IMG/VR virus record: IMGVR_UViG_3300030012_001663
Location: 31,397-95,396 of that record
Length of the DNA: 64,000 bases
Strand: one strand, 5' to 3'
Source: a virus
Shown: positions 1 through 64,000 of the stretch, piece after piece
Layout of the letters: each line of letters starts with the position of its first letter
How positions within the stretch are numbered: the stretch's first letter is position 1
The notes under the pieces: model-generated
Database searches by the model: none
Told to the model about the DNA's origin: nothing
Seen by the model: the letters and a program-made list of their open reading frames with translations, nothing else
Program-made: the position numbers and the translations under genes

Positions 1-948
1 ACCTGCTGTACTTGTAAATTCAAGATTTGATCCGTTTAATGCAACATTAGTTATACCTAACCAACTAGGCATTTGTAATGCACGTGATTGAAATCCAGTT
101 ACGTGACCAAATTGATCAAGCTTAAGACCATTATTATTATTATTTGGATCCTGTCCAACAAGTAATTGAGGATCAATTGTATTACCATAACTTAAAGTTA
201 TAGCTGAACCAGCCGAAGTACCTGTAGCAGTAGGTGTACCATGATCAATAGTACCACCTGATACAGTAATTAGATTACCACCTGTTAGTGTTGTACCACC
301 AGCTGCTGTCTCAATTATATTACCATCTGTATCTACAGATAAATTATAAGTTGCTGTACCTGTCTTATTACCTTGACCATAGTCAACAAGCTTTACATTC
401 TTATGAATATCTACTATTTCTGCACCTGCTGTTGTTTTAATTTCAATTACTGGGTTATTACCAGCAGCACCAAGTCTTATACCAGCACCTGAATAATTAT
501 ATACAAATGCAAATCCATCTCCATCATCATCCCAACCAAAACTTGCTTTGAAGTTATTATCTTGTTTAATCAAAAATTCAGGATCACCTCCTGTAACTGA
601 GCTAGGTTTGTTTATAAAGAACCTATCACAGTTATTAAATCTCATTTGATACATACCGTTACTTAGTGGTGGTGATTGAGATAATTGACTATTCTCAATA
701 CTATCTCCACTTGCAGTAAACATAGGGATAGTTCTTTCAGAACCTGAGCCAGATATTTCTCCTACATCAAAGTAGGCTTTTAAATCTTTTAATCTAATGA
801 GTTCATTATGCATCTTAGGAGCCGTGAACATCATATCAACATCTAGCTTAGGTGTCTTACCTAAAACAAGAAAGTCCTGATCTTCACCAGTTTTTGTAAC
901 CTTTTTACGGGTTAACAGACCCATCATGTCTAATAACATATTTCCCAT
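1..948 (-). CDS. Minor structural or fibre-like protein, C-terminus cut by the window edge
   Basis: The frame is open from the ATG at 948 to base 1, giving 316 codons with no stop, so the C-terminus lies outside the window. The N-terminus (MGNMLLDMMGLLTRKK) is followed by a region that becomes rich in Gly, Thr, Ser and Asn, with short beta-type repeats such as TLTGGNLITVSGGTIDHG and a GDDDGDG-like acidic turn (GWDDDGDGFAF). This composition is usual for phage fibre or decoration proteins. The start overlaps the stop of the upstream basic gene as TAATG, so the two are translationally coupled. The first 15 residues resemble the start of the protein at 2248-2853 (both have D-[MV]-[ML]-x-L-L-x-R-x-K), which suggests a shared N-terminal anchoring region. 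The precise role is unknown. Confidence 0.75.
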   Translation of the reverse strand, partial: MGNMLLDMMGLLTRKKVTKTGEDQDFLVLGKTPKLDVDMMFTAPKMHNELIRLKDLKAYFDVGEISGSGSERTIPMFTASGDSIENSQLSQSPPLSNGMYQMRFNNCDRFFINKPSSVTGGDPEFLIKQDNNFKASFGWDDDGDGFAFVYNYSGAGIRLGAAGNNPVIEIKTTAGAEIVDIHKNVKLVDYGQGNKTGTATYNLSVDTDGNIIETAAGGTTLTGGNLITVSGGTIDHGTPTATGTSAGSAITLSYGNTIDPQLLVGQDPNNNNNGLKLDQFGHVTGFQSRALQMPSWLGITNVALNGSNLEFTSTAG

Positions 949-1190
949 TATCTTTTCTTTCCTTTATGTAAACCATGCTTAGCATGTTGTTTACCTTTTT
1001 TAGTTGCTGCTCTTTTCTTTTTATTTGCTGCAGCTAGCTTAGCTCTACCTTTCTTAGTGCTTTTTAGCCTAGATATAGTTTTAGCAGGAGCATATACTTC
1101 TCCTGTCTCAGAACTCTTTTTACCAGATGCGGTTCTCCACTTCTGTTTTGTCCATCTATCTAAGCTCTTTTGTCTAGCTGTTTTAGCCAT
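948..1190 (-). CDS. Small basic protein, resembles C-terminal half of DUF5872-type proteins
   Basis: An 80-residue protein with about one third Lys/Arg and an Ala/Lys tail. The N-terminal part reads SLDRWTKQKWRTASGKKS followed by TGEVYAPAKTI. From memory this matches the second half of DUF5872-type proteins of large eukaryotic viruses and some phages, where a W-T-x-x-K/D-W pattern is followed by a G-E/R-x-Y-x-P motif. The other half (GSKGGRPGQWSARKAQ) is in a separate gene at 1787-1984. The stop overlaps the next start (TAATG). High charge and small size suggest a nucleic-acid-binding or virion-packaged protein, but no function is established. The family match is recalled, not searched. Confidence 0.8.
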   Translation of the reverse strand: MAKTARQKSLDRWTKQKWRTASGKKSSETGEVYAPAKTISRLKSTKKGRAKLAAANKKKRAATKKGKQHAKHGLHKGKKR

Positions 1191-1192
1191 AA

Positions 1193-1327
1193 CTACTCAC
1201 TTTGTGCTGCAGCATGTGAGCCATCACAATTTCCTTCAGGATCTTGTGTGTTTCCACATACGCAGGGATTAATTCCATTATTCATTGCTATGTACATTTG
1301 TATACCTTCGTTTAACCAGTGATTCAT
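1193..1327 (-). CDS. 44-residue CDGSH-like iron-sulfur protein candidate
   Basis: The chosen start (ATG at 1327) gives a 44-residue product that begins just after the holin stop; an upstream in-frame start would overlap the holin gene by about 70 bases. Residues 22-38 read CVCGNTQDPEGNCDGSH. Three Cys (22, 24, 34) and His38 have the order of the four ligands of CDGSH [2Fe-2S] domains (C-x-C...C-D-G-[ST]-H). The gap between the second and third Cys is nine residues, one more than the usual eight, and the Pro is displaced. Residues 3-19 could form a short amphipathic helix. If it binds a cluster it would be a minimal redox or sensor protein; the function is unknown. The gene lies between the holin and basic-protein genes. 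Confidence 0.7.
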   Translation of the reverse strand: MNHWLNEGIQMYIAMNNGINPCVCGNTQDPEGNCDGSHAAAQSE

Positions 1328-1331
1328 AATT

Positions 1332-1787
1332 TTACTTCTTAATAGTTTGAAACTTTTCAAATCCACGTGATCCAAAATAAGCCACGTAAATAGTAACAAG
1401 GAGTGTCTTGAGTAATTCTACCCAACTCTCATCTATATCAAAAGCAATATCAAGTGAGTCTAATACAATATAAAGAGATGTAATAACAGTAAGATATATT
1501 AGTGTCATTGGTCTAGTATTCTTACTTAACCAAGAATCAGATTTCATATCTGAGTCCCAACGCTTGCTTACTTCTTGCATCTCAATCATATCAAGCTCTA
1601 AAAGCTTCATTGCTTTTTCTTTATCTTCTGGTGTTAGTGAGGGCTCATTATCAATTAAACCTTTTACTACACCTAATACACCTGCGTCAGGTAAAACATC
1701 TCCAACTACACCTAATATACTAGGTACTTTATCAGTTAGAAACTTACCAACCTTGGTATCTTTAAATTTTTTCTTAGGTTTTGACAT
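1332..1787 (-). CDS. 3TM-family holin
   Basis: A 151-residue protein that fits the phage '3TMs' holin family (of the kind used for gene-transfer-agent release; Pfam holin of 3TMs, as recalled). Residues 20-45 form a hydrophobic/amphipathic N-terminal helix. Residues 46-93 hold the family-typical stretch LTPEDKEKAMKLLELD followed by KRWDSDMKSDSWLSKNTRP. Two transmembrane segments follow at about 94-114 and 121-140, ending in AYFGSRGFEK. It would permeabilise the inner membrane at the end of infection. It is in a chain of small late-type genes; its ATG touches the stop of the 65-residue gene at 1787. No endolysin gene is adjacent; the cell-wall hydrolase visible here is the 921-residue virion protein. 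Confidence 0.9.
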   Translation of the reverse strand: MSKPKKKFKDTKVGKFLTDKVPSILGVVGDVLPDAGVLGVVKGLIDNEPSLTPEDKEKAMKLLELDMIEMQEVSKRWDSDMKSDSWLSKNTRPMTLIYLTVITSLYIVLDSLDIAFDIDESWVELLKTLLVTIYVAYFGSRGFEKFQTIKK

Positions 1788-1984
1788 TATTTCTTTTTTC
1801 CTCTATAACCTCCACCGGCTGCTTTATATGCTTTTGCAAGCATTTGAGCTTTACGTGCTGACCACTGACCTGGTCTTCCACCTTTGCTACCCGCTTTGAT
1901 TCTATTAAACAATCTTTTACGCATTGTAGGCTTTGTATAATTACCTGATGCGTTTACTGTACTTTTTTTCTTTTTTGCTGGCAT
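1787..1984 (-). CDS. Small basic protein with GSKGGRPGQWSARKAQ motif (DUF5872 N-half-like)
   Basis: A 65-residue protein starting MPAKKKKS at 1984; the longer upstream reading would overlap the neighbouring gene. Residues 20-65 hold RLFNRIKAGSKGGRPGQWSA, then RKAQMLAKAYKAAGGGYRGKKK. This motif (a K-x-G-S-K-G-G-x-P-G-Q-W-S-A-R-K-A-Q core and a GGGY end) is known to me from small proteins of mimiviruses, phycodnaviruses and some phages annotated as DUF5872. There it is followed in the same chain by a second motif, which here is in the gene at 948-1190. It probably binds nucleic acid or is packaged in virions; this is an inference from charge. The stop overlaps the holin start. Confidence 0.85.
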   Translation of the reverse strand: MPAKKKKSTVNASGNYTKPTMRKRLFNRIKAGSKGGRPGQWSARKAQMLAKAYKAAGGGYRGKKK

Positions 1985-2003
1985 AATTATTCTTTTATAA
2001 CAT

Positions 2004-2237
2004 TTACTTGCTATGTCTCTTCTGTACTTTAAAGTTAGCAACTAAGGATGCTCCCTTGTGAGGTACAAACTTTCCAGAGTGCTTCATAAGTCTAAAACCA
2101 GATCCACTTTTCATCCAATGGAATCCTGCTGGAGCTTTTACCCCTTTAGTTCCAGTTGAACCACCTTTTTTATAGTTTACAACGCTTTTAGGCATTGTTC
2201 CTTTTTTCTTTGCTGCTTTTATTTTTTTTGCTGGCAT
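2004..2237 (-). CDS. Small basic protein of unknown function
   Basis: A 77-residue, strongly basic protein (MPAKKIKAAKKKG at the N-terminus) with a central GFHWMKSGSGFRLMKHSG and a C-terminal hydrophobic/basic section FKVQKRHSK. The central section looks like a small beta-hairpin domain flanked by disordered Lys-rich arms. The first four residues (MPAK) match the neighbouring 65-residue gene. Ten bases separate it from the upstream minor structural gene and about 20 from the next gene, so the run is one operon. No enzyme motif is visible. I have a general memory of similar proteins in marine phages but cannot name a family. Confidence 0.75.
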   Translation of the reverse strand: MPAKKIKAAKKKGTMPKSVVNYKKGGSTGTKGVKAPAGFHWMKSGSGFRLMKHSGKFVPHKGASLVANFKVQKRHSK

Positions 2238-2247
2238 ATCTATAATT

Positions 2248-2853
2248 TTATATTGCTTCTGTTCCTAGTGTTCCATCATTAGCTACAGTCAATTTATATA
2301 CTGTACCGTTTGGTGATGATAACCTAACTTCAGTTGCAGGTCCTATTGTAATTTGATGCGTATTGTTTGAAACAGTTACGCCATCTCCCTTTAATGATTT
2401 AAATTGTAAAGTCTCTCCACTCTTTTGAGCAAACACTCCTGAGCCATCACCAACTGATTGACCCCATAGGTTTTCACCAGTATTAGGCTCACCTAAAGTG
2501 TTAATCTCTAAGAAGTCTCCGTTCTCAGCTACACTAAGATTCAGAGATAAAGACTTTAACTTTCTCAAATTTACTGTACAGTCTTCTGTCTCAGGATCAA
2601 TTACTGTATCTTTATAGACACCTGCTGTACTAGTAAGGTTTCCTGTTGGTACATTTACAAATGTGCATACATCTGCAGGTACCTTTAAATCAGAAACCTT
2701 TATAAGCTTAACTGACTTATATGGAATAGGAGAAGCAACACCGGTCATATCAGGCTTCTCATGTATACCAATAGGTATAACATCATTAGACTTAGCCTTC
2801 TTAATCAGCTTACCTCTCTTTAATAAACTTAATACGTCAGTAAGAATATTCAT
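2248..2853 (-). CDS. Minor structural protein candidate
   Basis: A 201-residue protein. I chose the ATG at 2853 because it follows the preceding stop (2855) directly; the longer frame to 2934 would overlap the 83-residue gene by 80 bases. It begins MNILTDVLSLLKRGKL, resembling the start of the protein at 1-948. The middle is a mixed alpha/beta region with a Cys pair (residues ~61 and ~83). The C-terminal third is Gly/Thr/Asn-rich (SLKGDGVTVSNNTHQITIG) and ends in a short beta-repeat (YKLTVANDGTLGTEAI) as in phage decoration or fibre-tip proteins. The role in the virion is inferred from composition and neighbours. Confidence 0.75.
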   Translation of the reverse strand: MNILTDVLSLLKRGKLIKKAKSNDVIPIGIHEKPDMTGVASPIPYKSVKLIKVSDLKVPADVCTFVNVPTGNLTSTAGVYKDTVIDPETEDCTVNLRKLKSLSLNLSVAENGDFLEINTLGEPNTGENLWGQSVGDGSGVFAQKSGETLQFKSLKGDGVTVSNNTHQITIGPATEVRLSSPNGTVYKLTVANDGTLGTEAI

Positions 2854-2854
2854 T

Positions 2855-3106
2855 TTATTTCTTTTTAGATGCTGTCCATCCACCCATTTTATATGCCTGC
2901 ATTCTCTTCTTAGAACCACCGTCACCGTAAACATATCTTTTTGTCTCAGATCCGTTTCTCATTTTTTGTTCCATGTTGTCAGCCATATCCATAGATGCAC
3001 CACCATAAGTCATCTTATTTAAAAGAGACTCACCACCGTTTTTCTTATAGCCCATTGCTTTTAGTTTATTAAACAAAGCTTGAGCGCCTTTCTTTTTTTC
3101 AGCCAT
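2855..3106 (-). CDS. Small basic protein with GG motifs
   Basis: An 83-residue protein from the ATG at 3106 (MAEKKKGAQALFNKL). A TTG three codons upstream is less likely, since it would overlap the 48-residue gene that ends at 3108. It is Lys- and Gly-rich with repeated Gly-Gly sites (KKNGGESLL, TYGGASMDM, GDGGSKKRM, KMGGWTASKKK). Several Met-rich stretches suggest short helices. No enzyme motif is seen. Similar K-x-G-G or D-G-G sites occur in the large structural proteins at 33061-39622, hinting at a shared processing or binding signal. Confidence 0.75.
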   Translation of the reverse strand: MAEKKKGAQALFNKLKAMGYKKNGGESLLNKMTYGGASMDMADNMEQKMRNGSETKRYVYGDGGSKKRMQAYKMGGWTASKKK

Positions 3107-3107
3107 T

Positions 3108-3254
3108 TTATTCAATATTTAATGTTAATGTACATACTAATAAAAACAACCTTGCGGTTGTAAATGCATGCTTCTCATCAGGAAGAAAAAACTCCCATCC
3201 TAGAGCACACCTTTCATGAGGCCAATGAAAGGCTATTTCTAAATCCCAATTCAT
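3108..3254 (-). CDS. 48-residue dwarf protein, hydrophobic C-terminus
   Basis: A 48-residue gene found by reading the apparent gap. The ATG at 3254 overlaps the stop of the 44-residue gene as ATGA, and its TAA at 3110-3108 is one base before the next ATG at 3106. This tight packing on both sides supports it. The product starts MNWDLEIAFHWPHERCALGWEF, continues with an acidic loop, and ends in a hydrophobic strand-like segment (ARLFLLVCTLTLNIE). Its pattern (aromatic/His strand, L-G-[WF], charged loop, hydrophobic terminal strand) resembles two other dwarf proteins here, at 4477-4668 and 10731-10865. The function is unknown. Confidence 0.65.
   Translation of the reverse strand: MNWDLEIAFHWPHERCALGWEFFLPDEKHAFTTARLFLLVCTLTLNIE
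3141..3161 (-). terminator. Possible intrinsic terminator inside a small gene
   Basis: On the minus strand ACAACC-GCAA-GGTTGT forms a 6-bp stem closed by a GCAA (GNRA) tetraloop and is followed at once by TTTTTA. The shape fits a short intrinsic terminator or attenuator. It lies inside the coding sequence of the 48-residue gene, before its stop, so it may instead be a chance feature of the codons. Confidence 0.35.
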
Positions 3255-3385
3255 CTTCCTTGACCTCTATATTTCTTTTTGTAGTTCTTACTAAGCTTAT
3301 TAACTGATGTCTTTGTCTTAGCATGAACTCCTGGTCTCTTTTTCTTAGCGGGCTTAACGTAAGCTTTTAGTACTAATCTAGCCAT
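3251..3385 (-). CDS. 44-residue very basic protein
   Basis: A 44-residue gene too short for usual gene calls. The ATG at 3385 overlaps the stop of the AT-hook-like gene (TAATG) and its TGA overlaps the next start (ATGA). The product (MARLVLKAYVKPAKKKRPGV and then KTKTSVNKLSKNYKKKYRGQGR) is about 40% Lys/Arg with few hydrophobic residues after position 10. It could be a nucleic-acid-binding or scaffold peptide; no family is recognised. The start/stop coupling on both sides is the main evidence that it is translated. Confidence 0.65.
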   Translation of the reverse strand: MARLVLKAYVKPAKKKRPGVHAKTKTSVNKLSKNYKKKYRGQGR

Positions 3386-3633
3386 TACTTTTTCTTTCTT
3401 GGTCTACCTCTACGTTTTTTACCCTTAGCAGCATCTACTACATCACCAGCTTGATCAGCTACTTCTGAGATAGCATCTGCTACATCTTTCATTTCTTCTT
3501 TAACCCTCTTCACTCTTTGCTTAGTTGCTTTTACAACAGCAGTGGCTCTCTCATCAACTGTAGTCTTTGACCAGACCCAGTCCCATGCACTCTTTACAGA
3601 GGATTTAATTTGGTTTAATACTTTTTTAAACAT
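3385..3633 (-). CDS. Small amphipathic protein with C-terminal AT-hook-like motif
   Basis: An 82-residue protein. Residues 1-25 are amphipathic and Trp-rich (SAWDWVWSKTT). Residues 26-68 form a long heptad-like helix with alternating Lys/Arg and Ala/Val (VKATKQRVKRVKEEMKDVAD). The tail KGKKRRGRPRKKK contains the R-G-R-P core of an AT-hook, which inserts in the minor groove of AT-rich DNA, as this genome is. A role in DNA condensation or virion packaging is inferred. It precedes the other small basic genes of this operon, with a TAATG overlap to the 44-residue gene. About 55 bases separate it from the gene before it. Confidence 0.8.
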   Translation of the reverse strand: MFKKVLNQIKSSVKSAWDWVWSKTTVDERATAVVKATKQRVKRVKEEMKDVADAISEVADQAGDVVDAAKGKKRRGRPRKKK

Positions 3634-3688
3634 TTTGTTTTATTTTGGTTATATACTAAATATACAAAAATTCAATCTTTTATCCAAT

Positions 3689-4003
3689 TTATACATTTTT
3701 AAGTCTATCATTCTCTTTTTCTAAGAACTCAACTTTTACAGTTAACTCGCCAACTTCCTTTGTTAAGCTAAGTATCTGTGCTCTCATAAGATCTTTTTCT
3801 TCTGAGCTGTCTTGTAATAATTTTTCAAGTCGTTTGACTCTTTCTCTAAGATCGTCTCTGTACATGTTTTGATCATTAATTTCTCTTTCTTCTGCCCTTG
3901 CTTTGTTGCTGATGTATCTTTCGTAAAATCTCCAAGCGCCAGCTGAAAACAAAACACCTATGAGTGTTACTACTACTGTCGTAATATTATCTAAGTTCTG
4001 CAT
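3689..4003 (-). CDS. Membrane-anchored coiled-coil protein (spanin-like or holin-like)
   Basis: A 104-residue protein with one N-terminal transmembrane segment (about residues 7-25, ITTVVVTLIGVLFSAGAW) followed by a charged region and a long coiled coil (residues 50-104, with regular Leu spacing: LRERVKRLEKLLQD, LTKEVGELTVKVEFLEKEN). The topology matches inner-membrane spanins or small phage membrane proteins of lysis cassettes. It overlaps the 126-residue membrane protein by 17 bases. A similar plan is found at 7516-7890 and 9509-9790, so the phage has three TM-plus-coiled-coil proteins. The lysis role is an inference. Confidence 0.8.
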   Translation of the reverse strand: MQNLDNITTVVVTLIGVLFSAGAWRFYERYISNKARAEEREINDQNMYRDDLRERVKRLEKLLQDSSEEKDLMRAQILSLTKEVGELTVKVEFLEKENDRLKNV

Positions 4004-4367
4004 TGTTCTTCTTTCTATAGTAATGTTTAGTAATCTGATATAATATTATACCTGACATCATTATAGTAGTTAACCATATCCAGGCAAAAGGATTAATCAT
4101 AACACCTGAAAGACACAAGTAGATGTTTACAAAAACTGAAAATATGAAGGAGCCATAAGCTAAAGATTTTCTAACTCTTAAGTTATGAATGCATGTGGAT
4201 TTGATAAGGGCAAGTCCTAGAAGAATACTAGGTACAACTAAATAAAGTTTAAACCCTAAAGATAAAGTAGAAATCATTGGGAATAGGATAGCCCAAATAA
4301 ACCCCAAAATAAGTTCAAGGGGTTCAGAATCATAATAGGTAAAAATATTTACTACTTTTTTAATCAT
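3987..4367 (-). CDS. Multi-span membrane protein of unknown function
   Basis: A 126-residue protein with about four hydrophobic segments (roughly 17-37, 40-58, 68-88, 92-112) and a Lys/Arg-rich C-terminus (KHYYRKKNNAELR). It is the first gene of the leftward operon; a TAAATTTG promoter element lies about 60 bases upstream. The number of spans is unusual for a holin but possible for an antiholin or a superinfection-exclusion protein. No family is recognised. Confidence 0.8.
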   Translation of the reverse strand: MIKKVVNIFTYYDSEPLELILGFIWAILFPMISTLSLGFKLYLVVPSILLGLALIKSTCIHNLRVRKSLAYGSFIFSVFVNIYLCLSGVMINPFAWIWLTTIMMSGIILYQITKHYYRKKNNAELR

Positions 4368-4384
4368 TACAGAAATATAAACAC

Positions 4385-4392
4385 TATATTTG
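4385..4392 (+). promoter_or_regulatory. Bacteroidota -7 promoter element for the rightward genes
   Basis: TATATTTG matches the Bacteroidota -7 consensus TAnnTTTG and lies about 85 bases before the dwarf gene at 4477, in the divergent intergenic region. No clear TTG is seen at -33, so it is a partial match only. Confidence 0.35.
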
Positions 4393-4428
4393 TGACTAGG
4401 TGTTATGCTTAGTCCTATAAATAATATA

Positions 4429-4436
4429 CAAATTTA
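4429..4436 (-). promoter_or_regulatory. Bacteroidota -7 promoter element for the leftward genes
   Basis: Read on the minus strand this is TAAATTTG, which matches TAnnTTTG, and faces the 126-residue membrane gene (start 4367). No TTG is present at the expected -33 spacing. With the element at 4385 it would make two overlapping divergent transcripts. Confidence 0.35.
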
Positions 4437-4476
4437 TTTGGATATTATAAACTTAAACACTTTAAATTTTATATAT

Positions 4477-4668
4477 ATGAATGCAATAGAACAAGATGAA
4501 AGTGGATTTGGATTCCACTTTAATTTATTACCCCCAGAGAGTTTATTAGGTTTTAAAACCATCAACTGTGAAGTACGTTGTAAAGATGAAGAATGGAGAT
4601 CACTAAAAGGTCTTGAAGTAGGATTTTTGTTTTTCACTTTAACTTTTAAATATATTCCCTGGAAATAA
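4477..4668 (+). CDS. 63-residue dwarf protein, hydrophobic C-terminus
   Basis: I chose the internal ATG at 4477 (MNAIEQDESGFGFHF) because the 24 residues upstream are low-complexity Ile/Asn/Leu from AT-rich leader DNA that also holds promoter-like elements. The product has an aromatic strand (GFGFHFNLLPPESLLGF), a charged middle (VRCKDEEWRSLKG) and a hydrophobic end (LEVGFLFFTLTFKYIPWK). The plan resembles the dwarf proteins at 3108-3254 and 10731-10865. It is the first gene of the rightward block, about 100 bases before nrdB, from which it is separated by a hairpin. The function is unknown. Confidence 0.6.
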   Translation: MNAIEQDESGFGFHFNLLPPESLLGFKTINCEVRCKDEEWRSLKGLEVGFLFFTLTFKYIPWK

Positions 4669-4714
4669 TTTGTAAGGCACATCAATTTTTCTTAAATTGA
4701 ATATAGTGAATAAC

Positions 4715-4744
4715 AAGCAGTATGACCCTAGGGCTGTACTGCTT
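4715..4744 (+). terminator. Hairpin between the dwarf gene and nrdB
   Basis: AAGCAGTA (4715-4722) pairs with TACTGCTT (4737-4744) to give an 8-bp stem with a 14-base loop that holds the palindrome CCCTAGGG. No long T-run follows, so it could be a terminator, an RNA-processing site or an operator that controls nrdB. Confidence 0.5.
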
Positions 4745-4774
4745 TCTTGTCTTAACTCATAAATACTTAATAGA

Positions 4775-5755
4775 ATGAATAAAAATATCTTTGAACCACG
4801 CACTAATATCCTGCCTTATGAATACCCACAACTACTAGAGTATAAAGACGCCATAAGGCATTCTTATTGGATAGATACAGAATACAATTTTACTGAAGAC
4901 ATTAGTGACTTTATGACTAGAGTCAACTCAATGGAAAGAGAAGCAATTAAAAGGACTATGCTTGCTATTGCACAGATAGAAGTTAATGTCAAAACTTTTT
5001 GGGGTGACTTGTATAAACGTATGCCTATCACAGAAATTGGTGATGTTGGATTTACTTTTGCTGAATCAGAGGTAAGACACAAAGATGCTTATGCTAGACT
5101 TCTCAGAATACTTGGATTAGAAGAAGAGTTTAAGAACGTTATAAAAGAGCCTGCTATTGAAGGTAGGCTTAAGTACTTAAAGAAGTACTTAGATGGTACA
5201 AGATCTAGAGATAATAAAATGTATACTAAATCTGTTTTATTATTCTCTCTATTTATAGAACATGTTAGTTTATTTAGCCAGTTTCTTATCATGATGTCTT
5301 TTAACAAAGAGAAAAATATATTTAAAGGTATTTCTAATGTTGTTGAAGCTACATCTAAAGAAGAAGATATACATGGTAACTTTGGTGCTGAATTAATTAA
5401 TATTATTAAAAGTGAAAACCCTGAGTGGTTTGATGCAGAGTTTGAAGAACTAATATACTCTGCATGTAGAAAAGCATACAAAGCAGAATGTGGTATTGTT
5501 GATTGGATCTTTGAACAAGGTGAGTTAAACTTCTTACCTAAGAATACTATATTCAATTTCATAAAGAATAGATTTAATAATTCACTTAAAAAAATAGGTA
5601 TGAACCCAATCTTTGATGTGGATGATGCTATACTTATGGATACTATGTGGTTTGAGGTTGAGATTACTTCTACCAAAGAAGGAGACTTCTTCTATAAAAA
5701 GTCTATAGATTATAATAAAAAGAGTAAGAGCATCACTGTTGATGACTTATTTTAA
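4775..5755 (+). CDS. nrdB: Class I ribonucleotide reductase, small (beta) subunit
   Basis: A 326-residue radical-generating subunit that works with NrdA to reduce ribonucleotides to deoxyribonucleotides for phage DNA synthesis. Metal-ligand candidates are all present in family order: E69 (AQIEVNVKTFW), E99-x-x-H102 (ESEVRHKDAY), E162 (FIEHVSLF) and E197-x-x-H200 (KEEDIHGNF). Y106, three residues after H102, is the expected radical tyrosine (E. coli Y122). The first ligand is Glu, where E. coli has Asp84. The C-terminus (SITVDDLF) is the usual short tail that docks on NrdA. Length is normal for phage NrdB. It is 11 bases before nrdA; the order nrdB-nrdA is the reverse of the E. coli arrangement. 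Confidence 0.95.
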   Translation: MNKNIFEPRTNILPYEYPQLLEYKDAIRHSYWIDTEYNFTEDISDFMTRVNSMEREAIKRTMLAIAQIEVNVKTFWGDLYKRMPITEIGDVGFTFAESEVRHKDAYARLLRILGLEEEFKNVIKEPAIEGRLKYLKKYLDGTRSRDNKMYTKSVLLFSLFIEHVSLFSQFLIMMSFNKEKNIFKGISNVVEATSKEEDIHGNFGAELINIIKSENPEWFDAEFEELIYSACRKAYKAECGIVDWIFEQGELNFLPKNTIFNFIKNRFNNSLKKIGMNPIFDVDDAILMDTMWFEVEITSTKEGDFFYKKSIDYNKKSKSITVDDLF

Positions 5756-5766
5756 AACCAAAATAA

Positions 5767-7392
5767 ATGGAGTACACTAAATACTATTGGCTGAATGAAG
5801 ACAGCCGTAAATTTTTATCAAGAGGATATATATCAGAGGAACCAGAACAAAGAATAAAAGACATAGCAAATACTGCAGAAAAGTATTTGAATATGCCAGG
5901 CTTTGCACAGAAGTTTGAAAACTATATGTCAAAAGGTTTCTATAGTTTATCTACACCAGTATGGATAAACTTTGGTAAGCAAAAAGGTTTACCTATTAGT
6001 TGCTACGGATCAAACATAGATGATAATCTAGATAGCATACTAAATGCTGGACGTGAAATAGGCATGATGTCTAAGTATGGTGGTGGTACTAGTTGTTACT
6101 TAGGTAATATTAGACCAAGAGGATCTGAAATTAGTACAGGAGGCCATGCTGATGGTCCTGTACACTATGCTAGAATATATGATACAGTTGTTGATGTGTG
6201 TAAACAATCTGAAGCAAGGCGTGGGGCGTGTGCTGCATACTTACCTTTAGAGCACCCAGACATCATGGAGTTCTTAGATATTGGTACTGAGGGAAACCCT
6301 ATACAAAACTTACAGTATGGTGTTACTGTGACCAATAACTGGATGGAGCAGATGCGGGCTGGAGATAAAGACAAACGTAAAGTGTGGGCTAAAGTCATTC
6401 AAAGAAGAAGTGAATTTGGTTTTCCTTACATAATGTTTAAGGACAACTCTAATGATAACTCTCCTTATAAAGAGATTGGTATGGAGATCACCGCATCTAA
6501 TTTATGTTCTGAGATACAACTACCAACAGACACCTATAACTCTTTTGTTTGTTGTCTTGGTTCTATTAACCTATTACACTGGGATGAGATCCTAAAGACT
6601 GATGCAATAGAAACATATGTGTTCTTCCTTAATGCTGTTATGGATGAGTTTATCAAAAAGGCTGAAGTAAAAGCTGGACTAAAAAGAGCATATAACTTTG
6701 CTAAACAACACAGAGCTATAGGTTTAGGTGTTCTTGGATACCATAGTTTATTCCAATCAAAGCTTATTGAGTTTGAGTCACTTGCAGCTAAACAACTCAA
6801 TAATCATATATTTAAGCATTTAAAAGAAGTATCTGATAATGCATCTAGATGGTTGTATGAACACAGAGGCTACAGGTCCTTGCGTGAAGGTTTTGCAAAT
6901 ACAACACTAATGGCTATTGCGCCTACTAAATCTAGTTCATTTATACACGGTGCAGTATCTATGGGTATTGAACCAATCAAGTCCAACTACTTTATTAAAG
7001 ATCTTGCTAAATCAAAAACTGTTTATAAAAATCCTTTCTTAGAGTGTGAATTAGAAAAGTATGGATTAAATAATAAAAAGACTTGGGATAGTATACTTAA
7101 GAAAGATGGGTCTGTTCAACACTTAGACTTTCCTACTAAGGCTGTATTTAAGTCATTTGTAGAGATAACACCAAAAGAGTTAGTTCTTCAAGCGGCACAA
7201 AGACAAAAGTATATTGATCAATCACAGTCACTAAACTTAATGATACACCCTTCTGTTCCAGCAAAAGATATAAACGCTTTGTATATATATGCATATGAAG
7301 AAGGTGTAAAAACATTATACTATCAGTTTAGTCAAAACTCAGCTCAAGCATTCTCCAGAAATATCTTAGAGTGTGCAAGTTGTGAAGGCTAA
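5767..7392 (+). CDS. nrdA: Class I ribonucleotide reductase, large (alpha) subunit
   Basis: A 541-residue catalytic subunit. Active-site residues are visible: C79 (LPISCYG; E. coli C225), N245-x-C247-x-E249 (SNLCSEI; thiyl radical Cys with Asn and Glu), C262 in VCCLGSIN (E. coli C462), Y518-Y519 (LYYQFSQ; radical-transfer pair) and the C-terminal C536-x-x-C539 (ECASCEG), which is re-reduced by thioredoxin or glutaredoxin. The protein is much shorter than E. coli NrdA (about 760) and starts directly in the catalytic domain, so the ATP-cone that mediates dATP inhibition is missing. This is common in phage enzymes and would leave overall activity uninhibited. An intrinsic terminator follows 22 bases after the stop. 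Confidence 0.95.
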   Translation: MEYTKYYWLNEDSRKFLSRGYISEEPEQRIKDIANTAEKYLNMPGFAQKFENYMSKGFYSLSTPVWINFGKQKGLPISCYGSNIDDNLDSILNAGREIGMMSKYGGGTSCYLGNIRPRGSEISTGGHADGPVHYARIYDTVVDVCKQSEARRGACAAYLPLEHPDIMEFLDIGTEGNPIQNLQYGVTVTNNWMEQMRAGDKDKRKVWAKVIQRRSEFGFPYIMFKDNSNDNSPYKEIGMEITASNLCSEIQLPTDTYNSFVCCLGSINLLHWDEILKTDAIETYVFFLNAVMDEFIKKAEVKAGLKRAYNFAKQHRAIGLGVLGYHSLFQSKLIEFESLAAKQLNNHIFKHLKEVSDNASRWLYEHRGYRSLREGFANTTLMAIAPTKSSSFIHGAVSMGIEPIKSNYFIKDLAKSKTVYKNPFLECELEKYGLNNKKTWDSILKKDGSVQHLDFPTKAVFKSFVEITPKELVLQAAQRQKYIDQSQSLNLMIHPSVPAKDINALYIYAYEEGVKTLYYQFSQNSAQAFSRNILECASCEG

Positions 7393-7413
7393 TAAAATTA
7401 ATACTTGACAGAT

Positions 7414-7445
7414 AAGAACCGGTTAGAAATGGCCGGTTCTTTTTT
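7414..7445 (+). terminator. Intrinsic terminator after nrdA
   Basis: AAGAACCGG (7414-7422) and CCGGTTCTT (7433-7441) make a perfect 9-bp stem with a 10-base loop, followed by a run of T. This is a strong rho-independent terminator that closes the nrdBA unit. The remaining 70 bases before 7516 are AT-rich (TTTGTATATTATAGTATAAA) and probably hold the promoter of the next operon, but no exact TAnnTTTG is present. Confidence 0.9.
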
Positions 7446-7515
7446 GTTTACACATATTTAATTTGTATATTATAGTATAAACCAACTCAAGATTATTAAC
7501 ATAAAAATAGTAATT

Positions 7516-7890
7516 ATGAGTTTTCTTAAAGATAAAGAACTAAGAGGATACCTTGGTGCAGCCACTGTATTCTTATTAGTAATGGGTCTTCTACTCTTCT
7601 TAGCATTTTTTGAAATACCTGATACAAACAATGATATATTCAAAGTTATTGTAGGTATGCTTGTTGGCTCACTATCTGTTGTTATCTATACTTTTATAGG
7701 TAAAAACCCAGAAGAAGTTGAGTCACTTAAAGCTAAGAATGAAGCATTAGAAGATAAAGTCAGTCAGATGGTGATAGAAAAAGATAAATTAGAGCTTTTA
7801 CTCAGAGACCTACAAACAGAGGTTATTGATAAGCTATCTCTTACAGGAGAGCATTTTGCCTTTTCATCACTTGAAGAAGATGAAGAATAG
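7516..7890 (+). CDS. Two-TM protein with cytoplasmic or periplasmic coiled coil
   Basis: A 124-residue protein with two transmembrane segments (about 14-34 and 43-62) joined by a short loop (FFEIPDTNND), then a coiled coil (about 68-105, EEVESLKAKNEALEDKVSQM) and an acidic tail (SSLEEDEE). The hairpin topology with a long coiled coil fits holin-like or lysis-regulating proteins, or a membrane anchor for the envelope proteins that follow. It is first in a six-gene operon and overlaps the next gene by 11 bases. No family is recognised with certainty. Confidence 0.8.
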   Translation: MSFLKDKELRGYLGAATVFLLVMGLLLFLAFFEIPDTNNDIFKVIVGMLVGSLSVVIYTFIGKNPEEVESLKAKNEALEDKVSQMVIEKDKLELLLRDLQTEVIDKLSLTGEHFAFSSLEEDEE

Positions 7891-8272
7891 AATAAAACTT
7901 TTTACACTTGTATTTGTATTATGCAATATTATGCATGCACAGCAAATACCTGAAGATAAAAAATTACACTTTGCTGCTGGTAGTATTATAGGTGCAGCAG
8001 GTTATGTCTGGTCTTATCAAAAACATCAAGATAAAACTAGAGCAATGATAACAGGAATATGTTTAGCATTTGCAGCAGGTGTAACAAAAGAAATGTATGA
8101 CGGACAGATAAAAGGTGGGTACGTAGAACTAGGTGATATAGCCGCAACAACATTAGGAGGAATAACATGGAGTGTTACAATACCACTGTTTCAAGAAAAA
8201 AGAAAATATTATAAATTTAAACCTGATAGGAAAAAAAGAAAGCCCAAATCTAAAAGAAAGTGTGGCAGATAA
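7880..8272 (+). CDS. Exported DUF2279/YfiM-like protein
   Basis: The product starts at the ATG at 7880 (130 residues), which gives a clean signal peptide (MKNRIKLFTLVFVLCNIMHAQ). A longer frame from 7826 would lack one. The mature part has DKKLHFAAGSIIGAAGYV near the N-terminus and GVTKEMYDGQ later, then ELGDIAATTLGG. The D-K-x-x-H-F-x-x-G ... K-E-x-Y-D pattern is that of the periplasmic DUF2279/YfiM family, as I recall it. Two or three hydrophobic segments suggest membrane association. The C-terminus is Lys/Arg-rich (RKKRKPKSKRKCGR), odd for a periplasmic protein. The molecular role of the family is unknown. It overlaps the upstream gene and sits 16 bases before the next. Confidence 0.75.
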   Translation: MKNRIKLFTLVFVLCNIMHAQQIPEDKKLHFAAGSIIGAAGYVWSYQKHQDKTRAMITGICLAFAAGVTKEMYDGQIKGGYVELGDIAATTLGGITWSVTIPLFQEKRKYYKFKPDRKKRKPKSKRKCGR

Positions 8273-8288
8273 AATTAAATTAAATAAC

Positions 8289-9509
8289 ATGAAACAACTA
8301 CTTACAATTATACTAGCATTATTCTTTGTTACAGATTCTAATGCTCAATTCTTTAAAGAGTTATATAAAGACTTTTTAAAGTATGGAACCGTCTATGCTG
8401 CTGGTGATTATAGATCAGCATATGAGACATCAGATAAAAAATATTTAATTAGAACACCAGACGGTGCTGGTATATATGATGTACCTGAAGTAGTAGATGT
8501 AACGGAATACTTCCCTGCAGACTACAGATATGGTTTTGGTATCCGTAAACTTGCACGTTTTGACTATGAAAGAAAGCCAGGAAACTTTTGGACTGGAGAT
8601 CAAAATAGAGAGAGACAAAACGGATTGCTTGCACCTACCTCTGCTATAAAAGGATTTGAATATCTATTCCACTGGGAGAAAGAGAGACGCAGAGGAGAAG
8701 AATGGGACAATGAAAGATTCTTCATTAGACATACAGGTAAATATCATATTGTAAAGCTTGAGCAAAGATACCAAGGTGCATATGATTTTAACTATCAGTC
8801 TGCTGATGTAAGAGCTAGAATACCTATTGGTAAAAAGTTTGCTTTATCTTTAGGTGCTGCATATAGAACACATGAAAGAGTATATGGTGTAAACCCTTAT
8901 GAGATCTGGGTTAGCGCTTTAAATGATGATGGTTCACAAGCTAACTACTGGTATGAGCTTGCCTATGAGTATGGTTATCAGGATGCTTTCTATGCTACTA
9001 CTATTGTAAATCCACAAACCGGAGAAGAAGAAGAAATATTTGGATACTTCTGGTGGGATCCTCAAGGAAATAGAATTGCATCATCTGATTTACAATTCAG
9101 AGATGGTCCATATAAAAGATTAATATCAAAATATAATAGAGATATATTAGGAGAAACTTCACAGTTTGGTTTGGTTAGTCCTGTAGTGGGATTTGACTTT
9201 TATCATTATGATAGCAAGTTTTGGATTCACTTATATGGTACAGCATACTTACCTTATCACAAGTATGTCAAAGGAGATAAAGATGACTATGGTAGAGTAC
9301 CTTTATCTTATCTATTCAGAAACAGTTGGGATCAGTATGGTCTAGCTGATGCAGCAAAAGGAGAGCAATGGTGGGATTATCAAGGTGGTGCTAATATTGG
9401 AATCAAAATTGGTAAGTCAATAGGAATCTTTGCTGACGCAGAATATACTAGAATGTGGGATTCAGAGTTTTTTATAACATCATTTGGAATAAATTATACA
9501 TTTAGATAA
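8289..9509 (+). CDS. Outer-membrane beta-barrel candidate
   Basis: A 406-residue protein. The ATG at 8289 gives a good signal peptide (MKQLLTIILALFFVTDSNAQ). The mature chain is rich in Tyr, Trp, Gly and alternating hydrophobic strands (for example KFALSLGAAYRTHERVYG, GGANIGIKIGKSIGIFADAE). It ends in SFGINYTFR, close to the terminal aromatic strand of outer-membrane barrels (usually a final Phe). A phage-made barrel could change the host surface, for example by replacing or masking a receptor. Alternatively it could be a secreted beta-rich protein. It is followed by a TAATG overlap with the next gene. I recognise no named family. Confidence 0.75.
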   Translation: MKQLLTIILALFFVTDSNAQFFKELYKDFLKYGTVYAAGDYRSAYETSDKKYLIRTPDGAGIYDVPEVVDVTEYFPADYRYGFGIRKLARFDYERKPGNFWTGDQNRERQNGLLAPTSAIKGFEYLFHWEKERRRGEEWDNERFFIRHTGKYHIVKLEQRYQGAYDFNYQSADVRARIPIGKKFALSLGAAYRTHERVYGVNPYEIWVSALNDDGSQANYWYELAYEYGYQDAFYATTIVNPQTGEEEEIFGYFWWDPQGNRIASSDLQFRDGPYKRLISKYNRDILGETSQFGLVSPVVGFDFYHYDSKFWIHLYGTAYLPYHKYVKGDKDDYGRVPLSYLFRNSWDQYGLADAAKGEQWWDYQGGANIGIKIGKSIGIFADAEYTRMWDSEFFITSFGINYTFR

Positions 9510-9790
9510 TGGCAAAGCAATTAGGAGAAGATACTAAGGTTACACTTGATCTTAAAACATTAGGAATGATTGGTGCTGGGATAGCGTCACTAGTGGGTAT
9601 GTGGTTTGCTCTGCAATCAGATATTCAAGAAGCTAAAGAACTACCAGCTCCTGTTATTGATAGAATTGAATATGACCTTAAAGATGAGTTAGTGCGTCAA
9701 ACTATAATGGACACACAAGATGACGTTGATGATATCAAAGATAAACTAGATAAGATAGATCAACGTTTGTATGAACTACAACAAAGGTAG
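9509..9790 (+). CDS. Single-TM coiled-coil protein (spanin- or anchor-like)
   Basis: A 93-residue protein that starts in the stop codon of the beta-barrel gene (TAATG). Residues 1-15 are polar (GEDTKVTLDLKT), 17-35 form one transmembrane helix (GMIGAGIASLVGMWFALQS), and residues 40-93 are a highly charged coiled coil (DTQDDVDDIKDKLDKIDQRL). This plan resembles inner-membrane spanins and small proteins I recall from marine flavobacterial phages. It could bridge the inner membrane to the exported proteins beside it. Lysis or exclusion function is not proven. Confidence 0.8.
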   Translation: MAKQLGEDTKVTLDLKTLGMIGAGIASLVGMWFALQSDIQEAKELPAPVIDRIEYDLKDELVRQTIMDTQDDVDDIKDKLDKIDQRLYELQQR

Positions 9791-9792
9791 AT

Positions 9793-10191
9793 ATGAAAAA
9801 CATTATAACTTTACTACTATTACTACTACCGTTTATTTCTTTTTCACAAGAGTGGGTTGATGATCAATCAATTGATAAAGTATTAAACTCAAAGAGTGCT
9901 TTTGGTGATGATGAGTCTAAGATAATAGTTATAGAATTTTGGGCTAAGTTTAATGAAGCAAATGCTTTTAGTGACTGGTCTAAAATTAATGAAGATTATT
10001 ACAGAGTAGATATTGGTAAAGCACCTAGTGCAAAAAAGAAATATAGAGTAAGAATGGCCCCTACCATAATTATATTTAAAGATGGAGTGGCTGAGGAAAG
10101 CTTCAAGGCAGGTCTAGATTTAGAATGTCCTGTAAGCTTGGAAGAATTGCAAGAAGCAATTAAAGAGGTTAAAACCGCGGGAGCATTTTAA
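9793..10191 (+). CDS. Exported thioredoxin-fold protein without active cysteines
   Basis: A 132-residue protein with a signal peptide (MKNIITLLLLLLPFISFSQ). The thioredoxin fold shows in IIVIEFWAKFNEANAF (where W-C-x-x-C is expected) and in RMAPTIIIFKDG, which carries the cis-proline (P90). At the two catalytic Cys positions the residues are N54 and N57, so the protein cannot do dithiol exchange. The single Cys (about residue 111) lies elsewhere. Such redox-dead folds act as binding or chaperone modules. In this operon it may bind or mask an envelope or redox partner. It lies two bases after the preceding gene. Confidence 0.8.
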   Translation: MKNIITLLLLLLPFISFSQEWVDDQSIDKVLNSKSAFGDDESKIIVIEFWAKFNEANAFSDWSKINEDYYRVDIGKAPSAKKKYRVRMAPTIIIFKDGVAEESFKAGLDLECPVSLEELQEAIKEVKTAGAF

Positions 10192-10200
10192 ATTAAAAAA

Positions 10201-10734
10201 ATGAAAAAATTATTACTAATATTATTGTGTTTCTTTGTTTTTACAAGTTGTGAAAAAGAAGAAATATTACCTTCAATTGAAATGAGTTTAGATGGACAAT
10301 CATTTGATCCTTATGATAGATACGCACAAATCAAAACATTTGCTGGTAAAAAAAATGAAGCTGATACAGTAAAGAAAATCTTTATTCTTTATCTACAAGT
10401 AGATGATGGAGAACCAAGATTAGATAGACAACACTTTGCTTTATACTGTTTGGATTCAGATGCAAATGATGATAACAAACTATTAGACTTAGGTAATTAC
10501 ACTTGGGAAAACCCAGATAATAAGTTTGCTGGTGTTGAGATACCTGGTGATCAAGAGTATGTTGTTTGGAATAGCGTGGATGTTTTAAGTGTGAGCAACG
10601 GTATTTCTTTGCAGGCACAAGGAGAGTTTTTTAATCCTTATGTTCAAAGGAATATGACTGTTGACTTAAGACTAGAAAATTGGCCAATAGGTTTAGATGT
10701 AGATGCTACTCCTTATGGGTACTTGCTAGACTAG
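10201..10734 (+). CDS. Lipoprotein with Flavobacteria-type surface-export signal
   Basis: A 177-residue protein with a type II signal peptide, MKKLLLILLCFFVFTSC; the lipidated Cys is residue 17. It continues E-K-E-E, which matches the K-(D/E)2 lipoprotein export signal described in Capnocytophaga, so the protein is predicted to reach the outer face of the outer membrane. The mature part is a beta-rich domain (SIEMSLDGQSFDPYDRY; LGNYTWENPDNKFAGVEI) of unknown family, ending VDATPYGYLLD. As the last gene of the operon, its stop (10732-10734) overlaps the stop of the opposite-strand dwarf gene. A role in superinfection exclusion is a reasonable inference. Confidence 0.8.
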   Translation: MKKLLLILLCFFVFTSCEKEEILPSIEMSLDGQSFDPYDRYAQIKTFAGKKNEADTVKKIFILYLQVDDGEPRLDRQHFALYCLDSDANDDNKLLDLGNYTWENPDNKFAGVEIPGDQEYVVWNSVDVLSVSNGISLQAQGEFFNPYVQRNMTVDLRLENWPIGLDVDATPYGYLLD

Positions 10735-10865
10735 CCCCATCTCCAAGAAAGACAGAATACTATCATATAGAGATTGAACTCATTCCAATCATCTTCATGT
10801 TCTTTTGGCATATACTGTATTCCTACTAATGGTCCGTGTGCTAATGCTATTATTTTAAAATCCAT
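10731..10865 (-). CDS. 44-residue dwarf protein at the end of the virion operon
   Basis: A gene too short for usual gene calling. The ATG at 10865 overlaps the stop of the 1913-residue gene (TAATG) and the TAG overlaps the stop of the opposite-strand lipoprotein gene. The product reads MDFKIIALAHGPLVGIQYMP, an acidic loop (KEHEDDWNE) and a hydrophobic end (FNLYMIVFCLSWRWG). The plan resembles the dwarf proteins at 3108-3254 and 4477-4668. It fills most of what would otherwise be an apparent 130-base gap. The function is unknown. Confidence 0.65.
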   Translation of the reverse strand: MDFKIIALAHGPLVGIQYMPKEHEDDWNEFNLYMIVFCLSWRWG

Positions 10866-13800
10866 TAATCTATATAAAAGTCTTGTCTCTTAAGGAAACC
10901 TTCCCATTTTTGTATGGTGTATAATGCAGGTATAGCATCAAACCATTCTTTTCTCATCTTGAGCATTCCTTTCTTAGGTCTATTCTGATAATATAACTGA
11001 GAGTTATTCATCATGTTATATCTCTCCATTGGAGATATTGTAAACCTAGCTTCATTATCTGTTGCTCTTGTTAAGAATGCTCCAGTGTTTGCAAGAGTAT
11101 ATCTTGTAGTTGCTTGTAGTGCTTCACCTATAGCTCCTAATGTTCTTGTTGATGCAATTGGATCACTAATCATTTCTCCCATTTGTACAAGACCATCTGG
11201 CACTACCGGCATAAACATTACAAGTTCACTGTAGGTTCTATCTGTTTGATAAATAGCCAAGTTCTTTAGTCTCTTAAGTGTTGGGTTATCATCATCGTCA
11301 TCATCAAATAATCCAAGGAGTATATTCTTAAGCATTAATGTTGCTAACACCATAGATATATCAGCCATGGTTCTTTGGAAACCAAATATTTTATTTTCTA
11401 TTTTCTGATCTACTTGCTCACTTACTTCACCATAACCTCTCTCCTTCATAAAGCCTTCTTTATATGTAGCTACATTTAAATTAAGCTTTCCAAGTTGTTT
11501 AGTTATATAGGCCATCATTTCCCACCATGACTTATATCTACCTTCCATCCATCCTAGATTCTCATCAAAGTATTCTCTCTGGAATCTTGCTCTGATAGCA
11601 GGTGCAACCCATTTGTGGAATTGTGCAAGAAGTTGTCCCAAGTTTCTTCTCTGGATAACCATTCTATCTTCTCTAGCATAGTTACCATGAATTTGCTTAT
11701 TAACTTCACGGATCTTCATTCTTGTATCAAACCTAAAGTTTTCTGTAAACTCTTTCTTTATTTCTTTAGGATTCTCTATTCCTTTTGTCTCAACAATAGT
11801 ATCATAACCTTCTTTTAGCTTTGCAGTTTGTGTTTTAGAATCAAACTCATAAGCATCAAAAAGATTAAGTCTTTCTCCTGTAGAACTGTTTTCTATTATA
11901 GTATCCATTAATAAAGCCATACCAACAGTAGTCTGTACTTTATATTCCGCTGCATCCTGTAATGAATAACCAAATGCTTTTATATTATCTAATGAGAAAA
12001 AGTTTGTGTTTAGAGCATCATTACCTTGTATATTCTCACGGATATCAGCATCTGCATCCATCATTTGAAATTGCATAGCTAATGCTTCCCATTTAGTCAT
12101 GGGTAATCTTGGGTCATATCTTTGCCCAGCACCTCTTGATGCAGCGTATGCTGTTCTTTTAATCATACTTTGTCCAATCTGACCTAAGTAAAATTCTTTA
12201 TTTGCTCTGAGATAGCTTGATCTAGTATAGAATCTACCACCTAATGCTTCTATTGTATTGTTGACAGATGCAATTGCTAAGTTGTTTAAGTTACCTATAG
12301 CGTTGAATGCTACATAAGATAAAGAAGAATATGATATTAATTGTTGAACTGCTTTATCTGCTACTGTTCTATTAATTTCATCTGAGTTGTAATAAACCAT
12401 TTTAAACCAAGCCTTGACTCTTTTTACAGTATTAGATTCTTCTTGTGTCTCTGAACCTTTTTTACCCACCATTCTAAGAGCAGCATTACCTACTGCATCA
12501 GCACCTTTTGATACAGCTCTTCTTAGAGTTCCTGTTTTAGTATCTGCATCATAATAAGTTCTATCTTCAACAATAGTTTTTATAGCTTTCAAAGTATCAC
12601 TTATATCATCCATCTGCTGATAGTTTTCAGCCATTGCTGTAAACTTAATTAAGCTATCAGCAAAGTCCATACTAATCTCATCAGCACCAGGTTTACCAAG
12701 AAGGGTTTGAACCTCAGCTTTTGCTATACCTATTTCTTTTTCATACTGATATTTTTTAATCTTACCTTGTTTGTATTGTAATTTTATAGCTTCAACTTTT
12801 TCTTCAGCAGCTTTTAGTTTTTTCTCATCTGCAGGTCTACCTACAAATAGTATAGGTAGAGAGTCAATTAAGTTTCCATTATCATCAACTGATACTCTTC
12901 TAAATTTACTAGTTGTTGAAAAACCTTTTTTGAGCCAGTCTGCTTTATTACGTATCCATGCTTCAAAACCTAATTTAGTTCCTGCTTGATTCTTAGCATG
13001 AGATATCATCTTACCTCTCACTAATGGTGCTCTACCTAACATCTGATCTCTAACAGCCATAGGTAGTTTTTTAAGCATATCATCATATCTCTCTGTATAT
13101 GCCATATAGAAATCTCTTTGTGCTCTACCCAGTGCATCTGTAGGATTCATTATCTTGTTATACTTTTCACTAGTCATAACTTTACCACTACGTGTGGTTT
13201 CTTTAGCTACTCTGTATTTTCTTTTTGGGTAGTAAGAAGTACCTGGAATAAGTCTACCAGTTGGTTCTCCATTCTTTTTTTCCATGAATAGAGCGTCTTC
13301 TTTCTGATCCTGATATTTTAATCTAAACTCTGCTTGCTCTTCTGGAGAAACACCGGGTTTAAATATCCAATATCCATGAGCACCTGATGGTACAAACGTT
13401 TGATATCTTGCTCTTATATCTTTCCACTCTTGTGTATATTCATGAAACTCTCCGTCTACAAGTTTACCGTCTTCTATAGTCTCTGCTCTCCAAAAATCAG
13501 CATATGCTTGTTTCTTTTGATATAAATCTAAGTTATGTTTAATATCAGCTGGGTCAGCTGTTTCTAGATCATCAATCATTACATACTCAATAGGATCACC
13601 ATTATCATACTTTAAAGCATCTCTAAGTCTATCCGCTTGCAAGTAATATTGTTGACCTAATTTTCTAATTGTAAGTCCTGTAAATCTACCATCCTCATCC
13701 ATTTCAGCCATAAACTCATAAATCTTTCTTGGATCTTGAGTACCTGTAAGTTTTGCTAGTCTATTACCCAGACTTCTAATTTCTGCATTTAATGCTTCAG

Positions 13801-16606
13801 CTCTTTCCTGTCCTCTAAGTCTGGCTCTACTCCATTCTTTTGCAATTAATGCTGATAAAGTATCAGGAGATGTAGCAAGATCTCTTGTTTCAAGATCCCA
13901 CCAAGTTATATCCTGCTCTTCTACTAACATTTTATTTAGTTCTTCTTCTGTAAAATCTCTATTAGAATTTTCTCTAACATATTCTCTTACATAGTCTATA
14001 ACAGCTTCTTTAATAAGTCCTGTCTCATAGTTATCTCCTTGAACTTCTCTTAGCTTTTGCTCTAATGTAAGTAATAGAGATGCCTCAGTCTTGTTTAGTA
14101 TACCACTATCTTTGATAGATTTTAAACCAAGGAATGTAGAAGCAAACTTGTCAAAGTTCAATGCATATGTAATAAACTCTTTCTTATTAAAGTTAGCTGG
14201 GTCTTTTATATAGTCAATAAAAGAATTAATTTCTTTAATAGAATCTCTAAGTAGGTTTGCATATACACTACCCATAAGTTGTGCATCACCTTCTAGCGGA
14301 TCTAATGCAAGTTCAATTGCAGCTATAGCATTATTTGTATATGTCAAAGCAACATCATTTGTCTTATCAACAAACAATTGCTTTTTATAATTTTCTATAG
14401 CTTCTCTTCTTTTCTTTAAATCTGTGTGATGATTTTTAAGAACAGTCTTAAGTGACTCATATCTATTATCATCAAACTGTGGACTAGTTGGATAATCAAC
14501 GTTGTCTTCTAAGAAGTTAAGATCATCTACAGGATTAAACATTTCTCCTTTAGATACATCTTGATCAATTTTTTCTTTGGCTACTGTATCTACGTTTAGT
14601 GGAATTAGCTTATCTACAATATGATTATTGTAAGATGGTTTATGTGTAACCATACCATCCATTCTATAAGAACCATTAAACTTTTGGTTAGTACCTTTAC
14701 CTGTAATATCTACATGTATATGAAAAGTTTGTGCACCATAGTCTGATTGATCTACAGTATAACCCATGTTCTCAAACATTCTTCTATACATGTTTACTTG
14801 AGCACCATGCTTACCCCTAGTAGATAACTTCTCTACACCTTTATCTTTTAGTAAGCTATCATCTTGTAAAGCCCACTCTCTTTTGTATTGTTCTTTTGCT
14901 GTGCTTGCATATGCAGTCTTACTGGTTTTAAGATCTATAATCTTTATCTCACCTGTTGGTGTAATACCAACAATATCTGCTGTACCAGCAATTTTTGTTT
15001 TCTTATCATATACAACAACCTGTGGTATAAATACTGTACCGTCAGCTTTTAATCCAGTTATAAATGCAGATAAGTCTGCAAAAGCTTTTTCTACTAATGC
15101 TTTATCATCTTTTAATACACTTTTAGAGTCTGCTTGCAAGTCTTGGAATACTTGGTCAAGGGTTTTATCTGAGAGAATACCATCTACTATAGAGTCAAAA
15201 TCATTACCTATTGCAATGTTTAGTGCAACTTCTTGCTCGTTAAACATCTTACCATTAATGGCTGTAGTAGCTGAAGTGTATTGATCATTAAGGTCTGTTA
15301 TATCATAGTATGTATGATTCTCTTCATTAAGTACAACTATACTATCACCCGTCTTTGTATCTTGTGGGCCTGCAGATAATGAATCTATTGTATCACTCTG
15401 CTTCATGGCAATATTAAAAAGCCTATCAATTATAGCTCTCTGTGCTGTATTAGCCTGAGCTTTGACATGGTTTACTATCTTTTGTAATCTATCAGATAGT
15501 GCATATCTTACTTTTCTATCTACAACCTTTTGTATTTCAAAAGTTATATCAGAGGTGTTAAGCATTCTTGCAATGTCTGACATTGTGGTGCTAGGTTTTA
15601 TCTGACTTGCTTTTAACACAGGTAAACCTGCATCTGTAACATACTTATGTAAGTCACTGATAATATTAAAGAACCATTTAATTATATCTGCTATCTTATC
15701 TAAGTAGCTTTTTGTAGGTGTATTCTCATACTCTTGTCTGAAATGTCTTACAAGTGCTTGAGTTACAAGCTCTAAGTTTCTGTGTGTTTCATTAAAACCA
15801 AGCTTGTCTTTGTATGATGCTTCTATCTGTTGTGCTAAGACAGGAAAGTTTTCTTTTGTCTCAGCTAACAATGAGTCAAATAACTCTGGGTTCTCTGCTT
15901 TGATTGCATCTACAAATGGGTGTAACACCTCTTCTACTGCTGTATTAGCATCTACTCTACCGTCTATAAGTACAGCTTTACCATTTACATAAAATGATTT
16001 TATATCATCAAACTTTACTTTTGACTTCTGCCCTGCTGGTAGAGAGTTATAATATTCTTTTGCTGCACTGACTGACATCACCTGAACATCTATCTGAGGA
16101 AACATTCTCTCAAGATGCACTATAATATCTGTAGTTTTTAAATCACCTCTTGTTTGTGGTAGGATATCTTGTATACTAAATAAATTATCTCTTACAATAA
16201 TCTTTGCTGATCTTGTTGTCTTTAAGATCTGTACTGTGTCTTGTGGAATATTATTTATCTCAAGATATCTTCTGATCTTTTTTATATTCTTATCTAGAAT
16301 ATTTTTATCTGCTACAAAACTCAGTCCGTCAGTTGCATTTACATAGTTGTAACCTTTATATTTTTTTGTAACAAGCTTCTTAGATATAAGATTAGAAATA
16401 ACAGACTCTGCAAACTCTCTCTTTCTTACTGATAGAGCAGTCTGGTTGTCATCAACAAAATCCATTGCTTCCTGTATAGAAGGTATAGTGTCTGTATTAT
16501 TAAGATCTTGATAAGCATTTATCAAGTTATCTGTAACAATATTAGACCCAAACTCTTCATAGAGTGCTTTGTATTCTGCTGTATTTCTATTTGGACACTT
16601 TGCCAT
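10865..16606 (-). CDS. 1913-residue virion/ejection protein with PD-(D/E)XK nuclease domain
   Basis: The protein starts MAKCPNRNTAEYKALYEEFG, an N-terminus I recall from giant proteins of gut crAss-like phages. Around residues 223-233 the sequence TAVEEVLHPFV lines up with the zincin H-E-x-x-H-P pattern, but the first His is replaced (EEVLH), so this protease-like domain is probably inactive. Residues 430-570 form a RecB/Cas4-type PD-(D/E)XK nuclease: GTADIVG with D544, then IIDLKTSK with D558 and K560. The rest is mostly helical, with a DDDDDD stretch near residue 1767. The gene is four bases after the giant polymerase gene, so they are one unit. A virion protein injected with the genome is the likely role; the nuclease may act on host DNA or on packaging ends. 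Confidence 0.85.
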   Translation of the reverse strand: MAKCPNRNTAEYKALYEEFGSNIVTDNLINAYQDLNNTDTIPSIQEAMDFVDDNQTALSVRKREFAESVISNLISKKLVTKKYKGYNYVNATDGLSFVADKNILDKNIKKIRRYLEINNIPQDTVQILKTTRSAKIIVRDNLFSIQDILPQTRGDLKTTDIIVHLERMFPQIDVQVMSVSAAKEYYNSLPAGQKSKVKFDDIKSFYVNGKAVLIDGRVDANTAVEEVLHPFVDAIKAENPELFDSLLAETKENFPVLAQQIEASYKDKLGFNETHRNLELVTQALVRHFRQEYENTPTKSYLDKIADIIKWFFNIISDLHKYVTDAGLPVLKASQIKPSTTMSDIARMLNTSDITFEIQKVVDRKVRYALSDRLQKIVNHVKAQANTAQRAIIDRLFNIAMKQSDTIDSLSAGPQDTKTGDSIVVLNEENHTYYDITDLNDQYTSATTAINGKMFNEQEVALNIAIGNDFDSIVDGILSDKTLDQVFQDLQADSKSVLKDDKALVEKAFADLSAFITGLKADGTVFIPQVVVYDKKTKIAGTADIVGITPTGEIKIIDLKTSKTAYASTAKEQYKREWALQDDSLLKDKGVEKLSTRGKHGAQVNMYRRMFENMGYTVDQSDYGAQTFHIHVDITGKGTNQKFNGSYRMDGMVTHKPSYNNHIVDKLIPLNVDTVAKEKIDQDVSKGEMFNPVDDLNFLEDNVDYPTSPQFDDNRYESLKTVLKNHHTDLKKRREAIENYKKQLFVDKTNDVALTYTNNAIAAIELALDPLEGDAQLMGSVYANLLRDSIKEINSFIDYIKDPANFNKKEFITYALNFDKFASTFLGLKSIKDSGILNKTEASLLLTLEQKLREVQGDNYETGLIKEAVIDYVREYVRENSNRDFTEEELNKMLVEEQDITWWDLETRDLATSPDTLSALIAKEWSRARLRGQERAEALNAEIRSLGNRLAKLTGTQDPRKIYEFMAEMDEDGRFTGLTIRKLGQQYYLQADRLRDALKYDNGDPIEYVMIDDLETADPADIKHNLDLYQKKQAYADFWRAETIEDGKLVDGEFHEYTQEWKDIRARYQTFVPSGAHGYWIFKPGVSPEEQAEFRLKYQDQKEDALFMEKKNGEPTGRLIPGTSYYPKRKYRVAKETTRSGKVMTSEKYNKIMNPTDALGRAQRDFYMAYTERYDDMLKKLPMAVRDQMLGRAPLVRGKMISHAKNQAGTKLGFEAWIRNKADWLKKGFSTTSKFRRVSVDDNGNLIDSLPILFVGRPADEKKLKAAEEKVEAIKLQYKQGKIKKYQYEKEIGIAKAEVQTLLGKPGADEISMDFADSLIKFTAMAENYQQMDDISDTLKAIKTIVEDRTYYDADTKTGTLRRAVSKGADAVGNAALRMVGKKGSETQEESNTVKRVKAWFKMVYYNSDEINRTVADKAVQQLISYSSLSYVAFNAIGNLNNLAIASVNNTIEALGGRFYTRSSYLRANKEFYLGQIGQSMIKRTAYAASRGAGQRYDPRLPMTKWEALAMQFQMMDADADIRENIQGNDALNTNFFSLDNIKAFGYSLQDAAEYKVQTTVGMALLMDTIIENSSTGERLNLFDAYEFDSKTQTAKLKEGYDTIVETKGIENPKEIKKEFTENFRFDTRMKIREVNKQIHGNYAREDRMVIQRRNLGQLLAQFHKWVAPAIRARFQREYFDENLGWMEGRYKSWWEMMAYITKQLGKLNLNVATYKEGFMKERGYGEVSEQVDQKIENKIFGFQRTMADISMVLATLMLKNILLGLFDDDDDDNPTLKRLKNLAIYQTDRTYSELVMFMPVVPDGLVQMGEMISDPIASTRTLGAIGEALQATTRYTLANTGAFLTRATDNEARFTISPMERYNMMNNSQLYYQNRPKKGMLKMRKEWFDAIPALYTIQKWEGFLKRQDFYID

Positions 16607-16610
16607 GCTT

Positions 16611-19600
16611 TTATATTTTTAAGGTACACTTAATGTTTTCTAAGAAAGCATCATCACTTATACCAAATTTAAGGTTTTTTCTTTTCTTTAGGAAGTCATC
16701 AAAGCTATTTATATCTTCCTTATCTGCAAGTATTGCTAACCTATCATTGAAAGGACCTATGTTTTCATTCCAATAATTAGTCATCTTCTCAACATCCATT
16801 TCAGATCTTTTAGGTTTAAGCATAGCTTTTAATTTACTTGGAGTTTCTACATCATCTTCAACAGCAGTTCCTGTCTCAAACTCTTCTACTCCCTCTATCT
16901 GTTGCTCTGCTCTTTCAAGTGCTGTTGCTTGTGCTTTTGTAAGTTTAGATACAAACTTAGATATATTAGTATTATTTACTTGTACGTTAACACCATCAAA
17001 TGATATATCCTCTGCACCAGAAAAATAATTAGGATCATTTATTCCTGCAGCTCTTTCAAAGTCTTCTAGATCATTTTCTTTGTTCTTCTCTACTACTGTT
17101 TCAAATATTGTTTTACCAGTAGGTCTAGTAAACTCAACTGTATCAAACATAAACCCAATACCATTTTGACTTGTAGAACCTGTAGAGTTTACAATTAGAT
17201 AATTTGTTTTCTTGTTTACAATATTAATATCTTGTCTATCTCCTGTATCCTCTAGTTCATATAAAACTTTATTAATTCTAAGATACATTGGTGCTATATA
17301 ACCATTAGGAGTAATTTCAAATGCTTGTAGGTCTGAAGCTCTTGCACCCTCTGCAGCAAAATCTATAGTAAGACCTTTGTCATTTATGCTAATAACATTG
17401 CTACCGCTTGGCGGTGTATAAAGAGTTTTTACAAAAGACTGAGAAGAAGAAGACTTTAGGTATCCTTCTACAAACTCTTTAGTTAGTTCTTGTATGCTTT
17501 TACCAAATACATCTATAACTCTATTTGGATCATTTTTCTGAGATAAGAATTCTTTTGCAACTACTTCAGAGTTCTGAATAAATCTATCCATAACAAAAGG
17601 TGTGAGTGCTTCTAATAAAGAGCCTTCTGCAAATTGTAAACCATCTTTTACCATTACATAATGTAATATATGTATAGCATCTTCCTTAGTGTTTACCTCA
17701 CCATAAATTTTAGCAAAACCATTTTGTAGTTTTATTTTTTGATTATCACTTAGTCTAGCAAAAGTATTTGACACAGCTGTATTCAAACCTGTATTGTTAT
17801 TTGCATCTTTAAATGATCTGTTATACACAAAGAAATCTAAGAAGTAATTATCTTCATCTTTATATAACTTCTTTAATCTATCTACTACTACATTTATATT
17901 TTCATCTGTAATACTATTAGGATATATCATTGTGTTAGATAGTGATCCTGATCCTATTTTTGCTTCTGTATTTAGTAATTGATTTCTATAAGCTGTAATA
18001 GTTAAAAAAGATAATAAATCAGTAGATATTTTTCTTATATCATTTTCTCTTAGTTGTTTTGTGTTAAAACCAAGAGTAGCTAACATAACTTTAAAGTCTG
18101 TACTGTGTGTCATGAGGATGTTTGGTAATAATACATCCTTAAATTCTTTGTGTATTTTATAGTTTGTTGCATGGAAACTATCACCCTCAAAAATCTTTCT
18201 GACATCAAAAGGTACAGTCTTACCACCTTTTATTCTGTGTTGCTTGAACTCTTTGTTAGTTAGCCCTAATCCTAATTGACTTGCTGCACTTTCTTTACCA
18301 ACAATATCAGCTAAGTTCTTACCATGACCTTGCATTAAGTTAATAAGTGCAGTTGCATTAATACTGTGATTAGTTATAGTATTTACTTTTTGTAATACTC
18401 TAAGAATACCAACTGTTTGAGATTTTGTAACATCTTTATCATTTAAGGCTTTTAATAAAACACCATCTGTAACTTTAGCTGGCTTAGCTTTTAATTCTCG
18501 TATTCTAGCATTAATATTAAAATCTGATACACCTTCTTCTATTAATGCAACAACTTCAGGATTATTTACAAAATATATTGAAGTCTCAAGTGGTACACCT
18601 AAACTTACCATAGTAGTAACATAACCAAGAGCAGTTTTGTTAAGACCTAGCTTAGATGCTAATCTTTCTTTTGCATTATCAGTCATTGCTGTAATCAACT
18701 CAGATAATATATATTGTATTCTATCTCCTTTTTTATTCTGTCTATTATTCTCTAGTACGTAGTCTACACCAAATGTTTTAAATGTAGAATTATTTATACT
18801 AAAGTGATATTGTGGATCAAGCTTAATACCAAACTCAGCAAATAAACTATAATATAAGTTGGGTTTTACAACAACACCAATAGAGTCTGCACCTTCTTTA
18901 TTGTTTTTGAATGATAAAGTTTTACCAAGTAAACTATTTACATCTGTTTTAACATCTGCTGTTCTCTTAGCAAACTCTGGTGCATCTACTTCTAATGACT
19001 TTCTTATCTCTGTAAGTCTTGTAAGCCCTGTACCTTCATAAGATATAGCTACATTATTTTTACCATCTATATTTCTAGGTGTAGTTACAAAGTCATTACC
19101 AAGTAAAGCAAACTTATAATCTAGATCTTTGTTTGATAAAGCACCCGCATATGGTTCACCATAAGTTTCAACATAGGTATTATACTGTTCTAGTGTAATA
19201 GGCATACCAAGCATCTTGAGTGCTTTAATAGAGTCTAGTTCTAAACCTGATGTTCTTCCTATTGCAGTATTGTCATCATCAAGCTTGATAGTTTCTGATC
19301 CTTTGTTTCTTTTATCTAGCGCTTCTTTATAGATATTCTTACCCCTAGCTTTTATTTTACTATTAACGTATTCTACATAGTCTGCATAACCATTTGTACC
19401 ATACTCAACAAACTCATTACCTTTTTGATAAAACTCTTTAAAGTGTGTATATAGTTTATCAATATCAAAGTCAGCACCTGATATCTCTAATAAGTCTACA
19501 GGAAATACAGCAGTTGAGCCAAGATAAGTTGGTAAGAAATCTATCAACTTAAGATTAATAGCTGAGTGATTATCTTGAGAAGGTATACGTACACCATATG

Positions 19601-22600
19601 CTTTTGCAACAGCGTCTGGCATAGATGCATTTGTATTTTTTATTCCTGTCACTACTTCACTGTGGTGTGCAGGCATTAAAAACTCAGAATATCTTTGTCC
19701 TGTATATTTACCATTACTATCATATTCTTTCAATCCCATTCTTGGTTTATCAAGAACAATAACTCCTTGACCTTCTGATGCTTCTATAAGTCCAGCAAGT
19801 CCGTCCATATCTCTTGATATATCCAACACTGGTTTTTCATTACCAAATTGTTTGTGGTAAACATCTTCTCTAATAATTTCTTGTCTGTCTATATTACCGT
19901 TCTCATCTAAAGACAATACTCTTCTATACACTTTAACACCATAACCTGACATTAAAGCAAGAGATGTTCCTGGTAATTTATCAGCCATTACACTCTTACT
20001 GAAATATGCCATAAACAATTGCTCTGCTTTTGCAATAACATTAGGTGTGTTGAGACCATACTTCATAGAACCATCTTCATTTGTCATAAACTGTTCTATA
20101 ATATTAGAACTAGCTTGTGATGCTTTTAAAGATTCTGTTGCATACTGCAAGAAGTTATATAGATCTAACTGTAAATCAACACCAGGTTGTAATAACTCAT
20201 CTGACTTAACACCATCTAAATTATCAAAGTCAACTAGTAAGTTTCTTTTTTGTATATGACTAAGTAGTATCTTTTGTGAGTTGTTTTTATTGTACTGTTC
20301 TTTAATGTCTTTGACAGTAAACTCAGTACCATTTATAGTAACCTTTGTATTATCTTTTTGCTCTCCTGTAATTAATGTTTTCATCTGTGTAGGAGATGTT
20401 ATCTGCATTTTATTAGATGGATTTACTACCTGTAATCCCATAAAGTCTGTAGATAACTCAGTTACATTATTTTTATCTATTGCAGATGCACTAAATGCTT
20501 GGTCATGAGTCAATACATTCTGCTTTAACATCTTAAGAGCTGAGGTAGGAGCACTGAATATAACAGTTTCATTTGCTCTTTCATACTCTTCCATTTTAAT
20601 CCTCATATTATGAAGCTCTACCTTATTAGGTTTTGGAATAGTATATTCTCCATTTTCATCTTTAAGTGAAGTAAGCTCTGGTGTTAGTGCTACAGCTGAC
20701 ATTTTTATGTATGTACTACCATCAAAGTATACCAGCTTCATAGAGTTCATAACATGCTGGTCAGATACATAACCTCTTGTGTCTTCTGATCCAAAGAATT
20801 GATCTGCTGTCACCTCTTCACCTGATTGTACTTGATCATGTAATTGTGCAAAACCTTTATTGAGTCTACCCATACCAAAGTTAGAATATCTAGATCCTTT
20901 GGTTGTCATATAAACTTGTGCATCTGTTTCTTCTGATAACTTATCATCTGCCTTTCTTTGATACATAGGATCATTAAATGGCAGTACGCCAAAAGAACTA
21001 AGTTTGTGATTAATACCTAACTCAGGTGCAACAAAAGGCACAGTAATATTCTTATGTGCTGCATTTTGTCCTTTACCTCTTTTTACCTGATCTACTGCAT
21101 CTTTAAGAGTTCTACTCTCATCTCCAAGCAACAATTGATTGATTGCGGTAGTATTTAATTTATCATTAAAATATATCTGAGCTAAATTAAATGATGCATC
21201 TGATCTTTTTAAATTTAATTGTTCCATTGCTAAGTCTACGTCAGCATCTAATTTTCCTGACTTGTTTACTAAACCTGTAGCTGCAACTGGAATATCTGAA
21301 CCTAATACTCTAAGCTGAGCTATTGTATCTAAAAATTCATCAAACTCATTCATTAAATTAGTTTGTACATGATTGTACAACTTACCTTTTAGTGTTGTAA
21401 GTTTCTTAACTGCATCTTCAAAAGATAGTTCTCCTTTATTTGCTATCTCTTCTAGTTCTGTTGCTACTTCTTCTGATAGATAACCTCTAGATGTAAATAG
21501 CTTATATGCTCTACCGTTTTCATCTGAGTTATATCCTTCAATTCTATCTTGAGTAGGTTCAACAACTTCTTTTACAATTCTATTATATTCTTGTCTAAGT
21601 ATATCTACAAACTCATCTAGTACTGGTACAGCAATAGTCATATCAGAACCTGTTCCTTCAACAGCTTTGGTTACTGGTAATAGCATCATATCACCTGTAT
21701 TAGATGCTTCAAGCACTCTAATTAAAGATGGTGCAAGCGCAACCTTTTCTCCATTTACCTCTACTGTTTTGTTCTTAGAGTTACTAGTATTATATAGATA
21801 GGTATATGCATTAATAAGATTTACTAAAAACTCTTTGGCTGTTTGTTTTCCATATGTAGTAGAATCTTGTTTAACCAAACCACCGTCTCCAATGATCTGA
21901 CCTGCTTCACTTTGTTCTATACTTGCAACTCTTGAACCAGCTATTCTTAATATAGATATTTGATCTGTCTCAGATAATAAATTAAATGCATCTGATTTTA
22001 GCAAGTAGTTATTAGGATATTTCTCTTTAAGCTCTGCAATAAAATCACCATCATTCATTTGTACAGCCATCTTACTGTGGAATGTTGGTAACTGATGTAA
22101 GTAAACCTGGTTACCATCAGCATTTATATATGTACTAGCACCTACATTCTCATCAAACTGCTCATTTGCTATAGCCATTCTAATAAGTCTAGACTCCATG
22201 CCTTCAACACCTTTGTCAAAAATGTTACCTGACTTATCTTCTTTTAATGTAGCACTACTAACAATATCTCTAAATGTAACAAAGTCTTTAGATGACAATG
22301 GTTCTACATTTTGATATTGTTTTATAAATGTCTTTTGTGCTTTTGTAGGTTCTAGAATAGCTTTGCCTTCATTTGCCACAAGCATGCTGTACTTAATATA
22401 TCCTGTGCTAAGTAGTATACCTGTACTATTGTATAACTTTTCTCTAATAATCTCTGCCTCTTTAGATAAAGCTTTTTCAGAAATAGACTTTCTGCTTCTT
22501 GAAAGTTTACCTATTGCATAGTCAAACGTTTGTGTTGCTTGGCTCTTGCTAGATGCATTTCTTTTAATCTCATTTAGTTTTACATCATAAGCTGCTGACC

Positions 22601-25600
22601 ATATATTTATCTGTGATCTTGCAGCATCTCTTGAAGCAGCATCATATAAATAAGTTTTATTATTAGCCGGGTCTTTCTGTACAAATAGGTAGTTAAACCT
22701 GGAGTTTTGGAAAGACTTAATAACCTGTATCAAGAATGCAGGATTATTAACTTGTACTGGCATTTGTTTATTATCAACAAGCATTTGTACATCTTCTTGA
22801 CTCATACCAGCATCATTAAATAATCTATCAACAAATGCTTTTGTGTGCATATTGTCTTGGCCATAATTATATAATGCAAGTAATATGTCTTCTGGTGTAT
22901 TAAGATTCTTCACTGCTTTTAATGCACCATTATATACTCTATCTACATCTACTGGAACAATTAATCTTGCCCCTTCTTTTGTTACTTCACCTCCTACACC
23001 AATAGTTTGATCAACTATAAATTCATTACCAAATATATCTGTGTCTTCTACAGTAATAGTACCTATGTATTGTTTAATTTGTGTAGGTATATTAGAAGCA
23101 CCACCAATCAAACTAGCATCTTTATCCCACTCACTTACATCACGTAGCCCTAAGTTTTCTTCAATAACTTCATTTATATCTGCCTTCTTATCATACTGTA
23201 AGTCATAAAACTCTAATTGTTTTCTCACAGCTTGTATAATAGGGAATGAGCCAGGAGACTCTTCAAACATTAATGCTGTATTTATTTCTACAAGTTGGTC
23301 ATACAATTCATCAGATAATTCATTATATCTAGTTTGTTCTGGATCATAAAGCTCATAGTATTCATCATACATTTGATCTTCAACAGCCTGTAAAGTCATT
23401 TTAGGATTCTTTTCTTTTATTTGTAAGAATCTTGCCGCCATACTGCTGACTAGGAAAGTAGATATATTAGGATCAAGATATTCAAAATCTACAGTTCTTT
23501 CTCCTGCTATTTCTTTTATAGGTAAAAGTTTATATGCATCCAGAGTAACACCCTGATTAATCAACTCATCTGTATAAAGGTTATCTGTAGTACCTCTAGA
23601 TCTAAACTTACCTGCATCAATTGATTCATACAAGCTTTGTAGTTCATTTTTAGAATACTTACCAAATACAGATTTTATCCATGCAATAAATCTGTTAAAC
23701 AAAGATTTAATAAATGATGCTGTCTGAGTATCTTTTGGATTCTTTTTAAATAACTCAAACTGATCTGCCATATACTCTTCAAAGAACTCTTGCTCTAATC
23801 TCTTACGTGACATAGAACCATAGAGATCTGCAGAGTTTTTAAACTTCTGTATTTCTGTTTCAAAGTTCTTACCTTCTGATCTTAGTTTTGCTCTAAGTTC
23901 TTTTTCTGCTAAAGCTAAGTATTGTTTCTGCTCTTCTGGTGATAGTAACATTCTAAATACTGCATGGAAAGCTTCATGGTATCTAAACCCATGATCACCA
24001 ACGTATATAGTTCCGTTGATGTCTAAACCTCCTGCAAGAGAATCAAGAGCTAAAACAAATTTACCAACAGTGACTCCGTTTTCTTTTAGTCTGTTACCTA
24101 CTTCATTAATATCTTTTATAGTAATAAAGTTAGGTAGATTGTTTTCTGCCCATGACAAGAATGAATCAATCTTTTCAGTTTCTACTTCTGCAAACTCTGC
24201 AGGTAGTATTTTGTATGCACTAGAATTATTTAATTTTTTTCTAGCATTATCCACTTCTTTTTGTAAGCTTTGGTACTCTGTATTTTCATCAAGTGCTTTC
24301 TTTCTAGGTACACCGTCTTCTTTTGCCTGCTCATATATAGCTTTCTTAAGAGCATTGGCCTGTGCTTGTAGTTTATTAAACTCTTCTATCTGCTCTTGTC
24401 TTTCAGATACTTGTTCTGACTTAGCCGCTATTTCATCAAGCTTACCTATGTTAAGAGTTTCTTCCTTCTTAGTAGTCTCTTCTTTAACAACCTTTGTACT
24501 TATGATCTTGTCTTTATCAGCCTGTGTAGAGTCAACAGAAAAATGTAATTTTCTTTTTGGTTGTCTAAACTGTATAGTAGTATTAGTTTGATCTAATATC
24601 TCATCTACCGTAGCTGTTTCTGATATAGGCTCCTTAAAGCTTTCAGCACTAAGTGTATTATTTGGATTAACTTTATTGTATTCTGTAATTAAACTTGCAA
24701 GAACATCTGTTGCACCTGTCTCACCAATTGCACCATCTATAAGTTTTTGTATAGCATTTGCTTTGATCTCAACCTTTTTACCACCCATCATGTCTAATGT
24801 AATAGACCCATAAGGTGTAACCTGTACAGCTATTTGTGTACCTGCTTTACCAGCTAGATAGTAATCTGCCTTAATTTCTTTATTCCAATCTGTATTATAA
24901 GAATTAGATTTTACTTTACCTTTTTTATCTACATTTGATTTAGCTGTATCTAATGCTCTTTGTATAATTGTTTTAACAAAGTACTCTTGTATATCTTCTT
25001 TTGGATTTAGATTAAGTGGTGCTAGTTTAATAGTACCATCTGGTCTCTTCATCACTGCAGTGTAACCAGTTCTTAATGCTATCTTATATAAGTTATTATC
25101 CTTAAGATCTTTAACAACCTTATCATACAATGCTTGTGCTGCGTCAGAACCTTTTTCCAAACTACTCTCAAATGTTACAACTTGTTTGCCATTTACAGTT
25201 CTTCTAATTAATACAAACTTATTACCATCATAGGTATTGTTTTCTATTTCATTTACACTAACAGCTGGACCATTGTAATCAAAGCTTTCTCCTTGTATCT
25301 TTATATTAAGACCAAGATCTTTTAGTTCTGATATAGATACTGATGATTTACCATCTGCAAATAATTTATCAAATATTCTTACAACACTTCTAGAAGAGTT
25401 AAACTCACTTAAGATGTGGTTTCTATCTGCAAAGCCTTCAAACATATACTCTAAAGAAGACAAAGGATTATCATTGATGCTAAGTCTCTTGTTATCTTGA
25501 TTTACAAACAAGTATTGTCTATTAGGCATATACGCAACTGGTTGTCCTTCATAGGTTAGAGTAATAGTATACTTCTCATTTACTTTCTTTATAAATGGAT

Positions 25601-28600
25601 TCTCTAGTTTATCACCTATCTTCCAGCCTTTCTCTGGGACACTAACTGCAGGATTCTGTCCTATAGTTATTTCTAGATCATTGATATCTATTACATCAAT
25701 AAGATCTCTAAATCTTTTCTCAGCATCTTCTTTTGACTCACCGTCATTTCTATGAGCATATATACCAGTTAGTTCTCCTGGTCTTACTTTGCTATAGTTA
25801 GCTTTATTTTCAATAATCTTTTCTCTAAAGTTTACTTTGTCTTTAGTGTAGAGTTTAGCAAAGCCTACTTCTTGTACTAAAATGCTATCATCTCTCTTAG
25901 CATTAAAAGGTAGTAATGATATCTTGTTACCATCTACAAGACTTGTTGGTGATCCTAATATATAGAATCCTTGCCCTACAGAATTATAAACTACATCTCC
26001 TTCTTTTAGTTCTACACCATCAAAGACATATGTAGAAGTATCAGAGCCTTGTTTCATCAATGTCTTCCAATCAGCATGTGCTTTAGTCTGGCTTGTATAG
26101 ACACCAATGCTATTTAAATTTGCTTTTGTAAACATATAACCAGGCAATGACTTACCAAAGTTATCTGTAATTCTATAAGTTTTTTCTTTCTTACCGTTTA
26201 CTTCTGTAGTAACCTCTAGTATATTAATACCGGGTCCTTTTTGTACCCACTTTCTTGTTGGACTTTGTACTGTATCTAAACCTTCTTGACTCAAGTCTTG
26301 CTCTACTACATCTGCAATATTAACTGCACCTTTTGCTAAAATAGTTCTTACACCAACTTTACTAGAGTTTTGTGTTAACCATTCACCAAACTTGCTTTCA
26401 TCTACAGCTTCTTCTGTTGGTAAAGTTTCCATCCACATATTTCTAAGCTCTTGTAATGCATAGAATGCTTTTCTTGTAGACGCTAGATTTAACCACTCAG
26501 TTTCACTTATAGGCTGCTCACCAGTATTCAGGGTGTTAACTTTATACTTATCATATAACTTAGTTAAAGAAGACTCAAGACTACCTTGTATCTCATCCTT
26601 TTTTATTGGTGGAAGTTTTGATTCTTGTGCATCAATATTTTCAAAGGTTTGGGTGTCTTGAATTTCAGCTGCTTCCACATCAGGTTCAGCATTTTCTTCT
26701 TGAACATCTTCTTCTGTTTGAGCTTGCTGCTTGTATACTGATATGGCGTCCTGGATTTTTGCATACTTATCTGGATTTGTTTCTTCTGTAACTTGACCAG
26801 CTTCATCTTCAAAGTATTTTAATACAGATGCATCACCTGTAGTTAAGAAGTGCATTGCTGTTTGAGGATCAAGTACAACACCTAATTTATTCAGTTGGTT
26901 TAATAATGTATTCTTTTCTACATCATTAACAGATGCTTTAATAATTTTTCTGAATGTCTTTCTGCTATTCTTAAATATGTTAGCCATTATAGGCTCTATT
27001 CTTTCTGCTAGTTTATCTAGATTATCTGGATCTCTTAATATCTCAATTGCTTTGTCATAAGCTCTTGTTCTTTCTTTAAGAGTACCATAATCAAGAAGTA
27101 ATCTTAATGCCCTATCAACAGCTTCAGTATTTTTAAATGTACCTTTTTCTTCTGCTAATACATTAATATAATCTAAAAATGCTTTTCTTACTTTAACTAT
27201 ATTTTTTTTGCTTCTGCTAAACCTATCACCTTTTTTTGTTTGGTTCTCAGGTGCTGTAATTACATCATAGTAGTTCTGTAAAGCTTTAACTTTTTTCTTT
27301 TTGTTAGCTATATCTGTTCTAAAGTTACCTTTTGTATCTTTAAGAGTTTGTATTTCTTGCTCTAGTAAACTTATTTCTTTTTGTATTGTAGGTGCATCAG
27401 CAAGTACTTGTATATCATTAGCAGCACCTTCTGTAGCAAATATAGGTTCTGTTGCTAATTCATTATAAATACTAGTAGATCTTTCTAAAGCTCTTTGGAA
27501 ACCATCTTCAGTAAATAAATTCAAAAATCTAGCATGCTCATATGCTCTCCACTTAATCAATTCAAGAGTGTGCTCACGTGTACCTTTCTTAAACTTTTCT
27601 GGATTATATTTATTTTGATATTTATTTTTGTGGTTTCTATATCTTTTCTCTTGCTTCTCTATTCTATTGATAAGATTATTTAGTCTTTCTCTACGTTTAC
27701 CCGGTGTTTCTTCTTTAGCTCCTTCAGGGAAAGCTTCTATAAGTTCCTCATCAGATAACTGAGCAAGATCTCTTAATGCATCTGTGTAAAAATGAGTTCT
27801 ACCATTATCAAATAATGTCATAGAGTGTTGGAACTGTGCAAAATCTTTTGCGTCAAAGAAACCAAGAGGATCTCCTTCATAGTTGTATACATCCATTTCT
27901 TTGCTGGTATCATGCTGTACTGCAAAGTTTAATTTGTCTGGATTAAACTGACCATCAGGACTATCTAGCATTTCATTATAACCTTTGTTATACTGTTCTA
28001 CTAGTTTCTCTATGTATTCAGTCTTTTGTTTTTGGTATTCCTGAAACTGTGCTTTGTTTACAAAACGGTTATACATATTAGGCATACCCTGAAATAAAAT
28101 TCTTTGAGGTCCTTGTACTAATCCACCCATTAAGAAACCATGCATAAATGTTTCAAAACCTCTTGCTGACATTTGACTATCTACAGCTGAAGCAAACGCA
28201 TGATCCATTGCTTGATGATGTCCTGCAGATGGATGTTCTAGTATTTGAGAATAAAAGTCTTTCGTACCAACAGCAACTGCTTCTTGATAAACTTCTTGAA
28301 AACCTTCTGCAAAGTTAGCTGCAAAGTATCTTATAGCACCATGAGCACCTGCTCTAGCAGTACCACCTACTGTCCAAGACTTAATTCTTTTCATAGAAGG
28401 TAGACCAAGCCACCCTTCTCCTACATCTTCAAAAACATCTCTAGATGCTTTACCTACTGCATCTCTTAATGGTTTAGTTCTTAGTATCCTTCTACCATAG
28501 TTAGTAAGTTGCTCATTAAATATTCTACCTAATGAACCACCTCTACCACTTAATGCTTTTTGTAATACAAATTTATTTGTAAGCCATATAAATGGAGCAT

Positions 28601-29891
28601 TTAATCGTAATGTGCTATATGCAGCTTTTGATGCATTCTCATGAACTTCTTGAAATTCTTCAGGAGTCAAATCTCTACCTAATTCATTAGACTTAATAGC
28701 ATATGCATTACCAAGTTGGTTTCCATATACCATACCAGCTTCCATTTTACCTTCTGCTATAGCTAAATTTAATGCTCTTATATCCCTATAAAATCCTCCA
28801 AATAGTAATGATGCTTTACCTATATTACCAAGACCTTGAGCAGCTACTTTAGTACTATTGAGTTCTTTAAGAGCTCTCATTGTATCAGTGAATAAGAATT
28901 GACCAACTGTAGATTCACCGGTTCTTATAGCATTCCACCAACTTCTTGCATGATCAACCCTGTTAAGACCACTTAGCATTCTTTGAGTAGCTTTTGCTGT
29001 CTTATATATATTAAAAGTATTACCTATGGCTTTAGCTCCTCTATATAGATTTCTACCAGTACCCGCAACAAATGCACCTATACCAGTTGGAGCACCTACA
29101 CCAGTCATTGTTACAGCTGCTGATCCCATAGCAAGAGCTAGTTCTTCTGCTGCTATAGATCCTATAATACCAAATGTATAAGCACTATTTAAAAGAAAAT
29201 TATTAGCACTAGCACCAAAACCATCTCTAGAACTAGAGCCTATTCTCATACCTTGTTCCATAGCCATAGCACCTTCAATATCAGGGTCTCCTAGGTCACC
29301 AGAAAAATAATCACCTATTGCTCTATATCCACTAAAAAATGCTGAGCCAAACAAACCTCCAAACTGTCCCCACATTCTACTTCTGTCATCAGATAAAGAA
29401 CTATTTGCATTATAAATTTCTTCCATATCTATTCTATAGGGTGTAAATCCTATAGCTGCAAACTTTGGGTGTTCATAGTATCTGTCAAATCCTGTATCTG
29501 CTACACTAAACCTAAATGGCTTCTGAGTCTTAAAAGGACCTGGCTCACCAGGTAATTCTATATTATGTTTCTTTAGAAGTGCTGCCGGGTTACGGCTTTC
29601 AAACTTTAACTTATCTGTAATAGAAGGTTGTTTACCTAAGACATTAAGTCCTTCAGGCATAAAGAAAGCATTAGCCTTTGCTTCTTGAGCAAACTCTGCT
29701 TGTCTTGCTTCATCTAAAAAATCATTTACTGGAATATCACCCAAGGGTATTTTAAACACATCACTAATAGGTAAATGTGAAAGATTATCTACACTGTTCA
29801 AACCTAACTGTGTATTTATAGGATTAGGTGCTAGAACTGACTCTGTCTCCCTTGGTGATGGAACAGAGGTTATGTTTCTTTCTTCTGCCAT
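16611..29891 (-). CDS. Giant 4426-residue protein: zincin-like protease plus virion RNA polymerase (crAss-like)
   Basis: One of the largest proteins expected in a phage. Residues 233-280 are a long hydrophobic Gly/Ala-rich stretch (AAEELALAMGSAAVTMTGVG) that could insert in membranes. Residues 1972-1976 are HEAFH, an HExxH zinc site, with a third-ligand candidate at E2038/E2039 (EQEFFEEYMAD): a gluzincin-like protease. Near residue 3440 RIPSQDNHS leads to GSTAVFPVDLLEISGADFDID, where D3474, D3476 and D3478 form the DxDxD metal-binding loop of the second double-psi barrel of RNA polymerases. This region matches crAss-like virion polymerases such as Cellulophaga phi14:2 gp66. The polymerase is expected to be ejected with DNA to transcribe early genes; the protease may process the chain. 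Assignment of the polymerase is strong; the domain limits are rough. Confidence 0.9.
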   Translation of the reverse strand: MAEERNITSVPSPRETESVLAPNPINTQLGLNSVDNLSHLPISDVFKIPLGDIPVNDFLDEARQAEFAQEAKANAFFMPEGLNVLGKQPSITDKLKFESRNPAALLKKHNIELPGEPGPFKTQKPFRFSVADTGFDRYYEHPKFAAIGFTPYRIDMEEIYNANSSLSDDRSRMWGQFGGLFGSAFFSGYRAIGDYFSGDLGDPDIEGAMAMEQGMRIGSSSRDGFGASANNFLLNSAYTFGIIGSIAAEELALAMGSAAVTMTGVGAPTGIGAFVAGTGRNLYRGAKAIGNTFNIYKTAKATQRMLSGLNRVDHARSWWNAIRTGESTVGQFLFTDTMRALKELNSTKVAAQGLGNIGKASLLFGGFYRDIRALNLAIAEGKMEAGMVYGNQLGNAYAIKSNELGRDLTPEEFQEVHENASKAAYSTLRLNAPFIWLTNKFVLQKALSGRGGSLGRIFNEQLTNYGRRILRTKPLRDAVGKASRDVFEDVGEGWLGLPSMKRIKSWTVGGTARAGAHGAIRYFAANFAEGFQEVYQEAVAVGTKDFYSQILEHPSAGHHQAMDHAFASAVDSQMSARGFETFMHGFLMGGLVQGPQRILFQGMPNMYNRFVNKAQFQEYQKQKTEYIEKLVEQYNKGYNEMLDSPDGQFNPDKLNFAVQHDTSKEMDVYNYEGDPLGFFDAKDFAQFQHSMTLFDNGRTHFYTDALRDLAQLSDEELIEAFPEGAKEETPGKRRERLNNLINRIEKQEKRYRNHKNKYQNKYNPEKFKKGTREHTLELIKWRAYEHARFLNLFTEDGFQRALERSTSIYNELATEPIFATEGAANDIQVLADAPTIQKEISLLEQEIQTLKDTKGNFRTDIANKKKKVKALQNYYDVITAPENQTKKGDRFSRSKKNIVKVRKAFLDYINVLAEEKGTFKNTEAVDRALRLLLDYGTLKERTRAYDKAIEILRDPDNLDKLAERIEPIMANIFKNSRKTFRKIIKASVNDVEKNTLLNQLNKLGVVLDPQTAMHFLTTGDASVLKYFEDEAGQVTEETNPDKYAKIQDAISVYKQQAQTEEDVQEENAEPDVEAAEIQDTQTFENIDAQESKLPPIKKDEIQGSLESSLTKLYDKYKVNTLNTGEQPISETEWLNLASTRKAFYALQELRNMWMETLPTEEAVDESKFGEWLTQNSSKVGVRTILAKGAVNIADVVEQDLSQEGLDTVQSPTRKWVQKGPGINILEVTTEVNGKKEKTYRITDNFGKSLPGYMFTKANLNSIGVYTSQTKAHADWKTLMKQGSDTSTYVFDGVELKEGDVVYNSVGQGFYILGSPTSLVDGNKISLLPFNAKRDDSILVQEVGFAKLYTKDKVNFREKIIENKANYSKVRPGELTGIYAHRNDGESKEDAEKRFRDLIDVIDINDLEITIGQNPAVSVPEKGWKIGDKLENPFIKKVNEKYTITLTYEGQPVAYMPNRQYLFVNQDNKRLSINDNPLSSLEYMFEGFADRNHILSEFNSSRSVVRIFDKLFADGKSSVSISELKDLGLNIKIQGESFDYNGPAVSVNEIENNTYDGNKFVLIRRTVNGKQVVTFESSLEKGSDAAQALYDKVVKDLKDNNLYKIALRTGYTAVMKRPDGTIKLAPLNLNPKEDIQEYFVKTIIQRALDTAKSNVDKKGKVKSNSYNTDWNKEIKADYYLAGKAGTQIAVQVTPYGSITLDMMGGKKVEIKANAIQKLIDGAIGETGATDVLASLITEYNKVNPNNTLSAESFKEPISETATVDEILDQTNTTIQFRQPKRKLHFSVDSTQADKDKIISTKVVKEETTKKEETLNIGKLDEIAAKSEQVSERQEQIEEFNKLQAQANALKKAIYEQAKEDGVPRKKALDENTEYQSLQKEVDNARKKLNNSSAYKILPAEFAEVETEKIDSFLSWAENNLPNFITIKDINEVGNRLKENGVTVGKFVLALDSLAGGLDINGTIYVGDHGFRYHEAFHAVFRMLLSPEEQKQYLALAEKELRAKLRSEGKNFETEIQKFKNSADLYGSMSRKRLEQEFFEEYMADQFELFKKNPKDTQTASFIKSLFNRFIAWIKSVFGKYSKNELQSLYESIDAGKFRSRGTTDNLYTDELINQGVTLDAYKLLPIKEIAGERTVDFEYLDPNISTFLVSSMAARFLQIKEKNPKMTLQAVEDQMYDEYYELYDPEQTRYNELSDELYDQLVEINTALMFEESPGSFPIIQAVRKQLEFYDLQYDKKADINEVIEENLGLRDVSEWDKDASLIGGASNIPTQIKQYIGTITVEDTDIFGNEFIVDQTIGVGGEVTKEGARLIVPVDVDRVYNGALKAVKNLNTPEDILLALYNYGQDNMHTKAFVDRLFNDAGMSQEDVQMLVDNKQMPVQVNNPAFLIQVIKSFQNSRFNYLFVQKDPANNKTYLYDAASRDAARSQINIWSAAYDVKLNEIKRNASSKSQATQTFDYAIGKLSRSRKSISEKALSKEAEIIREKLYNSTGILLSTGYIKYSMLVANEGKAILEPTKAQKTFIKQYQNVEPLSSKDFVTFRDIVSSATLKEDKSGNIFDKGVEGMESRLIRMAIANEQFDENVGASTYINADGNQVYLHQLPTFHSKMAVQMNDGDFIAELKEKYPNNYLLKSDAFNLLSETDQISILRIAGSRVASIEQSEAGQIIGDGGLVKQDSTTYGKQTAKEFLVNLINAYTYLYNTSNSKNKTVEVNGEKVALAPSLIRVLEASNTGDMMLLPVTKAVEGTGSDMTIAVPVLDEFVDILRQEYNRIVKEVVEPTQDRIEGYNSDENGRAYKLFTSRGYLSEEVATELEEIANKGELSFEDAVKKLTTLKGKLYNHVQTNLMNEFDEFLDTIAQLRVLGSDIPVAATGLVNKSGKLDADVDLAMEQLNLKRSDASFNLAQIYFNDKLNTTAINQLLLGDESRTLKDAVDQVKRGKGQNAAHKNITVPFVAPELGINHKLSSFGVLPFNDPMYQRKADDKLSEETDAQVYMTTKGSRYSNFGMGRLNKGFAQLHDQVQSGEEVTADQFFGSEDTRGYVSDQHVMNSMKLVYFDGSTYIKMSAVALTPELTSLKDENGEYTIPKPNKVELHNMRIKMEEYERANETVIFSAPTSALKMLKQNVLTHDQAFSASAIDKNNVTELSTDFMGLQVVNPSNKMQITSPTQMKTLITGEQKDNTKVTINGTEFTVKDIKEQYNKNNSQKILLSHIQKRNLLVDFDNLDGVKSDELLQPGVDLQLDLYNFLQYATESLKASQASSNIIEQFMTNEDGSMKYGLNTPNVIAKAEQLFMAYFSKSVMADKLPGTSLALMSGYGVKVYRRVLSLDENGNIDRQEIIREDVYHKQFGNEKPVLDISRDMDGLAGLIEASEGQGVIVLDKPRMGLKEYDSNGKYTGQRYSEFLMPAHHSEVVTGIKNTNASMPDAVAKAYGVRIPSQDNHSAINLKLIDFLPTYLGSTAVFPVDLLEISGADFDIDKLYTHFKEFYQKGNEFVEYGTNGYADYVEYVNSKIKARGKNIYKEALDKRNKGSETIKLDDDNTAIGRTSGLELDSIKALKMLGMPITLEQYNTYVETYGEPYAGALSNKDLDYKFALLGNDFVTTPRNIDGKNNVAISYEGTGLTRLTEIRKSLEVDAPEFAKRTADVKTDVNSLLGKTLSFKNNKEGADSIGVVVKPNLYYSLFAEFGIKLDPQYHFSINNSTFKTFGVDYVLENNRQNKKGDRIQYILSELITAMTDNAKERLASKLGLNKTALGYVTTMVSLGVPLETSIYFVNNPEVVALIEEGVSDFNINARIRELKAKPAKVTDGVLLKALNDKDVTKSQTVGILRVLQKVNTITNHSINATALINLMQGHGKNLADIVGKESAASQLGLGLTNKEFKQHRIKGGKTVPFDVRKIFEGDSFHATNYKIHKEFKDVLLPNILMTHSTDFKVMLATLGFNTKQLRENDIRKISTDLLSFLTITAYRNQLLNTEAKIGSGSLSNTMIYPNSITDENINVVVDRLKKLYKDEDNYFLDFFVYNRSFKDANNNTGLNTAVSNTFARLSDNQKIKLQNGFAKIYGEVNTKEDAIHILHYVMVKDGLQFAEGSLLEALTPFVMDRFIQNSEVVAKEFLSQKNDPNRVIDVFGKSIQELTKEFVEGYLKSSSSQSFVKTLYTPPSGSNVISINDKGLTIDFAAEGARASDLQAFEITPNGYIAPMYLRINKVLYELEDTGDRQDINIVNKKTNYLIVNSTGSTSQNGIGFMFDTVEFTRPTGKTIFETVVEKNKENDLEDFERAAGINDPNYFSGAEDISFDGVNVQVNNTNISKFVSKLTKAQATALERAEQQIEGVEEFETGTAVEDDVETPSKLKAMLKPKRSEMDVEKMTNYWNENIGPFNDRLAILADKEDINSFDDFLKKRKNLKFGISDDAFLENIKCTLKI

Positions 29892-29897
29892 CTTATG

Positions 29898-32800
29898 TTA
29901 TTTTTGTTGGTTGTTAAGAAAATTTTGTTTTTTCTGAGTATTGATTACCATTCTATCTCTTAATTCTCTTCTATATGCTTGAATAATATAATCTATCTCA
30001 GCTGATGTTGCTGGTACTTTACCTGCTTCATCTATTGTTACAATCATAGGTGATATCTTATCATTTACCACAAAATCTTGTTTGTCATCACTCCAGCTTA
30101 CATAATTACCAGTCATCATAAAATTAGCGCCATCTTTATAGAAAGATAAAGAACCTCCAGCATCAACATCAAAGGTAACATTATTATCATCACTATATGT
30201 CATATCTATTTCATAATCTGAATAACCTCTACCAAAAGCATTTTCTACAGAGTATTGACTTTTATCAGACTCTTGAGGGAATATAATACTTAACTCACCT
30301 AATAGTCCTCTTAGTTCAGCTTCTGTTACACCTTGAGTTTCTGCATCATATTTACTTACAAATTGTTTTATGTAATCATCATCAAATTTAAGTACATATG
30401 CAGCATGAGTTTTATCCCCTTGATTTGGAGGGCCAGCTACCGGCATATATTCTATTTGAACTCTTGGGTTCTTGCCTTCTCCAGATTTATCTATTATAAA
30501 AGCTTGTATATCTTGAACAGCTTGCTCAAAAAACTTTTCTGCTACAGGTTCGTCTTTACCTAATTGGGCATTTGCTTCATCAGCATCAACTTGGCTTTCT
30601 GTTATATTCCCAAACTGAATAACTGCAGTACCTGAGTTAAATTGTTCTATAGCACCATTCAATAAAAATGCACCCTGTTGTGTTGGTGCTTTAGGGTTAA
30701 ATGTTGCATCATACCCTCTAAATTGTCTTGCAGAATCACCCGTCATTAAACTAGGAGAAACATTTTCTAAACCTTCAGCATAAGACCATCTTTGAAAAGG
30801 TGATTTAAAATCTGAATCTTTTTCTGTAGCATGAGTATTAATAGCGCCATTAAGCGTACCATTAATTAACATTTTTTGTTGATCATACTGTACTTTAGCA
30901 TCTTCTCTAGCTTTACCTATTTTAAAAAAATCTTTCTTAAGAATTAAACCATATCTATTATTTCGTCTAACCTCTTGAGCATAAGCATTATTACGGTCCT
31001 CACCATATAACTCATCCATTTCTTTTCTAGACATGGTTCTATTGTAAACATAGTTTTTGAAATCCTTGCTAAGCTCACCTGATTGAGCTCTTCTTACATA
31101 CTCATTTATAAAATCTTCTTCAGATAGTTTAACTACATTACCATTTGCATCTTTAGAAAAAATTCTAGGAACATTATATTTCTTTACATTATTTAAAATG
31201 TCTTTGCCATATTCTGTTTGGGCTGCAAACTCAAAATTGTTATAAGCTATCTCGTTCCCTTTATTAGTAAGCATAATAGATTTATTATCCTCTCTTCTTA
31301 TATCATCAGCTCTATCTCTGAAACCATCTTTTATTTGGTTTATTTTATCATTTTCTTCTTTGCTCCTTGATGTATTTGGATTTGAATTTTTCTCTAATAT
31401 AGTTGATGAGTATGTTTCAAATAATTCATTTGCTATTGCAGAATTTGCTGGATTGCTTAAAAATATTTGTGCCTCATTAATACTCATTGCACCTTGACCT
31501 GGTATTTCTATCACTGATGGTTTACCACCTTCTATATTAGATTGTATTTGTTGATGAGCATCTTTTATAAATTCAGCCTTAGATCTTTGATTTAAATTTA
31601 AATGTTTTTGTTTTGTTAACTCATCTTCTCCTATATTATCTCTAGTTAGACTTACAATATTATTATTTCTGTCTACCTCCATATCAACATTTGCAGCAGA
31701 CTTTCTACTAACACCTGGGATCATTGGGCCAATAAAAGGATTCTCCAATGATTTCTTATACTCTTCTAGTTGTGCTTTAAGTTCATATTCTTTATACATT
31801 TTATTCATATCCATTTTGTGCTTCTCTAAAGCTACACCGTATGGATTGGCTTTGATAGACTCCTTATAATCTATCATACTATATGACTTAGCTGCAGCCA
31901 TCATATCATCATTGATATTATACTGCATATTCATCATGAATGCTTTATTCATTAAGTCTTTATCTCTTGTACCTTGAGCTGATACAGCATTGTTTACAAT
32001 ATCTTCTCCTTGCTCTATCTCTTGTCTTATAGCTAAATATCTGCTTATAAAATCTTCACCTCTTTTACCATCAGGAGTATCAGCACCAATGTTGTATTTT
32101 TCATTATATTCTTTCCAAAGATCAGCTGATACTTTCATTACCTGAGCCTTTTTCTTTTTATCTTTTAGTAATGCTGCTGTGTTAGTGCTTATTTCTTCTA
32201 TAGTGGTATTAGCCCACATCTCCTCACCTTGAGCAACTGAAGCAACCTCTCCTGCTTCAAGTCTTGCATTAGCAAAGTTTCTTGCTTGTACTCTTGCGCT
32301 TGTTTTATATGCTTCTATAACTCTAGGATCATCCATAAGAGCTCTATTTAAATAAGCATATGCTTGATCTGTTACAAGTGCACCATTCTTTTGGGTTATA
32401 ATCCATCTACCTTTTTCGTCAAGTCTATCTATCTCAACGTTAAAGCCTTGTTCTTTTAATAAGGCAAGGGATGTTTCATATAAATTAGCATTAGGTACAT
32501 AGTTACCTATACCCATATTTAATGCTTCATCTGGACTTGCATTAATATAATCTTGCATTTGGATATTTAAATCCTGCACTCCAGTTTCCCAATAAAGATC
32601 TCTTTTAGCTTTGTCATTGCTATTCTTTAAAAACTCTGCATTCTTGATACCGTATTTAAAGTTAGCTGTGTTTGTAAGGTCTCTTATTATGGCATCATCT
32701 TCATAGAAAGGTTTAAATATACCCTTAGCCATATCTACATTTTGACGTAGAGATAAATCAAATCCAGATACTTGCTCCATCTTTGGTGCAATCTGTTGTG

Positions 32801-33002
32801 CAAACTGATCTCTCTTTTCCTTATTATCATCTCTACTTAGATCAGCATATACAACTTTGCTATAAGCATCATTAAGTGCCTGATAATTTGTATCATATCT
32901 GTTCTGTCTTGTTTCTAAGACTGTAGATAAAAACTTATAATCAGGTACAAAAGGCTTAGCCTCTCTGTCGTACATTTGATATCCTTGAACGTATGTTGCC
33001 AT
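29898..33002 (-). CDS. 1034-residue internal virion protein candidate
   Basis: A mostly helical protein, MATYVQGYQMYDREAKPFVP at the start, rich in Lys, Glu, Asn and Gln with frequent Tyr. It has no signal peptide, TM segment or enzyme motif that I recognise. It lies directly before the giant polymerase gene (six bases) and after a set of tail-proximal proteins. Size, helicity and location suit an ejection or cargo protein that is packaged with the polymerase. The last third becomes beta-rich (SYSDDNNVTFDVDAGGSLSF type sequence). No known family name is offered. Confidence 0.8.
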   Translation of the reverse strand: MATYVQGYQMYDREAKPFVPDYKFLSTVLETRQNRYDTNYQALNDAYSKVVYADLSRDDNKEKRDQFAQQIAPKMEQVSGFDLSLRQNVDMAKGIFKPFYEDDAIIRDLTNTANFKYGIKNAEFLKNSNDKAKRDLYWETGVQDLNIQMQDYINASPDEALNMGIGNYVPNANLYETSLALLKEQGFNVEIDRLDEKGRWIITQKNGALVTDQAYAYLNRALMDDPRVIEAYKTSARVQARNFANARLEAGEVASVAQGEEMWANTTIEEISTNTAALLKDKKKKAQVMKVSADLWKEYNEKYNIGADTPDGKRGEDFISRYLAIRQEIEQGEDIVNNAVSAQGTRDKDLMNKAFMMNMQYNINDDMMAAAKSYSMIDYKESIKANPYGVALEKHKMDMNKMYKEYELKAQLEEYKKSLENPFIGPMIPGVSRKSAANVDMEVDRNNNIVSLTRDNIGEDELTKQKHLNLNQRSKAEFIKDAHQQIQSNIEGGKPSVIEIPGQGAMSINEAQIFLSNPANSAIANELFETYSSTILEKNSNPNTSRSKEENDKINQIKDGFRDRADDIRREDNKSIMLTNKGNEIAYNNFEFAAQTEYGKDILNNVKKYNVPRIFSKDANGNVVKLSEEDFINEYVRRAQSGELSKDFKNYVYNRTMSRKEMDELYGEDRNNAYAQEVRRNNRYGLILKKDFFKIGKAREDAKVQYDQQKMLINGTLNGAINTHATEKDSDFKSPFQRWSYAEGLENVSPSLMTGDSARQFRGYDATFNPKAPTQQGAFLLNGAIEQFNSGTAVIQFGNITESQVDADEANAQLGKDEPVAEKFFEQAVQDIQAFIIDKSGEGKNPRVQIEYMPVAGPPNQGDKTHAAYVLKFDDDYIKQFVSKYDAETQGVTEAELRGLLGELSIIFPQESDKSQYSVENAFGRGYSDYEIDMTYSDDNNVTFDVDAGGSLSFYKDGANFMMTGNYVSWSDDKQDFVVNDKISPMIVTIDEAGKVPATSAEIDYIIQAYRRELRDRMVINTQKKQNFLNNQQK

Positions 33003-33025
33003 AATCTAAATTAATAAAATTTTTT

Positions 33026-33053
33026 AAGTGTATAAAATATTAATAATACACTT
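33026..33053. other. AT-rich inverted repeat between two virion genes
   Basis: AAGTGTAT (33026-33033) and ATACACTT (33046-33053) form an 8-bp stem with a 12-base AT loop. It lies in the 58-base gap between the 832-residue gene and the 1034-residue gene. On the minus strand it is followed by A-rich, not T-rich, sequence, so it may be an RNA-processing or regulatory hairpin rather than a terminator. Confidence 0.45.
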
Positions 33054-33060
33054 TTAATGT

Positions 33061-35559
33061 TTATGTTCCCATCTTGCCTGTATAAAACGGCACAGCATAA
33101 CGTTTTACTTCTTTACCTTTCTTACCAGCAGGCTGATTTTGGTAACCTAAGTTGTTTATTCCTACACCTTGTACAGAAGCCTGAAGGTTATTCATAGAAG
33201 GAGATACCTGTGGGTTATAAATACTAGCTAGTATCTTCCCATCAGGGTCTTTAACACCAGCATTTTCCATCATAGTTTTGATCTTTGCAAGCTCTGTAAT
33301 TTTCTTGTAAGGATCTTCAGGTTGTACTGGGTCAAATGCTTTTGTATCTGTTATCTCAATATTACCACCTGTCCCTGGCATAATATCAAAGTAGGGGAAC
33401 AATGTATTCAAATTATATGTGTTCATCTTATTAGTTACAGCATCAGCAAACATATCAGCCATTTGCTCTCTATCAAGATTCTGCTCATCCATATATCTTT
33501 GACTTGCAAGAACAGTATTGTCATATAATCTTTTTGATCTATCTCTCTCAGCTGCATTAGTATTCATATCTACCTGTGCTTGGAAAGCATCAGCTTTATT
33601 TAGAATACCTACGTTTGCTGCATCATATCTTGCAGTAGTATCAGCCACTGCTTTTAACGCAGTACCAGCATTCTTAGAGCTTCTTGCACTGAATGACTGC
33701 GGTCCAGCAAACTGTGCCAAAGCAGAATCAGATATATTTTTTTGTTCATTGATAGCTGCAATAGCTCTTGTAGGATCCATTAGTTGTGGATCTAGCTCCA
33801 CTCTTTCAACAGGTTGTTCAAATGGTAAAAATAAATCTCTATCTCTTGCTGCCAATGCAGACATCTTAACTTTATCTTGTAAATAAAACTCAGGCTCTCT
33901 TGGTGTATAACCTTCAAGTTTCTTTTCTGGTTCTACCTCTACTTCTGGTTCTGGTTCTGGATCTTCAGTTACTTCAGGTTCAGGTATACCTGTAAAGTCT
34001 CTTCTATTCAAAGTATATTCACCAAATAAACCATCAACAGCATTAGTGCCTTTTGACTTACTAGCATCAAAACCATATTGATTAACAAATTGATCTTTTG
34101 TAATACCTTCTTTTTCAAAGTATTCTCTTACTTTAGGGTCATTATCCCATGTAGTAGCTAATGCTTTGTTTTTATTTTCTTGGAATGACTTAACAAACTT
34201 TTTATTCTTTTGCCAGTCTTCACCTTCTTTCTTTACAAGATCATCATATGATTCATAACCCATAGCTTGTAAAACCATTTTGTTATTATCATACCACTGT
34301 GATATATTATCTTGTGTTACATCTCCATAGAAGCCTGACTCTGTATTTCTTCTTTGCATGTTTGCAATACCAGCGTCACCAACATCCATAATATCCTGAA
34401 CGTCAATACCTTGATTTCTTAATATACCATCCATTTTGGTAGCTATATCACTTAAAACTGGTATTCTATCATCAGGTAACTTATCTTTTTCTTTAGATAT
34501 TTTTTCAGCTACTTCAGTATTATTAGATGTTACTACTTCAACAACATCATCTGTACCTTGATTAGATCCAAAATTTCCAAAGTTTTCTCTAAATGCTTCA
34601 TCTGTAATACTTAAGTCACCAGCATTAGCTCTTGATCTTGCAGTAAATACATCATAGTTTTCTATTGTAGGTACTAAAGCTTTACCGTACATTTTGATTT
34701 CATCAGCAGATAATGTTTGTAAAAATCCATCTTCTAGATTACCGTCAAAATCTCTGTGCATATCATTTCTAATCATATAGTCAATATATTCAGCTCTATC
34801 AACCTTTCGTCCTAAAATAAAATATGATTTAGTTTCTCTTCCTTCTTGTGCTTTCTCACCGCCTTTTTTTGCTTGTTGCATTGATTGATTTCTTTGATCC
34901 ATACTAGCTGCAAACTCAAATGGATTCTGACCTATAGATTGTAAGTAAGGATATGCTGCTAAAGGCACACCATCTTCAAATAATTTTTTAGACTCTTGAC
35001 CAAATGCAAGTTTAGAAAGCTTCATCATATTTTTTTCTAACATAAGCTCAGCGCTTTTCTCAGTAATATGATCAGCATCATCCTCAGCTCTTGCTCCTAA
35101 GAATTCATTTAGTTGATATCTCTTAGAAACATCTGCGGGTGTCATTTTCTTTCTTGACTCAATACCAAATTGTGCTAGTTCTTTACTAGATAATTTCATT
35201 TTATTAGTATCTGAGAATATAAAAGATTGTTCTGGTAAGAACATAGGTACACCGCCTTGTGAGTGTCTAGGACCTTTTATATCATAAAGACCAAAGGTAC
35301 CATTATTATTTAAATCAGTGAGAACTGTCTCACCACCTTCTGCTTCTAGATTAGCCATTTCTCTTGGTACAGAAGATAAACTAAATCTAACATCTACATC
35401 ATTAGCATCATTTACAGAGTCATGAGTATAACCTGTAGCAAGACCATAACCAGCTTGATCACCAGTAACATAACCACCGTGTGACATTTTTTCTATAACC
35501 TTACCGTCTTTTACTTCAAAGCCTTCAGGTAATTTTTTTATTCTAATCTTTTTACTCAT
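33061..35559 (-). CDS. 832-residue virion protein with GPRHSQGGVP motif
   Basis: The N-terminal domain (residues ~45-115) includes LEAEGGETVLTDLNN and GPRHSQGGVPMFLPEQSFIF. I recall this pair of motifs from minor virion proteins of Bacteroidota phages, including crAss-like ones. A Pro/Glu repeat (PEPEVTEDPEPEPEVEVEPE) near residues 545-570 is a rigid linker. The C-terminal part is rich in Met, Asn and Gln with helices (RYMDEQNLDREQMADMFADA). GG sites such as KKGGEKAQEG are shared with neighbouring proteins. It overlaps nothing and is three bases after the 416-residue gene. An internal or tail-neck role is inferred from position. Confidence 0.8.
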   Translation of the reverse strand: MSKKIRIKKLPEGFEVKDGKVIEKMSHGGYVTGDQAGYGLATGYTHDSVNDANDVDVRFSLSSVPREMANLEAEGGETVLTDLNNNGTFGLYDIKGPRHSQGGVPMFLPEQSFIFSDTNKMKLSSKELAQFGIESRKKMTPADVSKRYQLNEFLGARAEDDADHITEKSAELMLEKNMMKLSKLAFGQESKKLFEDGVPLAAYPYLQSIGQNPFEFAASMDQRNQSMQQAKKGGEKAQEGRETKSYFILGRKVDRAEYIDYMIRNDMHRDFDGNLEDGFLQTLSADEIKMYGKALVPTIENYDVFTARSRANAGDLSITDEAFRENFGNFGSNQGTDDVVEVVTSNNTEVAEKISKEKDKLPDDRIPVLSDIATKMDGILRNQGIDVQDIMDVGDAGIANMQRRNTESGFYGDVTQDNISQWYDNNKMVLQAMGYESYDDLVKKEGEDWQKNKKFVKSFQENKNKALATTWDNDPKVREYFEKEGITKDQFVNQYGFDASKSKGTNAVDGLFGEYTLNRRDFTGIPEPEVTEDPEPEPEVEVEPEKKLEGYTPREPEFYLQDKVKMSALAARDRDLFLPFEQPVERVELDPQLMDPTRAIAAINEQKNISDSALAQFAGPQSFSARSSKNAGTALKAVADTTARYDAANVGILNKADAFQAQVDMNTNAAERDRSKRLYDNTVLASQRYMDEQNLDREQMADMFADAVTNKMNTYNLNTLFPYFDIMPGTGGNIEITDTKAFDPVQPEDPYKKITELAKIKTMMENAGVKDPDGKILASIYNPQVSPSMNNLQASVQGVGINNLGYQNQPAGKKGKEVKRYAVPFYTGKMGT

Positions 35560-35561
35560 AT

Positions 35562-36812
35562 CTATAAAATTTCTATATCAGCACCTGATGCTAATAGTCT
35601 TGTTAAAGTTTTATCATCAACCTCTACCTCACCACCGTCTTTTCCATAAGCTGTTGTAACGCTCATATCTGGTTGCATAAGTCCTGTGTTTGCATCATAC
35701 AAACCTCTTTTACCTTCAGGATCTTCATATACACCAAAAGCATTATCAGCCATAGTAAGTTCTCTCAATTCTTTTTTTGCCTCTATAGCTTTCTTGTCAA
35801 GGAAGTAATCATTTATAATACCAGCTCCTTGAACAGCTAATTGGCTAAGTTCACCATATCCTTCCATAAATCTACTATCCATTAGTCTATTTATACCACC
35901 CTGAATATTGTTTGTTCTTTTAACTTCAGGGGCATCATATGGTGTTACAACAACTTCATCTAACTCTATTGTACCTTCAGGTACTTCAAACTCATCATTA
36001 CTTGCAGATCTTTGTTGTCGTGGAGGTATAATACTTTGAGTATCTCTCATATAATCTGTTTGAGCTTGTCCTTGTATATATTCTCCAAAATCATCTGTAA
36101 ATGGATTAAAGCCTTGTGGACCACCTAATTGTGCTTTAGGTGTAATCTTAGATAATAAACTCATCTTATCTTCAGGACACTTATAACCCTTTACGTAAGG
36201 TAATAAGCCATTGTAATTTTCACCACCTTTTTTAAATGGTAACTTAACACCACTAAATGCTTTAGTAACTGTATCTACAATTTCTTCTTGATTCATACCC
36301 TCTCTGTATAACTTCATCTCTTCATCTGACAGTATGTTAGAATCAGATTCTCTAGATGCTAAAAAAATTCTATTTCTACCATCTTTATCTACATTGTATT
36401 TAGTAAACTTATCTATATCTTCTAAATACTGATCATCAGTTCTAATAGGTGTCATATTATTAGCACTCTTTGATGCATTAAATAACTCTACAGCATCTGA
36501 CTGTGCAAAGTTGTAATCATTTGGATCATTCTCATCTATGTTTACATCATAGTTATAGTACTGACCAGCTTTTCTTTTTTGGATGGCTCTTTTTCTCTTA
36601 CCATCTCTAAAGAAACCATCCTTCAACCCATCACCATCTTTGTCCTTGCCACTAAATAAACCAGCAACATTACTAGCAAAGTTAGCTACATCACCAATAT
36701 TAAAATTACCTACCTCTAAACCTATGTTCAAAGGTATATATCTTGGCCTTGCTCTATAGCCGCCATCCTGATAATCTTTTAAACTTTTTTTATGTAACTT
36801 ACTCCTACTCAT
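35562..36812 (-). CDS. 416-residue virion-associated protein candidate
   Basis: The N-terminus is basic (MSRSKLHKKSLKDYQDGGYR), then a hydrophobic/Asn-rich section (LNIGLEVGNFNIGDVANFAS) and a Ca-binding-like loop, GKDKDGDGLKDGF. Gly-Gly sites recur (FKKGGENYNG, YGKDGGEVE). No enzyme motif is visible. The gene lies between the cell-wall hydrolase and the 832-residue protein in the same operon, with three bases to the next gene. About 45 AT-rich bases precede it, containing no convincing promoter. A role as an internal or neck protein is inferred from its neighbours only. Confidence 0.75.
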   Translation of the reverse strand: MSRSKLHKKSLKDYQDGGYRARPRYIPLNIGLEVGNFNIGDVANFASNVAGLFSGKDKDGDGLKDGFFRDGKRKRAIQKRKAGQYYNYDVNIDENDPNDYNFAQSDAVELFNASKSANNMTPIRTDDQYLEDIDKFTKYNVDKDGRNRIFLASRESDSNILSDEEMKLYREGMNQEEIVDTVTKAFSGVKLPFKKGGENYNGLLPYVKGYKCPEDKMSLLSKITPKAQLGGPQGFNPFTDDFGEYIQGQAQTDYMRDTQSIIPPRQQRSASNDEFEVPEGTIELDEVVVTPYDAPEVKRTNNIQGGINRLMDSRFMEGYGELSQLAVQGAGIINDYFLDKKAIEAKKELRELTMADNAFGVYEDPEGKRGLYDANTGLMQPDMSVTTAYGKDGGEVEVDDKTLTRLLASGADIEIL

Positions 36813-36856
36813 AATATATTAATAATATACAAATAATTAGTCAAAATATCTAATGT

Positions 36857-39622
36857 TTAACTAGTTACTATGTTTGTCATAATGTAATTGGCTGGAGACA
36901 TTCCAGCTTCTTTTGCCTCTTTATAATATACTCTATTAAGTCTGTCAAACACTTTTTCTGCTTCAGGGTAACTTTCTGATGTGTCAAATTCACCCATAAT
37001 AAAATCTTTGTAAATCTTAAACATATTAGATTCACCTCCTGCTTGATATAAATCTACTATAGGTGTATAATCTTTTGATTCTAATGCTTGCTTATATTGA
37101 ATATTGAACTCAGGATTCTTACCTAATATTTTTTCTATATAGTCCTTAGACTCTGGATTTATACCATTTAACCAATCAAGAGAATTATAAATATCATATT
37201 TTCCTTTTAATTTAGTAAGATTTTTAAGTGCTCCTGATGGACCTCTATTGTAAGCATACAAAGCTTTTGCTAGTTGTACTTCATCTGTACCTTTTGCAAC
37301 AAACGGTTTACTTTGTATATACTTCATATAAGCTTTTTGTGCTTCAACAGCTTGTTGTGGGTTAAAAATATCAAAGTCTTCATTTACAAAACCTAATCTT
37401 TGTAGTTCCTTTATAGTAGTAGGTGTAAATTGTGTTAGACCTTGTGCACCAGCTGGTGACTCTGCGCTAGGATTAAAAGAAGATTCTGCAAAAGCTTGTC
37501 TTCTTAACATATCATTTTGTTTTTCAATTATCTCTGCACCGTATTGACGTCTTCTTCTTTTTTTATTAGTTGTTTGAGGTATAATAACACGGGTATTAAG
37601 TGGCTCAGCTTGTATCTCATTAGGCACATTGAGATTTATTGTTTCTCCTTTTAGAGTAGATAGTGGTACAATCTCTTCTTTTGGAGCTTGCATGTATAAC
37701 TCTTTAAGATCATCTATTTGTTTTTGTATCTTAGGAGTTTGACCTACATATCTATAAAACTCATGTTGTTCTGAAAAGTCATCTCTATCATCTCCTGATT
37801 CTATATTAGGTCCTAATTCAAATTCATCTTTACCAAAATATAATCTACTACCACCTTGTGCATTATATACTTCTATGTATGGAGTACCATCATCATATTC
37901 TGCTTTTTTATTTAATATAGTAGTATGATGTGGTCTAAACACTCGTGGTGCATCAGACATAGTATATTCTAATGGAGCACTATTATATTGTATAGCTATA
38001 TCACCTGGCTCTGCATCTTCTACTGATACTTTTTCAAAAGGTACATTACCTGCTGTTTTATATCCAGAACCATAAGCTCCTTCTGTAAAAGTATAATTAC
38101 CACCTATAATGTCTACATCAGTTGCTCCTGCTTTTTGATATGGGAAACAACCAAAGGGTGTACAATACAATTCCCTACTAGGATCTTGTCCGCCTTTCCA
38201 TGTATCATCTTTATATGAATAAGATGCTACATTGTATTTACCTTGTTGTGGTAGTACATCTTTTACTTCTTGTGGCAAAGCTTCTCTTGCTGCTGCAAGT
38301 TCTTTAGGATTATTTGCATATGTATAATTTTCCCAAAGTTCTACAAGTTTCTGATCTTCTTTTGTTATAGGGTTATTTATTCTGTCAGCTATTTTACTAT
38401 CAGCTATATCTATCTCTTCACTAACTTGAGGTACTCTAGATCTTATATCATTAACTCTATTTTGCTCTTCTTCTAATTGCTTATAGAGCTGTAACATTTG
38501 TTCTCTTATTTGAGTTCTTGTTTGTTGTTCGCCACCTTCTTGCTCTTTAGGTAAATAATATCTATCATAAAACTCATAAGGTTTTATTACATTATTTAAT
38601 GCTCCTTTGAAATCATACTTATCATATATAGATATATACTTTTGTTTTTTATCTTCATCATATCCTACACTTACTTTAAAGTTTTGTAGAGGATCAATTT
38701 GTTCAAACTCTGTTTCATCCATAAATCCTTTCTTAAGAAATGGAGCAAGAGATTCAAAATATTGTACATGATCTACATCTTTACTACTAAGTTCTTTCAT
38801 TATCTTACTGTAGTCAATAACATCATCATGCAACTTGTAATATTTAGCATCTGGATCTTCTGCACTTGAAGGCTTGTATTGTTCTTGAGGAATAATATAT
38901 TTATCCTTTGTAGACACACCTAAAGACTTAGCCCAAGCTTCATCACCTATTTGATAATCTCCATCACTATCCAAAGCAGGTGGTGTAGTAGTATCAAAAC
39001 CAGCTTTCTTAAGTAATAAATTAGTAGCTGTAGTTGTCATTGTAGTAAATGTTGGATAACTTAAAGGTCTGACGTTGTCAAATATAAACTGTCTGTCTTC
39101 TTGTGTTATCTCAGGTTTTACCATATTATATATATCATCAGTTTTTTCTGTAATAAAATCTGATGTTGCATCTGCAGCAGCTGCTAATTTTTTTAGTAAT
39201 GGAAAAGCAATTTTGTCATCAAGATCATTTCCACCTCTTTGTTTTATAGGTAGTTCTAAACCATCCTCTGCTTTTTCACAACTACCTTTACTGTACGCCA
39301 TCTTACCTGACACAGGTTTATATCCTGGCCAACACCTGCCCCCATCTGCCATCATAGGTAGTTCTACAACCATATCACCAGGAAATGTGTATTGTGCACC
39401 TGGCATCATTACTTGAGAATTACCTAAGTTATCAGTTCCTAATATAGGAAACTCAACATCTTTCATACTAATATTACTTGAGGGAATGACATTAAATGTA
39501 TTATCCTTGTCAGGACTATTAATCTTATATCCCTCAACAGAAATTGCACCAGTAATCTCTGTGATCTCCTCATTAGGTCCACCTGGTAATCCTCTTGATA
39601 TTGTCTTTTTAAACTTCTTCAT
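36857..39622 (-). CDS. Virion cell-wall hydrolase: NlpC/P60- or CHAP-like domain plus lytic transglycosylase
   Basis: A 921-residue protein with two predicted wall-degrading domains. Residues ~480-640 look like a Cys-His peptidase: C487 in ELYCTPFGCFPY, then EPGDIAIQY and H565/H566 in RPHHTTIL, then YNAQGG. Residues ~700-850 are a GH23 (SLT) lytic transglycosylase: E713 in FAESSFNPSAE, then GAQGLTQFTP and ALYAYNRGPSGALKNL, the family's usual order (E-S, G-x-x-Q-x-x-P, A-Y-N-x-G). Together they would cut peptide and glycan in peptidoglycan as the genome enters. The N-terminal 130 residues carry GG-containing linkers. Its start overlaps the end of the 2030-residue tail gene, consistent with a tail-associated lysin. 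Confidence 0.9.
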   Translation of the reverse strand: MKKFKKTISRGLPGGPNEEITEITGAISVEGYKINSPDKDNTFNVIPSSNISMKDVEFPILGTDNLGNSQVMMPGAQYTFPGDMVVELPMMADGGRCWPGYKPVSGKMAYSKGSCEKAEDGLELPIKQRGGNDLDDKIAFPLLKKLAAAADATSDFITEKTDDIYNMVKPEITQEDRQFIFDNVRPLSYPTFTTMTTTATNLLLKKAGFDTTTPPALDSDGDYQIGDEAWAKSLGVSTKDKYIIPQEQYKPSSAEDPDAKYYKLHDDVIDYSKIMKELSSKDVDHVQYFESLAPFLKKGFMDETEFEQIDPLQNFKVSVGYDEDKKQKYISIYDKYDFKGALNNVIKPYEFYDRYYLPKEQEGGEQQTRTQIREQMLQLYKQLEEEQNRVNDIRSRVPQVSEEIDIADSKIADRINNPITKEDQKLVELWENYTYANNPKELAAAREALPQEVKDVLPQQGKYNVASYSYKDDTWKGGQDPSRELYCTPFGCFPYQKAGATDVDIIGGNYTFTEGAYGSGYKTAGNVPFEKVSVEDAEPGDIAIQYNSAPLEYTMSDAPRVFRPHHTTILNKKAEYDDGTPYIEVYNAQGGSRLYFGKDEFELGPNIESGDDRDDFSEQHEFYRYVGQTPKIQKQIDDLKELYMQAPKEEIVPLSTLKGETINLNVPNEIQAEPLNTRVIIPQTTNKKRRRRQYGAEIIEKQNDMLRRQAFAESSFNPSAESPAGAQGLTQFTPTTIKELQRLGFVNEDFDIFNPQQAVEAQKAYMKYIQSKPFVAKGTDEVQLAKALYAYNRGPSGALKNLTKLKGKYDIYNSLDWLNGINPESKDYIEKILGKNPEFNIQYKQALESKDYTPIVDLYQAGGESNMFKIYKDFIMGEFDTSESYPEAEKVFDRLNRVYYKEAKEAGMSPANYIMTNIVTS

Positions 39623-42600
39623 TATCTGTATGACAACTGTAATTTAGTATTGTGTAATCTTAATAACATTTTTCTTCTCTCAGATCTGTTTCTTCTTAGT
39701 AATACTTTGTTATAGTAATGTCTAAGTTTTTTTCTTTGCGTCTCAGCTTTGTTATAATCTAAGTTATTTGCATTAAGATCTTTTATATATCCGTTTAACC
39801 TTGTCACAAATATTGGTTGCTCAAAGTTGCTAAACTCTCCTCTATCTCTTGTAATATCCCAAAACTGATTAAATCTATACTTCTGTTCCTCCTTAGAGTA
39901 AAGAATATCTATATCATTAGCATTGATAATAGGATACTGTAAAGCATCTATAGGTTGTTCTTTAGGTGTAATATTTAGTTTTAATAAACCTGATACCTGC
40001 TCACTATTGTATAATATAGCTTCATCAAAATTAAAATCTAAGTCATGCCATCTATCATCATTACATGCATCATGGTCCTTACCTTTGTATACATAAGACT
40101 CTAAATGATATTCAACACTCCTAATAGTATTTACAGCTTGACCTGTTTGTTGTATCAATTCTATCTCCCAAGGATAATCAACACCATAAAAGTTAGAATA
40201 TAAATCACATCTATAGTTATGTCTCCATAATCCTGATTCTACATTACTTGGAGTAGTTGTTTCTAATCCAAAGTAGTTACACATCTTTGGAGTTGGGTTT
40301 ATGTAAGTACTACTACCAACTAAGAATGTATCAGGACAAGTTCCTGACTCAGTTGTTGTTCCTGATGGGAATGGAGAAGGTGGACATTCACATTCTACCT
40401 TTCTACATATAGGTGGGTTTTCATTATCACATGTTCCATTTGGTAATACATACTCTCCACCAACACCATTTGGATAAACTAAAGTATATCCTGGAGGACA
40501 TTCACATTCATAGTCTGTACCACAAGCTGCACTTGTTACAGCATTAGCAACAGCACTTGGAGAATTAGGTCCAGTTGTTTGATTAGCTGCTATTGTAAAT
40601 TGATTAGCTGAAACATTACAAGTAACAGCATCTAAAATACCCTGACCACCAGCTGGAGGAGTTGGATTTGTTGGATCACAAAATACTCCTATTACTTCAT
40701 ATCCTGCTTGATTCTGATATTGACATCCCACTGGATTACCACCTGGTCCAGCAGTTGCCGGGCCACATATAGTATTATTACCATCAGTCATTAAAATTAA
40801 AACATTTCTAAAACTTGGTAGTGCTGATCTATCACCTAACTGTGAAGTAGCTTTATTAGATAATATATTTGCACCACCATTTAACCCAGCACATACGTTT
40901 GTTCCTCCAGTAGAACCTGCTGCATAATATGTTTGAACTTGTGCCGGAGTTACAGTATTACTCATACTAAATCCGTTAGGATTCATTGAACTTACTTGAG
41001 TAGCATTCCATCTTGTAAATCCTATTTGTATATCACCTGAAGCCATTTGAGCTGATATATTGGGATCATTTAAAAAAGCTTGTACAAAAGCTCTTTGTGC
41101 ATCAATTCTAAATGGTGGACCAGGAGGATCATCTGTACTACCTGAAACATCCATAGCAATAACAATATCAACTAAACAATTTTCAGGTCCACCTGTTATT
41201 GTTGCAGCTACCTCATCTACATTAACTGGAGCCGGTTCAAAAATGTTTTGTCCTCTTTCACATAGTCCTGTTGTAGAATTATAAACATAACCATCTGGAC
41301 ATATAGGTGTGTCTGACTCAGCTGTTTTTGTTGTAAGGAAATGATTTATACTGTGTAAATGCATTTCTGGATGCCAGTCATGGAATGATATCCATGATTT
41401 AATTTTAGGATCATATGATACTGTCCAAGAACAATCTTCAAAGTATGTAGGATCTCCTATCTCTACATCTATAACTATACCTGCAGGTGTAGTAAACTTT
41501 ACTTGAGATTTTTCATAGTCAAAAGACATTTCACCAGCAATCTTCTTTTTAACTCTGTAGTCTTTCTTACAGAAGTATACTATGTCATCATTAGCGTCAT
41601 ATATAGTTTGACAACCAACACCTGCAACTGGGTTGTCTGCTAATGGATGACCTTCTAACTCTGGTAAATCTTTTATTAATTGACATGGTAAGTATTTGTT
41701 AAACCACCATTTCATTCCTGCATCAGCTATATTAACAAGACCTCTACCAGTATATTGGAATATTTTACCTTGTTGTTGAGACATAAAGAATAAACCTGTT
41801 GGTGTATTTACAATACTTCTCAAACTTTCTACAGATCCATATTCATGTGATACATCTGAATTAGTTATATTTTGTGGTTCTCTATTAAACAAACCTCCGT
41901 CACCAACTGTTACTTTATTTCCAAGGTCTGTTTGTAATGTATCAACACCTTGGAACATTTGTGGAGACTGATAAGGGAAGAATATAACAGCACCTGTCTT
42001 ATTCATAGGTTTAATAGCGCTTACAGTGCTTTTAAAGTCCTTATAATTATTTGGTAAGAATACCCTCCAGAAATCTTTTTTAGCTTCTTGTTGAGCTCTT
42101 AATGAATATATTAATCTTTTTGGATAATAGTCATGACATGCATCAGCAATAAGCGGATCATAATCTCTAGGTTGAATATTACCTGCGCTAATAAGATTCA
42201 TCTGAAATCTACTATTACTCAGAGAGTAGTCATATCTATAGAAGTTATCTTCTTTAATTATGTCTGCATGTAATAATCCATTTATATCATTGTCATTATA
42301 TATATCAAATACTCTTTCCTCTGATTTTGCACCATAATCTCTATACGCTAAGTTTATTTCTGATTCAACAAAGAAGTCAGATATACCATTAATATGCGTA
42401 TAGATATATGCATACTTCATTACAAATGTAGGACCATCACTGCCTCCAAATAAATCACTTAGAGCACTAGTAAAGTTTCTTCTATCCAAGTAGTATAAAT
42501 CATCAGGAAAAGCTTGATCAGTAGAACTTAAACCTAAACTTATAATCTCTTGTGCTAACTGACCTGTATCATACCTTTCAGATGATAACCAGTATCTTGG

Positions 42601-45600
42601 ATAAGGTATATTAGTATAGTTTCTATAATCAAAATTAAATTCATCAGGTTGACCATTTAAGAAATCTGTAAATATTGGCATTATACATTTTTCTGTATAT
42701 CTTCCAATATAAGTGTCACCTGCAAGAATTGGTTCTGTAGAATATTTTGTTGAGGCCGGTAATGTTGGATCAATGTAATTAACACATCCTCTCATTTGCA
42801 CTTGCTTTATACCATCAAGTTGACCATATTGATTTTCAAAATTAAATTTAAGAGCACCATAAAAAGCTGATATATTTCTTTTAACTTTAGTTTCTGGTTT
42901 TTTATATCTTGAAGGTGTAGCGTTATCAATATCTCCACCAATAGCAAATCTTGATTTATCAGTTACAGTAGGATCTGTAAATTCGTTTTCTGTAGATACA
43001 ACTACAGTTTTAGGTCTAAATAAATTATTAATTTTATATTTAGAAGAATCAAAATTTTGGAATGAAGAACCTAAGTAATTAGAATCTTCATTTTTACTTC
43101 TAAATCTACTACCATTGGGTAATGTTTTAAACTTGTTCAAGAAACCATAACTGTTCATCTTCATAGCATACTCTTGAACTTTAACAATATTATATAAAAG
43201 TTCTATCATTTCATTAGCACCAACAGCAATATTATTTTTAGCCATTATCATACCAACACCTGTTAGTAGTTGTATTGTTGTTGGCACTGCACCAGCTGGA
43301 TTATCTATAGCAAATCCTTGTCTAAATTTTCCAGAATCTACACCAGGAACTGCAGAAGCAGCAACGTTTGTTGCCCGTTGTCCTTGTAAACCAAGTTGAG
43401 TACCAAATGCACCGGTACCATAAAGTGATCCTAAACTAGTTAAATCCTGTAAAAGAGTTTGTAAAGCAGCACTAGCAAGACCAGCTCCACCAGCAGCAAG
43501 AGCACCAGCACCCGAAGATGCTAGAGTATTTAAGTAACCATCACTAAGTAGATTTGCAACAGGAAATGGAAGACTTCCTCCACTTCCAACCGCAAGGGCA
43601 AAATCACTTGCTCTAATAGCGCTTATATGATTACTAGCTCCCTCTAATGAATAGTTTTCATTACCTCTTACTGCACCAATAGCGTATCCTACACCTATTA
43701 TACCTGAAATTGTAGCAGCTGCGTTTTTGAGTAATTTAAATCTTGGATGTTTTTCAGAATGTCTAAAACTTCCTGTCATTGCCCCATGAATCTCACCATA
43801 AAATCTAGTTTCATAAGCATTTAGAAATGGTTTTCTAAAATTTAAATCTGGTGAGTGAAATGTAAATACATCTTTTGTATAACCACTTAGGGAGTCATGC
43901 CTTGATTTTGTTGACCCATATGTACTATTGCCTTCAGCATGTTCATTAGAATCTATGTGAAACCAGTCATCTCTTAAATCATTAAAAGGATAGTTAGGAT
44001 ATAAACCTTGAGTATTTGCATTGATAAGATCATCTGCATCAGGTATATTATACTTACGCATATTCTTAAACATACCTTTAGCTAAAATAGATTTAGCTCC
44101 TTCTCTTGATCCTCTTAGTATTTCATATCCTACAATATTTTCTATATATAAATTTTTATTGTCTTTTGGTCTTTCTATATTACTAAACTCTACCCCTAAT
44201 ATTCTAATTGATGTACCATCATTGTTTGTAAGTTTTAAATTAGGGTGTAGTTCTTCAGTTGGCATCTTATGGTGTCTTATTGGTAAACCACATAAGTTAC
44301 CCCATATGTCTGGCCTTGTTGCTGGATATCTTTCTGTTGATTCCCAGTATCCCATCTCACCTCTGGCAAGTATTATACCTCCGTCAGTATCTGGTGTATT
44401 TATACTAGTTTGAGTTGTTGTAGCTGTATTAAATACTTGGAAACCATACTCTTCACTACTCAAAGCGTTTTGTCCTCCAAACACAGCTGTCTCATTAACT
44501 ATACTTCCTGTTTGAGTTGTACCATTTGTTTTTGGTGCTCTACCAGGAATATGATATGAAGAAGATCTTTCTCCTGTATTATATATCCATCTAATAAAAA
44601 AAGCGTACTGTTCATCACGCATGAAACCAACTTGATTACCACCTTTGCTGTAGTAAGCTGCAGGATACTCTTTAACAACCCAGTTAGTTACAATATTATT
44701 TGCAATAGGTTGATAGTTGAAATCAAATTGTGTAGTTGGTCCTTTTCTTATCAAGTAATCATTTACAACATACATTGCATCTGACTTCTCATAAGCTGGA
44801 GTTCTGAGCGGTATAAACTCAACAGGAACAGAAAGTAAACTTGGATCTATAAAGTCTATCCCTATGCTGCTTTGTTGTGTACTGTATATACCAAGTTTTT
44901 TTGCAACAAGATTATTCTGATTATTACTGAGTATAACTAATTCATAATATTCAAACTGATCTATATCAAGGTTTGTAATTTTAATATCTAGTGCACCACC
45001 TGTACCAGCGTGTTCCCACAAAGATTGCTGGTTAGAAACACCTATGTAATCTGTAACTCTTTGCTCATTAACTACATAAGCAATGTAAGCTTGATACATA
45101 CCATTTCTTAACTGACCACCATCTTCTGACTTTTTTAAAGAAACGCATGGTGTAGAAAGTAGTGGTGCTAGTCTAAGCTTTTCACAATCTAATTCATTAA
45201 GATCTGTAAATTCAATACAATCATCAGATGGGTTAGATGTTATCTCTCTTTTATATGGTATATCATCTAAATTTAATGTTCTAGAAGGATTTAAACCGTC
45301 ATCCCAGTATACCTGCCAAGAACAGTCATAATTTTCTTTTGCTGCTCCTACAATAAGATGAGAGGTTTTAAAACCTAAGCAAGGATCATTTACTAAAGGT
45401 TTATATTCACATTTACTATCATCAAATAATCCTATCTCTGAGTTTACATTGTCTGTAGCATATAACACCCATTCATCACCATATGTATGAATAGCACCTA
45501 TAATTGTATAAGGAACAGAAGCACACTCTAAATTAGCTGGCTCATTACCTATAACAGATAAATCACCATCATTACTATGGTTCATAGCATTCCTAGCGTG

Positions 45601-45714
45601 TGACCAATTAGTACTTGGTTGCACGGAACCATGTATGTCTTTTATCATTCCTTTATTAAAGGAATTTGTAGACACATTTGAAGTATTTTGTTTAGGTGCC
45701 TTCTTCTTTGCCAT
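39622..45714 (-). CDS. 2030-residue tail protein with inserted vWA domain
   Basis: The N-terminal ~1500 residues begin SFNKGMIKDIHGSVQPSTNW, similar in style to tail stabilisation or hub proteins of crAss-like and related podoviruses (N-K-G-M ... then a repeated beta-rich fold). A von Willebrand factor A domain is inserted at about 1515-1700: D1522-x-S1524-x-S1526 in AMDVSGSTDD is the MIDAS metal site, and LILMTDGNN is a later MIDAS strand. It is followed by Cys-rich EGF-like stretches (CECPPGYTLVYPNG). A C-terminal ~200-residue domain ends in a basic helix (RKKLRHYYNKVLLRRNRSE). A tail-hub protein carrying an adhesion domain is the best reading. The start is eight codons before the end of a 14-base gap. 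Confidence 0.8.
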   Translation of the reverse strand: MAKKKAPKQNTSNVSTNSFNKGMIKDIHGSVQPSTNWSHARNAMNHSNDGDLSVIGNEPANLECASVPYTIIGAIHTYGDEWVLYATDNVNSEIGLFDDSKCEYKPLVNDPCLGFKTSHLIVGAAKENYDCSWQVYWDDGLNPSRTLNLDDIPYKREITSNPSDDCIEFTDLNELDCEKLRLAPLLSTPCVSLKKSEDGGQLRNGMYQAYIAYVVNEQRVTDYIGVSNQQSLWEHAGTGGALDIKITNLDIDQFEYYELVILSNNQNNLVAKKLGIYSTQQSSIGIDFIDPSLLSVPVEFIPLRTPAYEKSDAMYVVNDYLIRKGPTTQFDFNYQPIANNIVTNWVVKEYPAAYYSKGGNQVGFMRDEQYAFFIRWIYNTGERSSSYHIPGRAPKTNGTTQTGSIVNETAVFGGQNALSSEEYGFQVFNTATTTQTSINTPDTDGGIILARGEMGYWESTERYPATRPDIWGNLCGLPIRHHKMPTEELHPNLKLTNNDGTSIRILGVEFSNIERPKDNKNLYIENIVGYEILRGSREGAKSILAKGMFKNMRKYNIPDADDLINANTQGLYPNYPFNDLRDDWFHIDSNEHAEGNSTYGSTKSRHDSLSGYTKDVFTFHSPDLNFRKPFLNAYETRFYGEIHGAMTGSFRHSEKHPRFKLLKNAAATISGIIGVGYAIGAVRGNENYSLEGASNHISAIRASDFALAVGSGGSLPFPVANLLSDGYLNTLASSGAGALAAGGAGLASAALQTLLQDLTSLGSLYGTGAFGTQLGLQGQRATNVAASAVPGVDSGKFRQGFAIDNPAGAVPTTIQLLTGVGMIMAKNNIAVGANEMIELLYNIVKVQEYAMKMNSYGFLNKFKTLPNGSRFRSKNEDSNYLGSSFQNFDSSKYKINNLFRPKTVVVSTENEFTDPTVTDKSRFAIGGDIDNATPSRYKKPETKVKRNISAFYGALKFNFENQYGQLDGIKQVQMRGCVNYIDPTLPASTKYSTEPILAGDTYIGRYTEKCIMPIFTDFLNGQPDEFNFDYRNYTNIPYPRYWLSSERYDTGQLAQEIISLGLSSTDQAFPDDLYYLDRRNFTSALSDLFGGSDGPTFVMKYAYIYTHINGISDFFVESEINLAYRDYGAKSEERVFDIYNDNDINGLLHADIIKEDNFYRYDYSLSNSRFQMNLISAGNIQPRDYDPLIADACHDYYPKRLIYSLRAQQEAKKDFWRVFLPNNYKDFKSTVSAIKPMNKTGAVIFFPYQSPQMFQGVDTLQTDLGNKVTVGDGGLFNREPQNITNSDVSHEYGSVESLRSIVNTPTGLFFMSQQQGKIFQYTGRGLVNIADAGMKWWFNKYLPCQLIKDLPELEGHPLADNPVAGVGCQTIYDANDDIVYFCKKDYRVKKKIAGEMSFDYEKSQVKFTTPAGIVIDVEIGDPTYFEDCSWTVSYDPKIKSWISFHDWHPEMHLHSINHFLTTKTAESDTPICPDGYVYNSTTGLCERGQNIFEPAPVNVDEVAATITGGPENCLVDIVIAMDVSGSTDDPPGPPFRIDAQRAFVQAFLNDPNISAQMASGDIQIGFTRWNATQVSSMNPNGFSMSNTVTPAQVQTYYAAGSTGGTNVCAGLNGGANILSNKATSQLGDRSALPSFRNVLILMTDGNNTICGPATAGPGGNPVGCQYQNQAGYEVIGVFCDPTNPTPPAGGQGILDAVTCNVSANQFTIAANQTTGPNSPSAVANAVTSAACGTDYECECPPGYTLVYPNGVGGEYVLPNGTCDNENPPICRKVECECPPSPFPSGTTTESGTCPDTFLVGSSTYINPTPKMCNYFGLETTTPSNVESGLWRHNYRCDLYSNFYGVDYPWEIELIQQTGQAVNTIRSVEYHLESYVYKGKDHDACNDDRWHDLDFNFDEAILYNSEQVSGLLKLNITPKEQPIDALQYPIINANDIDILYSKEEQKYRFNQFWDITRDRGEFSNFEQPIFVTRLNGYIKDLNANNLDYNKAETQRKKLRHYYNKVLLRRNRSERRKMLLRLHNTKLQLSYR

Positions 45715-45728
45715 AGCGTTTTAGTGTC

Positions 45729-46604
45729 TTAGCTTTTAAACATGTTGTAGTAGTTGCTATATTGAGCTCTTCTATTTAACCACCACACCTTTTCCAACTC
45801 AGCAAAGTCAGGAGTATTTACAAATGTCAACGCATTATTTCTTGATGCTCTTAATCTTTGCTCAATCAAACCTAATTGCTGAGAAACATTTTCTCCAGCA
45901 AATAACATATTTTCAAGTATTCTTTGTTTCAAAGCATACTCATAATATTCATTACAATAAGGTTGGTCTAGTACAAGAAGGTTGCCACCAGCATCTTCCA
46001 TAGCTCCTTGATAGCTAATATATACCTTACCTGTCTCAAAAGAAGTAAGAACAAAATTATCTTTTATCTCTGCTATATCTGATGCCTGTGCTCCTACATC
46101 AACACATGTACCACATACTTTATCATTAATATTTTTTATTCTAAGAGGAGTAAATGCTGTAAATGTTCTGTACTTACTATCTCCTACCCTTTGAATCAAC
46201 TGATAACCTTTGCCATCATCACATGTTTTTATAACGCATGTATCTTCACATGTATCATCTGTGCTGCAAGGTTCAGTTTCTCCAGGAGCTGGTACATATG
46301 GAACGTCATTAAATGTTTCCACTGTAGTTCCTCCTGGCATTCTATCTAGTATAGTATACTCACCACATTTAAAAATATAATTGAGATAAGCAAAATCATT
46401 TGGCAGTTTAGCTTTACAATGTTCTATATCTAGTACAATTTCTTTAGTTCTGTGTATACGTAGACCTAAGTCATAATTTACACGTGTAGCAACTTTAATT
46501 AACTGCTGAGGTTCTATCATACCTTCCAAAGCATATGTAGAAAAATCAACCATTACATCTTCTAATAGTTGATCAAAGGTTCTAAATTTATGTGATAGTG
46601 CCAT
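45729..46604 (-). CDS. Head-tail connector or tail-tube-like protein with Cys-rich insert
   Basis: A 291-residue protein. The N-terminal helix-rich section (LEDVMVDFSTYALEGMIEPQ, then VATRVNYDLGLRI) is typical of connector or tail-tubular proteins in Bacteroidota podoviruses. A Cys-rich insert around residues 105-165 (STDDTCEDTCVIKTC; CGTCVDVG) could be an extra disulfide or metal-bound loop. The C-terminus is aromatic (WWLNRRAQYSNYYNMF). It is separated by 2 bases from the 223-residue gene and precedes the large tail gene, a conventional order for connector then tail. Exact identity (connector or tubular) cannot be fixed by eye. Confidence 0.7.
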   Translation of the reverse strand: MALSHKFRTFDQLLEDVMVDFSTYALEGMIEPQQLIKVATRVNYDLGLRIHRTKEIVLDIEHCKAKLPNDFAYLNYIFKCGEYTILDRMPGGTTVETFNDVPYVPAPGETEPCSTDDTCEDTCVIKTCDDGKGYQLIQRVGDSKYRTFTAFTPLRIKNINDKVCGTCVDVGAQASDIAEIKDNFVLTSFETGKVYISYQGAMEDAGGNLLVLDQPYCNEYYEYALKQRILENMLFAGENVSQQLGLIEQRLRASRNNALTFVNTPDFAELEKVWWLNRRAQYSNYYNMFKS

Positions 46605-46606
46605 CT

Positions 46607-47278
46607 TTATCTATTTAAGTTACGTTTGTCATCTTTGTTATCTTCTGGGATTTGTTTTGTACCCATCATAGATGCTATCACTTGCTGTTCTATTTCAGGA
46701 AATAATGCTTCAGGAATATAAATTTCTTGCTTATATCTTGGTATACAATCATCTGTTGTCTCACAAGTATATGCAGATACATCATCATTAAATACTCCTT
46801 CTATCTTTATTGCATCCCAATCTATATTAGGTGAATAGATATAACCATCTAAGTACCAAAAATATTTTTTCTTATTATACCTGAATGAAGTGGTTTTAGT
46901 CATTGATGTATATGTACCAGGTTGAGTTGGTTGTAATTCAAAAGAACCATCAATAGAACTTACTGTTCTAATAAGTGGTCCCCAATAACCTTCTATCATT
47001 TCTGGTAGTCTATCTTTTGTACGTTTAAATGTACAACCGCTTTCAATTCCTGAGCAGGATGCTTCTACTTTATCTACCTCAATCATTTCTACAAAAGGTA
47101 GAGCTTTCCATACAGCATTAAATTTCATTAGCTTATTGGCATAATCTTGACGTCTCATCAATAATTGAGCACTTTTGATTATTAAGCTATAAACATATCT
47201 ATCAGTAACAAAGGCATCTTGAACACCAACTTTAACCTGACCTCTGATCCTTGATATAACTTCTGCTATTGTTGCCAT
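46607..47278 (-). CDS. Connector- or tail-completion-like protein
   Basis: A 223-residue protein with an N-terminal helix pair (TIAEVISRIRGQVKVGVQDA, then SLIIKSAQLLMRRQDYANK), a pattern of head-completion or tail-tube-A type proteins, then a beta-rich middle with four Cys and a short acidic/basic end (EDNKDDKRNLNR). The helices-then-beta layout resembles the 291-residue protein next to it. The two probably form stacked rings between head and tail. Family naming is an inference from size, order and fold-like pattern. Confidence 0.65.
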   Translation of the reverse strand: MATIAEVISRIRGQVKVGVQDAFVTDRYVYSLIIKSAQLLMRRQDYANKLMKFNAVWKALPFVEMIEVDKVEASCSGIESGCTFKRTKDRLPEMIEGYWGPLIRTVSSIDGSFELQPTQPGTYTSMTKTTSFRYNKKKYFWYLDGYIYSPNIDWDAIKIEGVFNDDVSAYTCETTDDCIPRYKQEIYIPEALFPEIEQQVIASMMGTKQIPEDNKDDKRNLNR

Positions 47279-47281
47279 AAT

Positions 47282-47845
47282 TTATATTTCAAATTCATTA
47301 TAATCTTTTAGTTCTTTGTTGATGTTCTCTTTAGGTTCATATAGATATGCAACTCTGTATTTATCTTTCATTACTGAATACTTTGTCCAATTCTTTGGAT
47401 ATTCCTTTGCAACATTTCTTTTAAACTCTCTACAAGCAACAAACCCCCATAATCCTCTATTCTTGAATCTATATTTAGTTGTATAGTTTGTATAGAATAT
47501 TTTAGCCATTTTACCATCTGTCTCCCAGTTTTTGTTTTGTATAACTTTACCATACTGTGCAGATACCTGATAGTTAGTATTAACTACCTTACCTGCAGGG
47601 CAAGTTCCTATAAACAAGAACCCAAGAGAATCCGGTAACTCAACTCCATCTCTATACTCTATGACACCTTTCCATAGTTTTTCATTGTACAGTTGAATTA
47701 TTTTTTTTAACTTTGAATCATCAATGTTAGAATACAAAGGTTTTTTATCTTTAAATTCTTTAATTGTTTCTTTATTTAATAGACCTAATCTTTTTTCTCT
47801 ATATCTTGGAGCCTTCAGATCAGGTTTTTTAAAATTATTGATCAT
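47282..47845 (-). CDS. Conserved phage protein of unknown function (KxPDLKAPRYREK type)
   Basis: A 187-residue protein. It starts INNFKKPDLKAPRYREKRLG, contains VELPDSLGFLFIGTCPAGK, then a basic section (TKYRFKNRGLWGFVACREFK) and ends in an acidic tail. I recall similar proteins from Bacteroidota phages next to connector genes, but they have no known function. There are four aromatic/charged motifs and two Cys. It is transcribed separately from the phosphoesterase gene because an intrinsic terminator (47865-47898) lies between them. It may be a DNA-packaging or neck-associated protein. Confidence 0.75.
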   Translation of the reverse strand: MINNFKKPDLKAPRYREKRLGLLNKETIKEFKDKKPLYSNIDDSKLKKIIQLYNEKLWKGVIEYRDGVELPDSLGFLFIGTCPAGKVVNTNYQVSAQYGKVIQNKNWETDGKMAKIFYTNYTTKYRFKNRGLWGFVACREFKRNVAKEYPKNWTKYSVMKDKYRVAYLYEPKENINKELKDYNEFEI

Positions 47846-47864
47846 AGTTACACTTATAATTTAC

Positions 47865-47898
47865 AAAAAAAACACCACTAAAAAAAGTTTCAGAGGTG
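47865..47898 (-). terminator. Intrinsic terminator after the metallophosphoesterase gene
   Basis: On the minus strand CACCTCT (47898-47892) pairs with AGTGGTG (47879-47873) as a 7-bp stem with one T-T mismatch and a 12-base loop, followed by eight T. It lies five bases past the phosphoesterase stop, which fits a rho-independent terminator. Confidence 0.75.
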
Positions 47899-47902
47899 CT
47901 CT

Positions 47903-49129
47903 TTATATTGCTTGATAGGTTAATTCACATATATTACCCATAGTTGGATGTTGAAGTTCTAGTTTACCAGACCTTCTATTACCTGTATACTTGTTATGAT
48001 AATGGTAATAATCTGTCTTACATAAGCTGGGTAATGTCTTATGTATAAATCCACTATTTTCAGAAGTTGTTATATACTCTACCTTTCTTTCTTGATGAAA
48101 GTGTCCTGTGTATAAAGTACGGTTTCTAGTAGTACCCCACTCTTTTGCAAACTCACTTGCATATATAAGTGGTGTATTCTTAGAAGGTTTATCACCATGC
48201 TCAAATGCATTAAAGTTATCATTCCAAACATGCACTTTTCTTTCTAAATATTCTATGTCCCAGCTTATCTTATCTGAGTCAATAGATTTAGATAGAGCAT
48301 GTGCCAAATGAAAAGATGATAACCTATCATGATTACCTGGTATATACACTACAGCTAACTCATTACAAAATGCTTTAAGATAGTTTATAGCCCAGTGCAT
48401 TGCATCAAAAGCTTGAATATAAGAATCTGTAGCTGTAGCACAGTTATCTAAAGGTGTCCCGCTTGTAGTTGAGCCACTAAAGGTATCCATATTAATAAGA
48501 TCTCCCCCTACTATAAAATATAACTTTTCTATATAGTGAGTGGCTGTACCTCTAGATATAAGATTTCTTATAGTATCCTCAAAGTCTTTATCTATAGTCT
48601 CATTACCCTCTTTACCAAAATGAATATCCTGTAATGATATAATACCACAAACTTTTTCTTTATCCTTTTTTAGTTTTGGTATATCTGCTTTTGGTACATA
48701 AAACTTTTTAGGTCTCCAGTTCTTTAGTAACTCTTCAAATAGTTGATCTTGTGGATCTTTTACTTTAGTTACTAAAGCAGATACTCTCCAATGGTCACCC
48801 ATTTGTTTGTTCCAATACTGAGAAAGCTTCCATTGCTTGGTGTCAATCTTTAATAGTTTTACTATTTCTTCAGCTGACTTTGGTTCAAAATCAAAGGTAC
48901 CTGATAATTTACCTGTACCTTTTTCTAAATCAATTGATTCAACAAGCTGTGCATTATCTGCAGCTTTATTAAAGAATTTAGTTTTACTTCTATCTTGCTT
49001 CCTTTCTTTTAAAACTTCTTTCTTTAATCTTTTATATTCTTTTAATGATATTCCTAACTTCTCTGAAACATATTCCGGACTCTTTTTCCATTTCAATGTT
49101 TCTCTTACTTGACTTTTTATAAATGACAT
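47903..49129 (-). CDS. Calcineurin-like metallophosphoesterase
   Basis: A 408-residue phosphoesterase with all family motifs in order: D168-x-H170 (SLQDIHFG), GGD at 208-210, GNHD at 265-268, HGD at 311-313 and GHFH at 342-345. These bind two metals and cut phosphodiester or phosphomonoester bonds. Residues 17-39 (SPEYVSEKLGISLKEYKRL) look like a helix-turn-helix, so it may be targeted to DNA, and a basic linker follows. Possible roles are nuclease/phosphatase in DNA repair, recombination or host takeover; the family alone does not decide. It has its own promoter-like element upstream and a terminator on each side, so it may be expressed independently of the virion genes. Confidence 0.9.
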   Translation of the reverse strand: MSFIKSQVRETLKWKKSPEYVSEKLGISLKEYKRLKKEVLKERKQDRSKTKFFNKAADNAQLVESIDLEKGTGKLSGTFDFEPKSAEEIVKLLKIDTKQWKLSQYWNKQMGDHWRVSALVTKVKDPQDQLFEELLKNWRPKKFYVPKADIPKLKKDKEKVCGIISLQDIHFGKEGNETIDKDFEDTIRNLISRGTATHYIEKLYFIVGGDLINMDTFSGSTTSGTPLDNCATATDSYIQAFDAMHWAINYLKAFCNELAVVYIPGNHDRLSSFHLAHALSKSIDSDKISWDIEYLERKVHVWNDNFNAFEHGDKPSKNTPLIYASEFAKEWGTTRNRTLYTGHFHQERKVEYITTSENSGFIHKTLPSLCKTDYYHYHNKYTGNRRSGKLELQHPTMGNICELTYQAI

Positions 49130-49151
49130 GAATATTTAGGTTTAAATTTAT

Positions 49152-49159
49152 CAAATATA
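49152..49159 (-). promoter_or_regulatory. Bacteroidota -7 promoter element for the phosphoesterase gene
   Basis: Read on the minus strand this is TATATTTG (consensus TAnnTTTG), 23 bases before the start at 49129. No TTG is seen at -33. It lies just downstream of a terminator, as expected for a separate transcript start. Confidence 0.5.
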
Positions 49160-49173
49160 TAAATTTTTTTTGT

Positions 49174-49206
49174 TAATAAAAAGGGGCCCTGTTTCCAAGA
49201 CCCCTT
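49174..49206 (-). terminator. Intrinsic terminator between the FN3 gene and the phosphoesterase gene
   Basis: On the minus strand AAGGGG (49206-49201) pairs with CCCCTT (49186-49181), strengthened by flanking C/G, and a TTTTTATT tract follows. It lies 50 bases past the FN3 gene stop (49257). The rest of this 127-base gap is AT-rich with the promoter element listed at 49152. Confidence 0.75.
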
Positions 49207-49256
49207 CCAACTTGGTGATAGAAAACCAACAAACCATCACTCTTGTTGTTTTTTTC

Positions 49257-49805
49257 TTATGAGGATAAGGTAGTAAACATTATTTCAATTGGTTTACAAG
49301 AGCCTGGTGCTCCTACAGTTTCTACCTTTATCTTATACATTACATTTGGTGTTAAACCTGTAACTACTTGTGTGAATACACTTGTTGCTACTGGACTAGT
49401 ATTAACAAGCTGCCAACCTGTTGGGCTACCTGCATTATCATAATATATATTATGACCAGTGCTTAAACTTGAAACACCATTCCATACTACAGTAACACCT
49501 GTAGATGTTATTGCAGTTGCATATACGTTATATGGATTATGATTTATATCTTCACTATTACAAGATCCAACTCCGTTAACAATCATGCTTGCAAACTTCT
49601 GTATAATAGAATCTAATCTTTCTCCAGAATGTATAGATAGTAACTGGTTAGCTTCTCCTATTTGAAAACCTGTACCTGTATAACTAACACATGCTGCATC
49701 ACATACAGAATCACACCTTTCATTTCCTACACTACAATCTGTATAAGAACAAGGATTAGTTAATCCAGAATCAGAGCATCCACAAGGTTGATTATTACAT
49801 ATCAT
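49257..49805 (-). CDS. Cys-rich protein with C-terminal fibronectin III domain
   Basis: A 182-residue protein. Residues 1-45 contain twelve Cys (NNQPCGCSDSG; TDCSVGNERCDSVCDAACVS), which suggests several disulfides or a metal-bound knot. Residues ~95-182 form an FN3-type domain: VYATAITSTGVTVVWNG near the start, YKIKVETVGAPG and a final beta-strand (IEIMFTTLSS). Phage FN3 domains mostly sit on the virion surface and bind sugars. It is 12 bases from the vWA gene upstream, so both may be made as a unit. Role inferred as host-surface binding. Confidence 0.8.
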   Translation of the reverse strand: MICNNQPCGCSDSGLTNPCSYTDCSVGNERCDSVCDAACVSYTGTGFQIGEANQLLSIHSGERLDSIIQKFASMIVNGVGSCNSEDINHNPYNVYATAITSTGVTVVWNGVSSLSTGHNIYYDNAGSPTGWQLVNTSPVATSVFTQVVTGLTPNVMYKIKVETVGAPGSCKPIEIMFTTLSS

Positions 49806-49817
49806 AATTATTTATTT

Positions 49818-52064
49818 TTAAGGGTTTGAGCAACTTGCAATTAGTACACTATCTATTACTGAAACATCTGCGCTTACATTAAACGCACCACCAGTTTGAG
49901 TTGCTAACTCTTGCCATGGATAAACTGTTGAACCATTATGATTATAATCTTCCTCAACTCCAGCACCGCATACAATTACTTTAACATTTTGACTATTTGC
50001 TGTTGCAATTAATGATTGAATTGTTGCATAATCAGCTGCTCCAAATGATCCATCATCACCACCAGAAAGATTATCTGTAACTACAACAATATATTTAGCA
50101 ACATTATTTCTAAATGCACCAAATAATGGATTAGTTGCTGCCATTACTAATTCTATTGCTATATCTGTTGGCTCAGCTCCACCAGGTGCTCCACTTCCTA
50201 AGTTTATACAAGATGAAGTGTTTCCTGTGCTACCTCCAGCTAATTTTTGAACTTGTGTATTTGCAGAAGTACCATTATTATTTGAGAACATTTCCCATGC
50301 AGTAATAACCGCTTTTGCATTTGGGCTAGTAAATTCACGTTTTTGAGCTGCTGGTAAACTTATATAATCTGCACAACCTGAATAAGTTGGAGTGCCTGTA
50401 GGTCCATATTCGTCTACAGTTGCAACCCCTACTCTATAGTTATTAGCACCACTTGCTGTATCTATTGAATTAATTAAAGTTGTAAATCCAGATTTAAAGC
50501 TCTGAATAGGACCGTTCATAGAACCAGTGTAATCAACTAAGAATGCTACATCCATACCATCACTACATGGAGGTGCTCCATCTAGAGATGAAAAGTCTAC
50601 ATCTGGACATTGTTTTGTTTGTCCTCCAACTACAATAGTTAGTCTAACTTTGTAATCACTATTAGCACTTAATGCACTAAATGTTTGAGTAACAGAACTA
50701 CCTTGATTAGCTAATATATGTGTTTCTGATGCTGTACTATTTGTTGAACCTGTTGTAGTATTGTGCTCAAATGCTTCAATAGTAAATAGTGCAGATGTTC
50801 CAAAAGTATTAGTAAATGATACATCAAACCCTGAAGTAGTTTCATTACTAGAAGTCAGAGTTGGACATTCTATTACACCTGCCACTGTTTTGTTTATAGA
50901 ACCTTCACAGTTGTTAGTACCATCATTAAAACACCAATTCATTGATACTGATAAATCACCAAATGTATTAAGAGAACTTACTGAAACATTAACACCAGAT
51001 GGATTACTTTGTAATGATGTTACTTGCTCAGTTGCAACTACGCTAACACCATTTACATCTGTAATTGTTATTGTTTGGAATCCTCCACAATCATTAAATG
51101 ATGATGGGATACTAGAACCAACAAAGTTAAGATTTACTTGTGATACATTTCCTGTACCTGAATCAATAACACTTGTTGCAACTAGATCCACTGTGATTGA
51201 ATCACAAGCTCCTGGGCAACAGTTAAGTTGAATATCTTGTATAGCATTATAAAGATCATCTAATACAATCCATTGATTTTGTACAGACTGTGCTAATGTA
51301 GTAGTAGACGTATGCCATCCTGTTTGGCTTCCATAATTAGTTGATGGATTACTTAACAATGTATAATTACTTGTTAAACTTTGCTGTGATATTGCATTGT
51401 TAATTAAAGTAGGAGTACCTGTAGCAGTCTCTAAGGCACAGAACCTTGTCTCTAATGCTAATAATACTACTGATACATTTGTAAGTTGTCCGCCTGGTAC
51501 AACGCACTGAGAAATGATTTGAGCTTCATTTACTGAACCAGAACTACATGGTAATACACAATTCTCTAGTATAGTAATTCTATCTCCTAAACTAGTGAGG
51601 GTATTATTTATAGTAGTAATAGAATCAAGTATGTCACATACTTTGTTTCCTACCAATAAAGCATATTGCTCTAATGGTAATGATGTCACTACAGCTCCTG
51701 TAGCTGGATCATTATACTGTAGATTAGTACATAAGTTTATGTTTGGTAAAGTAGTTGTGCCTCCGCTTCCTCCTGTAGGTAAATCACAAATATAATCTAC
51801 AATAGCCTGTAGATTATCTTTTAATGTAGAAGGTGCAGTCCCTGTAGGTAAAGCACATTTAAGATCAAAGCCTGATAAATCTGGTTCTGATTGTACACCA
51901 GAAATTATATCACATAATTTTTCTGCTAGTTTTGCAACAACTTCACTTACAGTATCACCTGTACATAAGTCTATACAGGCAATGTCTGGGCCTTGCCAAA
52001 TAACGCAATTAGATGAGATATTATTGCACCCATTTGTGTCTGAGCTTGATTGTGTAGGAATCAT
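49818..52064 (-). CDS. vWA-domain adhesin-like virion protein
   Basis: A 748-residue protein. The N-terminal ~300 residues are Cys-containing and beta-rich (CIDLCTGDTVSEVVAKLAEK). Residues ~375-500 look like FN3-type beta repeats (ITITDVNGVSVVATEQVTS; SNETTSGFDVSFTN). A vWA domain at about 505-748 has a MIDAS site D511-Y-T513-G-S515 (FLVDYTGSMNG), the later strand YIVVVTDNLSG, and the final VIDSVLIASC. vWA domains bind proteins through a Mg ion; here it would be displayed on the tail or fibre. A second vWA is in the 2030-residue tail gene. It overlaps nothing and lies 12 bases before the FN3 gene. Confidence 0.85.
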   Translation of the reverse strand: MIPTQSSSDTNGCNNISSNCVIWQGPDIACIDLCTGDTVSEVVAKLAEKLCDIISGVQSEPDLSGFDLKCALPTGTAPSTLKDNLQAIVDYICDLPTGGSGGTTTLPNINLCTNLQYNDPATGAVVTSLPLEQYALLVGNKVCDILDSITTINNTLTSLGDRITILENCVLPCSSGSVNEAQIISQCVVPGGQLTNVSVVLLALETRFCALETATGTPTLINNAISQQSLTSNYTLLSNPSTNYGSQTGWHTSTTTLAQSVQNQWIVLDDLYNAIQDIQLNCCPGACDSITVDLVATSVIDSGTGNVSQVNLNFVGSSIPSSFNDCGGFQTITITDVNGVSVVATEQVTSLQSNPSGVNVSVSSLNTFGDLSVSMNWCFNDGTNNCEGSINKTVAGVIECPTLTSSNETTSGFDVSFTNTFGTSALFTIEAFEHNTTTGSTNSTASETHILANQGSSVTQTFSALSANSDYKVRLTIVVGGQTKQCPDVDFSSLDGAPPCSDGMDVAFLVDYTGSMNGPIQSFKSGFTTLINSIDTASGANNYRVGVATVDEYGPTGTPTYSGCADYISLPAAQKREFTSPNAKAVITAWEMFSNNNGTSANTQVQKLAGGSTGNTSSCINLGSGAPGGAEPTDIAIELVMAATNPLFGAFRNNVAKYIVVVTDNLSGGDDGSFGAADYATIQSLIATANSQNVKVIVCGAGVEEDYNHNGSTVYPWQELATQTGGAFNVSADVSVIDSVLIASCSNP

Positions 52065-52083
52065 AGATATTTTATTTTTTCTA

Positions 52084-52096
52084 GTATACTGTATAC
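52084..52096. repeat. GTATAC direct/inverted repeat in front of the vWA gene
   Basis: GTATACTGTATAC is two copies of the palindrome GTATAC split by one base, about 20 bases before the start of the vWA gene (52064). It may be an operator. The surrounding 115 bases are AT-rich without an exact TAnnTTTG match. Confidence 0.4.
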
Positions 52097-52128
52097 ACGT
52101 ATATGTATAATATACAAAAGTTTAATAA

Positions 52129-52147
52129 ATCAAACAAGCGTTTTGAT
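52129..52147 (-). terminator. Weak hairpin after the 97-residue gene
   Basis: ATCAAA and TTTGAT form a 6-bp stem with a 7-base loop, followed on the minus strand by TTATT. It is 35-50 bases past the stop of the 97-residue gene and could be a weak terminator. The stem is AT-rich, so confidence is low. Confidence 0.35.
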
Positions 52148-52181
52148 ATATTAAAGTATAAATAAAATATCTGTATTTACT

Positions 52182-52475
52182 TTATTTTTCTGTTTCTGCA
52201 GGCTCTTCTTCAATAGGAGTAATGGTTCCGTCTTCTATACTAATGTTACAACGTCCATATTTTTCTTCTAGTGTAGTGCCAATTTCTTGTAGTTCCTTTT
52301 GTGCAGCACCATAGTCTGCAAGCATTTTAGTTTTTTGAACTTCAGCTTGGCCAATTGCATTGGTAATTCTACCAATAACAGAATTAAGCTCTTGAATTTT
52401 ACTAAGTTCTTCTTTAGAAACTTTTTCAACCTTTGGAGCTTTTGTTGATTTTGTTGATTTTTTTGCTTTTGCCAT
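52182..52475 (-). CDS. Small coiled-coil protein with basic N-terminus and acidic tail
   Basis: A 97-residue protein. The first 16 residues are Lys/Ser/Thr-rich (AKKSTKSTKAPKVEK), followed by a coiled coil (about 20-72, EELSKIQELNSVIGRITNAI) and an acidic end (IEEEPAETEK). The polar-helix-acid plan suits a scaffolding or assembly chaperone. It is preceded by the best promoter in the window, a full Bacteroidota -33/-7 pair, so it may be regulated apart from its neighbours. No family recognised. Confidence 0.75.
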   Translation of the reverse strand: MAKAKKSTKSTKAPKVEKVSKEELSKIQELNSVIGRITNAIGQAEVQKTKMLADYGAAQKELQEIGTTLEEKYGRCNISIEDGTITPIEEEPAETEK

Positions 52476-52496
52476 TTTAAATAAAGTTTATTTTAA

Positions 52497-52527
52497 CAAA
52501 TATATTAGATATTCTTTAAATATCAAA
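52497..52527 (-). promoter_or_regulatory. Complete Bacteroidota-type promoter for the 97-residue gene
   Basis: On the minus strand TTTG (52527-52524), 19 bases, then TATATTTG (52504-52497). This matches the Bacteroidota consensus TTG-N17-23-TAnnTTTG for both boxes. The gene start lies 22 bases downstream of the -7 box. Confidence 0.8.
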
Positions 52528-52535
52528 ATTCTTTT

Positions 52536-52874
52536 TTATTCTTCTGTTACCCAAGGTAGATCATCTCTGATTACATCTCTTGGTACATGTTGGTTATTTA
52601 TGTTTTCAGCTAATACATCTTGCATGTGTTGCATATCTACTGTAGCTTCTATCCATTCAATTACTTTTTCTTCAGTAACATCTGCATAAGGTATAAATGT
52701 ACCGCCTTCTGAAGGATCATCAATAGCTATAGAACCAAGTGTTTGTGCAGTCAATGTATTACCATCTCTTTCATCACTTGCATGATATATAAATTCTATT
52801 CCTAAAATAACATCTGCGTTATCACCTAACTGTGGTGCTGTTTTAAGACGTTTTATTTCATATGTGTATTCCAT
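52536..52874 (-). CDS. Conserved phage protein of unknown function
   Basis: A 112-residue protein. It begins MEYTYEIKRLKTAPQLGDNA, has a central beta-rich part (LGIEFIYHASDERDGN), then FIPYADVTEEKVIEWIE and an acidic C-terminus. This matches, from memory, a small domain found beside tail-fibre genes in many phages, with a beta-sheet that packs a W-x-E motif, but no biochemical role is known. A TAnnTTTG element (TAACTTTG) lies 17-24 bases upstream. Confidence 0.75.
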   Translation of the reverse strand: MEYTYEIKRLKTAPQLGDNADVILGIEFIYHASDERDGNTLTAQTLGSIAIDDPSEGGTFIPYADVTEEKVIEWIEATVDMQHMQDVLAENINNQHVPRDVIRDDLPWVTEE

Positions 52875-52890
52875 AATTTTATATTTATTT

Positions 52891-52898
52891 CAAAGTTA
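52891..52898 (-). promoter_or_regulatory. Bacteroidota -7 promoter element for the 112-residue gene
   Basis: Read on the minus strand this is TAACTTTG (TAnnTTTG), 17 bases before the start at 52874. A TTG is present at 52913-52911 but only 12 bases away, too close for the usual 17-23 spacing. Confidence 0.45.
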
Positions 52899-52918
52899 AT
52901 AATTTTTTTCCAATAATC

Positions 52919-53566
52919 CTATGGCTGAAAGCCATCACCTGGTCCACCTGGTCCACCTGGCCCATCTGGATCTCCTGGGTCTCCACCACCACAACTACAA
53001 TCAGTAGCTGTAACTGTTCTTACATTACCATATCCTGTTCCAACAGAATTAGTAGCATAAGCTCTAATATAATAATTCATACTACCACAACAACATGGTA
53101 CCATAATAGCTTGCGTTTGATCACTATAGAAAAAACTAGTACTATTCTGATTAGTGCCACTTACAAGTTTAGTAGTTCCAAACTGTCCAATTGTAGGAGT
53201 AGTATTCATTGAACTATATACAAATCCATATTCAGTTGTTGGTGGCGTATTATTTGATACATTACCACTCATGTTGAGTTGACCACCTCCTCCACAACTA
53301 AAACTAGCTTGGAAAGTTAAAACACCTGGTACTGCTCCTGGTGGTGCCTTGTCATGATCATAATTATAAAACTCAGTCATAGCATGAGGTGCAACACCAT
53401 CTGGTCTATCAGCTATAGCATTATTAGTATTAATAGCACCATTATTGCCAGTTGACATATCTTTTAATGAAACATTACTAAATGTGTTGCTTCCACTATA
53501 GTTGTTATTATGCAACTCATTACGTATACCTCTTAGACTTATTGATCCTGATGCTGGTACTGCCAT
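52919..53566 (-). CDS. Tail-tip protein with FN3-like domain and collagen-like end
   Basis: A 215-residue protein. The start AVPASGSISLRGIRNELHNN is a motif I recall from tail proteins of many phages. Residues ~85-190 have a Bacteroidota FN3-like pattern: TEYGFVYSSMNTTPTIG and YYIRAYATNSVGTGYGNV. A CCCCGS-type run (VPCCCGSMNYY) and other Cys suggest metal or disulfide bonds. The C-terminus is collagen-like (GDPDGPGGPGGPGDGF). It directly abuts the big fibre gene. Probably a trimer-forming tip or adhesin; the receptor is unknown. Confidence 0.8.
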   Translation of the reverse strand: MAVPASGSISLRGIRNELHNNNYSGSNTFSNVSLKDMSTGNNGAINTNNAIADRPDGVAPHAMTEFYNYDHDKAPPGAVPGVLTFQASFSCGGGGQLNMSGNVSNNTPPTTEYGFVYSSMNTTPTIGQFGTTKLVSGTNQNSTSFFYSDQTQAIMVPCCCGSMNYYIRAYATNSVGTGYGNVRTVTATDCSCGGGDPGDPDGPGGPGGPGDGFQP

Positions 53567-56500
53567 TATTTCTCATTTATTTGTTGTTTGAGATCTGCTA
53601 CTTCAGCTTTTAATTCTTTGACAGCTTCTATAAGAACCGCTGTAAGTTTTTCATAATCTACAGTTTTGTATAGTTCTTCACTCTCATCTAAAAGAGGCAT
53701 TTTCTTTTCTCTAACAACTTCAGGTATTACTTCCTCTACCTCTTGTGCAATAACTCCTATATCTCTCTGATCTTTTCTACTACCTTTATTCCAAGTATAT
53801 TCAACACCTCTAAGTTTACATACTTTATCTAAAGCTCCATCAATTGTAAGCACATTATCTTTTAATCTTTCATCAGATATAGTACTTGAGTATGCAATAA
53901 CATCTCTCTCTACATGAAGATCACCATCATTTTCAAGACGCATATCTTCTGCCCCATCTAAAAAGAAACCTATAGTTGTAGTTCTAATTTGTATTTTATC
54001 TGATGTTCCAGCTCTACCTAATTGTAAATCTTCATTGTGTGATCTTATGACACCCCCATCAACTTGTACTTCCTTATTAAAATAAAATCTTGCTCTATCT
54101 GTTTGAAAATGTGCATATGATGTATTTTGAGCACCAATTTGTACATTACCACTTGGTGTATTTACTTGCCAGTATCCTGTAGTACCGCTTGATGGTGTAA
54201 GACTATAAGATGTATTATCTTTGTCTCTAAAATTAGTACCATCTACATTACCAGCTGATCTTATATTTTGACCTTGGACACCTTGGTCTACAGAAAATGC
54301 ATATGTGTCTAAGTTTTCATATGTGCTACCTTGTGTGCTATAACCTAATATAGAGTTTTGTATAACCGGTGTAACTGCAGTGTGAGATCCAAAATCATCT
54401 ATATCACCTTGCTCATATACGTTGACTTCATAAGTAGATGCAACAGTTACATATACTTGTAATTTTTTATTACCATATGTTTGATCTCCATCTTTTAAAA
54501 CTCTTACACCAGTAATTCTGTTTGAGTGACCACCTGTATTTAATACTGTATAATGTGAATCAGCATAACTACGCATCCATTCTATTCTTATATAAGAATG
54601 ATCACCACTATCTCCATCTGTAACAATAATCTCTCCAGCTTGTCTATTGCTTGTGTTTTCTGCAACTGTCATCCAACCAGGTCCAACATTTGCACTAGTT
54701 TTACCTGTTCTTCTAAAAAATCTAGTTGCTTCAAAACCATCAACTCTATCAGCATCTAACCCTGATCCTGAACCATCATTACCTGCATGCCATGCTGTAT
54801 TTCCTCTTATGTATACATTTCCAGTACAATAATGATTTAGATATAAATGTCCATCCCTACCTGCATCTATATGCAAATTATCATTTGAGTTTCTTATTCT
54901 TGAAATACCAGCTGAGTTTGAAGTTGTCCAACCTCCAATATAAAGTTTCTTGTTATATGAACTATTTTCAAAAACTAATCCCTGAGTATCTGTAGCTGCC
55001 CAAGTATATGTAACTCCTGCACTTACTCCGTCATCTGCATTACTTCTTAAAAAATCACTAGCATGTAAGCTATCTACTGTATCAGCGTTACTTACTGATT
55101 GTGAACCAATGTTACCAGTATGTATAAACTCTCTCCAACTACTTAATGAACCGCTTACATTTCTTCTAAAGTAAATATCATCACTGTGAAAACAAGCTGC
55201 TATATCAACATAGTAACCATTACTGTTACCATGATTCATTATTAAATGATGGAACCAATCACTAAATGGATTACCTGGTGTAGATCCATTCTGTCCTGTG
55301 CCACCACTACCACTCTGATCCATCCACTGTAAATAGCTTCCACCATATGATATTGTAGATTCTTCATAAAGCTTACTGTGTTGATGGCTATTATTAGCAA
55401 CAACTGTAGTTAATGTAGCGTTTCCTGAGCCGTCCCAACTAACACTACCTGAAACATCACCATTTAAAGTTAATGTTCTTGCTGTAGTCCATTTTGCAGC
55501 AGATGATGCAGTTGAAGCATTACCTGATAATGCCCCTACAAATGTTGCTGCTTGAAGAGAGGCATTGTTTGTTGAACCATCACAATCAAAATGAAATCTT
55601 CCAACTCCATTAGCATCATCAAATCTAATAAAATCATTGTTTGCAAATTTTATTTTATTAGAAGATCCAACAACAGGAGTGTTCATTGTTATTGTGTTGA
55701 ACGTACAAGATGTTGTTGTAGAAGCACCTCTACCTGTTACTGTTGCTAGTGTGTCTGCTTCAGCAGCTGATCCACTATTATCTGTAAAGTTTGCAGATAT
55801 TGTTCCTCCATCATTCTGTGTAAGGGTTATAGTCTTTGTGCTTGTACCTGTTACTGCAATACCTGTAATATGATTATTAGAAGCTGTATTCCACTCGTCT
55901 ATAGTTGTTTGTGAAAAATTTGCAGATGTCCAAACATCATGATAAGTACCCCATCCTTCACAACAATCTCTTAGTGCTCTTATCTTTAGTTTTCCTTCAT
56001 CTGAACTATGCCAACCTGTAGACAATTCAAAACCAAGACTAGTAGTAGGCATAACTTGTAACGTAGCATCATAGGTAAATGGTCTATTACTTCCTGAAGA
56101 ATAACCACTATAAGCCCATACTCCTTGGCCGTGATTACCTCTATTACTAGTTGATGTACTACTTGCTACATAATTTATATTTTGCCCCAAACCAGCACCT
56201 CCTCTATAATAAGTACCATGTTGACCATCAAGTTTATCTGCATCTAATCCTGAAAGTGCTCCGTCATTGCCAGCGTGCCATATGGTATTACCCTTGTGAG
56301 TTATACCACTAGAACTAAAAGCCAATTCATAATTTGTGTTTCCAGATGTTGAAAATTTCATCGCATCTGGAGATCCTTCATGGTAAAATATACCATAAGA
56401 AGTTGCACCTTTTAATTCTATAATAGGAGCAACGCTTCCTGCTGTCCAATCATAAACAAGTTTATCAAACTCTAAAGTTCCCCCAACCAAATTAGTGAAT

Positions 56501-58836
56501 GTATCTGTAGCATCACTTCTTAAGTAAGACGAACCTTGAACACCATCTAATAAGTCTGCATCTAAACCTGAACCAGAGCCATCGTTACCAGTGTTCCATA
56601 ATTTATATTCAGTAGCTTGAACATAACCAGTAGGTGCTGATGTACTGCCATTATTTGAATCAAATGGTGTTATACTACCATCACTTATATGACCTGTAGC
56701 AGTTAATTCTGAAAATTGACCAACTCTAACATATATATCTGTAGCAGATGTACTAACATCTACTTGTCCTACTTCATCAACAACTTCATCTGTGGCACTA
56801 GCATTATAATAAACTATATCATAATTATTGTCATTATTAAATTGACCAACAATTTTACCAAAAGCAGGTAAAGTTCCATCACTATATGAACTGCTTCTAC
56901 CTGCTAATTCAATTATAAACCTTGATGATTGGCCTCCGCTAATTCTAGCTATTCTATAATATTGATTACTAGAAGATGCTGTATTTTGTAAAGCCCTCCA
57001 ACTGTGAAAGCTATTATTACCATCACTTGAAAAACCATCATCTGCCTGTAATACTCCTTCTACAGTTATATCACCTTCAAATGTACCACCAGCTTTCAAT
57101 ACGTATCTATCATCGTGAGTATGACTGTTATTTACAACTTGAGCAGAAAGAGTTACATTTGCTGATCCGTCTAAAGTAACAGAACCGTTTAAATCTCCAG
57201 ATAAAGTTATAGTTCTACCAGTTGTCCAAGCATCTGCGTTAGGGTGATAATTATCTGCAAAAACTCTTTGGCCTGTCCCCCATGTACTCCCATTCCAAGC
57301 ACCTTTCCAAATATACATTTTTGGATCACCTGTGTTTTGGCCTTTATGAAAAGTAATTGCATTGGGTCCACCAGCGGAACTATCTGAATAAGTGTCAAGG
57401 GCAATCATATCTAAATATGATCCTCCTTGATTTCCTGTCATACCGTTAAATGTAGTAAAGAAAGGTCTTATTGCTTGAACTCCACTAACAATTCCAGTAG
57501 CACTTGGTTTTACATCTCTGTCATCAGTTGAATCTAATCTATGATGAAAGTGACTATCATCTGCTACTTGTCCTGATAATGTTACGTTTGCAGAACCATC
57601 TATAGATACAGATCCACTTAAGTCACCTCCTAATGTAATAGTTCTGGCAGTTGTCCACTTATCTGCATTCGGATGATAACTATCATGAAAAATTTTATTA
57701 TCATAACTTGTACCATCACCTATATAAAGACTTCCAGCATTATTCATCAACCATTTTTCATTTGAAGTACCAAAAGTTGATGTACCAGTATTACCAGCTG
57801 CAAGCATTATAGGACCAGTTCTCATAAAACCTTGAACTTGAAGTTTTGCAGAGGAACTTGCTGATATTTCCCCACCTAGATTTAATTGAGTACCTTCAGT
57901 TTCTACATCTTTTCTTAAATATCTTGTGTCATGGTTATGTGAAGCTGGAGGATCACCTATTGCTGCTGCCCCAATATCACTACGTACTTGAGCTGCAGAT
58001 CTAGTTTTAATTACTCCACTATCACTTGTTAAAAATACAGATGCAGCAGAACCTAAAGCACCAAGAGTATATAAAGTTGTACCTGTAGAATCCCATCCAA
58101 TTCTTCTTGTACCTCCTGTAGAAATATCTACATGATCACCAGCAGAACTATAAATACCTGTATTAGTATCATTAGCGTTTACTGAATGTCTTCTACCAAA
58201 GTTAATTGCTGGTATTGCTTCTGTTCCTGGTGGAACCTCTATATAAGAATTATTAGTAACTTGTAGTCCTACAAATTTTACAAAAGTAGTTCCTCCATTA
58301 CTTGTAATTTGTAAAGGTGTTGTATTATCACTATCATGTATATAGGTACCTGTACTACTTTGAAATATTCTACTAGTAACAAGATTATCATTAGATGAAA
58401 ATACTGGAAGTCTTCCTGTGTTTCCTACACCTGTCCTGGTAACTACTGTATTACCGCCTATAGTTAAAGAAGAAAATGCACCTGCCTGAGCATAAATAGA
58501 GCGCCATTTATAAGATGTGCCACCTAAGTCATAACCTAAATCAACAGAAGGCTGTAAATGTTGATTAAATAACCATGAATTTCTAGCATCATTCCAAACT
58601 ATAGTATAGTCAGATCCACCTTTAAGAGTTATACCTCCTCCATCAGCTGTTGTATCTGATGGTGTACTTACTTGACCTATAATAATATTCTTATCTTCTA
58701 CAATAAGATTCTGTGTATCTAAAGTAGTAGTTGATCCGCTGACAGTTAAATCACCGCCAACAACAACATCTCCGTTACTTGTATAAGTATCAGATGTAAG
58801 TAATAGATGTCTCTTTGATGATGTAACTGTTGCCAT
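53566..58836 (-). CDS. T4-like long tail fibre with S74 intramolecular chaperone
   Basis: A 1756-residue fibre. The N-terminal ~100 residues (VVGGDLTVSGSTTTLDTQNL ... IIIGQVSTPSD) resemble marine phage structural fibre starts. The shaft contains several T4 gp37-like elements: three W-T-T-x-R-T-[IL]-T-L-x-G-D repeats; D-G-x-D-A-D-x-L/V-D-G repeats (GLDADLLDG, GLDADKLDG, GLDADRVDG); and four H-x-H sites (HNH at 300-302, then HFH, HTH, HQH) like those that hold metal along gp37. The C-terminus (residues 1654-1756) is a peptidase S74/chaperone domain with S1654 and K1659 of SDERLKDNV, which would cut itself off after helping the trimer fold. The mature fibre would end near residue 1653. Confidence 0.9.
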   Translation of the reverse strand: MATVTSSKRHLLLTSDTYTSNGDVVVGGDLTVSGSTTTLDTQNLIVEDKNIIIGQVSTPSDTTADGGGITLKGGSDYTIVWNDARNSWLFNQHLQPSVDLGYDLGGTSYKWRSIYAQAGAFSSLTIGGNTVVTRTGVGNTGRLPVFSSNDNLVTSRIFQSSTGTYIHDSDNTTPLQITSNGGTTFVKFVGLQVTNNSYIEVPPGTEAIPAINFGRRHSVNANDTNTGIYSSAGDHVDISTGGTRRIGWDSTGTTLYTLGALGSAASVFLTSDSGVIKTRSAAQVRSDIGAAAIGDPPASHNHDTRYLRKDVETEGTQLNLGGEISASSSAKLQVQGFMRTGPIMLAAGNTGTSTFGTSNEKWLMNNAGSLYIGDGTSYDNKIFHDSYHPNADKWTTARTITLGGDLSGSVSIDGSANVTLSGQVADDSHFHHRLDSTDDRDVKPSATGIVSGVQAIRPFFTTFNGMTGNQGGSYLDMIALDTYSDSSAGGPNAITFHKGQNTGDPKMYIWKGAWNGSTWGTGQRVFADNYHPNADAWTTGRTITLSGDLNGSVTLDGSANVTLSAQVVNNSHTHDDRYVLKAGGTFEGDITVEGVLQADDGFSSDGNNSFHSWRALQNTASSSNQYYRIARISGGQSSRFIIELAGRSSSYSDGTLPAFGKIVGQFNNDNNYDIVYYNASATDEVVDEVGQVDVSTSATDIYVRVGQFSELTATGHISDGSITPFDSNNGSTSAPTGYVQATEYKLWNTGNDGSGSGLDADLLDGVQGSSYLRSDATDTFTNLVGGTLEFDKLVYDWTAGSVAPIIELKGATSYGIFYHEGSPDAMKFSTSGNTNYELAFSSSGITHKGNTIWHAGNDGALSGLDADKLDGQHGTYYRGGAGLGQNINYVASSTSTSNRGNHGQGVWAYSGYSSGSNRPFTYDATLQVMPTTSLGFELSTGWHSSDEGKLKIRALRDCCEGWGTYHDVWTSANFSQTTIDEWNTASNNHITGIAVTGTSTKTITLTQNDGGTISANFTDNSGSAAEADTLATVTGRGASTTTSCTFNTITMNTPVVGSSNKIKFANNDFIRFDDANGVGRFHFDCDGSTNNASLQAATFVGALSGNASTASSAAKWTTARTLTLNGDVSGSVSWDGSGNATLTTVVANNSHQHSKLYEESTISYGGSYLQWMDQSGSGGTGQNGSTPGNPFSDWFHHLIMNHGNSNGYYVDIAACFHSDDIYFRRNVSGSLSSWREFIHTGNIGSQSVSNADTVDSLHASDFLRSNADDGVSAGVTYTWAATDTQGLVFENSSYNKKLYIGGWTTSNSAGISRIRNSNDNLHIDAGRDGHLYLNHYCTGNVYIRGNTAWHAGNDGSGSGLDADRVDGFEATRFFRRTGKTSANVGPGWMTVAENTSNRQAGEIIVTDGDSGDHSYIRIEWMRSYADSHYTVLNTGGHSNRITGVRVLKDGDQTYGNKKLQVYVTVASTYEVNVYEQGDIDDFGSHTAVTPVIQNSILGYSTQGSTYENLDTYAFSVDQGVQGQNIRSAGNVDGTNFRDKDNTSYSLTPSSGTTGYWQVNTPSGNVQIGAQNTSYAHFQTDRARFYFNKEVQVDGGVIRSHNEDLQLGRAGTSDKIQIRTTTIGFFLDGAEDMRLENDGDLHVERDVIAYSSTISDERLKDNVLTIDGALDKVCKLRGVEYTWNKGSRKDQRDIGVIAQEVEEVIPEVVREKKMPLLDESEELYKTVDYEKLTAVLIEAVKELKAEVADLKQQINEK

Positions 58837-60576
58837 TTATCTTAATCTTTTTCTAGTTATTTTAAACTTAATATTTGAATTCTTTGCAGCATCATGCATA
58901 CTACCATAAGATACAAATAAAAACCCTTTATTCCCAATATAATAAGGTGCCATATCAGGTTGACCCGTTGCAGTAAACTTAACTCTTAACTGTGTTCCTG
59001 ATGTTCCAAAGGTATGTGACTCATCACTTGTTCTATCAAATGTTTCCCATGTACTACCATTATCATTAGAAACATATACTGTTAAAGTGCAACCACTAGG
59101 TACCTTAAAATTATTAGAATTACCTACATAAACTTGATCTATATTTGCACTATTAGCAAGAGTAAAAGTACCAAACACAGCTTCCCAATTTCCTATAAGT
59201 TGATTTGGATAATCTGTTTCTTCCCATATTTTAAATGAATGACCATCATTACTATAACCCATTTGTATCCAATAGTTAGTACCATTAGCAGATGACATTA
59301 AAACCATAGGAGAACCATAATCAGATCTATATGATCTACCTCTGCCACCTGTTGTTGTATCCTCAGTAATATTATCATGTCTTAAAACTATAGCTGTTTG
59401 TTCATTTTCAAAATCTACAAAACCTCTAATAGTAGCCCATCCTCTATCAGGTGATGTAACACAATGACTTGGGTATCCAGGTAACTTATCCATAGGTGTA
59501 CCTGTTGTTTTTTGATATTTGTTACCAAATCTAAAGTTTACTGGTACTTCAAAATTGTTTGCCCAATTATTAAAAAACTCAACTCTTTTTTGAATTGTAG
59601 GTGGATTACCAGAAAAACATGGTGTAATATCCATTTTAAGTAATCTTGAAGATCCTCCGGTACAAATAATATTAGGTGCATTTACTGGATCTTCTATGAA
59701 TAAACCTTGTTCATAACCATCATCTCCTTCACCTGCATCTGCTACATCACACCAAATAGTTCTTGGTGATGCTGAAGATGCATCTTCTACTACTGTAAAC
59801 ATAGCATTATAAAATGGGAACCAAAATACTCTATCATTTACTTCATCATAAAATAAAGTATGTCTGTATCCATTTCTATCTATTGGTGATGTTCCTGATT
59901 TATAAACAGAAGAGCTTGTCATATCAAGTATTTCTTCTGTACCGGATACAGTCCTTCTCATTAGTTTTTTATAGTGACGTGCATTATGTTCTCCTGCATA
60001 TATCCATTGTCCTGCTGCAACAAGACCGCTTGTATATGAATTACCAACTCTTCTTATAGTAGAGCCAGATGTATTTGAACTGCCTATAAAATATTGTGGA
60101 TTAGAATGAGATGGTCTAGCATCTTTAACAAATGTTGTACCTCCATTCAAACAACCACTATAATCAAATGTTGTATAGCCATTTACATTATAAGTCATTA
60201 CAACACCTTTTTTATTTATTTTATCTATAGCTACAGATTGTAAGTGATTATATGTAGCTGAGGTGTCTCTATAAAGAAATTGGGTTTCTTGAAATATTTT
60301 AGTTAGAGTTCCATCATTATTTAATCTTCTACAAGCAAACCCATCTCCCCAACCTACTGTAAATAATAAATCACCATCTATTTCATAACCATTAGGAAAA
60401 CCAATTACTCTATCACCTCCATCATATTCACCACTACTAGAACTTGTATGTAAATTAGACATACCACCTTTAAATACAGGTATAAGACCAAACTGACCTC
60501 TAGAGGCAGCTATAGCACAACCTGTAAGTGACAAATCATTGCTATTATCTAAAAGTACTGTCTTAAAGTTAGCCAT
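58837..60576 (-). CDS. 579-residue fibre-associated or receptor-binding protein candidate
   Basis: A protein rich in Gly, Tyr, Trp and Asn with short beta-strand pairs and no helix-rich region. It carries repeated W/Y-containing strands (TVGWGDGFACRRLNNDG; HTLFYDEVNDRVFWFPFYN; FLFVSYGSMHD). The pattern is compatible with a beta-propeller or beta-helix receptor-binding fold. It overlaps the 53-residue gene by eight bases and abuts the S74 fibre gene, so the three form a fibre module. No named family is recognised. Confidence 0.75.
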   Translation of the reverse strand: MANFKTVLLDNSNDLSLTGCAIAASRGQFGLIPVFKGGMSNLHTSSSSGEYDGGDRVIGFPNGYEIDGDLLFTVGWGDGFACRRLNNDGTLTKIFQETQFLYRDTSATYNHLQSVAIDKINKKGVVMTYNVNGYTTFDYSGCLNGGTTFVKDARPSHSNPQYFIGSSNTSGSTIRRVGNSYTSGLVAAGQWIYAGEHNARHYKKLMRRTVSGTEEILDMTSSSVYKSGTSPIDRNGYRHTLFYDEVNDRVFWFPFYNAMFTVVEDASSASPRTIWCDVADAGEGDDGYEQGLFIEDPVNAPNIICTGGSSRLLKMDITPCFSGNPPTIQKRVEFFNNWANNFEVPVNFRFGNKYQKTTGTPMDKLPGYPSHCVTSPDRGWATIRGFVDFENEQTAIVLRHDNITEDTTTGGRGRSYRSDYGSPMVLMSSANGTNYWIQMGYSNDGHSFKIWEETDYPNQLIGNWEAVFGTFTLANSANIDQVYVGNSNNFKVPSGCTLTVYVSNDNGSTWETFDRTSDESHTFGTSGTQLRVKFTATGQPDMAPYYIGNKGFLFVSYGSMHDAAKNSNIKFKITRKRLR

Positions 60577-60730
60577 TCTGTAATTCTTGTATTTTGCTAT
60601 TAGCTTCTGCTAATCCAATTTTTAATAATATAATAAGCTGATCATCTTCATTTCTTTCTATTTCTATTTGAAGATCCTCTTCTCTATCAGCTTTAATTTT
60701 TTCCCAATATTCTAAACTATCTGCTTCCAT
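60569..60730 (-). CDS. 53-residue acidic protein inside the fibre module
   Basis: A short gene found between two fibre genes. The ATG at 60730 overlaps the upstream stop (TAATG) and the TAA overlaps the next gene's ATG-GCT. The product (MEADSLEYWEKIKADREEDL and then a short hydrophobic helix LIILLKIGLAEA) is Glu/Asp-rich and helical, like small fibre-assembly chaperones. Function unknown; the coupling on both sides supports translation. Confidence 0.65.
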   Translation of the reverse strand: MEADSLEYWEKIKADREEDLQIEIERNEDDQLIILLKIGLAEANSKIQELQNG

Positions 60731-63700
60731 TATGTCACTGTTGTTTCAACCCAGAACTGATGATAGTTGAGGTTATTGTTACCACTTATTTCATACATAT
60801 AACTTTTATTCATGCCAGAATATATCAAAGTAGCTGATGACCTTGATAAACTTCCTTGACTAGCGTGTTCATGTTTGTATACATTATATGCTGTAACAAA
60901 TCTTGCATTACTGCTTGGTGGATCCCATTGTATATAAAACGCAGTATTTAAATTTACTACACTCATATTAGTTGGCTCAACCGGAGTTGTAACCGTATAT
61001 GTTATACTACCTGATAATGCATTAGACATTACTCCTGTCTTCATTGCATATACTCTGTATGCTTGAGCTCCAGAATCATCAAAAGAATCATCTATAACAC
61101 TCATAGTAGCACTCATTGAGGCAGGTTCTATTACAGAAATCAATGAATAATCACCACCATTAGCTGAACCAAATACTAGGTATTGATCTATATTTGATGT
61201 ACTTGATGCATTAAATGTTACATTTACTGTATTGTTTACTATACTTAAATTTAAGTTAGTTGGTGCACTCGGTGCAGTTACTGTAGTACCTTGTAAGTCA
61301 CTCCAAGATGCTGTTATTGTACCCCCGTCATTTTGATTTAATGTAAGGGTTTTTGTAGATGTACCTGATACAGAAGCACTAATAATCATATTATCATGTG
61401 CCTCATTCCATGTTGTAGAAGTACCACCTGTTGCAGCTATTACTCCATTAACAGTTAATCCATCATTTATATAAACATCACCTGAGCCAGATTGTAAGGT
61501 TAATTGATATGGATTTGCTGTTTGTATAAATCCGTTTGTATATAGTCTAATAGCGTCAGGATCATTAGTACCATGTATAGAAACATAATCTGTACTTGCA
61601 TTATCATCTGAAGGCACTAAGTGTAATACACCTTCATTTTGTTCATTTGGAGAAGCACTTTCAGATGTTTCATGCATTATATATCCAGGATCATTACTAT
61701 TAGTTCCTGCCTGAAAATATATATATGACTTATCTGTTGAAGAGTCTGCAAAAGTATCTGCTATACTTGTTGTACCATTCTCTGTATATATGTCTATTCT
61801 AGGATTATTACCCGTTTCTCCAACAAACAAATGATCAAAATGTCCTTCTGCCCATTTATTTGCATTTGATCCTAGATCATATGTAGAGTCTGCTGATGGT
61901 ATAATATCACCAGCAAAAGAACCAAACTGTGATACATAATTAGCTGTTGTTAAAACAAGTGCGTTAGTTGCGTGATTAGTGCTTGATCCAAATCTTAAAT
62001 CAGCAGAAGAATCAACTCCTAAGTATCTTGAGAAACCACTACCTGAAGAAGGAGACACAGTAAAGTTAATGCCTACTTGCATTGTAGAAGCGGCACTTCT
62101 TTTTACCGTTAAAGGATTTGCTATATTACCATCATCTACAACAGCACCAAGAATATTACCTTGTGGATCAAAAGTTCCTGTAACAGTAGTGTTTTCATTA
62201 AGAGTTATAGCACTACTTGTAATAGTCATTGAGTTAACTGTAGAGCCATTTGCCTGGAAGGCTATGCTACCAGTATTGTTGTCTAAAGTAAAGTTACCAG
62301 AAGTGTTACCTGTCATATCCACTTGCGTGTTAGACTGGTTCATACTTATTGACCCTTCAGATATTACATTACCACTTTGATCTACGGTAAATACTACGTT
62401 TCCTGCAGCGTATGTACTTGTATTAGATAGTATTTGGAATTCATGTGTATTTTCATCATTGTTAGCATCTACATAAAACCTATGTCCTTGATTAGATATA
62501 TAATTTATATAAGCAGCTGTGTTGTTTTGTATTTTATCTTTAGTATGTAAATTATCAAAATACCCATGTTGAAATCTAACACCATTAGTACCTATAGTAT
62601 GTGTAGAATCTGCATTAGTTCTAAGACCATTTATGGTTATATTATTATCTGTTACTGAGCCTCTTTCTACTACAGTATCTAATGTATCTTGTTCAGTAAT
62701 TCCTGCTATTGCATTATCTACATAAGTTTTATTTGCTGCATCTGTTCCTGCACTAACTGTATCTACACCTTGTATTCTACCTGTACCACCTAAAATAATA
62801 TCTCCACCACTTACAGTTATATCACCTGCAAAAGTTACAGCACCACCTCCACTAGTATTTATATCTGAAATATTTATTAATTCTAAATTATTGGTACCTG
62901 AAACTCTCCTAAAGCCATTTAAAAAACTGTTACCTGCATTGTTTTTAAACTTTAATGTTCCTCCGGCAAGAAAATTGTTATCAGATTGTATGTAGGAAGT
63001 GGCTTCTATATTGCCTGTAAAAGTTCCGTTACCACTAACTGTTAGTGAGCCATTTGGTATACTAACATCCCCATCATAACTAACTCTAAAACTTTCTGCT
63101 AAACCACTACTGTTACCAGACTCATCGCTTCCAATAGGAGCTGTATATACCACAAATGAACCAGCACCTTCTTTTGATATTGCGTTAGCATCTGCATCAG
63201 GACCAACCTGAGCACCTATACGTACTTGAGGTGTGAAATTTGCATTAGTATCAGTAAACTTAAAGTCTATAAAACTTTGTTGCTGTGATATATCATTACC
63301 AACGTTATTATCAAGTTCTAAAAAAGTAGTACCAGTTGAACTGCCAGATGTGTTTGTTGATAAACCAATTTCTAAAGCACCAGTCATTGTATCACCGGTA
63401 ACATTTACGTATCTTGTGTCAGCATCTGCTTGTGTTATACCAGAACCACCAGTAGATACACTACCATCAGCCATCAAGAACTGTGAAGATGTACCGCCTG
63501 ATTTTATAAACGAAGTAGAGGTCAGTCCTTGAAAAGTACCATTTCTATGTAACTCAACTCTTGTTGTTCCTGAGTCTTGTATTCTTAGCAAGTCATCATT
63601 ATCTCCATCTAATCCAGTGACGTTTATTCTAAAACCACTTGCATTATTAGTGGAGTTTGCAACTAAAATAGGACCAGCGTTACTTATACGTATATTACCA

Positions 63701-64000
63701 ATAAACTCATTAGTTCCAGTGCCATTTACATCTAAAACACCTGCAAACGTGGCGTCACCAGTAGCTGTTAGTGATAAAGCTATTACACTATTTGTGTCTG
63801 TATGTGTATTTTTAAACTGAAAACCTCTACCTGATACTCCATGGGTTGCCATCCAATCACTGTCAGCAAGTTTTCTAAATTGATTATTTGCATAAAAGTT
63901 ATTTTCAGTCCACACACCAGCTTCATTAATTCTAGACCTTCTTGTTCCATCGGTAGCTATTGATACTTGTTCTTTATTATTTGATGCATCATAATCTTCA
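60730..64000 (-). CDS. Tail fibre with C-terminal FN3 domains, N-terminus cut by the window edge
   Basis: The frame is open from the window edge (first whole codon at 63999) to the stop at 60730. A GTG at 63915 could be read as a start, but the preceding 28 codons (GTRRSRINEAGVW just before) are in frame and look like fibre sequence, so the gene continues outside. Visible: about 1089 residues with repeated fibre segments such as ADADTRYVNVTGDTMTGAL, and the shared module SGTSTKTLTLNQNDGGTITA, also found in the S74 fibre. The last ~185 residues are two FN3 domains (TAPSAPTNLNLSIV; EPTNMSVVNLNTAFYIQWDP). It likely binds host surface sugars or proteins. It overlaps the 53-residue gene. Confidence 0.85.
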   Translation of the reverse strand, partial: EDYDASNNKEQVSIATDGTRRSRINEAGVWTENNFYANNQFRKLADSDWMATHGVSGRGFQFKNTHTDTNSVIALSLTATGDATFAGVLDVNGTGTNEFIGNIRISNAGPILVANSTNNASGFRINVTGLDGDNDDLLRIQDSGTTRVELHRNGTFQGLTSTSFIKSGGTSSQFLMADGSVSTGGSGITQADADTRYVNVTGDTMTGALEIGLSTNTSGSSTGTTFLELDNNVGNDISQQQSFIDFKFTDTNANFTPQVRIGAQVGPDADANAISKEGAGSFVVYTAPIGSDESGNSSGLAESFRVSYDGDVSIPNGSLTVSGNGTFTGNIEATSYIQSDNNFLAGGTLKFKNNAGNSFLNGFRRVSGTNNLELINISDINTSGGGAVTFAGDITVSGGDIILGGTGRIQGVDTVSAGTDAANKTYVDNAIAGITEQDTLDTVVERGSVTDNNITINGLRTNADSTHTIGTNGVRFQHGYFDNLHTKDKIQNNTAAYINYISNQGHRFYVDANNDENTHEFQILSNTSTYAAGNVVFTVDQSGNVISEGSISMNQSNTQVDMTGNTSGNFTLDNNTGSIAFQANGSTVNSMTITSSAITLNENTTVTGTFDPQGNILGAVVDDGNIANPLTVKRSAASTMQVGINFTVSPSSGSGFSRYLGVDSSADLRFGSSTNHATNALVLTTANYVSQFGSFAGDIIPSADSTYDLGSNANKWAEGHFDHLFVGETGNNPRIDIYTENGTTSIADTFADSSTDKSYIYFQAGTNSNDPGYIMHETSESASPNEQNEGVLHLVPSDDNASTDYVSIHGTNDPDAIRLYTNGFIQTANPYQLTLQSGSGDVYINDGLTVNGVIAATGGTSTTWNEAHDNMIISASVSGTSTKTLTLNQNDGGTITASWSDLQGTTVTAPSAPTNLNLSIVNNTVNVTFNASSTSNIDQYLVFGSANGGDYSLISVIEPASMSATMSVIDDSFDDSGAQAYRVYAMKTGVMSNALSGSITYTVTTPVEPTNMSVVNLNTAFYIQWDPPSSNARFVTAYNVYKHEHASQGSLSRSSATLIYSGMNKSYMYEISGNNNLNYHQFWVETTVT

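What the first reader, a model, noticed from the sequence alone, without database searches (positions are those of the whole stretch)
1193..1327. 44-residue CDGSH-like mini iron-sulfur protein
C22-x-C24 ... C34-D-G-S-H38 carries all four ligand types of CDGSH clusters in only 44 residues, with a nine-residue rather than eight-residue inter-Cys gap. A phage-encoded stand-alone CDGSH protein next to a holin is unexpected and could sense redox state or timing.
Basis: partly seen in the sequence, partly recalled or inferred. Interest (0 to 1): 0.7.

Follow-up and report, generated by a model that had tools for sequence, protein, structure and literature searches.

The report
Phage mini-CDGSH metal-binding peptide family
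A 44-residue protein encoded next to the holin gene of a probably marine bacterial virus belongs to a large, unannotated family of tiny virus proteins that keep the four metal-holding residues of CDGSH iron-sulfur proteins but little else of that fold, and that repeatedly sit beside cell-lysis genes; whether they hold iron-sulfur or zinc, and what they do, is untested.

Summary
The minus-strand ORF 1193-1327 reads C22-x-C24 ... C34-D-G-S-H38 with nine residues between C24 and C34; chance expectation in the window is about 2e-5. It is not an oddity. IMG/VR holds a large family of stand-alone peptides, mostly 22-45 aa, with the signature C-x-C-G-x-T-x4-G-x-C-D-G-[ST]-H. When each ligand was left free in turn, all 120 genuine matches per scan kept it. 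Pfam, PHROGs and NCBIfam do not recognise the window protein. A family profile finds solved CDGSH proteins, aligned with a one-residue insertion, and one phage protein family carries either the 8- or the 9-residue version as its tail. The variant is virus-enriched: 0 of 394 other Bacteroidota genomes have it, whereas 17 of 41 have the canonical motif. It lies within 2.2 kb of a holin of the window's family in 10 of 11 contig clusters (about 1 expected). Tested CISD features that fail: spacing, P11, Pfam cut-off. Best reading: a minimal, cap-less CDGSH-type module, probably [2Fe-2S], made with the lysis genes. Metal and function are unproven.

The parts
1193..1327 (-). 44-aa mini-CDGSH protein; ligand candidates C22, C24, C34, H38; T27, G32, D35, G36 also conserved in the family
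1332..1787 (-). holin-family protein (151 aa) immediately upstream; the family recurs beside mini-CDGSH genes
   Evidence: phrog_3427 'holin' E 3.9e-18; linkage
948..1190 (-). small basic protein (80 aa, phrog_14910) immediately downstream; a homologue lies two genes downstream of the mini-CDGSH gene in L041
3689..4003 (-). 104-aa protein with N-terminal membrane-type segment and coiled-coil-like tail, weak spanin-like matches; possible further lysis gene, same strand
   Evidence: phrog_2658 E 1.8e-8, phrog_13 Rz-like spanin E 0.0027
7516..7890 (+). 124-aa membrane and coiled-coil protein; homologues (TMCC) sit directly upstream of the mini-CDGSH gene in L041 and in the largest lineage

Best explanation
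The ORF is a real late phage gene for a minimal CDGSH-type metal-binding module. The peptide wraps a single metal site with C22, C24, C34 and H38 (the 3-Cys/1-His set of CDGSH proteins), with T27, D35, G36 and S37 in their usual structural places and a loop one residue longer that carries Gly where CDGSH proteins have Pro. The most likely cofactor is a labile [2Fe-2S] cluster. Most relatives are only 22-30 aa, so the conserved unit is this 17-residue loop without the beta-cap of classical CDGSH dimers; it must act as an autonomous module, by self-association or by docking on a partner. It is probably made together with the holin and endolysin, and I think its most likely role is accessory to the late or lysis phase: binding or handing over iron-sulfur, or responding to redox change, near the lysis proteins at the membrane. 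Shown by tools: gene reality, ligand invariance, relation of the motif to CDGSH, virus enrichment, linkage to holin genes. Inferred: metal identity, assembly state, co-expression and function. I give about 0.85 to metal binding, 0.6 to [2Fe-2S], and 0.25-0.3 to a direct role in lysis.
For: Unbiased ligand tests in IMG/VR: with His free 120 H and one spurious hit; third Cys free 120/120 C; first Cys free 120 C and one spurious; second Cys free 120/120 C. The invariant residues are kept across varied synonymous codons; Ser uses both TCN and AGY. The family profile finds CDGSH crystal structures (3tbm E 0.0074, then 3s2q, 3tbn, 7p0p, 6avj, 4oo7 weakly; 6 of 7 hits); 3tbm and 3tbn align over the loop with a one-residue insertion. 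WYL_2/phrog_1086 proteins carry an 8-gap tail (L254, L298; Pfam zf-CDGSH 33.2 bits on L254, above the cut-off) or a 9-gap tail (L086, L116), aligned ligand for ligand. AlphaFold is most confident over the motif (blocks 21-30 and 31-40 average 77 and 73 against 50-53 elsewhere). Holin within 2.2 kb in 10 of 11 contig clusters, 1.07 expected; three lineages have the holin gene immediately upstream of the motif gene, others one to a few genes away.
Against: No spectroscopic or metal evidence exists. The 8-residue spacing and P11, universal in characterised CDGSH domains (PMC3174974), are absent, as are the N-strand and P motif in most relatives; that paper concludes the module must be paired and needs a beta-sandwich. 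Foldseek finds no PDB match to the model. 11 of 34 contigs have no detected holin of this family, and one lineage (G727) has it 33 kb away. Fused copies are attached to proteins with no evident link to lysis (glutaredoxin, XkdF-type protease, WYL_2).
Confidence: 0.62

Rival explanations
1. A zinc-binding mini-module: the same C3H residues hold one Zn2+ as a small structural adaptor, comparable in size and in modular use to the SEC-C motif of SecA, and the resemblance to CDGSH reflects descent with a change of metal.
For: Very short autonomous peptides and terminal appendages on unrelated proteins are typical of zinc micro-domains; the loop is changed exactly where classical CDGSH loops are universal. 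The C-x-C-G start recalls SEC-C (from memory, no tool match).
Against: Thr at position 6 and D-G-[ST] before His are kept as in [2Fe-2S] CDGSH domains; a bare zinc site would not need them. Pfam returned no SEC-C match for any member tested.
Confidence: 0.22
2. A [2Fe-2S] or iron-handling peptide of general use in infection (redox buffering, cluster supply to phage or host enzymes) that lies near lysis genes only because small late genes accumulate there.
For: Fusions with glutaredoxin (9-gap) and 2OG-Fe(II) oxygenase (8-gap) point to redox and iron chemistry. Lineages without a nearby holin exist. The window phage also encodes ribonucleotide reductase-like ORFs and a secreted thioredoxin-like protein (read by eye, not scanned).
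Against: The holin linkage is far above chance and holds in several different gene orders; stand-alone 9-gap genes are near holin or endolysin in 64 of 101 loci, against 2 of 32 fused 9-gap and 0 of 108 8-gap loci.
Confidence: 0.35
3. The peptide is a virion component, a metal-holding tail or bridge in the particle, like other phage structural proteins with Fe-S clusters.
For: 9-gap tails at the C-terminus of XkdF-type head maturation protease fusions (L106, L180); the Fe-S cluster of the roseophage R4C tail hub (PMC10276861); small basic ORFs next door in the window.
Against: Most stand-alone copies sit in lysis neighbourhoods, not among head or tail genes; the R4C site is a different four-Cys fold.
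Confidence: 0.12
4. Chance ORF or decayed fragment without function.
For: Only 44 aa and no database family match.
Against: Expectation 1.9e-5, ligand invariance, tight operon spacing, exactly one copy in each of 33 phage contigs.
Confidence: 0.02

Closest known systems
CDGSH iron-sulfur domains (CISD / NEET; Pfam PF09360 zf-CDGSH; types 1-7 of Lin et al. 2011, PMC3174974)
   Same: C-x-C ... C-D-G-[ST]-H ligand set; Ser/Thr three residues after the second Cys; Asp-Gly-Ser before His; best PDB profile hits are CDGSH proteins
   Different: Nine instead of eight residues between second and third Cys; Pro11 replaced by Gly; Phi1 and Phi12 positions are Pro and Asn in the window; 22-45 aa with no room for N-strand, P motif or beta-sandwich in most members; below the Pfam cut-off
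Canonical 8-gap mini-CDGSH proteins in viral contigs (e.g. L262, 24 aa; L249, 39 aa)
   Same: Stand-alone virus-contig peptides of 24-50 aa with the same ligands; also appended to other proteins
   Different: Keep Pro11 and 8-residue spacing, pass the Pfam cut-off (two tested), and show no linkage to the window's holin family or the M15 endolysin family (0 of 108)
Paenibacillus 25-26 aa chromosomal peptide MGKCACGNTQNTEGNCDGSHAKKDSK (L205 and others)
   Same: Same 9-gap signature and size; 8 of 13 sampled genomes in one genus have it
   Different: Cellular: in L205 near ribosomal protein S6, single-stranded DNA-binding and MscS-like genes, not in a lysis cassette
Phage tail-tip/hub proteins with Fe-S clusters (lambda gpL relatives, roseophage R4C; PMC10276861)
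   Same: Phage proteins with Fe-S clusters
   Different: Four-Cys site inside a large structural protein; no sequence relation seen

Membership tests
CDGSH iron-sulfur domain (CISD/NEET, PF09360) | Ligands C2, C4, C13, H17 (3 Cys, 1 His) | tested here: met
   Present; invariant in ligand-free scans
CDGSH iron-sulfur domain (CISD/NEET, PF09360) | (S/T)7, D14, G15, (S/T/A)16 | tested here: met
   T27, D35, G36, S37 in the window; position 16 is 94 S and 16 T of 110 distinct motifs. Thr at position 7 and Asp-Gly were required by the search patterns, so their conservation in relatives is not an independent test
CDGSH iron-sulfur domain (CISD/NEET, PF09360) | Eight residues between C4 and C13, with P11 | tested here: not met
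   Nine residues; Gly at the proline position in 105 of 110 motifs
CDGSH iron-sulfur domain (CISD/NEET, PF09360) | Hydrophobic Phi1 and Phi12 that form the dimer interface (PMC3174974) | tested here: not met
   Window has P21 and N33; some relatives have Y, F, L or W at Phi12
CDGSH iron-sulfur domain (CISD/NEET, PF09360) | N-strand, P motif and beta-sandwich dimerisation module | tested here: inconclusive
   No extended strand in the monomer model, low confidence outside the motif; most relatives have only a few residues outside the motif; dimers could not be modelled
CDGSH iron-sulfur domain (CISD/NEET, PF09360) | Pfam gathering score of PF09360 | tested here: not met
   No match for the window protein; two relatives at 15.2-15.5 bits against 29.5
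CDGSH iron-sulfur domain (CISD/NEET, PF09360) | Binds a [2Fe-2S] cluster | not testable with these tools
   Needs purified protein
SEC-C zinc-binding motif (PF02810, considered) | C-x-C-x8-C-[HC] pattern / Pfam match | tested here: not met
   Spacing differs and no Pfam SEC-C match; the pattern itself is from memory

The most novel reading that the evidence does not exclude
A virus-enriched class of the smallest natural [2Fe-2S] proteins (22-45 aa, a cap-less CDGSH loop with one extra residue) that works in the lysis programme of marine phages, for example as a redox- or iron-responsive partner of the holin or endolysin.
Probability: 0.2. Interest if true: 0.88.

Novelty: new variant of a known kind. 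Interest (0 to 1): 0.6.

Why it matters
CDGSH domains are held to need pairing and a beta-sandwich to carry their cluster (PMC3174974). A large natural family that keeps only the loop, in peptides short enough to synthesise, gives a direct test of how little protein a 3Cys-1His [2Fe-2S] site needs. Its recurrence beside holin genes gives a concrete, testable candidate for a metal- or redox-dependent step in phage lysis. The stand-alone members tested are invisible to Pfam at its cut-off, and the window protein also to PHROGs and NCBIfam, so the family is probably missed in most virus annotations.

Tried and rejected
tblastn against isolate phages gave only weak hits; the Rhizobium match is antisense to an annotated gene, the gut-phage match is a 38.7% E 0.7 hit in an unannotated record, and two typical short mini-CDGSH queries matched nothing. 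Short queries limit that search, so absence from cultured phages is not shown. Fold comparison with the PDB gave nothing. A neighbour first labelled a lipoprotein (LIPO) is probably an alternative reading frame of the M15 endolysin gene, judged by eye, so it was merged with M15 when clusters were counted. The Paenibacillus locus was tested for fixed synteny: only L205, L206 and L215 share the flanks used. The held paper library has no report of CDGSH proteins in phages that my searches found. The two non-ligand hits of the free scans are spurious: L230 is in an Ala/Met/Cys-rich frame, L248 reads AHCGGTFACPGLCDGWH.

Full report
WHAT IS THERE. The minus-strand ORF 1193-1327 encodes MNHWLNEGIQMYIAMNNGINPCVCGNTQDPEGNCDGSHAAAQSE. 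Under the window's base composition the motif is expected 1.9e-5 times. The gene lies 4 bases after a holin gene (phrog_3427, E 3.9e-18) and 2 bases before the next ORF. The window is bases 31397-95396 of a 95,396-base IMG/VR virus record.

IT BELONGS TO A LARGE FAMILY. A first locus search gave three relatives. Nearly all matches are genes, most of them stand-alone peptides of 22-45 aa (73 of 134 shorter than 30 aa). Among 110 distinct 17-mers, Gly follows the second Cys in 107 and precedes x-C-D-G in 105, neither of which that first pattern demanded; position 16 is Ser (94) or Thr (16).

THE LIGANDS ARE INVARIANT. Because the first pattern required all ligands, I ran four scans, each leaving one ligand free while fixing the other conserved residues. 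His free: 120 His, one spurious. Third Cys free: 120 of 120 Cys. First Cys free: 120 Cys, one spurious. Second Cys free: 120 of 120 Cys. Codons at the invariant positions vary freely, and Ser appears as both TCN and AGY, which points to selection on the protein.

RELATION TO CDGSH PROTEINS. The window protein matches no Pfam, PHROG or NCBIfam family (the only listed hits are sub-threshold and unrelated). Two relatives reach 15 bits with zf-CDGSH, half its cut-off. A profile of 40 relatives (A3) against all PDB sequences gives seven hits at E up to 10, six of them CDGSH proteins led by 3tbm (E 0.0074); 3tbm and 3tbn align over the loop with one residue inserted. A natural exchange supports equivalence: WYL_2/phrog_1086 proteins about 50% identical carry at the same place either an 8-gap tail recognised by Pfam (L254, L298) or a 9-gap tail (L086, L116), and their ligands align one for one. 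Lin et al. (PMC3174974) list C2, C4, S/T7, P11, C13, D14, G15, S/T/A16 and H17 as universal and argue that pairing and a beta-sandwich are obligatory. The window has eight of these nine, lacks P11, and has one extra residue in the loop before it. Hence it works like a CDGSH site in all residues that touch the cluster, but it does not meet the family definition.

DISTRIBUTION. The 9-gap pattern is absent from 394 other Bacteroidota and 298 other Bacillota genomes sampled (each tally counts only the centre genome), whereas the canonical 8-gap pattern is in 17 of 41 Bacteroidota genomes. Cellular exceptions are a Paenibacillus group and a few Flavobacteriales or Bacillales draft genomes. In L205 the gene lies among core chromosomal genes, with no sign of a prophage. 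Canonical 8-gap mini-CDGSH proteins also occur in viral contigs, and Pfam does recognise those tested. The virus set comes from metagenomes; habitat and host were not established here, and 'marine' and 'Flavobacteriia' are inferences from the gene sets.

LINKAGE TO LYSIS GENES. Stand-alone 9-gap genes have a holin of the window's family or an M15 endolysin within 4 kb in 64 of 101 loci; fused 9-gap genes in 2 of 32; 8-gap genes in 0 of 108. The 101 loci reduce to 31 nucleotide clusters, of which 15 show a holin or endolysin nearby. On whole contigs, 33 records have exactly one motif each, and the holin profile finds a match in 23 of 34 records. Taking one contig per cluster, 10 of 11 clusters with a strong holin match have it within 2.2 kb, against 1.07 expected from contig lengths. 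Gene orders differ: holin-motif directly (window; L085; L099), holin-one or two genes-motif (L096, L041), and membrane protein-motif-small membrane protein-M15 endolysin-holin (the lineage of 36 loci). Caveats: the holin profile was built from holins found near motif genes, other holin families would be missed, and small late genes in general gather around lysis genes; the 8-gap loci come from other phages and are only a loose control.

MODULAR USE. The 9-gap motif is also found fused to glutaredoxin (L199), at the C-terminus of XkdF-type protease proteins (L106, L180) and of WYL_2 proteins; the 8-gap motif is fused to 2OG-Fe(II) oxygenase (L256, L257) and WYL_2. This suggests an autonomous module that can be attached to several proteins.

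STRUCTURE. AlphaFold gives mean pLDDT 62; the motif blocks average 77 and 73, the flanks near 50. No PDB fold match was found. The model is too small and too weak to decide between metals.

MECHANISM. Shown: a real gene, ligand invariance, relation of the loop to CDGSH, virus enrichment, holin linkage. Inferred: the peptide binds a metal through C22, C24, C34 and H38, most likely [2Fe-2S]; it acts as a self-associating or docking module; it is made with the lysis genes and serves the late phase. Rivals are zinc binding, a general iron or redox role without a lysis function, and a virion component.

Noticed in passing
L199:513-812 (minus): Fusion of the 9-gap mini-CDGSH motif with a glutaredoxin domain (PF00462 E 5e-9), in a viral contig.
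   Followed up: partly
L256:5136-5978, L316, L328, L257:8635-9366: Canonical 8-gap CDGSH motif at the N-terminus of 2OG-Fe(II) oxygenase-like proteins of 243-280 aa in viral contigs.
   Followed up: partly
L249, L262, L274, L308, L323 and others: Stand-alone canonical 8-gap mini-CDGSH proteins of 24-50 aa in viral contigs; the two tested pass the Pfam zf-CDGSH cut-off.
   Followed up: partly
L205-L223: 25-26 aa 9-gap CDGSH-like peptides (e.g. MGKCACGNTQNTEGNCDGSHAKKDSK) conserved in chromosomes of a Paenibacillus group; function unknown.
   Followed up: partly
window 948-3633 (minus): A run of small, very Lys/Arg-rich ORFs (44-86 aa) next to the holin and mini-CDGSH genes; several match PHROGs of unknown function.
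   Followed up: no
window 9793-10191 (+): Secreted thioredoxin-like protein; a similar-looking protein neighbours the motif gene in L185 (cluster of 8 loci).
   Followed up: no
window 39622-45714 (-), 49818-52064 (-); L376:10816-14328; L375:14056-15213: Several large phage proteins contain D-x-[ST]-G-S type stretches resembling von Willebrand A (MIDAS) motifs.
   Followed up: no
window 16611-29891 (-): A single ORF of 4426 aa and a neighbouring ORF of 1913 aa, very large for a 95-kb phage contig; with the structural-protein PHROG hits this recalls crAss-like phages (not tested).
   Followed up: no

Follow-up and report, generated by a model that had tools for sequence, protein, structure and literature searches.

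The closest described counterparts of the locus analysed here are the two-component spanins, such as lambda Rz/Rz1 (PMC6139136), in which a type II inner-membrane coiled coil is combined with a second, outer-membrane component and the genes have a holin and an endolysin as neighbours. About 13% of the phages surveyed by Kongari et al. 2018 (PMC6139136) were without a recognisable spanin, and the authors asked if there is a different way through the outer membrane; for the spanin-less phages they raised, without showing it, the possibility that 'an OMP could act as an o-spanin'. The locus studied here contains a set of three genes, g3-g4-g5, that resembles the spanins in its predicted type II inner-membrane coiled coil (g4), in its second outer-membrane component and in its holin and endolysin neighbours, and a small lipoprotein follows g5 in five relatives that are devoid of a barrel. 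However, the outer-membrane part of the triad is mostly a beta-barrel (g3), an extra periplasmic thioredoxin-fold protein (g5) is always present, and none of the g4 matches to the spanin families in PHROG was convincing. Since a barrel, not a lipoprotein, is its constant outer-membrane part, the triad was not filed as a spanin, though it may work like the known kind.

Two further systems were compared with single members of the triad. With the thioredoxins (PF00085), g5 shares the fold, the FWAxF strand, the loop before the active site and the invariant cis-proline, but it never carries CxxC, mostly NxxN being found instead, and it is exported and encoded in phage lysis cassettes. Phage outer-membrane barrels such as lambda Lom resemble g3 in being phage-encoded and exported; g3 would differ from them in being much longer, conserved throughout, tied to two partner genes and nearly absent from bacterial genomes.

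Organization of the six-gene unit

The virus record comprises 95,396 bases, and all coordinates without a locus label refer to the window, that is, the whole stretch of 64,000 nt that was analysed (Table 1). Re-reading of the ORFs located the six-gene run where the original prediction had placed it, at 7516-10734, with six back-to-back ORFs, all on the + strand, forming a separate unit 3' of the nrdA terminator. The two TM/coiled-coil proteins that had been announced were recovered as g1, with a two-TM hairpin, and g4, with one TM helix. The starts of g2 and g3 were corrected to the ATG at 7880 and 8289, respectively, so that g1/g2 overlap by 11 bp and g3/g4 by 1 bp, while gaps of 2 bp and 9 bp separate g4/g5 and g5/g6. 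A promoter-like match (TTTACA-18-TATAGT) lies at 7447-7476, in a region where such matches are not above the shuffled count.

Table 1. Features of the six-gene unit and the holin of the phage (window positions).
Feature	Position	Strand	Description
g1	7516-7890	+	124 aa, two-TM hairpin and C-terminal coiled coil; optional satellite
g2	7880-8272	+	130 aa, signal peptide, DKKLHFxAG motif; optional satellite
g3	8289-9509	+	406 aa, exported outer-membrane beta-barrel (predicted)
g4	9509-9790	+	93 aa, single TM helix at the N-terminus, with ELPxP linker and coiled coil
g5	9793-10191	+	132 aa, thioredoxin fold, exported; NxxN (N54, N57) in place of CxxC
g6	10201-10734	+	177 aa, lipoprotein (TSC-EKEE) with probable surface exposure; optional satellite
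Intrinsic terminator	7414-7441	+	strong, with 12-bp stem and T tail; parts nrdA from the six-gene unit
Holin of the window phage	1332-1787	-	PHROG 3427 lysis/holin, 3.9e-18; outside the operon, in a separate - strand region

The triad of the window adjoins nrdAB, whereas the genes for the holin and the virion proteins are on the other strand; in its immediate neighbourhood, no gene for an endolysin was detected. The - strand genes of the record include those for tail-fibre, SLT-transglycosylase and virion proteins and one holin. Two ORFs of 4,426 and 1,913 aa on this strand (16611-29891 and 10865-16606, respectively) encode giant proteins with no Pfam/PHROG match. A second TM/coiled-coil gene, at 3689-4003 (-) near the holin, gave weak PHROG matches to 'hol-like chemotaxis' (1.8e-8) and to an Rz-like spanin (0.0027), and no lipoprotein partner for it was found nearby.

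Conservation of the triad among relatives

The conserved core of the unit is g3-g4-g5, a set of three common to hundreds of uncultured marine viruses. The IMG/VR search with g3 yielded 68 loci, and the profile-based searches yielded at least 559 and at least 587 relatives, the g3 relatives being located on at least 587 IMG/VR contigs. Locus content was read by ORF calling together with family HMMs. At all 99 loci whose flanks were long enough, both g4 and g5 were detected near g3, at distances that rarely exceeded about 1 kb, and the next most frequent families beside g3 reached 57/99 and below. All three genes were present in 176/176 barrel-seeded, 59/59 long-g5-seeded and 59/63 g4-seeded loci, seed sets that overlap in contigs and are not independent; they represent 206 distinct barrel sequences and 210 of g5. 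With B, T and X denoting the barrel g3, g4 and g5, respectively, the gene order at the 71 loci with distinct barrels was BTX in 61, TXB in seven and XBT in three, always on one strand. No natural fusions among g3, g4 and g5 were encountered. In about 20 loci, a giant late protein, reaching some 3,000 aa at most, immediately precedes the barrel.

The tightest pair of the triad is g4-g5. Flanks were available for 191 distinct g4 sequences: g5 lies no more than 1 kb away in every case and the barrel within 4 kb in 155. The distance correlation was 0.82 (r) for g4 versus g5, but only 0.41 for the barrel versus either. A search for short g5 returned 80 loci, 79 of which contain g4 immediately 5' of g5, with a 4-bp overlap in 69/79. 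Duplication of g4-g5 as a unit flanking the barrel, with diverged copies, was observed in L050-L055, L423 and L429. Four g4-seeded loci (L274, L287, L288 and L296) are barrel-less, and a search of the complete records, which measure up to 106.6 kb and may be fragmentary, revealed no convincing barrel, the only match being a weak one of 14 bits over about 50 residues in the record of L274.

The remaining genes g1, g2 and g6 are accessory to the triad, being found near 12, 15 and 21 of the 99 barrel loci, respectively, and the position of g6 relative to the triad varies. Because these genes come and go among the loci, there is no fixed six-part machine, and the envelope-spanning apparatus of six products put forward in the original prediction shrinks to three fixed genes. 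Scattering of the genes or lack of export had been named as the outcome that would speak against that proposal; g1, g2 and g6 are indeed intermittent, whereas g3-g4-g5 stay linked throughout and encode exported or membrane proteins. No confident family was assigned to g1 by Pfam, PHROG or PADLOC. The description of g2 as DUF2279-like gained no confirmation from Pfam, its best match being PHROG 26616 'lipoprotein' (4.2e-7) instead, and some g2 relatives are lipoproteins. The lipoprotein assignment of g6 holds, as its lipobox was confirmed and is that of the sole credible lipoprotein in window positions 1-11000 on both strands, with surface exposure being probable.

Predicted features of g3, g4 and g5

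The signal peptide of g3 ends in AQ, and a simple signal-peptide test is passed by 202/209 relatives of g3 and 261/276 relatives of g5, with the Gln after the cleavage site conserved in both families. The AlphaFold2 model of g3 is a barrel of 12-14 strands with moderate confidence (pLDDT 71.5), for which Foldseek retrieved only generic outer-membrane barrels from the PDB (TM-scores about 0.15-0.31 by query, too low for assigning a barrel type), together with the viral model A0A516LKJ4, a clear g3 relative (25% identity, E 2e-24). No match was obtained with the g3 profile against PDB sequences. The proposed beta-barrel with a signal peptide is supported by the model, the structure search and the signal-peptide test. 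Strong conservation extends over the full length of g3, with about 90 invariant columns among 40 sequences, and the many invariant His/Glu/Arg prompted us to consider an outer-membrane enzyme (phospholipase or deacylase), for which no structural match was found.

From the positive-inside rule, g4 appears to have an i-spanin-like type II topology with the N-terminus inside: the family has one predicted TM, and for 92% of 270 sequences the Lys/Arg count of the N side equals or exceeds that of the C side. The N-terminal TM, periplasmic coiled coil and N-in/C-out orientation of an inner-membrane spanin subunit are all predicted for g4, with a short periplasmic part of about 57 aa, and no confident Pfam family was found for it. 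A g4 paralogue with a conserved FRVKWPRGEMGALPDDAKQDLRIEYLQ-type motif was also detected (L003:9620-9952, L014:2338-2661, L030:2403-2708 and L076:8581-8904), and it sometimes adjoins g6.

The exported thioredoxin fold without cysteines, as originally described for g5, was borne out by a match to Pfam Thioredoxin (1.3e-5), by matches of the g5 profile to PDB thioredoxins down to about 1e-10, and by an AlphaFold2 model (pLDDT 85.4) for which Foldseek retrieved thioredoxins with TM-scores up to 0.81 (2cvk, by target length). The active-site CGPC of thioredoxin aligns with NEAN in g5. Among 276 aligned sequences, N54 is present in 227, N57 in 252 and the cis-proline P90 in all 276, and CxxC occurs in none of the 210 + 79 sequences inspected. 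The modelled g5 combines the thioredoxin fold and cis-proline with a missing CxxC redox site; NxxN mostly stands in its place, and redox activity of g5 at this position is precluded.

Lysis genes and lipoproteins near the triad

An endolysin or holin lies ≤4 kb from g4 in 158/191 distinct sequences (83%), so the vicinity to a holin/endolysin cassette that is expected of spanins is found in most of the family but not in the window, where the holin lies on the opposite strand. The lysis families include c3 (Peptidase_M15_3 above the Pfam cut-off; PHROG 894 endolysin, 2.5e-31), H10 (GTA_holin_3TM / PHROG 3427 holin, 2.2e-18), which is the same family as the window holin, c23 (amidase with a PG-binding domain) and c77 (PHROG 33083 endolysin, 8.5e-16). 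In L049, L057 and L060, the order g4-g5-barrel-M15 endolysin-holin is contiguous, with most junctions being 4-bp overlaps, and in the 79 short-g5 cassettes g4-g5 are usually followed by the M15 endolysin and the holin. The nearest relatives of the window (L076, L077, L086, L089 and L093) harbor, in this order, nrdA, the barrel, g4, g5 and two genes for small 2TM proteins, after which c77 or DUF5675 is found. The latter two genes alternate in one slot in near relatives, as in L086:6698-7312 (c77) and L077:8549-9016 (DUF5675).

In place of the outer-membrane lipoprotein subunit of the spanins, the barrel was found as the constant outer-membrane gene. A lipoprotein of o-spanin size (65 aa mature) follows g5 in the barrel-less L377, L378, L380, L384 and L392; only 8/68 of the barrel-less g4-g5 cassettes searched contain a lipoprotein, most having no other outer-membrane gene nearby, and about 40/132 barrel cassettes also carry one according to a simple lipobox test. 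No embedded Rz1-like lipoproteins were found in other frames in most barrel-less cassettes, nor near the holin of the window.

Functional interpretation

The linkage, the genomic context and the export signals make a role of g3-g4-g5 in lysis likely, and since the triad usually adjoins the genes for bursting the host, it probably represents an undescribed way in which the bacterial outer membrane is broken as infection ends. The more specific reading, to which we assign a probability of about 0.5, is that the triad is a lysis module disrupting the outer membrane, in which g4-g5 would form the inner and periplasmic half and the barrel the outer half of a spanin-like bridge. This proposal is based on the topology and on the five barrel-less loci with a lipoprotein after g5. 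Under it, g3, g4 and g5 would bind one another, the barrel would replace the o-spanin lipoprotein, in line with the idea raised in PMC6139136, and disruption of the outer membrane would result. In such a bridge, g4 would be anchored to the inner membrane, its coiled coil projecting into the periplasm, and would bind g5, a redox-dead thioredoxin fold serving as a protein-binding adaptor, which would itself bind the outer-membrane barrel g3. With the inner membrane opened by the holin and the peptidoglycan cleared by the endolysin, the bridge would then pull or fuse the two membranes, as spanins do. The place of the triad in the window phage, the barrel-less cassettes with no visible outer-membrane gene, the barrel cassettes with a lipoprotein, the short g4, the barrel coupling of 0.41 and the second TM/coiled-coil gene count against the bridge.

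Some of these observations would also fit a role of g4-g5 in regulating lysis or helping the endolysin, either antiholin-like or by positioning the endolysin, and not in bridging the membranes, with the barrel as a separate, frequent outer-membrane factor: many small phages have g4-g5 directly 5' of the M15 endolysin and holin with no outer-membrane gene nearby, the pair is more tightly coupled with each other than the barrel is with either, and g4 is short for an i-spanin. We consider this explanation rather unlikely, as the barrel-seeded loci keep g4-g5 without exception, even with permuted order, and in five loci g5 is followed by a lipoprotein of o-spanin size. A virion or assembly role, for instance with g4-g5 as a chaperone set for an outer-membrane or virion-associated barrel, might account for the barrels lying directly 3' of a giant late protein, but it is highly improbable, because signal peptides and a TM helix are unexpected for virion parts and g4-g5 persists without any barrel.

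Of the two functions suggested in the original prediction, lysis was favored by the nearby endolysins and holins, while no positive evidence emerged for superinfection exclusion. Exclusion or envelope remodelling, by which the barrel and its partners would alter the surface of the infected cell and block the adsorption or DNA ejection of other phages, would suit the combination of a barrel with the surface lipoprotein g6 and the location of the unit downstream of nrdAB, not among late virion genes, in the window and its nearest relatives. It is nevertheless improbable, given the full-length conservation of the barrel without arms-race variable loops, the tight coupling to endolysin and holin, the lack of a PADLOC match for g2-g6 and the near-absence from bacterial genomes, the last of which also argues that the barrel set is not a prophage moron.

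Distribution and significance

No credible relative was detected when three barrel, three g4 and three g5 sequences were compared with 50,697 phage records by tblastn, and the PHROG matches of g3, g4 and g5 were only weak. The GTDB genomes contributed four MAG contigs only, with mixed taxon labels, which are probably stray phage contigs. The triad was observed on L072, L073 and L075, binned as Woesearchaeota, Alphaproteobacteria and Maricaulis MAGs, which are probably misbinned phage contigs. A literature search, whose coverage was without most subscription papers and preprints, returned no description of the module.

Tentatively, a tripartite complex of inner-membrane coiled coil, redox-dead NxxN thioredoxin adaptor and outer-membrane barrel could represent a further class of outer-membrane disruption in phage lysis that is widespread in uncultured marine viruses and unknown from isolates. 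The module offers a concrete and widespread candidate for the spanin-less route through the outer membrane. If this reading is true, the triad could serve as a marker by which the lysis genes of uncultured marine viruses are recognised, and g5 would be a case of the thioredoxin fold being reused without its chemistry.

What the first reader, a model, noticed from the sequence alone, without database searches (positions are those of the whole stretch)
16611..29891. Giant protein with virion RNA polymerase and zincin protease
The sequence shows a DxDxD loop (residues 3474-3478) with the flanking pattern of crAss-like virion polymerases, and an HExxH site (1972-1976) with a downstream Glu, in a single 4426-residue chain. 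In crAss-like phages the polymerase is packaged and ejected. A fused protease could free the polymerase before or after entry.
Basis: partly seen in the sequence, partly recalled or inferred. Interest (0 to 1): 0.85.

Follow-up and report, generated by a model that had tools for sequence, protein, structure and literature searches.

The report
crAss-like phage giant polymerase-protease protein
A phage related to the gut crAss phages makes one very large protein that joins a virus-packaged type of RNA polymerase to a protease-like domain; the combination is widespread in this phage group and partly annotated before, but what the protease does is unknown.

Summary
In detail: one 4426-codon ORF, on the minus strand, with HEAFH at 1972 and DFDID at 3474. 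The polymerase is established by homology: a family profile matches the solved phi14:2 virion polymerase (6vr4, E=8.5e-102) and the predicted structure aligns to it at Z 22.1 over 857 residues. The zincin is well supported by motif, an invariant downstream EExxA and predicted topology; no solved structure matched and activity is untested. The giant is a head-to-tail fusion of what PhiCrAss001 encodes as gp47 (zincin near its C-terminus) and gp50 (polymerase); 8 of 8 Suoliviridae examined share the fused layout. p-crAssphage gp45 is already annotated 'putative RNAP associated protein fused to zincin protease', and zincin-polymerase fusions are published for N4-like phages. So this is a distant new member of a known kind. 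Freeing of the polymerase by cleavage is possible but not favoured as sole role: the zincin is kept intact where it lies in a different gene, and the N4 polymerase is reported packaged uncut. Side result: a second zincin type, downstream of the polymerase in some crAss-like phages, is profile-similar (96%) to the zincin of the N4 polymerase.

The parts
16611..29891 (-). giant protein, 4426 aa: N-terminal module, zincin, linker, two-barrel RNA polymerase, C module
27792..29891 (-). residues 1-700, N-terminal module, homologous to PhiCrAss001 gp47 68-614 and phi14:2 gp78 18-503
   Evidence: best iE 3.6e-36 and 2.4e-21
29061..29183 (-). residues 237-277, the most hydrophobic stretches of the N-terminal module (mean Kyte-Doolittle 1.3-1.5 per 19 residues); possible membrane-active segment, weak
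23568..24185 (-). residues 1903-2108, zincin-like domain
23964..23978 (-). HEAFH, residues 1972-1976
23766..23780 (-). EEYMA, residues 2038-2042, the invariant EExxA, proposed third zinc ligand
18432..21794 (-). residues 2700-3820, two-barrel RNA polymerase core
19458..19472 (-). DFDID catalytic loop, residues 3474-3478
16617..18344 (-). residues 3850-4425, C module, a separate gene in L043, L057 and L059
10865..16606 (-). 1913-aa partner, homologous to PhiCrAss001 gp49 (residues 1308-1823 to 816-1285 of that ORF, 3.5e-24); weak exonuclease match at 531-619
29898..33002 (-). 1034-aa protein just upstream of the giant in the same run of genes; no family
36857..39622 (-). 921-aa probable cargo/ejection protein with SLT transglycosylase domain
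39622..45714 (-). 2030-aa virion structural protein, homologous to Flavobacterium phage Fpv1 structural protein (6.7e-17) and weakly to p-crAssphage gp49 (0.004)

Best explanation
This is the packaged early-transcription machine of a crAss-like phage, made as one chain: an N-terminal ejection module, then a zincin-like metallopeptidase, then a single-chain two-barrel RNA polymerase. It equals PhiCrAss001 gp47 and gp50 (or the places of phi14:2 gp78 and gp77) joined head to tail. It is most likely packed in the head with the other cargo proteins, threaded through the tail and refolded in the host, where the polymerase transcribes the early genes. The zincin is most likely an active protease that works after ejection, in cis at flexible segments beside it or on a partner or host protein. 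Shown: the chain, the polymerase homology and predicted fold, the domain order, the conservation of the zincin residues. Inferred: packaging, ejection, protease activity, its timing and its target.
For: Polymerase: hmmsearch of A4 finds 6vr4 at 8.5e-102; AlphaFold model pLDDT 85.2; Foldseek 8.6e-31; VIA Z 22.1, rmsd 4.6, 857 aligned. Fusion: segment profiles place N1 and zincin on PhiCrAss001 gp47 (68-614, 2097-2295) and the polymerase on gp50 734-1894 and phi14:2 gp77 686-1721. Zincin: E157, E158 and A161 invariant in 57 of 57 rows; of 80 loci kept by a polymerase-only scan, 76 have the domain with HExxH intact, 74 of them in the polymerase ORF. Packaging by homology: gp47, gp49 and gp50 were found in PhiCrAss001 virions (PMC10172136, PMC6235969, passages); phi14:2 gp76, gp77, gp78 carry MS/MS annotation.
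Against: No solved zincin matched the model and no Pfam or NCBIfam peptidase family was found at a meaningful level. Activity, cleavage and packaging of this protein were not tested. The zincin is dispensable in some lineages: L130 lacks it, phi14:2 gp78 has none, and the Spirosoma locus L200 keeps the domain but has lost the first histidine.
Confidence: 0.55

Rival explanations
1. One reading: the zincin cuts the chain beside itself and thereby frees the polymerase from the N-terminal module, before or after entry.
For: The zincin lies between the N-terminal module and the polymerase; the stretch just before it (1801-1900) is charged and variable in length among relatives; gene breaks in relatives fall on either side of the zincin, after it in PhiCrAss001 and just before it in L096; P1 DdrB is said to be processed before packaging (PMC5512222, passage).
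Against: The zincin with intact motif is kept where gene fission has already separated the parts. The N4 polymerase is reported as packaged unprocessed. PhiCrAss001 gel bands include about 270 kDa, which fits uncut gp47 at 262.5 kDa, though the passages seen do not assign bands.
Confidence: 0.3
2. The zincin is an injected effector that cuts a host or defence protein; fusion to the polymerase only ensures co-delivery.
For: Kept in a separate or differently fused gene in relatives; zincins are reported as the commonest domain of injected polyvalent proteins, and effector roles are proposed there (PMC5512222, passages).
Against: No target known; the position before the polymerase is very constant, 72 of 80 loci have a DxDxD loop downstream in the same ORF.
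Confidence: 0.3
3. The domain is structural: it helps packaging or assembly, and the motif is a relic or a metal-binding fold element.
For: In N4 the region with the zincin is said to be needed for encapsidation while the protein stays uncut (PMC5512222); L200 has lost the first histidine and keeps the rest.
Against: HExxH intact in 76 of 76 loci that carry the domain and were chosen without regard to it.
Confidence: 0.2

Closest known systems
Giant transcription-block proteins of Suoliviridae (delta crAss-like phages), e.g. Culoivirus cr55_1 4551 aa, Buorbuivirus cr4_1
   Same: Same order, zincin about 1430-1530 residues before DFD[IV]D in one ORF, followed by a further large gene
   Different: Only 21-23% identity to cr55_1 in the polymerase region; the window phage lacks the second, downstream zincin that cr55 and cr4 have
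PhiCrAss001 gp47 + gp50 (Steigviridae)
   Same: Same modules: N1 and zincin in gp47, polymerase in gp50; found in virions
   Different: Two genes on opposite strands
Cellulophaga phage phi14:2 virion RNA polymerase (gp66 in the finding's numbering, gp077 in the record), PDB 6vr4
   Same: Polymerase homology and fold; upstream gp78 shares the N1 module
   Different: Separate genes; no zincin in gp78; an HExxH in gp76 instead
p-crAssphage gp45 and gp44 (BK010471)
   Same: gp45 annotated as RNAP-associated protein fused to zincin protease; gp44 polymerase
   Different: Gene border between zincin and polymerase; gp45 is not matched by the window-type zincin profile
N4 virion RNA polymerase and polyvalent-protein zincins
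   Same: Giant ejected polymerase with a zincin-like domain; membrane helices predicted in the N-terminal domain at 224-278 (PMC12633501 section 6; PMC5512222 passages)
   Different: Polymerase of the T7 type (recalled, and the paper title), unrelated fold; zincin after the polymerase; profile match to the window's zincin only 23%

Membership tests
crAss-like two-barrel virion RNA polymerase | DxDxD metal-binding loop in a conserved context | tested here: met
   DFDID; the three Asp and the preceding R-I-P are invariant in 54 of 54 rows, two of which read DKDID
crAss-like two-barrel virion RNA polymerase | Two double-psi barrels in one chain, fold of phi14:2 6vr4 | tested here: met
   Predicted model; Z 22.1 over 857 residues to 6vr4, Z about 16 to QDE-1; a prediction, not an experiment
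crAss-like two-barrel virion RNA polymerase | Packaged in the virion | not testable with these tools
   Homologues gp47/gp49/gp50 and phi14:2 gp76-78 are
crAss-like two-barrel virion RNA polymerase | Transcribes early genes | not testable with these tools
   Reported for phi14:2 (PMC7886860 and PMC10136315, passages)
Zincin-like metallopeptidase of polyvalent proteins | HExxH | tested here: met
   HEAFH; intact in 76 of 80 loci kept by a polymerase-only scan, 4 without the domain, 3 of these cut at the 5' end
Zincin-like metallopeptidase of polyvalent proteins | Conserved Glu on a following helix | tested here: met
   EExxA invariant in 57 of 57, on predicted helix 148-169 of the model
Zincin-like metallopeptidase of polyvalent proteins | Core of N-terminal helix, three strands, two helices | tested here: met
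   Predicted order H27-37, E42-46, E62-72, E74-83, H89-100, H148-169, with extra helices between, compared with the description in PMC5512222; an order of elements, not a superposition
Zincin-like metallopeptidase of polyvalent proteins | Structural match to a solved zincin | tested here: inconclusive
   No significant match in PDB; significant matches only to phage proteins in BFVD
Zincin-like metallopeptidase of polyvalent proteins | Proteolytic activity | not testable with these tools
   none
Order Crassvirales | Hallmark capsid, portal and terminase genes | tested here: inconclusive
   Not recognised among the ORFs examined; the record may be incomplete. A tail-stabilisation-like and a gp49-like protein are present
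N4-like virion RNA polymerase | T7-type polymerase domain | tested here: not met
   Two-barrel fold instead

The most novel reading that the evidence does not exclude
A zincin is the shared component of giant ejected RNA polymerases whose polymerases are unrelated. The crAss-like type found downstream of the polymerase is homologous to the N4 zincin domain, and the window's type is a diverged or independently recruited counterpart. The protease, acting after threading through the tail, would be a general requirement for making an ejected polymerase work in the host.
Probability: 0.2. Interest if true: 0.7.

Novelty: new member of a known kind. Interest (0 to 1): 0.4.

Why it matters
Giant ejected polymerases pose an open question: how chains of 250-500 kDa pass a narrow tail and become active. 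A protease-like domain conserved at the border between ejection module and polymerase across many crAss-like phages, and a related domain in the N4 polymerase, gives a concrete and testable hypothesis. It also corrects generic names in the databases: several of these genes are called 'DNA helicase', 'nuclear pore complex protein-like' or 'DprA-like'.

Tried and rejected
DxDxD as evidence by itself: rejected, chance level. PHROGs and Pfam scans of the giant: nothing in PHROGs, only weak unrelated Pfam names. phmmer of the single sequence against PDB: nothing; the family profile found 6vr4. Zincin profile against PDB sequences: nothing meaningful; Pfam, NCBIfam and PHROGs on its relatives: only scattered weak names, peptidase M41 in 2 of 57 at best E 0.13. 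Foldseek and VIA on the zincin model against PDB: no significant match; absence is not evidence of a new fold.

P23-45 gp96 as a third lineage with a zincin: rejected. The paper says metallopeptidase, but the protein has no HExxH and the domain is M23. L072, L140 and L180 as natural gene splits: doubtful, the breaks fall at or inside the polymerase region with overlapping ORFs, so frameshifts or errors are as likely. MAG titles as hosts: not used. Literature: searches for crAss-like with zincin (0 papers), crAssphage with metalloprotease, crAss-like with polyvalent, Crassvirales with metallopeptidase listed no paper whose title or abstract start points to this, and I did not open most of those listed; two key papers (Yutin 2018, Drobysheva 2021) are not held and figures are not held, so I do not claim that the fusion is absent from print.

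Full report
What is there. The ORF 16611..29891 lies on the minus strand and encodes 4426 residues without a stop. HEAFH 1972-1976 and DFDID 3474-3478 are exact. Shuffling the protein gives 0.049 HExxH and 1.18 DxDxD per copy, so the first motif is informative and the second is not. The window is 64,000 bases of a 95,396-base virus record.

Polymerase. tblastn of residues 2901-4426 matches 114 phage records at E<=0.01, best Culoivirus cr55_1 at 6e-7 and 21.0% identity. I aligned 54 rows (the window plus 53 of 71 usable loci, thinned for redundancy). The profile finds the phi14:2 polymerase 6vr4 at 8.5e-102, 345 bits, with the next PDB match at 0.027. The AlphaFold model of residues 2700-3849 has mean pLDDT 85.2 and pTM 0.84. 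Foldseek ranks 6vr4 first (8.6e-31), then QDE-1 at 3e-4; VIA gives Z 22.1, rmsd 4.6, 857 aligned for 6vr4 and about 16 for QDE-1.

Zincin. An alignment of 12 crAss-like domains shows HEA[FWY]H and a downstream E..A invariant. A scan with that alignment kept 80 of 221 confirmed viral loci; the search pattern required HEA[FW]H, so that motif is selected there. The EExxA is not selected and is invariant in all 57 rows of the thinned set. In those 80 loci, 70 have D[FYL]DxD downstream in the same ORF, 2 have DKDID in the same ORF, 1 (L072) has it in the next ORF and 7 are cut off before that point. The two sets of 80 overlap in contigs, hold near-duplicates and are the closest relatives, so the percentages are not those of all crAss-like phages. 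The model of residues 1882-2161 has mean pLDDT 73.1, with block means of 89 or more over model residues 91-170, and the order of elements described for polyvalent-protein metallopeptidases. It matches no solved structure significantly; in BFVD it matches crAss-like giants and structural protein X5I2P0 of Pseudomonas phage KPP25 (6e-5). KPP25's 2009-residue ORF088, which I take to be that protein, has FHESMH at 1236.

Architecture. Profiles from 47 giants (the window plus 46 of 54) show that residues 1-700 match PhiCrAss001 gp47 68-614 and phi14:2 gp78 18-503; the zincin matches gp47 2097-2295, near its end at 2341; the polymerase matches gp50 734-1894, phi14:2 gp77 686-1721 and p-crAssphage gp44 799-1870. 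So the giant is a fusion of two proteins that other families encode apart. All 8 Suoliviridae examined (cr55, cr4, cr50, cr118, cr10, cr56, cr114, cr109; taxonomy) have the fused form with HEA[FWY]H. In relatives gene borders lie at several points: just before the zincin (L096), about 900-1250 residues before it (L074, L083, L085, L086, L089, L097), after it (PhiCrAss001), after the polymerase (L043, L057, L059). The following 1913-aa gene matches PhiCrAss001 gp49. Upstream lie a 2030-aa structural protein like that of Fpv1 and a 921-aa protein with an SLT transglycosylase domain, neighbours that fit a block of virion and cargo proteins.

Zincins in the transcription block. In a panel of 17 phages, all 17 have at least one HExxH in the proteins examined, 21 motifs against 0.73 expected from shuffles. 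The panel is not random: most Suoliviridae and cr85 were picked from a zincin search, L003 is partial and cr10 is represented by one protein. Five (phi14:2, p-crAssphage, crAss002, cr127_1, Fpv1) were not picked that way and have HExxH of other types. A second type, [LF]HExxHxxTV, lies downstream of the polymerase in cr55, cr4, phi14:2 gp76 and Fpv1. Its profile (4 rows) matches that of the N4-like domains (6 rows) at 96.3% probability over 109 columns; N4 HELVH is at 2228 and the motif is present in 13 of 13 N4-like loci. The window's type matches the second type at 70.9% and the N4 type at 22.9%. A Pfam match of the cr55 copy to ATLF (1.9e-5, 24.9 bits against a cut-off of 27.4) agrees with a zincin fold.

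Mechanism. By homology the protein is packaged: PhiCrAss001 gp47, gp49 and gp50 were detected in virions (PMC10172136 and PMC6235969, passages), and phi14:2 gp76, gp77, gp78 bear MS/MS annotation. The N4 polymerase is reported as packaged unprocessed although the zincin region is needed for encapsidation (PMC5512222, passages), and P23-45 gp96, whose peptidase is M23, is full-sized in virions (PMC10770324, passages). I therefore place any cutting after ejection. Whether the target is the chain itself, a partner or a host protein is open. Retention of an intact motif where gene fission has already separated zincin and polymerase argues that self-release is not the only role. Loss of the first histidine in the Spirosoma oryzae locus L200, with DFDID intact, and absence in L130 and phi14:2 gp78 show that this zincin can be dispensed with.

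Known or new. p-crAssphage gp45 is annotated 'putative RNAP associated protein fused to zincin protease'. Fused giants lie in GenBank under generic names. One paper notes that fusions of virion polymerases to large proteins of unknown function occur in crAss-like and N4-related phages (PMC10770324, passage). Zincin-polymerase fusion and autoproteolysis were proposed for N4-like phages in 2017 (PMC5512222), in a paper whose main text does not contain 'crAss'. The window protein is a distant new member of this kind. In the papers that I searched I did not come across the link between the downstream crAss-like zincin and the N4 domain, or the position of the zincin at the fusion border; key subscription papers and all figures were out of reach, so this is no claim of priority.

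Noticed in passing
L200 (Spirosoma oryzae DSM 28354 contig), ORF 5671-15771: A crAss-like polymerase giant (3367 aa, DFDID intact) in an isolate genome on a 228,862-base contig; the zincin domain has lost its first histidine (EEAFH). Possibly an integrated or co-assembled phage.
   Followed up: partly
L184 (N4 polymerase residue 2228), L182 (Vibrio phage phi 1 residues 1942 and 2177), L004, L009, L007, L005: Zincin type downstream of the polymerase shared by crAss-like phages and N4-like phages (96.3% profile probability).
   Followed up: partly
L183/L181, Pseudomonas phage KPP25 ORF088 (2009 aa): Structural protein with FHESMH at 1236 and a weak match to the crAss-like zincin profile; its neighbours were not examined for a polymerase.
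   Followed up: partly
L130, ORF 4808-14689: Close relative without this zincin; a separate 1057-aa ORF precedes it and HEYQH occurs at 1679 near the start of the polymerase match.
   Followed up: no
window 39622-45714 and 49818-52064: Von Willebrand type A domain matches in two structural-region proteins (748-aa protein above the Pfam cut-off, 2030-aa protein below it).
   Followed up: no
window 53566-58836: 1756-aa protein with many tail-fibre family matches (25 shown).
   Followed up: no
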